DNA from: Sphaerotilus uruguayifluvii
Lineage (GTDB): Bacteria; Pseudomonadota; Gammaproteobacteria; Burkholderiales; Burkholderiaceae_C
Length of the DNA: 37,125 bases
NCBI RefSeq assembly: GCF_013294065.1
Contig: NZ_JABSNM010000031.1
Span: forward strand, 1-37,125
Direction: 5' to 3'
This document shows, one piece after another, positions 1-37,125 of this stretch. Within the stretch, counting starts at the first letter, position 1, and every line of letters starts with the position of its first letter. A program made the position numbers and the translations under genes. The notes under the pieces were generated by a model that saw nothing but the letters and a program-made list of their open reading frames with translations, made no database searches and was not told the origin of the DNA.

Positions 1-52
1 CCGCAAACCGCTCTCGGCTGATGTCACTCGCGTAGGCTTTTCTCGTCGGCAT
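1..52 (-). CDS. IS5-family transposase, N-terminus only (partial)
   Basis: Reading the minus strand from the ATG at 52 gives MPTRKAYASDISRERFA before the window ends. The pattern of basic residues, then K-x-Y-x-S-D-I-S-x-E-x-F, is the usual opening of IS5-superfamily transposases (the DUF4096-type N-terminal domain). Only 17 codons are visible, so the DDE catalytic residues and the intactness of the gene cannot be assessed. The family call rests on recognising this short motif; a longer read to the left would settle it. Confidence 0.6.
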   Translation of the reverse strand, partial: MPTRKAYASDISRERFA

Positions 53-91
53 CCCCGCATTTTCAGGGCAGTCGGGATCGTGAACACGCTC
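1..91 (-). mobile_element. Left-over end of an IS5-type insertion sequence, cut by the window edge
   Basis: The first 52 bases encode the start of a transposase on the minus strand (separate entry). Bases 53-91 would be the untranslated end of the element, and a terminal inverted repeat would read inward on the minus strand from about 91 (GAGCGTGTTCACGATCC). The exact boundary is inferred from where the sequence next to radA's 3' end begins. The other end lies outside the window, so completeness and target duplication cannot be judged. It sits only about 36 bases past the radA stop codon. Confidence 0.55.
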
Positions 92-127
92 TAAGAAAAG
101 CCTCAGCCTTCGGCGGGCGTGGCGCGC

Positions 128-1507
128 TCAGTCCAGCGTCCGCAGGATCTCGATGGCCTGCTCGATGCGGTCGACCGGATGCACCGTCAGCCCCTCGATC
201 GCCTTCTTCGGTGCATTGGCGCGCGGCACCAGCGCGACCGAGAAGCCGAGCTTGGCGGCCTCCTTCAGGCGGTCCTGGCCGCGCGGGGCCGGGCGCACCT
301 CGCCGGCCAGGCCGACCTCGCCGAAGGCGATGAAGCCCTTGGGCAGGGCGCGCCCGCGCAAGGAGCTCTGGATCGCCAGCAGCACCGCCAGGTCGGCCGC
401 CGGCTCGCCGATGCGCACGCCGCCGACCGCGTTGACGAACACGTCCTGATCGGCGCACGACACCCCGGCGTGGCGGTGCAGCACCGCCAGCAGCATCGCC
501 AGCCGGTCGCGGTCCAGGCCGACGCTGAGCCGGCGCGGGCTCGGGCCGCCGGAATCGACCAGCGCCTGGATCTCCACCAGCATCGGCCGCGTGCCCTCCA
601 GCGTCACCAGAACGCAGGCGCCGGGCACCGGCTCGCCCTGGGTCGACAGGAAGATGGCGCTGGGGTTGGTCACGCCCTTCAGGCCCTTGTCGGTCATCGC
701 GAACACGCCGATCTCGTTGACCGCGCCGAAGCGGTTCTTGATCGCGCGCACCAGCCGGAAGCTCGAATGGGTGTCGCCCTCGAAATAGAGGACGGTGTCG
801 ACGATGTGCTCGAGCACGCGCGGGCCGGCCAGCGCGCCCTCCTTCGTGACGTGGCCCACCAGCACGATGGTGCAGCCGGTCGACTTGGCCACCCGGGTGA
901 GCTGCGCGGCGCACTCGCGCACCTGCGCGACCGAGCCCGGCGCCGAGGTGAGCTGCTCGGAGAACAGCGTCTGGATCGAGTCGATGACGCAGAAGGCCGG
1001 CTGCTCGGCCGCCAGCGTGGCCAGGATGCGCTCCAGCCCGATCTCGGCCAGCAGGCGCAGCTGCAGCCCCTCCAGGCCGAGGCGGCGCGCGCGCAGCGCC
1101 ACCTGCGCACCGGACTCCTCGCCGGTCACATAGAGGACATTCATCTGCCGCGACAGCGCCTCGGCCGCCTGCAGCAGCAGCGTGCTCTTGCCGATGCCGG
1201 GGTCGCCGCCGATCAGCACCACGCCGCCCTCGACGATGCCGCCGCCGAGCACCCGGTCGAGCTCCTCCAGCCCGGTGGGCGTGCGCGCGACCTCGGCGGC
1301 CTCGATGTCGGCCAGCGTGGCCACCGGCTGGCTCTTGGCCAGCGCCTGGAAGCGGGTGTTGCGGCCGGCGGCGCCGGCCGCGGCGGTCGGCTCGGCCACC
1401 GTCTCGTCGAGGGTGTTCCACGCATTGCACTGCGGGCACTTGCCCAGCCACTTCGGGCTGGTGCCGCCGCAGTCGCGGCAGGTGTAGATCGTCTTGTCGC
1501 GGGCCAT
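128..1507 (-). CDS. radA: DNA repair protein RadA (Sms)
   Basis: RadA is a RecA-related, hexameric ATPase that promotes branch migration during recombinational repair. The 459-residue product has the usual length. It starts with a four-cysteine zinc finger (C-R-D-C near residue 10 and C-P-Q-C near residue 25), followed by a Walker A motif (GGDPGIGKST), the RadA-specific KNRFG motif, and a C-terminal Lon-protease-like domain (VGGVRIGEPAADLAVLLA). The start was placed at ATG 1507, giving MARDKTIYTC, rather than 13 codons upstream, because the zinc finger normally begins about seven residues in. A -10-like GACAAT lies six bases before this ATG and no Shine-Dalgarno sequence is present, so translation may be leaderless. 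It is divergent from the LysE-type gene. Confidence 0.97.
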   Translation of the reverse strand: MARDKTIYTCRDCGGTSPKWLGKCPQCNAWNTLDETVAEPTAAAGAAGRNTRFQALAKSQPVATLADIEAAEVARTPTGLEELDRVLGGGIVEGGVVLIGGDPGIGKSTLLLQAAEALSRQMNVLYVTGEESGAQVALRARRLGLEGLQLRLLAEIGLERILATLAAEQPAFCVIDSIQTLFSEQLTSAPGSVAQVRECAAQLTRVAKSTGCTIVLVGHVTKEGALAGPRVLEHIVDTVLYFEGDTHSSFRLVRAIKNRFGAVNEIGVFAMTDKGLKGVTNPSAIFLSTQGEPVPGACVLVTLEGTRPMLVEIQALVDSGGPSPRRLSVGLDRDRLAMLLAVLHRHAGVSCADQDVFVNAVGGVRIGEPAADLAVLLAIQSSLRGRALPKGFIAFGEVGLAGEVRPAPRGQDRLKEAAKLGFSVALVPRANAPKKAIEGLTVHPVDRIEQAIEILRTLD

Positions 1508-1513
1508 GGCGCG

Positions 1514-1519
1514 ATTGTC
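1514..1519 (-). promoter_or_regulatory. Candidate -10 element of radA
   Basis: GACAAT on the minus strand ends six bases before the radA ATG, which would put the transcription start at about the start codon. No convincing -35 hexamer is seen. Confidence 0.4.
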
Positions 1520-1548
1520 GCCGTGCACCATTCCCCGACGGGGCATGC

Positions 1549-1554
1549 TACAAA
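1549..1554 (+). promoter_or_regulatory. Candidate extended -10 element of the LysE-type gene
   Basis: TGC-TACAAA forms an extended -10; six bases separate it from the ATG at 1561, so the transcript may begin at the start codon. Its RNA polymerase footprint would overlap that of the divergent radA promoter. Confidence 0.4.
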
Positions 1555-1560
1555 TCCAGG

Positions 1561-2190
1561 ATGGACTTCTCGACCTGGATCACCTTCTTCGCGGCCTGCT
1601 GGGCCATCAGCCTGTCTCCCGGACCCGGCGCGGTGGCGTCGATGAGCGCCGGCATGGGGCACGGCTTCTGGCGCGGCTACGCCATCGTCATCGGGCTGGT
1701 GCTGGGCATCTGGACCCAGGTGCTGGTCGTCTCGGTCGGCCTGGGCGCGCTGATGGCAACCTCGGCCTGGGCCTTCTCGATGCTGAAATGGCTGGGCGTG
1801 GCCTATCTGGTCTGGCTGGGCATCCAGCAGTGGCGCGCGCCGGCGCGCCCGCTGGTCGAGCTCGATCCGCAGGCCGAGAACCTGCCGCGCCGCCGGCTGG
1901 TGCTGCGCGGCTGGATGATCAACGCGGTCAACCCGAAGGGCACCGTCTTCCTGCTGGCGGTGGTGCCGCAGTTCGTCGATCCGTCGCAGCCGCTGGCGGC
2001 CCAGTACCTGACGATCGCGCTGACGCTGGCCTTCACCGATCTGGTGGTGATGGCCGGCTATGTCGCGCTGGCCTCGCGGGTGCTGGGCGCGCTGCGCTCG
2101 CCGCGCCAGCTGCGCTGGATGAACCGCAGCTTCGGCGGCCTGTTCGTGGCCGCGGGCCTGTTCCTGGCGCTGTTCCGCCGCGCCGGCTGA
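1561..2190 (+). CDS. LysE/RhtB-family amino-acid exporter
   Basis: This is a 209-residue inner-membrane protein of the LysE/RhtB superfamily, which exports amino acids such as lysine, homoserine or threonine. The N-terminus carries the family hallmark S-P-G-P near residues 20-23, after the first hydrophobic helix. Another conserved region, A-V-N-P-K-G (about 121-126), marks the start of the second half. Five to six hydrophobic segments can be seen, the normal topology. Length matches the family. Substrate cannot be told from sequence. The ArgP-type regulator that often controls such exporters is in this window, but about 23 kb away beside dadA, so a link is not implied. Confidence 0.92.
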   Translation: MDFSTWITFFAACWAISLSPGPGAVASMSAGMGHGFWRGYAIVIGLVLGIWTQVLVVSVGLGALMATSAWAFSMLKWLGVAYLVWLGIQQWRAPARPLVELDPQAENLPRRRLVLRGWMINAVNPKGTVFLLAVVPQFVDPSQPLAAQYLTIALTLAFTDLVVMAGYVALASRVLGALRSPRQLRWMNRSFGGLFVAAGLFLALFRRAG

Positions 2191-2209
2191 GCGGCGCGGG
2201 AGCCGTGTC

Positions 2210-2728
2210 TCAGCCGCCCGAGTCCGCCGGGCCGGCGGCGGGCGCGGGCGGCTGGGTGCGCACCGCGCGCAGCCGCTGCTCCATCTCGGTGCGCAGCTCG
2301 CGCCGTGCCTGGGCATTGGCCCAGCGGCGCTTCTCCTCGGCGTTGAACGGGCGCAGCGCCGGCACCGGCACCGGCTTGCCGTCGTCGCCGACCGCCACCA
2401 TCGTGAAGAAGCACGAGTTGGCGTGGCGCACGACCTGGGTGCGGATGTTCTCGGCCACGACCTTCACGCCGATCTCCATCGACGAGGTGCCGGTGTAGTT
2501 GACGCTGGCCAGGAAGGTGACCAGCTCGCCGACGTGGATCGGCTGGCGGAACATCACCTGGTCGACGCTGAGCGTGACGGTGTAGCGGCCGGCATAGCGG
2601 CTGGCGCAGGCGTAGGCGACCTGGTCGAGCAGCTTCAGGATGGTGCCGCCGTGCACGTTGCCGGAGAAGTTGGCCATGTCGGGCGTCATCAGCACCGTCA
2701 TCGTCAGCTGGTGGGAGGGGAGATCCAT
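2210..2728 (-). CDS. Acyl-CoA thioesterase, hot-dog fold (YciA/BACH type)
   Basis: The 172-residue product resembles cytoplasmic acyl-CoA hydrolases that release free fatty acids from CoA thioesters. The hot-dog core shows N-x-H-G-G-T-I-L-K-L-L-D-Q near residues 22-34, containing the conserved Asn, His and Asp of the family. A second stretch, V-D-x-V-x-F-R-x-P-I near residues 55-64, is also typical. The last 35 residues are charged, then Pro/Ala-rich, and probably disordered. ATG 2728 was chosen because the preceding 17 codons are not family-like; no strong ribosome-binding site is visible. It converges on the LysE-type gene with a 19-base gap. Confidence 0.9.
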   Translation of the reverse strand: MDLPSHQLTMTVLMTPDMANFSGNVHGGTILKLLDQVAYACASRYAGRYTVTLSVDQVMFRQPIHVGELVTFLASVNYTGTSSMEIGVKVVAENIRTQVVRHANSCFFTMVAVGDDGKPVPVPALRPFNAEEKRRWANAQARRELRTEMEQRLRAVRTQPPAPAAGPADSGG

Positions 2729-2837
2729 GGGTAGGTCGGACCGCGAGGTCCCGGTGGTGGAATGCCTCCCATCTTGCACCAGTCGTGCCGGGTGCCGTCA
2801 GCCCGGCGTCAGCGATGCGGCCGGGCCGCTCCGTCGC

Positions 2838-3383
2838 TCAGCCGGCCATGCGGCGCAGCGAGGTCCGGCCGTGGCGCAGCGCGCCGGCCACATGCAGCGC
2901 CAGCAGCGCCAGCATCAGCTTGGCGCCGACATCGTGCAGCCGGCCGCTGTAGTGGTGCAGCGCCGCGTTCGCCTCGATCGGGGAGGGCACCGAGAACCAG
3001 CCCAGCACATGGATCGGCTCGCCCTCGCTCCAGAACATCAGCGGCCCGGTCAGCGCCATGACCATCAGCACCGCCAGCAGCGCCGCATGCACGCCCTGCT
3101 CGATCCAGCGCTGCAGCCCCGGCGGCGACAGCGGCTCGGGCCGGCGCCGGCCCAGCGCGGTCAGCACGCTCCACTGTACCCGCAGCAGCAGCGGCAGCAG
3201 GCTCAGCATGCCCAGGCCGTAATGCCAGGCGGAGAGCCGGCGGTGCAGCGGGCCTTCGGTCACCACGTCGTCGATGATCAGGCCCAGCGCCAGCAGCACG
3301 ATCGTCAGCAGCGCGCCGCTCCAGTGGACCAGGCGCGAGACCGGGCCGTGCACCGCGGGGCGGCCGGAAGGACGGGCGCTCAT
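2838..3383 (-). CDS. Cytochrome b561, prokaryotic type
   Basis: This 181-residue membrane protein has four hydrophobic helices with histidines placed as in bacterial b561 (CybB-type) di-heme cytochromes: H near residue 20 (R-L-V-H-W), H near 54 (W-H-Y-G), H near 143 (H-H-Y-S-G) and H near 158 (A-L-H-V-A-G). Such proteins move electrons between quinol and periplasmic partners and have been linked to superoxide oxidation; that role is known for the family, not shown here. The start ATG overlaps the stop codon of alr (ATGA at 3380-3383), so the two are probably translationally coupled, an odd pairing of functions. Confidence 0.93.
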
Positions 3384-4492
3384 GCCGCGGCCGGGAGTTC
3401 GGCGACACGCACCGGCACGCGCTGGGCCAGCGCGCACATCAGCTCGTAGCCGATGGTGCCGGCGCCGTGCGCGACCTCGTCGATCGACAGCCGCGTGCCG
3501 CGCGGGCCGTGGCCCCACAGCGTGACCTCGCTGCCGAAGCCGGCCGCCGGCACCGGCGTCAGGTCGACCGCGAGCATGTCCATCGACACCCGGCCGACGG
3601 TGCCGGTGCGCACGCCGTCGACCAGCACCGGCGTGCCGCTGGCGGCCAGGCGCGGATAGCCGTCGGCATAGCCGCAGGCGACGATGCCGATGCGCATCGC
3701 GCGCTCGGCGACGAAGCGGCTGCCGTAGCCGACGCTGTCGCCGGGCTGCAGCTGCTGCACCGCGATCAGGCGCGAGCGCAGCGTCATCGCCGGCACCAGG
3801 CCCCAGTGATGGATGTCGTGCTCGGGAAAGTCGGGCGCGCTGCCGTAGCTCAGGATGCCGCTGCGCACCCAGTCGGCGCGCACGTCGGCGGCGGCCGCAT
3901 GGCGCAGGATGGCCGCGCTGTTGCTCAGCGAGCGCTCGCCCGGCAGGTCGCGGGTGGCCTGGACGAAGGCCTCGACCTGATGGCTGACGCCGCGCGGGCC
4001 GTCAGCGTCGGAGAAGTGCGTCACCAGCGAGATCTCGTCGACCTGGGGCAGCGCGTCCAGCCGCGCCCAGGCGCTGCGCAGGTGCGCCGCGGTGAAGCCC
4101 AGGCGGTTCATGCCGCTGTTCATCTTCAGGAAGACGCGGTGCGGCTGGTGCGTCTTGTGCGCGGCCAGCCAGTCGATCTGCTCGTCGCAGTGCACGACGT
4201 GCCAGAGGTTCAGCCGCGAGCACAGCTCCAGGTCGCGCGGCTCGAAGCAGCCCTCGAGCAGCAGCACCGGGCCGCGCCAGCCCAGGTCGCGCACCCGCTG
4301 CGCCTCGTCGAGGTCGAGCATCGCCAGGCCGTCGGCGCCGAGCAGGCCGGGCCAGATGCGTTCGATGCCGTGCCCGTAGGCATTGGCCTTGATGACCGCC
4401 CACAGCCGGGCGTCGGGTGCGCGCCGGCGTGCGGTGGCGAGATTGAGGGCGAGGGCGTCGGGATGGACGAGGGCTTCGATCGGACGGGGCAT
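3380..4492 (-). CDS. alr: Alanine racemase (PLP-dependent)
   Basis: The enzyme interconverts L- and D-alanine for peptidoglycan, in the cytoplasm. The 370-residue product has the PLP-lysine motif [10 protein letters not shown], with K35 as the Schiff-base residue, and a C-terminal domain with V-G-Y-G-S (the region of the catalytic tyrosine) and G-R-V-S-M-D, all canonical. Start ATG 4492 gives the usual MPRPIEA opening. A CACAAT hexamer lies nine bases upstream on the minus strand, and no clear ribosome-binding site is seen. It could equally be a DadX-type isozyme: dadA, the D-alanine-catabolising enzyme, is present elsewhere in the window but not adjacent. Confidence 0.96.
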
Positions 4493-4562
4493 GATCGCCG
4501 GATTGTGCCAGCGAGCCCCCCGCGCCACGAGGGCTTGCCGCCTGGGACCGGCCGGTGCAGCG

Positions 4563-4571
4563 TGCTATAAC
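4563..4571 (+). promoter_or_regulatory. Extended -10 promoter for lplT
   Basis: TGC-TATAAC is a near-consensus extended -10 in the alr/lplT divergent region. It lacks a well-spaced -35, as extended -10 promoters often do. The transcription start would be near 4578, about 50 bases before lplT. Confidence 0.55.
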
Positions 4572-4628
4572 CGCGCCGCACCCGATCCCGTCCCGTCAGA
4601 ACACAGAGAGCAGCGCGTCGACTTCCGG

Positions 4629-5912
4629 ATGAAAAAAGGCTTTCACACCATCATGTCTGCGCAGTTCTTCAGCTCGCTGGCAGACAACGCCCTGTTCGTC
4701 GCCGCGGTCGAACTGCTCCGGACCTCCGGTGCGCCGGAATGGCAGCGTGCCGCGCTGGTGCCGATGTTCGCGCTGTTCTACGTCATCCTGGCGCCCTTCG
4801 TCGGCGCCTTCGCCGACGCGATCCCGAAGGGCAAGGTGATGTTCTTCTCGAACAGCATCAAGATCCTTGGCTGCCTGCTGATGCTGTTCGGCACGCACCC
4901 GCTGGCGGCCTACGCGGTGGTCGGGCTCGGCGCGGCGGCCTACTCGCCGGCCAAGTACGGCATCCTCACCGAGCTGCTGCCGCCGTCCCAGCTGGTCAAG
5001 GCCAATGGCTGGATCGAGGGCCTGACGATCGGCTCGATCATCCTGGGCGTGCTGCTGGGCGGCCAGCTGATCGGGCCGCACATCGCGCCGCACCTGCTGG
5101 CGCTGGACCTGCCCGGCCTGGACACCGGCATCGACACGCCGCCCGAGAGCGCGATCGCCTCGCTGGTGATCCTGTACGTGACCGCGGCGGTCTTCAACCT
5201 CTACATCCCGCGCACCGACGCGCCGCTGCAGCCGCTGCCCGCGCAGCCGATGGCGCTGGTGCGCGACTTCTCCGAGTGCAACACGCGCCTGTGGGCGGAC
5301 AAGCTCGGCCAGATCTCGCTGGCGACGACGACGCTGTTCTGGGGCGTGTCGGGCAACCTGCGCTACATCGTGCTGGCCTGGGCCGCGGCGGCGCTGGGCT
5401 ACGGCACCACGCAGGCCTCCTCGCTGGTCGGGGTCGTGGCGATCGGCACCGCGGTCGGCGCGGTGGTGGCCTCCGGCATGATGCGCCTCGAGCACGCGAC
5501 CCGGGTGATCCCGCTGGGCGTGGCGATGGGCCTGCTGGTGGTGCTGATGAACGTGATCGACAACGTCTGGCTCGCCGCGCCCTTCCTGATCGTGCTGGGC
5601 GGCCTGGGCGGCTTCCTGGTCGTGCCGATGAACGCGCTGCTGCAGCACCGCGGCCACAACCTGATGGGCGCCGGCCGCTCGATCGCGGTGCAGAACTTCA
5701 ACGAGCAGGCCTGCATCCTGGCGCTGGGCGCCTTCTACACCGGCATGACGCGCGGCGGCCTGTCGGCCTTCGGCGCGATCACGATCTTCGGCCTGCTGGT
5801 GGCCGGCACGATGGGACTGATCGGGCGCTGGCACCAGCGCAACACCGTCACGCACCGCGCCGAGGTCGAGCGCCTGCTCGACATCGCGCGCAGCGACGCC
5901 GGGCACCACTGA
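4629..5912 (+). CDS. lplT: Lysophospholipid transporter LplT (MFS)
   Basis: This 427-residue, 12-helix major facilitator protein matches LplT, which flips lysophospholipids across the inner membrane for re-acylation. The N-terminus M-K-K-G-F-H-T-I-M-S-A-Q-F-F-S-S-L-A-D-N is highly typical, as is the A-D-A-I-P-K-G-K-V-M loop between helices 2 and 3 and Y-S-P-A-K-Y-G-I-L-T in helix 4. Upstream in-frame sequence is open but lacks family features, so ATG 4629 was chosen. In Enterobacteria lplT is joined to the acyltransferase gene aas; here it stands alone, so re-acylation must be encoded elsewhere. Confidence 0.95.
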   Translation: MKKGFHTIMSAQFFSSLADNALFVAAVELLRTSGAPEWQRAALVPMFALFYVILAPFVGAFADAIPKGKVMFFSNSIKILGCLLMLFGTHPLAAYAVVGLGAAAYSPAKYGILTELLPPSQLVKANGWIEGLTIGSIILGVLLGGQLIGPHIAPHLLALDLPGLDTGIDTPPESAIASLVILYVTAAVFNLYIPRTDAPLQPLPAQPMALVRDFSECNTRLWADKLGQISLATTTLFWGVSGNLRYIVLAWAAAALGYGTTQASSLVGVVAIGTAVGAVVASGMMRLEHATRVIPLGVAMGLLVVLMNVIDNVWLAAPFLIVLGGLGGFLVVPMNALLQHRGHNLMGAGRSIAVQNFNEQACILALGAFYTGMTRGGLSAFGAITIFGLLVAGTMGLIGRWHQRNTVTHRAEVERLLDIARSDAGHH

Positions 5913-5932
5913 GCGCCGCGGCCCGAGGAGAC

Positions 5933-6832
5933 TCAGGCGCGCAGCTCGAGCGGCGTCATCAGCGCCGTCGGCTGGAACACGCGCTCGAAGGTGCGGTCGT
6001 GCCGCGCCAGCAGGTGCAGCAGCTCCTGCTCGTCGAGCGGTGTGGTCAGGAAGGCGTCGCAGCCGGCGAAGGTCGCGCGGATGCGCTCGATCGCCGAGCC
6101 GCGCGGCGCCAGCGCCACCACCACCGGCATGCTGCCGCCGCCCGGCACCGCCTGGCGCTTGATGCGCCGGCCGAGCTGGAAGCCGGCCGGTCCGCCCTGG
6201 CCGACGCCGAGAAAGACGAAGCCGTAGCCGGCCAGCGCGGTCATGCGTTCGGCCTCGCCGGCGCTGCGGCTCAGGTGGACCCGGTAGCCCAGCGGCATCA
6301 GCGTGTCGCGCAGCAGCCGGCATTCGGCCGGGCTGGCGCTGACGACCAGGATGCGCTCGAGCCGCAGGTCGCCCTCGGCCAGCACGGTGTTGCTGAAGCC
6401 GGAGCTGGCATGGAAGTCGTGCACCTCGCGGTCGGCCAGCGCGGCCTGGCGCTGATGGCCGGGCGAGGGCGGCAGGCGCAGCAGCGCGCCGGGGCGCTGC
6501 TGGCGTGCCTGGCGGCGGGCCACCAGCTCGTCGAGCGCACGGCGCAGCGCCAGCGCGTCGATCGGCCGCGGCAGCCGCGCGGCGCAGCGCGGCGTGTCCT
6601 CGCCGGCCGTGACCGGGGAGCCGACGAGCAGCGTGTCCTCGAGCCGGTCGAGCCGGCGCACCTGGCGCAGCGTGTCGGCGCGCTCGCCGTCGGCGATGAT
6701 CCAGTCGCAGTCGGGCAGGTCGTCGACGATCTCGAAGCCGGGGCGCCCCGCGTCGAGCCGGAAGAAGCTCTCCAGCGTGCGGCGCTCGAACGCGCTGAGG
6801 CCGATCAGGGCAAGGCGCTGCGGAACGGACAT
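5933..6832 (-). CDS. Protein with two degenerate receiver-like domains
   Basis: The 299-residue product looks like two tandem CheY-like (REC) domains. The first covers about residues 1-110 (D-W-I-I-A-D on the putative beta-3 strand, then R-P-I-D-A-L-A-L before the last helix). The second covers about 165-290 (R-I-L-V-V-S at the start, F-V-F-L-G-V-G where the phospho-accepting Asp should be, T-T-P-L-D-E where Lys-Pro should be). In the second domain the acidic pair, the Asp and the Lys are all absent, so it cannot be a normal phosphorelay receiver. There is no DNA-binding or enzymatic domain. ATG 6832 has AAGGAG nine bases upstream. Its role is unknown; a signalling scaffold is one guess. Confidence 0.75.
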   Translation of the reverse strand: MSVPQRLALIGLSAFERRTLESFFRLDAGRPGFEIVDDLPDCDWIIADGERADTLRQVRRLDRLEDTLLVGSPVTAGEDTPRCAARLPRPIDALALRRALDELVARRQARQQRPGALLRLPPSPGHQRQAALADREVHDFHASSGFSNTVLAEGDLRLERILVVSASPAECRLLRDTLMPLGYRVHLSRSAGEAERMTALAGYGFVFLGVGQGGPAGFQLGRRIKRQAVPGGGSMPVVVALAPRGSAIERIRATFAGCDAFLTTPLDEQELLHLLARHDRTFERVFQPTALMTPLELRA

Positions 6833-6867
6833 CACTGGTACTCCTTGGATCACTTCGTAACAGTCCG

Positions 6868-6896
6868 ATTCTTCGAAGCGGCTTGCTCAGCGTCAA
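6868..6896 (-). promoter_or_regulatory. Sigma-70-type promoter for the receiver-like gene
   Basis: On the minus strand TTGACG (6896-6891) and AAGAAT (6873-6868) are separated by 17 bases. The predicted start near 6862 leaves a leader of about 30 bases with a good AAGGAG site. Confidence 0.55.
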
Positions 6897-7045
6897 GGTG
6901 ATGCACCCCCCTCAATACGGCGTGGTACCCATGGGGAGTGCGCCAGATTGCACGATCGGTCGCCGATGTGCGGGGCCTGCCGGACGCGGCCGATAATCTC
7001 GCACCTCCTTTTCCTCGCATTTCTCCCCCGGCAGGAGCCTCATCC

Positions 7046-8242
7046 ATGTTCGAACACGTCGACGCCTACGCGGGCGATCCGATCCTCACGCTCAACGAGA
7101 ACTTCCAGAAGGACCCGCGCCCGGGCCGCATCAACCTGTCGATCGGCATCTACTTCGACGACGCCGGCCGGCTGCCGGTGATGCAGGCGGTGCGCGAGGC
7201 CGAGAGCTCGCTGCTGCAGTCCATCGGTCCGCGCAGCTACCTGCCGATGACCGGCCTGACCGAGTACCGCACCCAGATCCAGCACCTGCTCTTCGGCGCC
7301 GACCACGAGGTGGTGACGAGCGGCCGCGCGGTGACGATCCAGTCGCTGGGCGGCTCGGGCGCGCTGAAGGTCGGCGCGGACTTCCTGCGCAAGTACTTCC
7401 CGGCCTCGCAGGTCTGGATCAGCGACCCGACCTGGGACAACCACCGCGCGATCTTCGAGGGCGCGGGCTTCCCGGTGAACACCTACCCGTACTACGACGC
7501 GACCACCGGCGGCCTGCGCTTCGACGCGATGCTGGAGGCCATCCGCGCGCTGCCCTCGCGCTCGGTGGTGCTGCTGCACGCCTGCTGCCACAACCCGACC
7601 GGCGTCGACCTGAGCGCGGCGCAGTGGGCCGAGCTGATCCCGGTGATGGTCGAGCGCGGCCTGATCCCCTTCGTCGACATCGCCTACCAGGGCTTCGGCG
7701 ACGGCGTGCGCGAGGATGCCTTCGCGCTGCGCATGCTGGCCGACGCGGGCCTGGCCTTCTTCGTCGCCAACAGCTTCTCGAAGAGCTTCTCGCTCTACGG
7801 CGAGCGCGTCGGCGGCCTGAGCGTGGTCTGCCCGACCGTGGCCGAGGCCGCGCTGGTGACCGGCCAGCTGCAGGTGGCGGTGCGCAAGAACTACTCCAGC
7901 CCGCCCACGCACGGCGCGCGCATCGTCGCGCGGGTGCTGGCCGAGCCGGCGCTCCACGCCGCCTGGGTCGCCGAGCTCGACGCGATGCGCGAGCGCATCC
8001 GCCAGATGCGCCAGCGCCTGCACGACGTGCTGGCCGCGCGCGTGCCCGGCCGCGACTTCAGCTATTTCCTGACCCAGCGCGGCATGTTCAGCTACACCGG
8101 CCTGAGCGCCGAGCAGGTCGACGTGCTGCGCGAGCAGCACGGCGTCTATCTGGTGCGCTCGGGCCGGATGTGCGTGGCGGGCCTGAACTCGGGCAACGTC
8201 GAGCCGACCGCCGAGGCGATCGCCGCGGTGCTGGGCGGCTGA
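7046..8242 (+). CDS. Aromatic/aspartate aminotransferase (TyrB/AspC type)
   Basis: The 398-residue product is a fold-type I, PLP-dependent transaminase that exchanges amino groups between 2-oxoglutarate and aromatic amino acids or aspartate. It opens with [14 protein letters not shown] and has [11 protein letters not shown] (PLP-binding Asn-Pro-Thr-Gly) and the lysine motif [15 protein letters not shown]. Length equals that of E. coli TyrB. ATG 7046 follows GCAGGAGCC. A GATAAT at 6992-6997 may be its -10. It could supply the last step of Phe/Tyr synthesis. Whether it prefers aromatic substrates or aspartate cannot be told from sequence. Confidence 0.93.
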
Positions 8243-8252
8243 GGGCCGCCCC

Positions 8253-10352
8253 TCAGGCGGGCCTGACCGGCTCGAGCATGCGCCGCTCGAACTGGTCGGC
8301 CGGCAGCGCCGGGCTGCACAGGTGGCCCTGGTACTCGTCGCAGTCCTGCGCGCGCAGCCAGTCGAGCTGCGCCTCGGTCTCGACGCCCTCGGCCACCGTC
8401 TCGATGCCCAGCATCCGGCACATCGTGATCACCAGCCGCGCCAGCGGGCTGACGCCATGCTCGCCGGCGATGAACGAGCGGTCGATCTTCAGCGTGCTGA
8501 TCGGGCAGCGCTGCAGGTAGGCGAGGTTGGAGTAGCCGGTGCCGAAGTCGTCGATCGCCAGCCGGAAGCCCATCAGCGCGAGCTTCTGGATCGCCTGCGC
8601 GGTCGACTCGTCCTGGCCGAGCATGACCGACTCGGTGATCTCGAGCTCGAGCTGCTGCGGGTCGCAGCCGGTGTCGCGCACGATGCGCTCGATGGTGTCG
8701 AGCAGCGCCGGATCGCCGAACTGGCGCGGCGACAGGTTCACCGAGATGCGCAGCCGGTGCCCCTGCGACTGCCACAGCACCTGCTGGCGCGCCGCCTGCT
8801 CGAGCACCATCGCGCCGATCGCGCGGATCAGCCCGGTGTCCTCGCTCAGGCCGATGAACACGTCCGGCGGCACCAGGCCGCGGCGCGGATGGCGCCAGCG
8901 CACCAGCGCCTCGGCGCCGAGCAGCCGGCCGCTGCCGACGTGCAGCCGCGGCTGGTAGAAGACCTCGAACTGGTGGCGCTCGACCGCGATGCGCAGGTCC
9001 TGCTCGAGCTGCACCCGGTCGCGCGCGATGCGCACCAGCTCCGGGGTGAACCAGCCCACGCCGTTGCGTCCGCCCTGCTTGGCGCGGTAGAGCGCGAGAT
9101 CGGCGTTGCGCAGCAGCGCCTCGATGTCGTGGCCGTCGCGCGGGAAGCGGCAGATGCCCATCGACGGCGTGACCTGCATCTGCAGCCGCCCGATCATCAC
9201 GGTGCGGCCCAGCTCGGCCTGCAGCCGGCGCACCAGCTGGCGGGTGCGGCGCTCGATGTCGCCGTCGCGGTTGGCCACCAGCACCAGGAACTCGTCGCCG
9301 CCGAGCCGCGCGACCAGGTCGTCGGTCTCCAGCGTCGCGTACAGGCGCTGCGCGATCTCCACCAGCAGCCGGTCGCCGATGTCGTGGCCGAGCGAGTCGT
9401 TGACCGCCTTGAAGCGGTCGAGGTCGATGAAGATCAGCGCGGCCTCGCCGCCGCTGGCGTGCAGGCCGTCGAGGCGCTGCTGGAAGTCGCGCGAGACGAA
9501 GCTGCGGTTGGGCAGGCCGGTGAGGGTGTCGCGCATCGCCAGCCAGTGCGCGCGCGCCTCGGCCTGCTTGAGCTCGGTGATGTCGATCTCGCTGACCAGG
9601 AAGACCTGGCGGCCCTCGACCGGATCGCGGCACAGCCGCACCGAGATGTCGTGCCAGCGCGGCCCCAGGCTGGTGTTGACCTGCGCGGTGGCGCGTGCCT
9701 GGCCCGAGCGGTGCAGCCGCTCGACCAGCTGGCGCAGCTCGCGGCGGTCGATCATCCGGCTGCGTGCGCCCGCGTCCGGATGATCGACCGTCGCGCGGGC
9801 GGCCGGGTTGCGGTAGAGCGCGCGGCCGCGCACGCTGTAGAGCGTGACCATGACGGGCGTGTGCACCATCGCCTCGGCGCTGCGCAGCGTGACCGCGTCG
9901 GTCATCGTCTCGCCGACGGCCTCGCACAGCATGCCCATGCGGCCGTCCTCGAGCGGCCAGCCGCTGCAGACGATGTCGACGGTGCGCGGCATGCCGCGCG
10001 GGTAGAGCGTCCACAGCTCGGTGCAGCTGCGGTCGTGCAGGTGGAAGTCGTGCTGGAGCTGGAGCAGGCGCTGCGCGATCGCCGGCGACATCTCGCGCGC
10101 CATGTCGCGCCGTCGCAGCTCCTCGAGATCGTCGCTGCACCACAGGCCGAGCGCGGCCGGGTTGGCCCAGACGATGCGGCCGTGGTCGATGTCGTAGATC
10201 CACACGGGCGTGCGCAGCCGCTGCAGCGGCGACAGACCGGTGTCGGCGCAGAGGCCGTCCTCCGTGTCACTCGCGGCATTCGCCGATTGACGGATCGGGT
10301 CGATGACCGCCATGCCGAAGCCGTGGCGGAGGGAAAGGGATGCCGATTCCAT
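8253..10352 (-). CDS. Diguanylate cyclase/phosphodiesterase with PAS-like sensors
   Basis: This 699-residue cytoplasmic protein makes and/or degrades cyclic di-GMP. Order: PAS-like domain (about 45-135), second PAS (about 155-265), GGDEF domain (about 268-430) with intact GGDEF at 351-355, and EAL domain (about 440-690) with E-A-L at 481-483, S-V-N-L-S, E-I-T-E-S and D-D-F-G-T-G-Y-S-N-L. Both catalytic sites look intact, so it may be bifunctional. The inhibitory RxxD site five residues before GGDEF reads E-T-D-D, so the arginine is missing and product inhibition is unlikely. No membrane segment is seen. ATG 10352 is preceded by CAGGGGGT. It converges with the aminotransferase gene. Confidence 0.95.
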   Translation of the reverse strand: MESASLSLRHGFGMAVIDPIRQSANAASDTEDGLCADTGLSPLQRLRTPVWIYDIDHGRIVWANPAALGLWCSDDLEELRRRDMAREMSPAIAQRLLQLQHDFHLHDRSCTELWTLYPRGMPRTVDIVCSGWPLEDGRMGMLCEAVGETMTDAVTLRSAEAMVHTPVMVTLYSVRGRALYRNPAARATVDHPDAGARSRMIDRRELRQLVERLHRSGQARATAQVNTSLGPRWHDISVRLCRDPVEGRQVFLVSEIDITELKQAEARAHWLAMRDTLTGLPNRSFVSRDFQQRLDGLHASGGEAALIFIDLDRFKAVNDSLGHDIGDRLLVEIAQRLYATLETDDLVARLGGDEFLVLVANRDGDIERRTRQLVRRLQAELGRTVMIGRLQMQVTPSMGICRFPRDGHDIEALLRNADLALYRAKQGGRNGVGWFTPELVRIARDRVQLEQDLRIAVERHQFEVFYQPRLHVGSGRLLGAEALVRWRHPRRGLVPPDVFIGLSEDTGLIRAIGAMVLEQAARQQVLWQSQGHRLRISVNLSPRQFGDPALLDTIERIVRDTGCDPQQLELEITESVMLGQDESTAQAIQKLALMGFRLAIDDFGTGYSNLAYLQRCPISTLKIDRSFIAGEHGVSPLARLVITMCRMLGIETVAEGVETEAQLDWLRAQDCDEYQGHLCSPALPADQFERRMLEPVRPA

Positions 10353-10537
10353 GCCGACGATACCCCCTGATGTTGTGACAAATTACCGAGCAAAGCAGTG
10401 CCACAGTAATAGGGACAGACTTCAAATGCAAAAGTTACATTGGTACGACACAGTGTCTGTCTCGTCGTGCCAACGCGCGAGCCCGCGCGGTCCGGCGGGG
10501 TCCGTCAAGGGGCAAGGGGAGGCGAAGGAGAGGGCGG

Positions 10538-10573
10538 AAAAAGACCGCGGCCGGGCGACGTGACCACCCGGCC
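10538..10573 (-). terminator. Candidate intrinsic terminator downstream of mscL
   Basis: On the minus strand GGCCGGG (10573-10567) pairs with CCCGGCC (10555-10549) around an 11-base loop, followed after six bases by TTTTT (10542-10538). A second hairpin with 8-bp arms directly follows the mscL stop (10605-10623) but has no T run. Beyond these and a few dyads (for example GACAC-A-GTGTC at 10447-10457) I see no gene in 10353-10623. Confidence 0.45.
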
Positions 10574-10623
10574 GGGAGGCTGCGAGGCTGCAGCGGGGAT
10601 GCCGTCGCCGGTGCGACCGGCGA

Positions 10624-11043
10624 TCAGCGCTTGAGCGCGTCGCGGATCTCGCGCAGCAGCACCACGTCTTCGGGCGTCGGGGCCGGCGGAGCGGGCGGCG
10701 CCGGCGGCTCGGCGCGCTTGAGCGAGTTCATGCCCTTGACCATCATGAAGATGATCCAGGCCAGGATGACGAAGTTGATGAGGATGGTGATGAAGTTGCC
10801 GTAGGCCAGCACCGCGCCGGCCTTCTTGGCCTCGGCCAGCGTCGTGGCGGTCTGCCCGGCCAGCGGGATGAAGGAGTTGCTGAAGTCCAGGCCGCCGAAG
10901 ATCTTGCCGACGATCGGCATGATGACGTCACCGACCGCCGAGTCGACGATCTTGCCGAAGGCGCCGCCGATGATCACGCCGACGGCGAGATCCATCACGT
11001 TGCCCTTGAGAGCGAATTCCTTGAACTCGGACATCATGCCCAT
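10624..11043 (-). CDS. mscL: Large-conductance mechanosensitive channel MscL
   Basis: MscL is a homopentameric inner-membrane pore that opens under membrane tension to release solutes on osmotic downshock. The 139-residue product has the amphipathic N-terminal helix ([11 protein letters not shown]), TM1 ([16 protein letters not shown]) lining the pore, a periplasmic loop, TM2 ([10 protein letters not shown]) and a C-terminal helical bundle (R-E-I-R-D-A-L-K-R) preceded by a Pro/Ala linker. Length is normal. ATG 11043 (MGMMSEF) has AGGAGA seven bases upstream, which favours it over the ATG three codons later. Confidence 0.97.
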
Positions 11044-11127
11044 GTGTTTTCTCCTGTGCGCGGATGGGTTGCAGGGTATTTGTCAGCCGTGAGTCAGCGC
11101 GCGGCAACATGCCGTTACGCTGCGTGA

Positions 11128-11155
11128 AGTATTCCCGCCTGGGAGCGCGCGTCAA
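11128..11155 (-). promoter_or_regulatory. Candidate promoter of mscL
   Basis: TTGACG (11155-11150) and AATACT (11133-11128) on the minus strand are 16 bases apart, giving a leader of about 78 bases. Confidence 0.4.
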
Positions 11156-11312
11156 ACAATCTTTGGGCTAGGTCCGGACGTGTTGTTTTTGCCCCAGCTT
11201 GGGGGCGTCCGGTGCAGGGCCGGTTGTTGCCAGATGTGGAGAAGCCCCTCCTCGGTGGGCTAGAATTAGGGGTTGTCCCCCTCTCAGACCGGACTTTTTT
11301 CCGAGGAATCCC

Positions 11313-11909
11313 ATGAGTGACCAGCAAGTCGACCAGGCCAAGCGGACGTGGCTGATCGCGTCGGGCTGCGCCGGCGCCGCAGGCGGCCTGGCGGCCGCCG
11401 TGCCGTTCGTCAGCACTTTCACGCCGTCCGAGCGTGCCAAGGCCGCCGGTGCCGCGGTCGAGGTCGACATCAGCGGCCTCAAGCCGGGCGAGAAGCTCAC
11501 GGTCGAGTGGCGCGGCAAGCCGGTGTGGGTGGTGCGTCGCACCCCCGAGCAGGTGGCCGCGCTCAAGACCATCGAGGGCCAGCTCGCCGATCCGAAGTCG
11601 GATCGCACGGCCTATCCGATCCCCGACTACGCCCACAACGGCAACCGCTCGATCAAGCCGGAATACCTGGTCGTGCTGGGCATCTGCACCCACCTGGGCT
11701 GCTCGCCGTCTGACAAGTTCCAGGCCGGTCCGCAGCCCTCGCTGCCGGACGACTGGAAGGGCGGCTTCCTGTGCCCCTGCCACGGTTCGACCTTCGATCT
11801 CGCGGGCCGCGTGTTCAAGAACAAGCCGGCCCCGGACAACCTCGAGGTCCCGCCGCACATGTACCTGTCGGACACCAAGATCCTGATCGGTGAAGACAAG
11901 AAGGCTTGA
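11313..11909 (+). CDS. petA: Ubiquinol-cytochrome c reductase Rieske iron-sulfur subunit
   Basis: This subunit of the cytochrome bc1 complex takes electrons from ubiquinol and passes them to cytochrome c1. The 198-residue product has an N-terminal membrane anchor (about 12-32) and a periplasmic Rieske domain with C-T-H-L-G-C (125-130) and C-P-C-H-G-S (154-159). C125, H127, C154 and H157 should bind the [2Fe-2S] cluster, with C130 and C156 in a disulphide. The anchor lacks a clean twin-arginine motif (A-K-R-T-W-L is a weak match), although Rieske proteins normally use Tat. It is first in the petABC operon, 17 bases before petB. A TAGAAT at 11261-11266 may be the -10, but no good -35 is seen. 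Confidence 0.98.
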   Translation: MSDQQVDQAKRTWLIASGCAGAAGGLAAAVPFVSTFTPSERAKAAGAAVEVDISGLKPGEKLTVEWRGKPVWVVRRTPEQVAALKTIEGQLADPKSDRTAYPIPDYAHNGNRSIKPEYLVVLGICTHLGCSPSDKFQAGPQPSLPDDWKGGFLCPCHGSTFDLAGRVFKNKPAPDNLEVPPHMYLSDTKILIGEDKKA

Positions 11910-11926
11910 AGGAACTGAGGTCGAAC

Positions 11927-13330
11927 ATGGCTGAATTCAAAGTCGCTCCTCCGGGAGCCTCGGCAGGCGAGAAGCTGCTGACCTGGGTGGACAACCGCTT
12001 CCCGGCATCGAAGCTCTACAAGGAGCACATGTCGGAGTACTACGCGCCGAAGAACTTCAACTGGTGGTACATCTTCGGCTCGCTGGCGCTGCTGGTGCTG
12101 GTGATCCAGATCGTCACCGGCATCTTCCTGGTGATGCACTACAAGCCCGACGCGAGCCTGGCCTTCGCCTCGGTCGAGTACATCATGCGCGACGTGCCCT
12201 GGGGCTGGCTGATCCGCTACATGCACTCGACGGGCGCCTCGGCGTTCTTCATCGTCGTGTACCTGCACATGTACCGCGGCCTGATCTACGGCTCCTACCG
12301 CTCGCCGCGCGAGCTGGTCTGGGTCTTCGGCTGCGCGATCTTCCTGTGCCTGATGGCCGAAGCCTTCATGGGCTATCTGCTGCCCTGGGGCCAGATGTCC
12401 TTCTGGGGCGCGCAGGTGATCGTGAACCTGTTCGCCGCCGTGCCCTTCGTCGGTCCGGACCTGGCGCTGCTGATCCGCGGCGACTTCGTCGTGTCGGACG
12501 CGACGCTGAACCGCTTCTTCAGCTTCCACGTCATCGCCGTGCCGCTGATCCTGATCGGCCTGGTCGCCGCTCACATCATCGCGCTGCATGAAGTGGGCTC
12601 GAACAACCCGGACGGCGTCGAGATCAAGGCGAAGAAGGATCCGAAGACCGGCCTGCCGCTCGACGGCATTCCCTTCCACCCGTACTACTCGGTGCACGAC
12701 ATCTTCGGCGTCAGCCTGTTCCTGATGGCGTTCTCGGCGGTGGTGTTCTTCATGCCCGAGTTCGGCGGCTACTTCCTGGAGTTCAACAACTTCATCCCGG
12801 CCGACCCGTTCAAGACCCCGCCGCACATCGCGCCGGTCTGGTACTTCACGCCGTTCTACTCGATGCTGCGTGCCACCACCGACGTGATGATCAACGTGCT
12901 GGTGGGCATCATCGGCCTGGCCGGCGTCGTGACCTTCCTGAAGGGCAACCTGCCGGCCAAGGGCCGTCTGGCCGTGCTGGTCGGCGCGCTGGTCGCCTGC
13001 GCGCTGCTGAAGATCTTCGACGCGAAGTTCTGGGGCGTGGTCGTGATGGGCGGCGCCGTGGTGCTGCTGTTCTTCCTGCCCTGGCTGGACCGCAGCCCGG
13101 CCAAGTCGATCCGCTATCGCCCGAGCTGGAACAAGGCCCTGTACGCCGTGTTCGTCGTGTTCTTCCTGGTGCTGGGCTACCTCGGCATCCAGCCGCCGTC
13201 GGAAATGGGCACGCTGGTCGCCCAGGTCGGCACGCTGTTCTACTTCGGCTTCTTCCTGCTGATGCCGTGGTGGAGCCAGATCGGCCAATGCAAGCCGGTC
13301 CCGGATCGCGTGACCTTCAAGCCGCACTGA
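11927..13330 (+). CDS. petB: Cytochrome b subunit of the bc1 complex
   Basis: This is the membrane core of the bc1 complex, with hemes bL and bH and the Qo and Qi quinone sites. The 467-residue product begins with a soluble stretch, then W-W-Y-I-F-G-S-L at the first helix. Heme-binding histidines appear in H-S-T-G-A-S (about residue 103), Y-L-H-M-Y (about 116), S-F-H-V-I-A (about 202) and A-A-H-I-I-A (about 217). The Qo motif is P-W-G-Q (about 157), and H-P-Y-Y-S (about 250) is also typical. Length is that of proteobacterial cytochromes b with a full C-terminal part, not the split cyanobacterial b6/IV form. ATG 11927 follows GGAACTGAGG. Confidence 0.98.
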   Translation: MAEFKVAPPGASAGEKLLTWVDNRFPASKLYKEHMSEYYAPKNFNWWYIFGSLALLVLVIQIVTGIFLVMHYKPDASLAFASVEYIMRDVPWGWLIRYMHSTGASAFFIVVYLHMYRGLIYGSYRSPRELVWVFGCAIFLCLMAEAFMGYLLPWGQMSFWGAQVIVNLFAAVPFVGPDLALLIRGDFVVSDATLNRFFSFHVIAVPLILIGLVAAHIIALHEVGSNNPDGVEIKAKKDPKTGLPLDGIPFHPYYSVHDIFGVSLFLMAFSAVVFFMPEFGGYFLEFNNFIPADPFKTPPHIAPVWYFTPFYSMLRATTDVMINVLVGIIGLAGVVTFLKGNLPAKGRLAVLVGALVACALLKIFDAKFWGVVVMGGAVVLLFFLPWLDRSPAKSIRYRPSWNKALYAVFVVFFLVLGYLGIQPPSEMGTLVAQVGTLFYFGFFLLMPWWSQIGQCKPVPDRVTFKPH

Positions 13331-13362
13331 GCGCGAGCCCACGACACGGAGCACAGACAACC

Positions 13363-14142
13363 ATGAAAAAGTTCATCGCTTCCCTGCTCGTCGCGGCGTC
13401 GGCCGGTCTGGCCGCCGTCGCGCCGGCCCAGGCCTCCAGCGGCGGCATCGCCTGGGACAAGTTCCCGGTCGAGAAGCTCAACGACACCGCCGCGCTGCAG
13501 CGTGGTGCCAAGCTGTTCGTCAACTACTGCCTCAACTGCCACGCCGCCGCGTTCATGCGCTACAACCGCATGCGCGACATCGGCCTGACCGAGCAGCAGA
13601 TCAAGGACAACCTGATGTTCGCCACCGACAAGGTCGGCGACACGATGACGGTGGCCCTGGATCCGCGCCAGGCCAAGGAGTGGCTGGGCGCCACGCCGCC
13701 GGACCTGACGGTGATCGCGCGCTCGCGTGCCGGTCACAACGGCACCGGTGCGGACTACCTGTACACCTACCTGCGCACCTACTACCGCGACGAGACCAAG
13801 GCGACCGGCTGGAACAACCTGGCCTTCCCGAGCGTCGGCATGCCGCATGTGCTGTGGGAGCTGCAGGGGCCGCGCACCGCGGTGTTCGAGGAGGTCAAGG
13901 ACCCGCATGATCCGAACAAGGTCATGCACGAGTTCAAGACCTTCGAGCAGATCAAGCCGGGCAAGCTGTCGCCGCAGGAGTTCGACTCGGCGGTCGGCGA
14001 TCTGGTCGCCTTCCTGCAGTGGATGGGCGAGCCGGCGCAAGGCTTCCGCGTCAAGCTCGGCACCGGCGTGCTGCTGTTCCTGGCGATGTTCTCGTTCATC
14101 GCCTGGCGCCTGAACGCGGCCTACTGGAAGGACGTCAAGTAA
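13363..14142 (+). CDS. petC: Cytochrome c1 of the bc1 complex
   Basis: Cytochrome c1 accepts electrons from the Rieske protein and reduces soluble cytochrome c. The 259-residue precursor has a Sec signal peptide (M-K-K-F-I-A-S-L-L-V, cleavage probably after A-Q-A near residue 24), a heme c site Y-C-L-N-C-H (C56, C59, H60) followed by F-M-R-Y-N-R as expected for c1, and a single C-terminal membrane helix (about 230-250) ending W-K-D-V-K. ATG 13363 lies 32 bases after petB with CGGAGC upstream. It is last in petABC; an intrinsic terminator follows. Confidence 0.98.
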   Translation: MKKFIASLLVAASAGLAAVAPAQASSGGIAWDKFPVEKLNDTAALQRGAKLFVNYCLNCHAAAFMRYNRMRDIGLTEQQIKDNLMFATDKVGDTMTVALDPRQAKEWLGATPPDLTVIARSRAGHNGTGADYLYTYLRTYYRDETKATGWNNLAFPSVGMPHVLWELQGPRTAVFEEVKDPHDPNKVMHEFKTFEQIKPGKLSPQEFDSAVGDLVAFLQWMGEPAQGFRVKLGTGVLLFLAMFSFIAWRLNAAYWKDVK

Positions 14143-14184
14143 GATCCGGTCCGCCCTGACGCCATGCCACGGGCGTGGCGTCGC

Positions 14185-14225
14185 CGCGCAGAGGTGCTCT
14201 GATGCCTCTGCGCGATTTTCTTTTT
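14185..14225 (+). terminator. Intrinsic terminator of petABC
   Basis: CGCGCAGAGG (14185-14194) pairs perfectly with CCTCTGCGCG (14205-14214) around a 10-base loop, followed by ATTTTCTTTTT. A second hairpin just upstream (14160-14180, 9-bp arms with one G-U pair) may reinforce it. It separates petABC from sspA. Confidence 0.9.
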
Positions 14226-14272
14226 CTGCGCGATCTTTTCGGATCCCGCCCAGTCAAGGAGCACTCCCTGCC

Positions 14273-14887
14273 ATGATGGTGCTTTACTCGGGGACCACCT
14301 GCCCCTACTCGCATCGCTGCCGCTTCGTCCTGTTCGAGAAGGGCATGGACTTCGAGATCCGTGATGTCGATCTCTATGCCAAGCCCGAGGACATCGCGCT
14401 GATGAACCCGTACAACGAGGTGCCCATCCTCGTCGAGCGCGAGCTGATCCTGTACGAATCGCACATCATCAACGAGTACATCGACGAGCGCTTCCCGCAT
14501 CCGCAGCTGATGCCGGGCGACCCGGTGGCGCGTGCGCGCGTGCGCCTGTTCCTGTTCAACTTCGAGAAGGAACTGTTCACGCACGTCAACACGCTCGAGG
14601 GCCGCGGCGGCATCAAGGCGACCGACAAGGACCTGGAGCGCGCGCGCTCGCAGATCCGCGACCGCCTGACGCAGCTCGCGCCGATCTTCCAGAAGAACCG
14701 CTACATGCTGGGCGACGACTTCTCGATGCTCGACGTGGCGATCGCGCCGCTGCTGTGGCGCCTGGACTACTACGGCATCGAGCTGTCGCGCAACGCCGCG
14801 CCGCTGCTGAAGTACGCCGAGCGCATCTTCTCGCGCCCGGCCTACATCGAGGCGCTGACGCCGTCCGAGAAGGTGATGCGCAAGTAA
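14273..14887 (+). CDS. sspA: Stringent starvation protein A (GST-like)
   Basis: SspA is an RNA-polymerase-associated protein with a glutathione-S-transferase fold, known in gammaproteobacteria to alter transcription under starvation. The 204-residue product has the GST N-terminal thioredoxin-like domain (Y-S-G-T-T-C-P-Y-S-H-R-C-R near residues 5-17, N-P-Y-N-E-V-P-I near 45, E-S-H-I-I-N-E-Y near 62) and an all-helical C-terminal domain. Start could be ATG 14273 or the adjacent ATG 14276; AAGGAG lies about 12 bases upstream. It directly precedes sspB, the usual pairing. Enzymatic GST activity is not expected for this family. Confidence 0.96.
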   Translation: MMVLYSGTTCPYSHRCRFVLFEKGMDFEIRDVDLYAKPEDIALMNPYNEVPILVERELILYESHIINEYIDERFPHPQLMPGDPVARARVRLFLFNFEKELFTHVNTLEGRGGIKATDKDLERARSQIRDRLTQLAPIFQKNRYMLGDDFSMLDVAIAPLLWRLDYYGIELSRNAAPLLKYAERIFSRPAYIEALTPSEKVMRK

Positions 14888-14936
14888 GTGCGCGTCCGCG
14901 CTGCCGATCGTCCCTTTCCAGAACGCCTCCGTCCGC

Positions 14937-15473
14937 ATGTCCGTCGACCAAGACTCCCAGGGCACCTCGACCCGTCCCTACCTGATCCGCGCGCTGCACG
15001 ACTGGTGCATCGACAACGGCTTCACGCCGCTGATCGCGGTCCATGTCGACTCGTCGGTGCGCGTGCCGATGGAGTTCGTCAACAACGGCGAGATCGTGCT
15101 GAACATCAGCTTCGACGCGACCAGCGGGCTGCGCCTGGGCAACGACCTGATCGACTTCAAGGCCCGCTTCGGCGGCGTCGCGCGCGACATCGTCGTGCCG
15201 ATCGACCATGTGATCGCGATCTATGCGCGCGAGAACGGGCAGGGCATGGCCTTCCCGGTGCCGGAGGGTCCGACCGAGGTCGAGCCCGAGGAGGCGGCGG
15301 CGCCCGAGGTCGCCGCGGCTCCGGTGCCGGGCGGGCTGCGCCTGGCGCCGGCGGTGGTGTCCTCCGAGGTCGAGCCTTCGGACGATGCGGCCGCCGCGGA
15401 CACGACGCCGGACGACAGCCCGCCGCCGGCGCCGCCGGCCGGCGGGCGTCCGTCGCTGAAGCGGATCAAGTGA
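14937..15473 (+). CDS. sspB: ClpXP protease specificity-enhancing factor SspB
   Basis: SspB tethers ssrA-tagged proteins to ClpXP for degradation. The 178-residue product has the conserved substrate-binding fold in residues 10-105: R-P-Y-L-I-R-A-L-H-D-W-C, T-P-L-I-A-V, F-V-N-N-G-E-I-V-L-N-I-S, and G-V-A-R-D-I-V-V-P. A long acidic, Ala/Pro-rich linker (about 110-165) follows. The extreme end, R-P-S-L-K-R-I-K, matches the ClpX-binding tail (L-R-V-V-K-type) known in SspB. It lies 49 bases after sspA and is probably cotranscribed. Confidence 0.95.
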   Translation: MSVDQDSQGTSTRPYLIRALHDWCIDNGFTPLIAVHVDSSVRVPMEFVNNGEIVLNISFDATSGLRLGNDLIDFKARFGGVARDIVVPIDHVIAIYARENGQGMAFPVPEGPTEVEPEEAAAPEVAAAPVPGGLRLAPAVVSSEVEPSDDAAAADTTPDDSPPPAPPAGGRPSLKRIK

Positions 15474-15488
15474 CGGCGGCGTGACGCA

Positions 15489-15515
15489 GGCCCGCGTCGC
15501 GGGCCGCGCTTTTTC
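15489..15515 (+). terminator. Candidate terminator of sspAB
   Basis: GGCCCGC (15489-15495) and GCGGGCC (15499-15505) form a 7-bp stem with a 3-base loop; TTTTT follows after about four bases. The T run is offset, so the call is tentative. Confidence 0.45.
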
Positions 15516-15517
15516 AC

Positions 15518-15523
15518 TACAAT
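15518..15523 (+). promoter_or_regulatory. -10 element of the tRNA-Thr gene
   Basis: TACAAT lies 10 bases before the mature 5' end of the tRNA. No clear -35 hexamer is seen in the GC-rich hairpin upstream. Confidence 0.55.
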
Positions 15524-15533
15524 CCGCTTCCCC

Positions 15534-15609
15534 GCCGACTTAGCTCAGCTGGTAGAGCAACTGTCTTGTAAACAGTAGGTCATCCGTTCGATTCGGATAG
15601 TCGGCACCA
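15534..15609 (+). tRNA. tRNA-Thr (anticodon UGU), CCA encoded
   Basis: The 76 bases fold as a complete tRNA. The acceptor stem is GCCGACT/AGTCGGC and the D-arm region is GCTCAGCTGGTAGAGC. The anticodon stem ACTGT/ACAGT encloses loop CTTGTAA, so the anticodon is TGT. The T-arm carries the invariant TTCGATT, and the gene ends in discriminator A plus CCA. It reads ACA and other Thr codons. A terminator follows closely, so it is probably a single-gene transcript. Confidence 0.97.
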
Positions 15610-15621
15610 AGGGTTACGATG

Positions 15622-15660
15622 AACCCGCGTCTTCCTCGCCGGAGGACGCGGGTTTTTTCT
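15622..15660 (+). terminator. Intrinsic terminator after tRNA-Thr
   Basis: AACCCGCGTC-TT-CCTC pairs with GAGGACGCGGGTT (a two-base bulge, GCCG loop), then TTTTTTCTTT. It lies 12 bases past the tRNA 3' end. Confidence 0.9.
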
Positions 15661-15678
15661 TTCCGGAGAGCCTGAGCC

Positions 15679-16128
15679 GTGAATCCGACGACGAACGAGA
15701 CCGGCGAGGTCGAGCTGCCGCGCCGCCCGACCTGGGTGCGTGCGCTGTGGCTGGCGGCCGGGCTGACGGCGCTGCTGCTGGGCGTGATCGGCATCTTCCT
15801 GCCGCTGCTGCCGACCACGCCCTTCGTGCTGCTGGCCGCCGCCTGCTTCTCGCGCGGCAGCACCCGCTGCGAGCGCTGGCTGCTGTCGCACCGCACCTTC
15901 GGGCCGATGGTGCGCGACTGGCGCCGTCACCGCGCCATTCCGCGCCGGGCGCGCTGGCTGGCCTTCGCGATGATGGCGATCGGATCCGCCGTGGCGGCCG
16001 GGTCGATGCCGCGGCTGCAGTGGCTGCCGGCGGCCTGCTGCGCGCTGGTGGCGCTGTGGATGGCGAGGCTGCCCGCGCGCGAGGACCTGCCGGCTCAGGA
16101 CTCGTCCGGAAACAGCGGCAGCGTCTGA
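15679..16128 (+). CDS. DUF454 (YbaN) family inner-membrane protein
   Basis: This 149-residue membrane protein belongs to the DUF454/YbaN family, whose function is not known. The hallmark G-x-F-L-P-L-L-P-T-T-P-F is at about residues 43-54, followed by A-C-F-S-R-G-S and W-L-L-S-H-R-T-F-G-P, all conserved in the family. Three hydrophobic segments are seen (about 25-60, 93-110, 114-126). The start is GTG 15679 with CCGGAGAG upstream. The 3' end overlaps the convergent dinB gene by 34 bases. Confidence 0.92.
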   Translation: MNPTTNETGEVELPRRPTWVRALWLAAGLTALLLGVIGIFLPLLPTTPFVLLAAACFSRGSTRCERWLLSHRTFGPMVRDWRRHRAIPRRARWLAFAMMAIGSAVAAGSMPRLQWLPAACCALVALWMARLPAREDLPAQDSSGNSGSV

Positions 16129-17387
16129 GTCAGCGGCGCGTCCGCCGGCGCGGGCGACGGCACCGGGAGCGGGCGCTTCGGCCGCGGGCGCGGCGGCTGC
16201 GCATCGGCGCGCGACAGCGTGCCCACCCGCACGCCCAGCAGGCGCAGGCGCCGGTTCAGGCTGACGCGCTTCAGGCACAGGCCGCCGGCGCGGCGGATCA
16301 GCGCGGCATCGGCCGTCGGCAGCTCGATCGTCAGGTCGCGGGTGACGGTGCGGAAATCGTCGAAGCGCAGCTTGATGCCGATGGTGCGCCCGACCCAGCC
16401 CTTGCGCTGCAGGTCGGCCGCCACCTGCTCGCACAGCCGGGTGAAGAGGGCGCCGAGCTGCTCGCGGTCATGGCGCGGATGCAGGTCGCGCTCGAAGGTG
16501 GTCTCGCGGCTCATCGACACCGGATCGCTGTGCGTGACCACCGGGCGGTCGTCTAGGCCGTGGGCGCTGCGGTGCATCCACAGCCCCTGCGTGCGGCCGA
16601 AGTGCTCGACCAGCCAGTCGGGCGCGCAGGCCGCCAGATCGCCGATGGTCTGGACGCCCAGCGCGTCGAGCCGCGCGCCGGCCTTCGGGCCGATGCCGTT
16701 GATGCGCCGCACCGGCAGCGGCCAGATCCGCTGCGGCACGTCGGCGGCGGTCAGCACCGTCAGGCCCCCGGGCTTCTCGAGATCGCTGCCGATCTTGGCC
16801 AGCAGCTTGTTCGGTGCCAGGCCGATCGAGCAGCTCAGGCCGGTGGCGGCGCGCACGTTGTTGCGGATGTCCTGCGCCAGCGCGCGCGCGCCGCCGAGCG
16901 GATCGTGGCCGAGCGGCTCGTGTGCGCGCGCCTCCGCGCTCAGGTCGATGTAGATCTCGTCGATGCCGCGGTCCTCGATCGCCGGGGCGAGCTCGGCCAC
17001 CGCCTCCTTGAAGGCGCGCGACAGGCGCCGGTACTCGTCGAAGTCGGCCGGCAGCAGCACCGCGTCGGGCGCCAGCGCGGCGGCCTTCATCAGGCCCATG
17101 CCGGAATGGATGCCGCGGGCGCGGGCCTCGTAGGTCGCGGTGGTGACCACGCCGCGGCCGGCGTAGTCGCCCAGGCGCGGCCAGTGGCCGTCCTCGAAGC
17201 GCGCGGCGCGGGCGCGGCTGCCGCCGACCACCACCGCGCGGCCGCGCAGCTCGGGCCGGCGCAGCAGCTCGACCGAGGCGTAGAAGGCGTCCATGTCGAG
17301 GTGCGCGATCAGCCGCGACGCCGGCGGCATCGCTGCGTCGGGGTCTGCGTGAAATTCCCGGGTCGGGACACCGTCCGAGTCGTGCAT
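16095..17387 (-). CDS. dinB: DNA polymerase IV (Y family)
   Basis: DinB is an error-prone translesion polymerase. The 430-residue product has [12 protein letters not shown] (D31 and D33 as metal ligands), [10 protein letters not shown] (D143, E144), a thumb helix-hairpin-helix region (I-N-G-I-G-P-K-A) and a little-finger domain. Between V-V-V-G-G-S and G-V-V-T-T-A there is an insertion of about 18 residues compared with E. coli DinB. The C-terminus ends T-L-P-L-F-P, a plausible beta-clamp binding motif (consensus QLxLF). ATG 17387 follows a GACAAT six bases upstream; the start at ATG 17330 is an alternative. No LexA box was recognised. Confidence 0.95.
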
Positions 17388-17393
17388 GGGCCG

Positions 17394-17399
17394 ATTGTC
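17394..17399 (-). promoter_or_regulatory. Candidate -10 element of dinB
   Basis: GACAAT ends six bases before the ATG at 17387 with no Shine-Dalgarno sequence, so the transcript may be leaderless. It faces the tldD -10 only seven bases away. Confidence 0.4.
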
Positions 17400-17406
17400 G
17401 CGGACC

Positions 17407-17412
17407 TAGAAT
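17407..17412 (+). promoter_or_regulatory. Candidate -10 element of tldD
   Basis: TAGAAT lies seven bases before the ATG at 17420 and overlaps the alternative ATG at 17411, which argues for 17420 as the true start. Confidence 0.4.
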
Positions 17413-17419
17413 GCATCGC

Positions 17420-18883
<1,464 letters not shown>

Positions 18884-18954
18884 GCCGGGCCTGACGGCAG
18901 GCTTGCGTCTGCGTCGCCCGGAGCCGACATCGCCCCCGGACCCGGGATTTCCGG

Positions 18955-18983
18955 TTGACGCGGCCGCGCGGCCTCTCTACATT
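18955..18983 (+). promoter_or_regulatory. Sigma-70 promoter of the aroG leader
   Basis: TTGACG (18955-18960) and TACATT (18978-18983) are separated by exactly 17 bases. The predicted start at 18990-18991 is one or two bases before the leader-peptide ATG at 18992. Confidence 0.7.
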
Positions 18984-18991
18984 CGACCCCC

Positions 18992-19066
18992 ATGAAGCGT
19001 TTCGCCTTCTTTTTTGGCTACTTTTGGTTCTCGCACCGCACCGGCGGAGGAGAGGCCCACGCGTAG
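18992..19066 (+). CDS. Leader peptide of the DAHP synthase attenuator
   Basis: This 24-codon reading frame encodes MKRFAFFFGYFWFSHR followed by TGGGEAHA. Eight of the ten residues at positions 4-13 are aromatic (six Phe, one Tyr, one Trp). Such a run is the signature of attenuator leader peptides, as in E. coli PheL and PheM. It sits between a promoter and an intrinsic terminator, upstream of the gene for the first enzyme of aromatic amino-acid synthesis. The expected role is to sense charged tRNA-Phe (and perhaps Tyr and Trp): ribosome stalling would favour an antiterminator. No Shine-Dalgarno sequence is present and the promoter would place transcription start at the ATG, so it may be leaderless. 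Confidence 0.85.
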   Translation: MKRFAFFFGYFWFSHRTGGGEAHA

Positions 19067-19102
19067 CTGAAAAGCCCGCAAGCGCTCCAAGGAAACCGCC
19101 GG
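19041..19102 (+). promoter_or_regulatory. Antiterminator pairing of the aroG attenuator
   Basis: CCGGCGG at 19041-19047, inside the leader-peptide frame, is perfectly complementary to CCGCCGG at 19096-19102, the 5' arm of the terminator. It is identical to the core of the terminator's own 3' arm, so the two pairings are mutually exclusive. The arm begins 11 bases after the last aromatic codon, so a ribosome stalled on the early Phe codons would leave it free. A separate pause hairpin was not identified. Confidence 0.65.
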
Positions 19103-19123
19103 ATCCCCCGGCGGTTTTTTTTT
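19093..19123 (+). terminator. Attenuator terminator before aroG
   Basis: AAACCGCCGG (19093-19102) pairs perfectly with CCGGCGGTTT (19108-19117) around ATCCC, with nine T residues at 19115-19123. It lies between the promoter and the aroG ATG and 26 bases after the leader-peptide stop, so it must regulate aroG rather than end tldD alone. Confidence 0.9.
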
Positions 19124-19205
19124 GGCCGCCGTCCGGAGCCCCCGGTCTTCCGCATCCCGAATCGGCATCCGACACCCGACACACGACTCTCCCAGGAACA
19201 CGAAG

Positions 19206-20324
<1,119 letters not shown>

Positions 20325-20369
20325 GCGGCTAGGATCGAGGGCGAAACCTGCAGACCGAGGAGATCGACC

Positions 20370-20687
20370 ATGAGCGGCCACCTGACTGTCCACTTCGCCC
20401 CCGATCAGGAGTTCGTCCTGAACGCGGCCTCGCCGCTGCCCGGCGCCGACACGGCCCGCCAGTGGCTCGACGAGCAGTTCCTCGAGTTCGACTGCGAGCC
20501 GCTGCGGGCCTCGGGCAAGGTGCTGGTGGCCGACAAGCTGCTGGCGATCGCGGAGGCGGCGGGGGCGCAGGCCTTCGGCGCCGCGGGCGATGCCGCCTGG
20601 GCGGCGCGCTTCGCGGCCGCGGCCTGCGCGGCCACCGGACGCGCGGTGGTCCGGCTCGACGTGCCCTCGGCTCAGGCCAGCTTCTGA
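20370..20687 (+). CDS. Hypothetical protein, 105 residues
   Basis: I do not recognise this protein. It is soluble, acidic and alanine-rich. It opens M-S-G-H-L-T-V-H-F-A-P-D-Q-E-F and the middle has predicted helices (W-L-D-E-Q-F-L-E-F-D, K-L-L-A-I-A-E-A-A-G). The region G-R-A-V-V-R-L-D-V-P near the end looks like a beta strand. No signal peptide or membrane segment is seen. It follows aroG by 45 bases, has a good GAGGAGATC ribosome-binding site before ATG 20370, and has strong third-position G/C bias, so it is a real gene. A TAGGAT at 20329-20334 could be a promoter element of its own. Confidence 0.8.
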   Translation: MSGHLTVHFAPDQEFVLNAASPLPGADTARQWLDEQFLEFDCEPLRASGKVLVADKLLAIAEAAGAQAFGAAGDAAWAARFAAAACAATGRAVVRLDVPSAQASF

Positions 20688-20696
20688 ACCGGTCGC

Positions 20697-20717
20697 GGGC
20701 CGGCGTGCGGCCGGCCC
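20697..20717 (+). terminator. Hairpin between convergent genes
   Basis: GGGCCGGC (20697-20704) pairs with GCCGGCCC (20710-20717) around five bases. There is no T run on either strand, so it is at best a weak bidirectional terminator. Confidence 0.3.
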
Positions 20718-20725
20718 GGGCCTCG

Positions 20726-21304
20726 TCAGTCGGCCGCGCGCGCGAGTCGCTCGCTGCGCCAGTAGACGTCGTCGCCGCCCAGCCCGTCGAGGTTGGCGCG
20801 GTTGAGCACCCGCGCCAGCACGAACAGCAGGTCCGACAGCCGGTTCAGGTACTGGCGCGGCGCCTGGTTGACCGCCTCGCCGGAGCGCTGCAGCGTCACC
20901 ACCGCGCGCTCGGCGCGCCGGGCGATGGTGCGTGCCACATGGGCGAGCGCGGCGCTGCGCGTGCCGGCCGGCAGGATGAACTCCTGCAGCCGCGGCAGCT
21001 GCTCGTTGTGATGCGCCAGCGCCTCGTCCAGGCGCAGCACCGCCTCGTCCTTCAGCAGCGCGTGGCCCGGAATGCACAGCTCGCCGCCGAGATTGAAGAG
21101 CTCGTGCTGGATGACGACCAGCAGCTCGCGCACCTCGGCGGGCAGCGGCTCGGCCAGCAGCACGCCGATCTGCGAGTTGAGTTCGTCCACGTCGCCCATC
21201 GCGGCGATGCGCAGGTGGTCCTTCGGCACGCGCGTGCCGTCGCCCAGTCCGGTGGTTCCGTCGTCCCCGGTGCGGGTGCTGATTTGTGTGAGTCGGTGTC
21301 CCAT
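20726..21304 (-). CDS. Cob(I)yrinic acid a,c-diamide / cob(I)alamin adenosyltransferase, PduO type
   Basis: This enzyme transfers the adenosyl group of ATP to cob(I)alamin to make coenzyme B12. The 192-residue product shows the PduO-family N-terminus I-S-T-R-T-G-D-D-G-T-T-G-L-G-D-G (ATP-binding), then G-D-V-D-E-L-N-S-Q-I-G, and the C-terminal pair R-x-x-E-R-A-V-V near 128 and L-N-R-L-S-D-L-L-F-V-L-A-R near 157. ATG 21304 gives MGHRLTQIST; TACGAT sits six bases upstream and no Shine-Dalgarno sequence is seen. No cobalamin riboswitch fits in the 88 bases separating it from the divergent gene. Confidence 0.94.
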   Translation of the reverse strand: MGHRLTQISTRTGDDGTTGLGDGTRVPKDHLRIAAMGDVDELNSQIGVLLAEPLPAEVRELLVVIQHELFNLGGELCIPGHALLKDEAVLRLDEALAHHNEQLPRLQEFILPAGTRSAALAHVARTIARRAERAVVTLQRSGEAVNQAPRQYLNRLSDLLFVLARVLNRANLDGLGGDDVYWRSERLARAAD

Positions 21305-21310
21305 GCCGGC

Positions 21311-21316
21311 ATCGTA
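21311..21316 (-). promoter_or_regulatory. Candidate -10 element of the adenosyltransferase gene
   Basis: TACGAT on the minus strand ends six bases before the ATG at 21304, which again predicts a leaderless transcript. No -35 hexamer is evident. Confidence 0.35.
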
Positions 21317-21392
21317 GCGGCTTGATCCGCACCCCTGTGCCGACGGGCACAATACGCATCCGCAACGAATCCGAAGTCCGAAGGCAGTCCCC

Positions 21393-22154
21393 ATGTCCTC
21401 CCCGTCCCAGAACGACCTCACCGATGACGAGATCGGCGAACTCGACGACCTGCTGGCCCAGATCCCGGCGCCGCTCGAGGCGCTCGATGTCGTCATGCTC
21501 GACGGCTACCTCTGCGGCGTGCTCGCGCAGCCGGTGGCGCTCGAGATCGCCGAGTGGCTGCCGCCGGCCTGCGACTGGAACCTCGGCGACGAGGAGCATG
21601 GCGGCGGCGCGGTGCTGACGCCCGACACGAAGGGCTGGCATGCCGCGCGCCACGAGCGCCTGACCGCGCTGGTGCAGCGCCGCTTCGATGCGCTGAACCG
21701 CCAGCTGGTCGAGGACGGCTGGTTCGATCCGGTGGTGATGCAGCCGCTCGACGACGACGGCAATCCGCTGCGCGGCCGCGCCGAGATCGAGGGCGCGCTG
21801 GCGCCGTGGGTCATCGGCTTCGAGCATGCGCTGAACCACTTCCCCGGCCTCGAGGACCTGCCGAACCCGGACATTCCGGACCTGCTGGCCTGCCTGCGCC
21901 GCCATCTGCCCGACCAGGGCGAGGACGAGCAGGCCTACACCAAGGCGCTCGACCAGGAGCATCCGCTGAAGTCGCTCGACGCGGCGATCGAGGATCTGGT
22001 CGGCAACGTGGTCGAGCTGGCCGACATCGGTCGCACCGAGCGGCTGAAGGTCACCCAGGTGCGCCGCAGCGCGCCCAAGGTCGGCCGCAACGACCCCTGC
22101 CCGTGCGGCAGCGGCCGCAAGTACAAGCAGTGCCACGGCCGCGATCAAAGTTGA
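21393..22154 (+). CDS. YecA/UPF0149-family protein with C-terminal SEC-C motif
   Basis: The 253-residue product joins an N-terminal UPF0149/YecA domain (about 10-190; [13 protein letters not shown] near 35 and W-V-I-G-F-E-H-A near 139 are typical) to a C-terminal SEC-C zinc-binding motif, [19 protein letters not shown] (about 231-249). The SEC-C motif is shared with SecA. E. coli YecA has been reported to bind ribosomes and SecA; that is family knowledge. The gene is divergent from the cobalamin adenosyltransferase. A CACAAT at 21349 might be part of its promoter. Confidence 0.9.
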
Positions 22155-22200
22155 TGCGCGTCAAGAAGTGGCTGACCGCACGCTGACACACTGAGCCTGC

Positions 22201-22219
22201 CGGAACCATGTCGGTTCCG
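22201..22219 (+). terminator. Hairpin between the YecA-family and universal stress genes
   Basis: CGGAACC (22201-22207) and GGTTCCG (22213-22219) form a perfect 7-bp stem around ATGTC, with no T run. It lies 24 bases before the next ATG, so it may be a weak terminator or an operator-like dyad. Confidence 0.35.
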
Positions 22220-22242
22220 ATTCAGCGCGGATGGAGTGTCGA

Positions 22243-22665
22243 ATGAAGATCCTGGTCGCCGTCGATGGCAGCGAGTTCACCAAGCGCATGGTCGCCTACT
22301 GGGCGGCCCATGACGAATGGCTCGGGCCGCAGCACGAGTACACCGTGCTGACCGTCGTGCCGCCGGTGCCGCCGCGCGCTGCCGCGGTGCTCGATCGGGA
22401 ACTGCTGCATGCCTACTACGCCGACGAGGGCGAGAAGGTCTTCCACCCGCTGCGCACCTTCCTGGACCGGCAGGGCATGAAGGTCACCTTCCTCAGCAAG
22501 ACCGGCCATGTCGCCGACACGATCGCGTCGACCGCCACCGAAGGCGGCTTCGACCTGCTGATGATGGGCTCGCACGGTCACGGCACGCTGGGCAACCTGG
22601 TGATGGGCTCGGTCGCCACGAAGGTGCTGGCGCACTGCAAGGTGCCGGTGCTGCTGGTGCGCTGA
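22243..22665 (+). CDS. Universal stress protein (UspA family)
   Basis: This 140-residue cytoplasmic protein has the UspA fold, opening M-K-I-L-V-A-V-D-G-S-E-F. The ATP-binding motif G-x2-G-x9-G(S/T) is present: G-S-H-G-H-G-T-L-G-N-L-V-M-G-S-V (about 109-124), followed by the typical K-V-P-V-L-L-V-R end. It is therefore probably an ATP-binding USP, used in stress survival. ATG 22243 follows ATGGAGTGTCGA, which contains GGAG; the upstream ATG at 22231 would add four codons that are not family-like. Confidence 0.93.
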   Translation: MKILVAVDGSEFTKRMVAYWAAHDEWLGPQHEYTVLTVVPPVPPRAAAVLDRELLHAYYADEGEKVFHPLRTFLDRQGMKVTFLSKTGHVADTIASTATEGGFDLLMMGSHGHGTLGNLVMGSVATKVLAHCKVPVLLVR

Positions 22666-22679
22666 CCGGCCGTGCGGCT

Positions 22680-22928
22680 TCAGTCCTTCGGGCTGGCGCG
22701 GGACGGAGCCTCGCCGTCCGCGCGCGCCGGCTGCCGGTCGCGCCGGTCCTGATCGCCCTCGCCGCCGCTTTCCTGCGTCAGGGCGCCGAAGCTCATGTCC
22801 AGGCCGAAGGCCGTGCCGTAGTCGGCACAGTCCTCGGAGCGGCGCCGCTCGGGCGCCTGGCGGGTGCGACCCGGCATCCATGAGGACCAGCTCAGCCAGC
22901 TGGACAGCGAACGCTTCATCGTCGTCAT
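22680..22928 (-). CDS. Small unrecognised protein, 82 residues
   Basis: A minus-strand frame from ATG 22928 (CGGGAGATCGGCA just before it) to TGA 22680 encodes M-T-T-M-K-R-S-L-S-S-W-L-S-W-S-S-W-M and then a charged, low-complexity tail (about 50-82: G-G-E-G-D-Q-D-R-R-D). The middle contains R-R-S-E-D-C-A-D-Y-G-T-A-F-G-L-D-M-S-F-G, the part that looks most like a conserved core. It lies 86 bases after phoD on the same strand, fills an otherwise empty gap, and has a good ribosome-binding site. No function can be given. The tail may not be conserved, and the call depends on finding homologues. Confidence 0.55.
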   Translation of the reverse strand: MTTMKRSLSSWLSWSSWMPGRTRQAPERRRSEDCADYGTAFGLDMSFGALTQESGGEGDQDRRDRQPARADGEAPSRASPKD

Positions 22929-23014
22929 TGCCGATCTCCCGGGACTGCCTGCCTCGGTCCGGCGGCGGCGCGCGCGGACCGGTCTGCGGGCGCAGGATCG
23001 TGCCGCGGCGGCGC

Positions 23015-24622
23015 TCAGCCGACCTGCGGTCCGGGCCGGCCGGCCTCCACATGGAAGCTCGCCAGCGTGCTCATCCGCGAGTGCGGAAGCACCGGAAAAT
23101 CCGTCGCCCTGGCGATGCAGTGTAGCGAGCGTTCCGTCACTTCCAGTTGCATGTATCCCCTGACATCGCTGCGCGCGTGCAGGATGTCCGGGTTCGCGCG
23201 GCGGATCAGCGACATCGTCGACTCGGGCATGCCCGAGGAGGTCAGCGAGGTCGCGACGAACTCGCTGGCCACCACCGGCGAGGCCGGATCGTTCGGACGC
23301 GGGCGCAGCCGCGCGGCGACATGGCGGTGCACGTCGCCGCCGAGCATCACGACGTTGTCGATGCGCCGCTCGCCGATGAAGCCCAGCAGCGCGGCGCGCT
23401 CCTGCGCATAGCCGTCCCAGCCGTCGGTGAAGACCAGGCGGCGTCCGCCCGGCATCGGCACGCCCCACGAGCTCATCTGCGTCGACTGCCCGACCAGCTT
23501 CCAGCGACGTGGCGACGCGGCAAGTCCCTGCTCGAGCCACTGGCGCTGCGCCGTGCCCAGCAGCGTGCGGTGCGGGTCGTCCCGTGCATCGCAGTTCCAG
23601 CGCATGTGGCCGTTGTATCGGCCATCGGCGTTGCAGGCCTGCGCATCGCGGTACTGGCGGCCGTCGAGCGTCCACAGCTCGGCCAGCCGGCCCCAGGCGA
23701 AGCGGTCGTGCATGCGCATGCCGCCCGGGCCGGGCGCCTGGTCGAGCGCCAGCGGCTGATGCTCGAAATAGGCCTGGTAGGCGGCGGCACGTACCTGGAC
23801 GAAAGCCTCGGGGGGGAGGTCGAAGTCGTCGTCGCCGCGCAGGCCGGCGTAGTCGTTTCGGACCTCGTGGTCGTCCCAGGCCAGCAGCCACGGGTGGGCG
23901 CGGTGGGCGGCCTGCAGGTCCGGGTCGAGCTTGTAGTGCGCATGGCGGCAGCGGAACTGCTGCAGCGTGAAGGCCTGGCCGGACGGATGCTGGCCCGTCT
24001 CGTGGGTGCGCACCCGCAGCCGCCGCGGGCTCGGGTTGTCGTAGATGTAGTCGCCGACGAAGAGCACCAGATCGATGTCCTGCGTGGCGATCTCGCGCTG
24101 CGCGATGAACCAGCCCTGCTCGTAGTGCTGGCAGGAGGCCAGCACCAGGCGCAGCCGATCGACGGGCGCGTCCTCGGCCGGCGCGGTGCGGGTGCGTCCG
24201 ACGGGGCTGACCGCGTCGCCGGCGAGGAAGCGGTAGAACCAGACCCGCCCCGGCACCAGCCCGTCGGCGCGCACCCGCACGCTGTGCGCCTGCGCCGGAT
24301 CGGCCCAGACGATGCCGCTGCGCCGCACGCGCGCGAAATGCTCGTCGTCGGCGACCTGCCACTGCAGCGGCACCAGCGCGCGCGGCATGCCGCCCAGCGG
24401 TGCCATCGGCTGCGGTGCCAGCCGGGTCCACAGGATCACCGAGTCCGGCCGCGGCTGGCCGCTGGCCACGCCGAGCGTGAAGGGGTCGGCATCGAAGTGC
24501 GGGCGGTCCTGGCGCGGCAGCGACAGGTCAGGCGCGGCCGCGACCCGCTGCGCGGCCAGCAGCGCGGCCCAGCGCGACAGTTCCCGCAGGGTCGCGCGGC
24601 GCGAGAGGGAGGAAGGCTTCAT
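23015..24622 (-). CDS. phoD: PhoD-family alkaline phosphatase/phosphodiesterase
   Basis: PhoD enzymes are secreted, calcium- and iron-dependent phosphatases that release phosphate from mono- and diesters. The 535-residue precursor has an N-terminal region with a weak twin-arginine motif (S-R-R-A-T-L near residues 6-11) and a short hydrophobic stretch. An N-terminal PhoD_N domain (T-L-G-V-A-S-G-Q-P-R-P near 51) follows, then the metallophosphatase core: L-F-V-G-D-Y-I-Y-D-N (about 186), A-W-D-D-H-E-V-R-N-D-Y (about 250) and L-G-G-D-V-H-R-H-V (about 421). ATG 24622 is preferred; a TTG four codons earlier is possible. No Pho box was recognised. Confidence 0.93.
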   Translation of the reverse strand: MKPSSLSRRATLRELSRWAALLAAQRVAAAPDLSLPRQDRPHFDADPFTLGVASGQPRPDSVILWTRLAPQPMAPLGGMPRALVPLQWQVADDEHFARVRRSGIVWADPAQAHSVRVRADGLVPGRVWFYRFLAGDAVSPVGRTRTAPAEDAPVDRLRLVLASCQHYEQGWFIAQREIATQDIDLVLFVGDYIYDNPSPRRLRVRTHETGQHPSGQAFTLQQFRCRHAHYKLDPDLQAAHRAHPWLLAWDDHEVRNDYAGLRGDDDFDLPPEAFVQVRAAAYQAYFEHQPLALDQAPGPGGMRMHDRFAWGRLAELWTLDGRQYRDAQACNADGRYNGHMRWNCDARDDPHRTLLGTAQRQWLEQGLAASPRRWKLVGQSTQMSSWGVPMPGGRRLVFTDGWDGYAQERAALLGFIGERRIDNVVMLGGDVHRHVAARLRPRPNDPASPVVASEFVATSLTSSGMPESTMSLIRRANPDILHARSDVRGYMQLEVTERSLHCIARATDFPVLPHSRMSTLASFHVEAGRPGPQVG

Positions 24623-24633
24623 GGTGCGCCGCA

Positions 24634-24639
24634 ATAATA
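24634..24639 (-). promoter_or_regulatory. Candidate -10 element of phoD
   Basis: TATTAT on the minus strand ends 11 bases before the phoD ATG. This predicts a 5' leader of only about five bases; no Shine-Dalgarno sequence is present. Confidence 0.35.
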
Positions 24640-24665
24640 GTCAGGCGCCGGACGATCCGGCCTGC

Positions 24666-25595
24666 TCAGGCCGTGCCGATCGGGCCGTCCTGCGGCACTC
24701 CTGCCGCCAGCGCCGCGCCGATGCGGTCGAGCAGGCCCGGGCGCGCGGTGCCGGCCGAGACCGCGTCGGCCAGCTTCCACTGGTGCCAGTGCAGCTCGAC
24801 AGGCACCTGCACGTCCGGGCGCAGCAGCCGCAGCGTGCCGGCCTCGACCCGCGAGCGCACCAGCGGCCAGGCCGCCACGCCGATCCCCCAGCCGCGCTCG
24901 ACCGCCTGCACATAGGCCTCGGACGAGGGCACGTAGCGCTGCAGCAGCCGCGGAGCGGGCAGCTCGAGCGCCCGCTCGACCCACTGCGCCTGCACGTCGT
25001 CCTTGCGGTTGAAGACGACGAAGGGCACCTGTGCCAGATGGCGCCGGCTCAGGCCGCTGGCGCCGATCATCCGCTCGACGAAGCGCGGGCTGGCCACCGC
25101 GACATAGCGCATGCTGCACAGCGGCGTGACCCGGCAGCCGCGCAGCGCCTCGGCCAGCGTCGACACGCAGCCCAGCACCCGGCCCTCGCGCAGCCAGTCG
25201 TGCGTGAAGTCCTGGTCGTCGACGATCAGCTCCAGCGAGATGCCGTCGTCGACCAGCGGCTGCAGCGCCGGCAGCACCCAGGTGGCCAGGCTGTCGGCAT
25301 TGACCGCGATCGGCACCCGGTCCTCGATGTCGATGTGCTCGCCCAGATCGCGCGCGACGTCGCTGCGCAGCGCCTGCAGCTGGCGCGCGTAGCGCAGCAG
25401 CACCTGGCCCGGGCCGGTGAGCCGCAGCGGGCGCGAGCGCACCACCAGCGGCTGGCCGATCTGCATCTCCAGCGCGCGCAGCCGCTGCGACACCGCGCTC
25501 TGCGTGATCGCCAGCCGGTGTGCGGCGCGCTCGAAGCTGCCTTCGTCGACGAGGGCGGCCAGACAGTCGAGGGCGGCAGGGTCGAGCAGTTTCAT
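24666..25595 (-). CDS. argP: LysR-family regulator ArgP (IciA)
   Basis: This 309-residue regulator has an N-terminal winged helix-turn-helix (about 1-60; A-I-T-Q-S-A-V-S-Q-R-L-R-A-L-E) and a C-terminal ligand-binding domain. The opening M-K-L-L-D-P-A-A-L-D-C-L-A-A-L-V-D-E-G-S-F and the segment I-A-V-N-A-D-S-L-A-T-W are those of ArgP, which senses lysine/arginine and, in many bacteria, activates a LysE/ArgO exporter. Here it is divergent from dadA, so dadA is the likely target. GATAAT lies eight bases before the ATG and no Shine-Dalgarno sequence is seen. Confidence 0.92.
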   Translation of the reverse strand: MKLLDPAALDCLAALVDEGSFERAAHRLAITQSAVSQRLRALEMQIGQPLVVRSRPLRLTGPGQVLLRYARQLQALRSDVARDLGEHIDIEDRVPIAVNADSLATWVLPALQPLVDDGISLELIVDDQDFTHDWLREGRVLGCVSTLAEALRGCRVTPLCSMRYVAVASPRFVERMIGASGLSRRHLAQVPFVVFNRKDDVQAQWVERALELPAPRLLQRYVPSSEAYVQAVERGWGIGVAAWPLVRSRVEAGTLRLLRPDVQVPVELHWHQWKLADAVSAGTARPGLLDRIGAALAAGVPQDGPIGTA

Positions 25596-25603
25596 AAGCA
25601 GCG

Positions 25604-25633
25604 ATTATCAAACCTGAAACTAATTCATGTCTC
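25604..25633 (-). promoter_or_regulatory. Candidate promoter of argP
   Basis: GAGACA (25633-25628) and GATAAT (25609-25604) on the minus strand are 18 bases apart. Transcription would begin about two bases before the argP ATG. This AT-rich 135-base gap also has to hold the dadA promoter and the ArgP site. Confidence 0.4.
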
Positions 25634-25730
25634 TTTTGATCGGGCGCGGCCGCTGTCACCATCGCGTCATCGACCGGAACCGGCTGGCAGCCCCGCTGCC
25701 CGGCCGTGCATGACCGGCAAGGAGATCGCG

Positions 25731-27038
25731 ATGAAAGTCACCATCCTCGGCGCCGGCATCATCGGCGTCAGCACCGCCTGGCACCTGCTGGAGCTCGGCC
25801 ACGAAGTCACCGTCATCGAGCGCCAGCCCGATGCCGCGCTGGAGACCAGCTTCGCCAACGGCGCGCAGATCTCGGTCAGCTTCTGCGAGCCCTGGGCCAA
25901 CGCCGGCGCGCCGCTGAAGGTCATGAAATGGCTGATGAGCGACGAGTCGCCGCTGCTGTTCCGCCCGAAGCTCGATCCGCACCAGTGGCGCTGGGGCCTG
26001 TCCTTCCTGGGCCAGTGCAGCGACGCGGCCTTCGAGCGCAACGTGCGCCAGCTCGTGGCGCTGGGCAGCTACAGCCACGAGACGCTGAAGTCGATGGTCG
26101 CGGCCACCGGCATCGAGTACCAGCGCCTGGAGCGCGGCATCCTGCACTTCTTCTCGACCCAGGCCGACTTCGAGTCGGGCGCGGCCGGCGCCGAGCTGAT
26201 GCGCCGCTACGGCGTCGACCGCCGCGTGCTCAGCCGCGAGGAGGTGCTGCGCGTCGAGCCGGCGCTGGCCTCGTGGGCACCGAACATCGCCGGCGGCACC
26301 TTCACGCCGTCGGACGAGTCGGGCGACGCCTGTGTCTTCACCCAGCAGCTGGCGCGGCGCTGCATCGAGCGCGGCGCCACCTTCCTGTACGAGCACGAGG
26401 TGCTGCCGCTCGAGCGCATCGGCGGCGCGGTCAGGCAGGTCCGGGTGCGCCGCGTCGGCCATCCGCAGGTTCGCACGGTCTCGGGCGACGCGGTGGTCGC
26501 GGCGATGGGCTCGTACACGGCGCCCTTGCTGCGCGGCGTCGGCGTCGACCTCAACATCTATCCGGCCAAGGGCTACTCGGCCACCTTCCGGCTGCGCGAC
26601 CCGAAGCGCGCCAGCGTCGTCAGCCTGCTCGACGACACCCGCAAGATCGCGATCTCGCGCCTGGGCGACCACATCCGCGTGGCCGGCACCGCCGAGCTGG
26701 CCGGCTACGACACCAGCCTGGACGGCCGGGTGGCCCGTGCGCGCTGCGAGTCGCTGCGTCGCCGCTTCGAGCAGCTCTTCCCCGGCGTGGCCGACACCAG
26801 CGAGCCGAACTACTGGACCGGCCTGCGCCCGAGCACGCCGACCAACATCCCGTACATCGGCCGCACGAAGGTCGAGGGCCTGTGGGTCAACGCCGGCCAC
26901 GGCACGCTGGGCTGGACGCACGGTGCCGGTTCGGGCCGTGCGCTGGCCGAGCTGATCAGCGGGCGCCAGCCGGCGCTGGAGTTCGGTTTCTGCGGTCCCC
27001 GCGAAATGCGCCGTCCGCTGCGCGAAGTGGCGGCCTGA
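25731..27038 (+). CDS. dadA: D-amino acid dehydrogenase, small subunit (DadA)
   Basis: DadA is a membrane-associated FAD/FeS flavoprotein that oxidises D-alanine and other D-amino acids to 2-oxo acids, feeding electrons into the respiratory chain. The 435-residue product begins with the dinucleotide fold V-T-I-L-G-A-G-I-I-G-V-S-T-A-W-H, then E-T-S-F-A-N-G-A-Q-I-S, and ends with Y-W-T-G-L-R-P-S-T-P-T-N-I-P-Y-I-G near 360 and G-T-L-G-W-T-H-G-A-G-S-G near 391, all typical. ATG 25731 has AAGGAG upstream. The frame stays open far upstream, but only this start gives a family N-terminus. Confidence 0.95.
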   Translation: MKVTILGAGIIGVSTAWHLLELGHEVTVIERQPDAALETSFANGAQISVSFCEPWANAGAPLKVMKWLMSDESPLLFRPKLDPHQWRWGLSFLGQCSDAAFERNVRQLVALGSYSHETLKSMVAATGIEYQRLERGILHFFSTQADFESGAAGAELMRRYGVDRRVLSREEVLRVEPALASWAPNIAGGTFTPSDESGDACVFTQQLARRCIERGATFLYEHEVLPLERIGGAVRQVRVRRVGHPQVRTVSGDAVVAAMGSYTAPLLRGVGVDLNIYPAKGYSATFRLRDPKRASVVSLLDDTRKIAISRLGDHIRVAGTAELAGYDTSLDGRVARARCESLRRRFEQLFPGVADTSEPNYWTGLRPSTPTNIPYIGRTKVEGLWVNAGHGTLGWTHGAGSGRALAELISGRQPALEFGFCGPREMRRPLREVAA

Positions 27039-27128
27039 GCCCTCCGAAGTCCGTCGGAAGGTCCCGAAGGTGCGTCAGCGAGGCCCTCTTGACGGATTCT
27101 TGATGGATCGCGGTTCTGATAGTTTTGA

Positions 27129-27151
27129 TGTATCACGAAATCTGTGATGCA
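27129..27151. promoter_or_regulatory. Inverted repeat, possible operator
   Basis: TGTATCAC (27129-27136) and GTGATGCA (27144-27151) are arms of an imperfect 8-bp dyad (one mismatch) with a 7-base centre. It lies in AT-rich sequence 91 bases past dadA; TATCA cores recur at 27216 and 27233. Confidence 0.3.
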
Positions 27152-27153
27152 TT

Positions 27154-27364
27154 CACCAGATGACTTCAACCGTCATGGGGATGGGCGGACCAGGGGGTGA
27201 CCCCTAAAGTCTCACTATCAGCTGTCACGCGGTATCACAAAAAACTGCTTCCGGCTCACGAAAATCTGCAAAAAAATCACACCAGATTCGCGGTCGGACC
27301 TTCTTTCCCAACGGCGTTCATCCGGAACGTCCATCAACCCACCCTCGTTGGTGGGTTTTTTTTT
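27154..27364 (+). ncRNA. Candidate small RNA ending at a stand-alone terminator
   Basis: The 279 bases between dadA and the LysR gene are far richer in A/T than the rest of the window and hold no convincing reading frame. They contain a small GGGG-GTGA-CCCC hairpin (GNRA-type loop, 27193-27204) and A-rich single-stranded stretches, and end in a strong plus-strand terminator about 300 bases after dadA. Either this is a long dadA 3' untranslated region or a separate RNA with its own promoter. The 5' end is a guess; a TTGATG (27125) with a weak TGCATT (27148) is one possible promoter. Confidence 0.2.
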
Positions 27365-28316
27365 GCCCGAGCACCTCGCGCAGATGGCTCACGAGCGCAT
27401 TGACCGCGCGCGGCACATGCGGGCTGTACGGCCGGATCGCCCAGAGCTGCTCGCCGAAGGCGCCGACGCTCTGCCAGCGCGGCAGCACCTCGACCAGCTC
27501 ACCTTGCGCCAGTGCGGATCCGGCGCTGAAGTCCGGCAGCAGCGCGATGCCCAGGCCGCCCAGCGCGGCCTCGCGCAGCACCTCGCTGTTGTTGGCACTG
27601 AAGGCGCCACGCACCGCGACGGTCACATGCGGCGTGCGGCTGCCGGCCGTGTCGCGGGAGGCGATCGGCCGGAACTGCCAGGCGGGTGTCTCGCCGGAGC
27701 GCAGGTAGTGCAGGCAGTCATGCGCGGCCAGATCGGCGGGGTGCTCGGGCGTGCCGCGGCGCGCCAGGTAGTCGGGCGTCGCCAGCAGCACGGCCCGGGT
27801 CGGGCGCAGCGGCCAGGCCACATGCGTTTCCGGCGGATGGGCGGTGTGGCGGATCGCCAGATCGAAGCCTTCCTGCGCCAGCGAGACCAGCCTGTCCGAG
27901 AGGTCGAGTTCCAGCCGCACCTCGGGATGCGCGTGCAGGAAGGCCGGCAGGTGCGGCACGATGATCTGGCGACCGAGCGCCACCGGCATCGTCAGCCGCA
28001 GCCGGCCGCGCGGCACCGCCGCCAGATCCTTCACCTGCGCGAAGCCGCGCTCGATCTGCGCGTAGGCATCGCGGGTGCTGTCGATCAGCTGCTGCCCGGC
28101 CTCGGTCAGGCGCACGCTGCGGGTGGTGCGCTGCACCAGCGGCACGCCGGCTGCACGCTCCAGATCGGCGATGCGCTGGCTCATGCCGGCCTTGCTCAGC
28201 CCGAGGCGTTGCGCGGCGGCGGTGAAGCTGCCGAGATCGCCCAGCACCGTCAGCGCATGGATCGGCGACCACAGCGTGTCGAGGCGACGGGCCTCCGGGT
28301 CGTCCTGAAGCGTCAC
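27318..28316 (-). CDS. LysR-family transcriptional regulator
   Basis: This 332-residue LysR regulator has an N-terminal winged helix-turn-helix (about 15-75; G-S-F-T-A-A-A-Q-R-L-G-L-S-K-A-G-M-S-Q-R-I) and a substrate-binding domain (about 100-305) with R-G-R-L-R-L-T-M-P and F-D-L-A-I-R. The start is GTG 28316 with a strong AAAGGAGCT site. The last 15-20 residues (K-K-T-H-Q-R-G-W and following) are encoded by the complement of the plus-strand terminator and look like an unconserved tail. It is divergent from mmsA, which it probably controls. The effector is unknown. Confidence 0.9.
   Translation of the reverse strand: MTLQDDPEARRLDTLWSPIHALTVLGDLGSFTAAAQRLGLSKAGMSQRIADLERAAGVPLVQRTTRSVRLTEAGQQLIDSTRDAYAQIERGFAQVKDLAAVPRGRLRLTMPVALGRQIIVPHLPAFLHAHPEVRLELDLSDRLVSLAQEGFDLAIRHTAHPPETHVAWPLRPTRAVLLATPDYLARRGTPEHPADLAAHDCLHYLRSGETPAWQFRPIASRDTAGSRTPHVTVAVRGAFSANNSEVLREAALGGLGIALLPDFSAGSALAQGELVEVLPRWQSVGAFGEQLWAIRPYSPHVPRAVNALVSHLREVLGQKKTHQRGWVDGRSG
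27336..27364 (+). terminator. Strong intrinsic terminator
   Basis: AACCCACC (27336-27343) pairs with GGTGGGTT (27350-27357) around CTCGTT, with nine T residues (27356-27364). It lies inside the 3' end of the opposing LysR gene. Confidence 0.9.
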
Positions 28317-28350
28317 GACAGCTCCTTTGTTCCGGGTTTTCTCGAGTGAT

Positions 28351-28368
28351 TGTTCGTTCTGATGAACA
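28351..28368. promoter_or_regulatory. Candidate LysR-type operator between LysR and mmsA
   Basis: TGTTC (28351-28355) and GAACA (28364-28368) form an inverted repeat with an 8-base centre. Two further TGTTC copies flank it (near 28328 and 28389). The position suits a regulator that controls both its own gene and mmsA. A TAGACT at 28412-28417 may be the mmsA -10. Confidence 0.4.
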
Positions 28369-28445
28369 GTGTATCCGTCGCCGATGGCTGTTCAGCCCCT
28401 GGAGGCCTGCCTAGACTGCGCTCCATTCCCCCAGGAGAACACGCC

Positions 28446-29969
<1,524 letters not shown>

Positions 29970-30098
29970 GGCGGGGCGGGGTCGGCCTGCCGCAGCCGGC
30001 CCGGCCCTATCACATCCGCCAAGACCGCGGCGCCGACGCTGCCGTCATGGAACGGCCTAGACTGGGAACCGATTCATTGACATGACAAGGATTTCCCG

Positions 30099-30770
30099 AT
30101 GAGCACGACCGTGACCGCTCCGACCCCGTCCTCCGACGCGCTGATCGAGCGCATGAACTGGCGCTACGCTGCCAAGAAGATGGACCCGGCGCAGCCGGTG
30201 CCGGAGGACAAGGTGGCGCGCATCGTCGAGGCCGCGCGCCTGGCGCCGACCTCCAGCGGCCTGCAGCCCTTCGAGCTGATCGTGGTGACGAACCCCGAGG
30301 TGCGTGCGCGCATCCGCGAGATCGCCTGGAACCAGGCGCAGATCACCGACGGCTCGCACCTGCTGGTCTTCGCCGCCTGGGACACCTACACCGCCGAGCG
30401 CATCGACACGATGTTCGACCTGGTCAACCAGGTGCGCGGCTTCACCAACGAGGGCTGGGAGAACTACCGCAAGATGCTGCTGTCGACCTACCCGCAGCGC
30501 GATGCGGAAGTCAACTTCCAGCACGCCGCGCGCCAGGCCTACATCGCGATGTCGGCGGCGCTGCTGGCCGCCGCCTTCGAGGGCGTGGACGCCACGCCGA
30601 TGGAGGGCTTCGATCCGGCCAAGCTCGACGAGATCCTGGGTCTGCGCGCGCGCGGCCTGCGCAGCGCGGTCATCGTGCCGCTGGGCCACCGCCAGGTCGA
30701 CGGCGACTGGCTGGTGAACCTGCCGAAGGTGCGCCGCCCGCTCGAGCAGTTCGTCTCCGAGCTGCGCTGA
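30099..30770 (+). CDS. FMN-dependent nitroreductase, NfsB type
   Basis: This 223-residue flavoprotein belongs to the oxygen-insensitive NAD(P)H nitroreductase family, which reduces nitroaromatics and quinones as homodimers. It opens with a helix containing R-Y-A-A-K-K-M-D (N-terminal FMN phosphate contacts), then A-R-L-A-P-T-S-S-G-L-Q-P-F (about 47-59) as in NfsB, and ends with a C-terminal helix P-L-E-Q-F-V. ATG 30099 has an ACAAGGATTT site. CCTAGACTG upstream (30056-30064) is identical to a nonamer before mmsA. Its physiological substrate is not evident. Confidence 0.92.
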   Translation: MSTTVTAPTPSSDALIERMNWRYAAKKMDPAQPVPEDKVARIVEAARLAPTSSGLQPFELIVVTNPEVRARIREIAWNQAQITDGSHLLVFAAWDTYTAERIDTMFDLVNQVRGFTNEGWENYRKMLLSTYPQRDAEVNFQHAARQAYIAMSAALLAAAFEGVDATPMEGFDPAKLDEILGLRARGLRSAVIVPLGHRQVDGDWLVNLPKVRRPLEQFVSELR

Positions 30771-30789
30771 GCCGCGCCCGGCGCCGGGC

Positions 30790-32517
30790 TCACGCGCCCG
30801 GCATCTCCATGCCGCGGAACACCGCGCAGCGCTCGAAGACGGCGGCGTCGGCCGTCTGGCCGCGGTGGCGGCACCAGGTCGCCACCAGCCGCGCCAGGCC
30901 CTTGATGTCGCGGCCGCTGGCCTGGGCGAAGCGGTCGGTCAGGTGCGCGACCAGCGCGTCGTCGAGCGCCAGGCCGAACTGCTCGCCCATGACCCGCCAG
31001 ATGCGCGCGCGCGCCAGCACGTCGGGCGGGTGGTAGCGGATCAGCGCGATGCAGCGGCTGACGATGGCCTCGTCGATGTCGTCGATGCGGTTGGTCGTCA
31101 GGAAGAGCAGGCCGTTGAAGTACTCCAGCACCCGCAGGAAGACGCCGACGACCGCGTTGGTGGTCAGGTCGTCGGCGCGGCGGCGGATGTAGACGTCGGC
31201 CTCGTCGATCAGCATCACCGCGCCCCAGCGCTGCGCGCGCGTCAGCGCCTCCTTCAGTGCCAGCTCCATCGCCGCGACGTTCAGGCCGAGCTGGCCGGAA
31301 TGCACCCGGTACAGCGGCCGGCCGATGATCTCGGCATAGACCTCGGCGGTCAGCGTCTTGCCCACGCCGGGCGGGCCGGCGCACAGCACCGTCGTGCCGC
31401 CCGACTTGCCCGCGACGATGTCGTCCATCAGCACGTCCATCTCGGCCGTCAGCAGGTCGATCAGGTCGGTCTGCTCGCGGGGCAGCACCAGCCGCTCCTT
31501 CAGCCCGGGATCGTAGGCGTAGGGCTCGAGATCGTCCGCATGCACCCAGACATGGCGGTGCAGCTCCAGGTGGAACAGGAAGACGAAGCCGTGCACCGGC
31601 AGCCGGGTGAAGAGCTCGGGCGGCATCGACGCGCGCAGCGCCGCCAGCTCGTCCTCGCCGCCGTAGAGGTTGCTGCGCGCGGCGCGGCGCAGGTAGGCGC
31701 CGAGGATGTCGCCGGCGGCGTCGAGCACCGCGGTGCGCGGCGGCAGCACGCTCTCGTCGTTGACCAGCCGCGCCGGCGTGCCGGAGGACGACAGCACGAC
31801 GCGGTCCTTGCGCGACCAGTCGGTGTCGCGGTGGGTCGCGGTCGGGTCCTCGGCGAGGTAGCCGGTGCCGCGGCCGAGGAACTGCGCGCCGTGGCGCAGC
31901 CGCCATTCGGCATGGCGCGCCGCGCTGGCGTCGTGCGCCTCGAGCAGCGCGTCGGTCTCCTTCAGCAGCCCGCGCGAGGCCAGCAGCGCGGCGATGCCGC
32001 CGCGGCCCGCAGCCGCACGCAGGTCGCCTTCGGTGAGCCGCAGCGTCTGCGTGACCAGGCCGGTGCGCACCAGCGCCTTCATCTCGACCAGCACCCGACC
32101 GGCCTCGTCGCCGCTGGCGGCGACATGGTCGACGCGGGTGACCAGCCAGGGCGCGAGCCGGCCGTCGGCCTGCGCGGCGAACAGCCAGCCGCGGCGCGCG
32201 TCGACCACCAGATGGCGCACCAGCGCCAGCAGCAGCTCCTCCAGGCCCGAGCGCTCGCCCAGCGGCGCGCCGTCGGCCTCGAGCGCGGCGATCAGGCCCA
32301 GCAGCAGCCGGTGGCGCGCGGCCCAGGCCGGACCGGCATCGGCGTAGATCTGGCCGAGCACCTGCAGCTCGTCGCGGCCGAGGTGGTGCCAGGGCAGCTC
32401 GACGCGCGCGCCCTGGCGCAGCGGCTCGTCCAGGTGGGCCAGCCGCGGCACGCGCGCGATCAGCGCCTGCGCCTGCGGCCGCTCGAGCAGCAGGTGGATG
32501 CCGGCGGCGGCGTTCAT
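30790..32517 (-). CDS. AAA+ ATPase with a long unrecognised N-terminal region
   Basis: The 575-residue product has one AAA+ module in its C-terminal half: Walker A G-P-P-G-V-G-K-T (381-388), Walker B V-M-L-I-D-E-A-D (434-441), sensor-1 T-T-N (474-476) and arginine-finger region A-I-V-S-R-C (484-489), with a lid domain to about 555. This is closest to the classical clade of FtsH/CDC48/BCS1-like remodelling ATPases. Residues 1-350 are not recognised, although E-P-Y-A-Y-D-P-G-L-K just before the ATPase looks like a conserved linker. ATG 32517 overlaps the stop of the flavoprotein gene (ATGA). It is the last gene of the operon; the client is unknown, and a partner flavoprotein or ferredoxin is a reasonable guess. 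Confidence 0.88.
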   Translation of the reverse strand: MNAAAGIHLLLERPQAQALIARVPRLAHLDEPLRQGARVELPWHHLGRDELQVLGQIYADAGPAWAARHRLLLGLIAALEADGAPLGERSGLEELLLALVRHLVVDARRGWLFAAQADGRLAPWLVTRVDHVAASGDEAGRVLVEMKALVRTGLVTQTLRLTEGDLRAAAGRGGIAALLASRGLLKETDALLEAHDASAARHAEWRLRHGAQFLGRGTGYLAEDPTATHRDTDWSRKDRVVLSSSGTPARLVNDESVLPPRTAVLDAAGDILGAYLRRAARSNLYGGEDELAALRASMPPELFTRLPVHGFVFLFHLELHRHVWVHADDLEPYAYDPGLKERLVLPREQTDLIDLLTAEMDVLMDDIVAGKSGGTTVLCAGPPGVGKTLTAEVYAEIIGRPLYRVHSGQLGLNVAAMELALKEALTRAQRWGAVMLIDEADVYIRRRADDLTTNAVVGVFLRVLEYFNGLLFLTTNRIDDIDEAIVSRCIALIRYHPPDVLARARIWRVMGEQFGLALDDALVAHLTDRFAQASGRDIKGLARLVATWCRHRGQTADAAVFERCAVFRGMEMPGA

Positions 32518-34238
32518 GCCGGCACCGGTCCGCCGGCGCGCGCGATCAGCCGCGCGTCGACCTCGAGCGCGAAGGCCTGCCAGGCGGCGGCCAGATCGCG
32601 CCGGATCGTGCCGAGGTAGTCGCGCGGCGGCTGGTGCTCCTGCGGGAAGTTCGAAAGGGCGCACGAGCCGCGGTTGAATCGCACCGCCTCGCCCAGCAGC
32701 TCGTCGGCCAGGCCGCCGAAGGGCGCCAGCACCCGCGGCGTCAGCGCGGCGCGCCCGCCCGGCAGCGGAGCCTGCGGCGGCGTGATCACCAGCGGCAGGC
32801 CGTCGAGCCGCGCCAGCGCCTCGGCGTAGATCGACTCGAGTGCGGACAGCACCGCGCGCTGGGTGAGCTGGTCGCGCTGCTGCGCCGCCAGCGCATGGTG
32901 GACCCGCTGGCGGTAGCGCTGCAGCGCGCCGGCGCGCGTCTCGGCGACCCAGCGGGCGAAGTCCTGCAGCGCGCGGTCGTTGTGGCCGTCGTTGGCCGCC
33001 TCGCGCGCGGCCTGCGGCAGCGGGGCCGGCGGCGCGACGAAGCCGCGGCCGTCGCGTGCCGGCGCGGGGCCGGCGGCCACCGGTGCCAGCCGCGCCTGCA
33101 GCTCGCGGCGCAGCCGCGCGGCCGAGGACAGCGCCCCCTCGAGGTAGCCGGTGCCGTGCTGCGCGGTCTCGGCGCCGCCCAGCCACAGCCGCCCGTTCCA
33201 GGCCGGCTGCAGCAGGCGCGCGTCCGCCGCCGGATGGGCCGGCGCGCCGGCGCGGCCGTCCTCGGCCAGGTCGCGCTGCGAACAGGTGCGCGGCTCCTCG
33301 GCCCAGTCCTGCTGCAGCAGCAGGCCGTCCTCGGCCTCGGGGCCGAAGAGCTGCACGAACTGGCTGCGCAGCAGCAGCGGCATCGCCCGCGCGAAGGGGC
33401 GGCGCTGCTCGGCCGCCAGCGCCTGGAAGCCGGCCAGCGCGGCGCCGGTGGCGGTGCCGGCGTCGAAGACCTCGGCCAGCACCGCCTGCGCATGCGTGAC
33501 CCAGGCGTTGCCGCTCAGGCCGCGGTCCTGCCAGAACGGGCGGGCGGCGACCAGCGCGGCCTTGGCGGCGGTGGCCATCCAGGTCGGCGTGGCCTGCATC
33601 GCCTCGACGGTGGCAGTCTCGAGCGCCGGCTCGAAGCGCAGCTGCTCGAGCGCCAGCCGCGGCGGCAGCGCCAGCACCACATGGCGGGCGCGCAGCGCGT
33701 GGCGGATCGCGCCGTGGGCGAACTGCAGCTCGACGCCGCTGCCGTCGTCGAGCCGCACCAGCGCCTCCAGCGCCTGGCCGGTGCGCAGCCGCGCGGCGCC
33801 GCCGGCGGCCTCGATGCGCGCCACCAGCGCGTCGACCAGCGCGGCCATGCCGCCGTCGAGCCGGCGTGCGCCGCCATGCAGCCGGCCGGGCTGGGCCGCC
33901 TCGGCCGCGGCCTCGCTCGTCTCCCAGTCCGGGGTCACCGTCAGCACCCGCGCGGGCTGCTGCGGATCGTCGAGCAGCAGCACGCGGCCGTCGTCGGCCT
34001 GCGCGCGGCTCGGCAGACCGAGGTCCTCGATCAGCCGGGTGATCGAGGGCTGGGTGTCGGGCCAGAACCAGGTGGGACCGAGGTCGATGCGCCCGCCGCG
34101 GCCGTCGGGCTGCGACAGGATGCGCCCGCCCAGGCGGTCGCGCGCCTCGAACAGGCGCCAGTCGGCCCCGCGGGCCTGCAGGCTGTGGGCCAGCGCCAGG
34201 CCGCACAGGCCACCACCGATGATCGCGACGTCGAGCAT
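32514..34238 (-). CDS. FAD-dependent amine-oxidase-like protein with C-terminal extension
   Basis: The 574-residue product starts with a Rossmann fold, V-A-I-I-G-G-G-L-C-G-L-A (4-15), and E-A-R-D-R-L-G-G-R-I (31-40), the amine-oxidase FAD motif. The usual end of such proteins, R-L-W-L-G-G-A-E-T-A-Q-H-G-T-G-Y-L-E-G-A, appears at 350-369. A further stretch of about 190 residues (385-574) follows that I do not recognise; it begins with a Pro/Ala linker and then has helical segments, with F-P-Q-E-H-Q-P-P-R-D-Y near 531. Substrate is unknown. It is coupled to the ATPase gene and lies 58 bases after the ferredoxin gene. Confidence 0.88.
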   Translation of the reverse strand: MLDVAIIGGGLCGLALAHSLQARGADWRLFEARDRLGGRILSQPDGRGGRIDLGPTWFWPDTQPSITRLIEDLGLPSRAQADDGRVLLLDDPQQPARVLTVTPDWETSEAAAEAAQPGRLHGGARRLDGGMAALVDALVARIEAAGGAARLRTGQALEALVRLDDGSGVELQFAHGAIRHALRARHVVLALPPRLALEQLRFEPALETATVEAMQATPTWMATAAKAALVAARPFWQDRGLSGNAWVTHAQAVLAEVFDAGTATGAALAGFQALAAEQRRPFARAMPLLLRSQFVQLFGPEAEDGLLLQQDWAEEPRTCSQRDLAEDGRAGAPAHPAADARLLQPAWNGRLWLGGAETAQHGTGYLEGALSSAARLRRELQARLAPVAAGPAPARDGRGFVAPPAPLPQAAREAANDGHNDRALQDFARWVAETRAGALQRYRQRVHHALAAQQRDQLTQRAVLSALESIYAEALARLDGLPLVITPPQAPLPGGRAALTPRVLAPFGGLADELLGEAVRFNRGSCALSNFPQEHQPPRDYLGTIRRDLAAAWQAFALEVDARLIARAGGPVPA

Positions 34239-34296
34239 GTCAGGCTCCCGGCAGGCAGGAAGGACGAGAACGCGGGCGGCGGGCGGAGCGTCCGGC

Positions 34297-34602
34297 TCAG
34301 CCCGACAGCGCGCCCAGCAGCTCGACGGTCACCGGCTCGGTGCCGAGGATCGTCGCCTGGCAGGCCAGGCGCGACTTGCTGCCGATGCCCACCAGCGTGT
34401 CGAGCTTGGCGTTCTCGGCCGGGGTCAGCTTCGAGACGCCCTTGCGGCCGCCGGTGACGAAGACGTGGCAGGCGCCGCAGCTGGCCTTGCCGCCGCACTT
34501 GCTGGCGATCTGGCCGCCGAGCGCGAGAATGGCCTGCAGCAGGTTGGTGCCGTCGGCGACTTCGCCGGACAGGCCGGAGGGCTGGAGGGTGAGCGTGGTC
34601 AT
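34297..34602 (-). CDS. [2Fe-2S] ferredoxin, plant/adrenodoxin-like
   Basis: This 101-residue protein is a small electron carrier. C36, C42, C45 and C81 are spaced C-x5-C-x2-C-x35-C (K-C-G-G-K-A-S-C-G-A-C-H, then L-A-C-Q), as in single-cluster [2Fe-2S] ferredoxins. It begins M-T-T-L-T-L-Q-P-S-G and has a G-T-N-L-L-Q-A-I-L motif before the cluster. ATG 34602 is preceded by AGGAGAACTCCG. As a neighbour of the flavoprotein it is the obvious electron partner. A nitrogen-fixation-type ferredoxin is possible but unproven. Confidence 0.93.
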   Translation of the reverse strand: MTTLTLQPSGLSGEVADGTNLLQAILALGGQIASKCGGKASCGACHVFVTGGRKGVSKLTPAENAKLDTLVGIGSKSRLACQATILGTEPVTVELLGALSG

Positions 34603-34649
34603 CGGAGTTCTCCTGGAGGGATGCACAGGGCGGGGAAGGGATCAGGCGA

Positions 34650-35498
34650 TCAGGCGGCCAGCGGCTGCGTGGCGACGAGCCGCGCGGCGACCTCGGCCAG
34701 CGGCAGCGCGATGCGGGTGATGCCCAGCTCGTCGAGGAAGCGCGCCTCCATGCGCGTGGGCTCGTCGGCCATCACCGCGTAGTGCGGGCCGCCGCTGCGC
34801 TTGAGGATCTGGCGCGCGAAGGCGCGCGGCAGCTGGTCGTTGAAGCGGCAGCCGAGGAAGACGAAGCCCAGCGTGGCGCGGCGCTGCTGCACCTGCGCCG
34901 GGATCGGCGTCTGGATGTCGATCTCGGTCAGCACCTCGACGAAGTCGGAGTCCGAGACCAGGTAGTTGCTCGCCGGCGCGCGGCCGCCCCAGGGCTTGTA
35001 GTACAGCAGCGGCGCCTCGACCGGGTCGGGGCTGGGCGCGCCGCTGGCGTCGTAGCCGCCGGTCCAGGTGCCGAAGTGCTCGCTCTGGCTCAGGCCCTGC
35101 ACCTCGGTCCAGGCGGTGCGGCCGACCTGCGCCAGCGCCAGGCGCAGCGTGTCGTCGTACCAGCAGTCGACCACCAGCGGGCTGGGCAGCGTCGCCAGCC
35201 AGCGGTGCAGCGGCGAGGGCTCGGCCGACAGCGCGAAGGCCTCGTCCATCGCCTTGACCAGGCTCTTGCGATGCTTGAAGTTCTCGATGAACTGCGCCGC
35301 CGCGGTCAGGCGGTTGCGGATCTTGCCCGGCACCGAGACCTTGGTGGTCAGCACGCCGGCCAGCGCCAGCGCGTCGGCCGGCGGCACGACGCCCTCGCAC
35401 AGCGAGAGCAGGCCCGGGCCGAGGTAGGGCGCCAGCGTGCCGGCGGTCAGGCCAGCGACGACGGCGTCGGGCAGTTCGGTGACGGTGGAGTGGCTCAT
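34650..35498 (-). CDS. SIR2-like protein with altered catalytic motifs
   Basis: The 282-residue product resembles the SIR2_2-like family: an NAD-binding opening L-A-P-Y-L-G-P-G-L-L (22-31), a second motif V-V-D-C-W-Y-D-D (109-116) where the family has T-T-N-Y-D, Y-Y-K-P-W-G-G (166-172) where K-L-H-G carries the catalytic His, N-Y-L-V-S-D-S-D-F (178-186), and F-V-F-L-G-C-R-F-N-D (212-221). Asn and His of the active site are thus both Trp. An NAD-consuming activity is doubtful; it may bind NAD or another nucleotide. The recognition rests on the order of these motifs. It precedes the ferredoxin gene by 47 bases. Confidence 0.72.
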   Translation of the reverse strand: MSHSTVTELPDAVVAGLTAGTLAPYLGPGLLSLCEGVVPPADALALAGVLTTKVSVPGKIRNRLTAAAQFIENFKHRKSLVKAMDEAFALSAEPSPLHRWLATLPSPLVVDCWYDDTLRLALAQVGRTAWTEVQGLSQSEHFGTWTGGYDASGAPSPDPVEAPLLYYKPWGGRAPASNYLVSDSDFVEVLTEIDIQTPIPAQVQQRRATLGFVFLGCRFNDQLPRAFARQILKRSGGPHYAVMADEPTRMEARFLDELGITRIALPLAEVAARLVATQPLAA

Positions 35499-35534
35499 GT
35501 CCGGTCCTTCGGGTCTTTCCGATCTCTTCGGTCT

Positions 35535-36728
35535 TCAGTAGATGGCCGCGCCGGCGCCGACGTTGACGGTCGAGTCCTTCATCGTCTTGACGATGAAGCG
35601 GACGTGGTCGGAGGTCAGGTGCGCGTGGAAGGGCAGGGCGATCGCGCGGTCGGCGATGCGCTCGACCAGCGGCAGCTGGCCGCGGCGCCAGCCCTGCTGC
35701 TGGTAGTGGAACTGCTGGTGCAGCGGCTGGCAGTACAGCGCCGCCTCGATCATTTCCTCGGCCAGGTCCTCGACGATCTGGTCGCAGGCGCTGGCGGTGA
35801 AGCGCTTGCCCAGGTGCACGACGTAGAGCATCCAGTGCACCTCGTCGACGCCGGGGCGGATGTAGGGCGGCTTGATGCCCTCGAAGGTCTGCACCTGCTC
35901 CAGGTACAGCGCCTCGACCGTCTTGCGCTTCTCGAGCAGCTGCGGCAGGCGCGCGAGCTGCGCCAGCCCGAGCGAGGCGGTCAGCTCGCTCACGCCGCAC
36001 TGCAGCGGCACCCGCGAGCCCACCGACACCGAGCGCCGGTCGGCCAGCGCCCGCGCGCGCAGGTAGCGCAGCTCGGCGGCGAGCGCGTCGTCGTCGGTGA
36101 CGACCATGCCGCCCTCGCCGCAGCACAGCGCCGAGGGCTGCGAGAAGTCGAACACCGACAGGTCGCCGAAGCTGCCGACCGGGCGGCCCAGGTAGCGCGA
36201 GCCGATCGCCTCGGTCGAGTCCTCGATCAGCTTCAGGCCGTGGCCGTCGGCCACCGCGCGCAGCGCGTCCCAGGCGGCGGGGTGGCCGTTGACGTTGCCG
36301 GCCAGGATCGCCCGGGTCTGCGGCGTGACCTGCGCGGCGGCGCGGGTGGCGTCCAGGCAGCCGGTCCAGTAGTCGATGTCGGCGAAGACCAGCCGCGCGC
36401 CGGCCAGCGTGACCGCGTGCATCACCTGGTGCCAGCCGTAGGGCGAGGCGACGACCTCGTCGCCGGGTCCGATGCCCAGCGCGCGCAGCGCCAGCCAGGT
36501 GCCGACGGTGCCGCTGGCCATCGCGACCGCGTGCCGGCGCCCGAGCAGCGCGGCGAAGCGCTGCTCGAAGGCCTCGACCAGCGGGCCACCCGACAGCCGC
36601 GCGCCGTGCAGCGCGCGGGTGACGAGCTCGACCTCGACCTCGGTGACGTCGGGGTCGCTGAGCTGCAGCCAGCCCTCGGGCAGCTCGAAGTCCTCGGCGG
36701 CGTCGGACAGTTCGGCGGGCGCGTTCAT
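35535..36728 (-). CDS. DegT/DnrJ/EryC1/StrS aminotransferase homologue lacking the PLP lysine
   Basis: The 397-residue product has the family fold: A-M-A-S-G-T-V-G-T-W-L-A (69-80), G-D-E-V-V-A-S-P-Y-G-W-H (89-100), V-F-A-D-I-D (114-119), L-I-E-D-S-T-E-A-I-G (167-176), then F-D-F-S-Q-P-S-A-L-C-C-G-E-G-G (193-207). In active members the last motif has Lys, which forms the PLP aldimine, at the position of S199. D170, which contacts the PLP ring nitrogen, is kept. It is therefore unlikely to be a transaminase; it may use PLP in another way or serve as a binding protein. ATG 36728 overlaps the stop of the gene before it (ATGA). Confidence 0.85.
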   Translation of the reverse strand: MNAPAELSDAAEDFELPEGWLQLSDPDVTEVEVELVTRALHGARLSGGPLVEAFEQRFAALLGRRHAVAMASGTVGTWLALRALGIGPGDEVVASPYGWHQVMHAVTLAGARLVFADIDYWTGCLDATRAAAQVTPQTRAILAGNVNGHPAAWDALRAVADGHGLKLIEDSTEAIGSRYLGRPVGSFGDLSVFDFSQPSALCCGEGGMVVTDDDALAAELRYLRARALADRRSVSVGSRVPLQCGVSELTASLGLAQLARLPQLLEKRKTVEALYLEQVQTFEGIKPPYIRPGVDEVHWMLYVVHLGKRFTASACDQIVEDLAEEMIEAALYCQPLHQQFHYQQQGWRRGQLPLVERIADRAIALPFHAHLTSDHVRFIVKTMKDSTVNVGAGAAIY

Positions 36729-37006
36729 GCGGCGGCTCCGGGCCTGTCGGCGAGGAAGAGGCCCGCGGCCTGCGCCGCGTCCTGCGTGACCTGCCAGCAG
36801 TGGCCGTCGCTGGCACCGAACCACAGCAGCCGGCGGCTGCCGCGCGCGGCCGGCGTCTCGGCGCGCATGTCGAAGGCGTCGACGACGACCACGCGCAGCG
36901 GCGCCAGGCGCTGGCGCAGCAGCGCGGCGGCCTCGCGCACCGTGCCGGCCGTGTCGGCCAGCGCGGCGATCTCGCTCAAGGGGGGCAGGGACAGGGGCTG
37001 GCTCAT
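36725..37006 (-). CDS. Small protein of unknown function, 93 residues
   Basis: This is the first gene of the operon within the window. The protein has predicted N-terminal helices (A-A-L-A-D-T-A-G-T-V-R-E-A-A-A-L-L-R-Q-R), a V-V-V-V-D-A-F-D-M-R strand, and R-R-L-L-W-F-G-A-S-D-G-H-C-W-Q-V near residue 65. The last part vaguely recalls the DUF6129 proteins found in nitrogen-fixation clusters, but the likeness is weak. The upstream sequence has no clear ribosome-binding site beyond CCGGAGCC. The 119 bases beyond it hold a dyad and no evident gene. Confidence 0.6.
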   Translation of the reverse strand: MSQPLSLPPLSEIAALADTAGTVREAAALLRQRLAPLRVVVVDAFDMRAETPAARGSRRLLWFGASDGHCWQVTQDAAQAAGLFLADRPGAAA

Positions 37007-37043
37007 GGCGGGCTCCGGGCGAGGGGGATTCGGGCTTGTATGT

Positions 37044-37074
37044 TTCAGACCAGACCAGCGCGGTAGAGTCTGAA
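37044..37074. promoter_or_regulatory. Inverted repeat upstream of the six-gene operon
   Basis: TTCAGAC (37044-37050) and GTCTGAA (37068-37074) are perfect 7-bp arms 17 bases apart, located 38-68 bases before the first ATG of the operon. They could be an operator. No sigma-54 site or NifA-type TGT-N10-ACA element was found between 37007 and 37125. Confidence 0.35.
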
Positions 37075-37125
37075 CGCCGTTGAGGCGGCCAGACCGGACC
37101 GTGCAGCCTGGTGGCGGCTTGGGCC

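Follow-up and report, generated by a model that had tools for sequence, protein, structure and literature searches.

The window, a stretch of DNA of 37,125 nucleotides from Sphaerotilus uruguayifluvii, is a complete contig, and toward its right end six genes lie closely packed on the minus strand. Their ORF coordinates, once checked, agree with the original prediction at 30790-37006. Overlaps of 4 bases join the small protein gene to the DegT-like gene and the flavoprotein gene to the AAA+ gene, and the other gaps measure 36, 47 and 58 bases. From the first gene of the set to the last, followed by the repeat at the contig end, the features are:

36725-37006, minus strand: small protein, 93 aa, first gene of the packed set, with a near-invariant His69-Cys70
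35535-36728, minus strand: DegT/ArnB-fold protein, 397 aa, PF01041, with Ser199 at the PLP-lysine position
34650-35498, minus strand: SIR2-like protein, 282 aa, PF13289 (SIR2_2), with Trp113 at the NADase Asn position
34297-34602, minus strand: [2Fe-2S] ferredoxin, ISC-like, 101 aa, PF00111, with four cluster cysteines retained
32514-34238, minus strand: amine-oxidase-fold flavoprotein, 574 aa, PF01593, with a C-terminal helical domain at about 409-567
30790-32517, minus strand: AAA+ ATPase, 575 aa, PF00004
37035-37125, no strand assigned: contig-end repeat, with identical sequence at three further contig ends in the same genome

The protein identities first read from the letters alone are confirmed by Pfam, which finds PF00004, PF01593, PF00111, PF13289 and PF01041; the small protein has no Pfam or NCBIfam match.

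As the window is a whole contig and its terminal bases are a repeat, the upstream portion of the operon is cut off. Another contig of the same genome, C29, carries nifB-fdxN-...-nifT and is itself truncated by the contig end. When the ends of C29 and C31 were mapped onto the S. natans locus L017, C29 covered 3760-9693 and the window operon resumed at 9692. The nif genes that the original prediction proposed looking for beyond the right edge are thus found in S. natans, where nifB-nifT lies directly upstream of the operon, and because the two stretches join there directly, the six genes close a nifB operon at its 3' end. Between nifT and the small gene there is probably a repeated or mobile element whose terminus is this repeat, so co-transcription with nifT is not assured in S. 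uruguayifluvii.

A scan for sigma-54-type promoters (maximum score 11, with one single-base shuffle per locus as the control) predicted a site upstream of nifB at 56/56 loci versus 0/56 shuffled. On C29 the site is at 6247 and a TGT-N10-ACA element lies near 6352, together a predicted NifA/sigma-54 promoter of nifB. Sites upstream of nifH were found in 28/28 cases (control 2). Within the set itself, the flavoprotein gene is preceded by a site in 8/37 cases against 1 in the control, so that it may own a promoter in some lineages; the counts are 6/71 for the small gene (control 1), 1/79 for the DegT-like gene (control 4), 1/71 for the ferredoxin gene (control 0) and 1/4 for the AAA+ gene (control 0). 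A sigma-54-like match upstream of the SIR2-like gene at 30/80 loci, versus 1 in shuffled sequence, falls within the DegT ORF in all 29 placeable cases; it was left out of the promoter count, though a promoter there has not been disproved.

The same neighborhood recurs in relatives. At all 80 related loci nifT, nifB or nifH is present, and where there is enough flanking DNA, nifT lies upstream at 77/77 loci and nifB at 55/57. Where the flanks sufficed, the SIR2-like gene is present in 75/75 loci, the small gene in 71/77 and the ferredoxin gene in 64/71, whereas the flavoprotein gene is downstream in 27/69 and the AAA+ gene in 4/60. A four-gene core (small, DegT-like, SIR2-like and ferredoxin) therefore recurs behind nifT in nearly all of the 80 loci, with the flavoprotein and AAA+ genes as a variable appendix. 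Such recurrence means that the linkage is not due to chance, although some of the loci are near-identical (29 DegT pairs are more than 97% identical). The six-gene operon first proposed thus exists in the window genome; in relatives, the co-occurrence holds for the core and not for the two remaining genes. S. natans has neither of these at the equivalent place, and no AAA+ match was found in its whole genome.

From the scarcity of the two genes downstream of the core, and the missing AAA+ gene of S. natans, it follows that their products may act apart from the core. They could even be separate nif-linked passengers functionally unconnected to it, a reading we regard as quite unlikely. Their location does differ among relatives: upstream of nifB in Methyloversatilis, far from the core on a Methylococcus plasmid, and on other contigs in several genomes. 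In a genome-wide search, 9/15 AAA+ neighborhoods had no recognized nif gene. In favor of a nitrogenase role, at locus L147 the AAA+ gene shares a 4-base overlap with the coding sequence of a protein that has a FeMo-co-binding domain (PF02579). Against the passenger reading, the AAA+ gene tracks the DegT-like gene among 31 nif-bearing genomes of the order (11 with both, 1 with AAA+ only, 5 with DegT only and 14 with neither; p 6e-4, uncorrected for relatedness), the DegT-like gene is present in 9/10 flavoprotein genomes, and the flavoprotein and AAA+ genes are adjacent in the window and close together in L158 and L159.

Across 200 genomes of the order, nifH is present in 20/23 genomes with the SIR2-like protein (Fisher p 3e-18), 14/16 with the DegT-like protein (4e-12), 11/12 with the AAA+ protein (6e-10) and 9/10 with the flavoprotein (5e-8). 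These values are quoted for nifH alone because nifB was looked up in only 6 of the 200. All three SIR2 genomes with no nifH match, which include the two DegT exceptions and the one AAA+ exception, carry nifB; the flavoprotein genome G082 has neither gene. The tight cut-offs used for the AAA+ protein (>690 bits) and the flavoprotein (>270 bits) were chosen after gaps appeared in the score lists, and the 4 AAA+ and 6 flavoprotein genomes that fall below them include none with nifH. At phylum level the AAA+ protein is found in 5/398 genomes at E<=1e-150, too few for testing. The SIR2-like protein is missing in 8 of 28 nifH genomes and the DegT-like protein in 14, so neither is generally essential. 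The SIR2-like family is also found on symbiosis plasmids, with matches in 75 of 72,556 plasmid records, every one of which belongs to Rhizobium, Mesorhizobium, Sinorhizobium, Bradyrhizobium, Microvirga, Paraburkholderia or Methylococcus. That the genes assist diazotrophy had at first been only weakly suggested. With nifB-nifT continuity in S. natans, near-restriction to nifH/nifB genomes, nif genes at 80/80 loci and a sigma-54-type site before nifB, a nif-accessory role of the six genes is now near certain.

What the products do was approached through conserved residues. The rows counted include that of the window and those of at most four plasmid loci and leave out low-bit rows (SIR2 L105; flavoproteins L060, L073 and L095; AAA+ L054, L064, L067 and L105). 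The alignments used for structure drew 44 rows from 77 ORFs for the SIR2-like protein, 51 from 74 for the small protein and 26 from 34 for the flavoprotein, the window being an extra row in each.

The DegT-like protein matches PF01041 at 295 bits (Pfam cut-off 19.8). Alignment to ArnB-type enzymes places Ser199 at the position of the PLP lysine, while Asp170 and Ser72 of the PLP pocket are retained. Position 199 is Ser in 60 of 84 rows, Gly in 12, Leu in 8, Ala in 4 and Lys in none. Loss of the lysine is therefore a family trait, and classical aminotransferase chemistry is unlikely. This weighs against the DegT-like protein and the flavoprotein working as enzymes whose product is a small molecule or a modified peptide. 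Their folds are enzyme-like, but no pathway partners were recognized in annotated relatives and the genes are confined to nif genomes, which leaves that reading extremely improbable. One of the functions originally proposed, that a peptide or protein is modified by redox chemistry, finds no support, as no precursor-peptide or pathway gene was recognized beside the genes in annotated relatives; a peptide or amino-sugar pathway was rejected for want of recognized partner genes there.

The SIR2-like protein scores 56.6 bits against SIR2_2 (cut-off 24.5). Trp113 stands at the catalytic Asn position, in a register taken from weak matches (E 0.002) to SIR2 NADases of known structure; it is found in 84/84 rows and likewise in two Rhizobium members. 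The catalytic His position, whose register we presumed from the K-P-x-G context, holds Ile in 40 rows, Trp in 34, Leu in 6, Met in 3 and His in 1. The change from Asn to Trp is thus a family trait that makes classical NADase or deacetylase chemistry unlikely, and the early description of the DegT-like and SIR2-like proteins as catalytically altered stands, the latter within that weak register. A rival reading sees in the SIR2-like protein an NADase or NAD-dependent deacetylase by which nitrogenase is regulated, following a published suggestion for ZMO1821, a nif-island protein of Z. mobilis that is up under N2 fixation and for which PMC8600466 proposes deacetylase activity. The SIR2_2 domain is present here too, and His is retained in 2/3 alphaproteobacterial members shown. 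Set against the residue counts, from which ZMO1821 itself is absent, this reading is very improbable. Weak matches to IetA, TRIP13 and ThsA raised the idea of a defense system, set aside because of these scores and the nif linkage; the IetA/IteA equivalog reaches 25.5 bits in NCBIfam against a cut-off of 510, and 32.7 bits in PADLOC.

In the small protein, H69 is found in 77/79 rows and C70 in 78/79. Its AlphaFold2 model (pLDDT 90) matches no PDB fold at E<=0.001, and the Bradyrhizobium counterpart is annotated DUF6129. The ferredoxin keeps C36, C42 and C45 in 75/75 rows each and C81 in 74/75, and its top NCBIfam model is the ISC ferredoxin, with a score under the cut-off.

The flavoprotein matches PF01593 at 120 bits (cut-off 19.8). 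The GxGxxG motif for FAD is kept, with G8 and G10 in 36/36 rows and G13 in 35/36. K226, which by motif would match the monoamine oxidase active-site lysine, is present in 35/36, and position 365, a candidate for the aromatic cage, is His in 20 and Tyr in 16. Its AlphaFold2 model (pLDDT 89) has monoamine and putrescine oxidases as top PDB folds, and S. hippei L018 encodes the C-terminal helical domain in an ORF of its own. The fold, being that of O2-using amine oxidases, lends something to the view that the ferredoxin, flavoprotein and partners use up O2, buffer electrons or shield nitrogenase in a complex, as the FeSII protein does in forming a protective complex with nitrogenase in Azotobacter. 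The set does contain redox genes, and genes for GST, glutaredoxin and BolA-like proteins lie close to the AAA+ or flavoprotein genes in some relatives. However, the flavoprotein gene follows the core in just those 27 of 69 loci, and the ferredoxin, among NCBIfam models, resembles ISC ferredoxin best, albeit under cut-off. We consider oxygen or redox protection unlikely.

The AAA+ protein matches PF00004 at 62.5 bits and has VCP/Cdc48-like proteins as its nearest solved sequences; its N-terminal ~370 residues have no Pfam match. Residues 381-388 and 434-441, Asn476 and Arg488 are invariant in 6 aligned rows, and we take them to be Walker A, Walker B, the sensor Asn and the Arg finger, respectively.

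Given the place of the genes in a nif operon and the loss of key residues from two products, these proteins probably have a part in the building or upkeep of nitrogenase and not in a pathway separate from it. The account we favor, and think reasonably probable, is that the six genes, as the 3'-terminal part of the nifB operon, are an accessory module by which Mo-nitrogenase is made or maintained; maturation or maintenance is the likeliest of several roles. We hypothesize a scaffold, or an adaptor that senses ligands, for the assembly or repair of the nitrogenase metal clusters; it would consist of the DegT-like protein with its kept pocket, the SIR2-like protein with its NAD-type fold and the small His-Cys protein, and the ferredoxin would supply electrons. 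In lineages that have the genes, the AAA+ protein could use ATP to remodel an intermediate of assembly or a component that has been damaged, and the flavoprotein might perform a redox side task. A bolder version, unlikely in our estimation, is a nitrogenase remodeling machine, with the two putative pseudoenzymes (DegT-like and SIR2-like) and the small protein as client adaptor and the ferredoxin setting the redox state. Nitrogenase or its cofactor carrier would be recognized by the adaptor when in a particular ligand state, and genomes with an AAA+ protein would use it to open this client for FeMo-co or the P-cluster to be inserted, repaired or removed.

Transferring nitrogen fixation to new hosts requires knowledge of all accessory genes, and no established role for these conserved, nif-confined genes was found in the open-access papers covered. 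The active-site losses contradict the annotations aminotransferase and deacetylase, and whether the two proteins are pseudoenzymes can thus be tested directly.

Earlier publications already list SIR2 proteins linked to nif genes and, in photosynthetic bradyrhizobia, a DegT/ferredoxin pair from the nif region. Rcc03262 of R. capsulatus (not found in a nifA1-A2 mutant), ZMO1821 and PST_1325 of P. stutzeri share nif-cluster location with the SIR2-like protein, likened here by description; they were described singly, and no established function for them was found. The excerpted text of PMC3899966 lists BRADO5411 (DegT) and BRADO5410 (ferredoxin) under nitrogen fixation, near NifZ-domain, LRV-FeS4 and SufA-like genes, several of which form an operon kept in Nod-independent strains and Azorhizobium caulinodans and not in three other rhizobia. 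That text assigns the pair no function and does not mention lysine loss in BRADO5411, and the likeness to our DegT-like protein and ferredoxin is by description only. Among characterized enzymes, ArnB/PseC-type sugar aminotransferases (PF01041) share the fold and the pocket Asp and Ser with the DegT-like protein, which differs in having no PLP lysine and in scoring below all NCBIfam equivalog cut-offs shown. ThsA/KomC-type NADases share the SIR2_2 domain, with weak profile matches, while the SIR2-like protein has Trp for Asn and has apparently lost the His in most rows. The flavoprotein has fold and FAD motif in common with monoamine and putrescine oxidases, to which it adds the C-terminal helical domain and nif linkage. 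Rubisco activases and other assembly AAA+ proteins offer an analogy, known here from genes alone, in an AAA+ gene set beside those of a client metalloenzyme; a remodeling machine of the kind outlined would, if true, be the nitrogenase equivalent of Rubisco activase.

Six minus-strand genes lie at the coordinates of the original prediction; two neighbouring pairs overlap by 4 bases, and the other gaps are 36, 47 and 58 bases:

36725-37006, minus strand, small protein
35535-36728, minus strand, DegT-like protein
34650-35498, minus strand, SIR2-like protein
34297-34602, minus strand, ferredoxin
32514-34238, minus strand, flavoprotein
30790-32517, minus strand, AAA+ protein

Pfam assigns families to five of the six products (AAA, Amino_oxidase, Fer2, SIR2_2 and DegT_DnrJ_EryC1), and the small protein has no match in Pfam or NCBIfam. 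The window is all of contig C31 of a 4.9 Mb genome. Of the named relatives found, Sphaerotilus natans is the nearest, its DegT-like protein being 96% identical.

A scan with the DegT-like protein gave 127 relatives, and the best 80 of the 127 loci were retained; these are partly non-independent, with 29 DegT pairs more than 97% identical. At least one of nifT, nifB and nifH is present in all 80. Among these loci, counting only those whose stored DNA left room, nifT lies upstream of DegT in 77/77 and nifB in 55/57; SIR2 lies downstream in 75/75, and the small gene is found in 71/77 and ferredoxin in 64/71. A downstream flavoprotein gene occurs in 27/69 and an AAA+ gene in 4/60. SIR2 precedes ferredoxin in 69 of the 71 loci having both and follows it in two (L059, L070). 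The block also adjoins nif genes in the annotated plasmid record of Paraburkholderia aromaticivorans and on the nif plasmid of P. sprentiae WSM5005 (L105), where the SIR2 region is fragmented; in this symbiont the cysteine desulfurase and SIR2-ferredoxin region appear to be in pieces at 18973-19392 and 21160-22038. On the Bradyrhizobium sp. BWA-3-5 plasmid it again lies by nif genes, with SIR2 behind nifT and the DegT frame interrupted, and in Rhizobium etli CFN 42 and Rhizobium sp. ACO-34A SIR2 alone of the set follows nifT. On the Methylococcus sp. EFPC2 plasmid (89.6 kb; NZ_CP070492.1 25000-74000, our L107) the order by the nif genes is DegT-ferredoxin-hypothetical-SIR2. This plasmid carries nifA, nifB, nifL, nifT, nifV, nifW, isc genes, clpX and lon besides the module, and nifHDK are absent among the 69 features seen.

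The same association was found across 200 genomes of the order, source genome included. Positive genomes numbered 28 for nifH, 23 for SIR2, 16 for DegT, 10 for flavoprotein (>270 bits) and 12 for AAA+ (>690 bits), and nifH was present in 20/23, 14/16, 9/10 and 11/12 of the latter four, respectively (Fisher p, ignoring kinship, 3e-18, 4e-12, 5e-8 and 6e-10). Three exceptions without nifH (G030, G135, G161) have nifB; in the fourth, G082, with the flavoprotein alone of the set, nifB was sought and none found. SIR2 is present in 16/16 DegT genomes, and of the 28 nifH genomes 8 are without the SIR2 protein and 14 without the DegT protein. A DegT-like gene with a single internal TAG was seen in an otherwise nif-bearing genome (G122:C522:4846-6009). 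With this co-occurrence and the nif linkage of all 80 loci, the role in diazotrophy weakly suggested by the original prediction is borne out, and it is near certain that these are nif accessory genes.

In the source genome, nifH and nifB are both on another contig, C29; there the series nifB-fdxN-hesB-...-nifZ-nifZ-...-cysteine desulfurase-nifT is oriented toward the first base of the contig, with nifT about 94 bases from it. Reverse-complemented, C29 1-6000 maps to the S. natans locus (L017) at 3760-9693, and the window operon starts at 9692. The two thus map end to end, and S. natans nifT leads straight into small-DegT-SIR2-ferredoxin. The match stops at L017 12424, right behind ferredoxin; neither a flavoprotein nor an AAA+ gene follows in this locus, and a search of the whole S. 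natans genome gave no AAA+ match at E<=1e-60. Because window bases 37035-37125 are a repeat with identical copies at three other contig ends of the source genome, and the terminal ~86 bases of C29 (its first bases; L119) are likewise unmapped on L017, nifT appears to be separated from the small gene by a repeated element, possibly an insertion sequence, that splits the nifB operon in this strain. The S. natans junction is without such an element.

Sigma-54-type sites (matching 9 or more of the 11 consensus positions, up to 400 bases upstream, with a single shuffle per locus as control) precede nifB in 56/56 loci versus 0/56 shuffles, and the small gene in 6/71 (control 1). This distribution fits a single, putative NifA-dependent transcript starting at nifB; on C29 the site is at 6247, with TGT-N10-ACA near 6352. 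Upstream of the flavoprotein gene sites were found in 8/37 (control 1), and in some lineages these genes may have their own promoter.

Residues 20-382 of the DegT-like protein align with an ArnB-type aminotransferase, the PLP lysine position being Ser199. In 84 rows, window included, this position is Ser in 60, Gly in 12, Leu in 8, Ala in 4 and Lys in none; Asp170 is kept in 84/84 and Ser72 in 84/85. In the SIR2-like protein, Trp113 takes the Asn position of solved NADases (weak alignments, E 0.002) in 84/84 rows and in two Rhizobium members beyond those rows. At the His position 83/84 rows have Ile, Trp, Leu or Met and 1/84 has His, and His is present in two of three alphaproteobacterial members. 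The replaced positions are those we take to be catalytic. Since replacement is family-wide while conservation elsewhere is strong (e.g. D194-I195-Q196), the alignments argue for a retained non-classical role, not decay. A deacetylase was suggested for ZMO1821, a nif-cluster SIR2 protein that is upregulated under N2 fixation (PMC8600466; PMC8594446); NAD-dependent deacetylation is unlikely for the window protein, its SIR2-like residues counting against it.

The ferredoxin cluster cysteines are conserved across rows, as are the AAA+ motifs (6 rows). In the flavoprotein the FAD glycines are conserved, as is K226 (35/36 rows), presumably the MAO lysine; at what we take to be the aromatic-cage position, 20 of the 36 rows have His and 16 have Tyr. 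Its model (pLDDT 89) matches monoamine and putrescine oxidases in the PDB, and its C-terminus is a helical domain without notable Pfam match, fused in the window (32514-34238) and encoded by an ORF of its own in S. hippei (L018 12471-14155). The small protein model (pLDDT 90) matched no PDB structure at E<=0.001. In L018, L028 and L033 the flavoprotein and AAA+ genes have between them a gene with CCG and 4Fe-4S domains (Pfam-tested in L018), which was not found in the window or the first 18 kb of C29. Two such genes have these coordinates:

L018 14159-15700, CCG/4Fe-4S gene, S. hippei
L107 24757-26166, CCG/4Fe-4S gene, Methylococcus plasmid

Such a gene is also near the AAA+ gene in L152. Genome-wide AAA+ searches gave 15 neighbourhoods, some of them short stretches; 11 have a GST-like gene no more than 7 kb from AAA+ (L147, L149, L150, L152, L153, L155-L159, L123), and 6 have nif genes, core genes or a FeMo-co-domain-like ORF around it. 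In L147 this ORF is PF02579 and has a 4-base overlap with the AAA+ gene.

The products most likely serve to mature or maintain the metal clusters of nitrogenase, since the core (small, DegT-like, SIR2-like, ferredoxin) sits in the NifB operon with NifZ, NifT, cysteine desulfurase and Fe-S carriers, and since one other lineage couples the AAA+ gene to a gene for a FeMo-co-domain protein. The mechanism would be that of an adaptor plus remodeller. Redox protection is the main rival to this maturation or maintenance role.

Searches of open-access literature, mostly at the level of listings, turned up no stated function for the gene set and no description of the flavoprotein or AAA+ gene in a nif setting. 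SIR2 proteins have already been published from nif clusters: Rcc03262 of R. capsulatus was not found in a nifA1-A2 mutant (PMC6925177), PST_1325 is listed immediately ahead of nifH (PMC11332353), and a Rhodovulum figure legend places a SIR2-like protein after nifT (PMC9412634). In PMC3899966, BRADO5411 (DegT) and BRADO5410 (2Fe-2S ferredoxin) are classed under nitrogen fixation and adjoin NifZ-domain, LRV-FeS4 and SufA-like genes. According to that paper, an operon made up of several of the neighbours is common to Nod-independent bradyrhizobia and Azorhizobium caulinodans and missing from three rhizobia not fixing nitrogen free-living. This fits a role in free-living fixation. By description only, Rcc03262, ZMO1821, PST_1325, the Rhodovulum SIR2 protein and BRADO5411/5410 resemble the proteins of the window.
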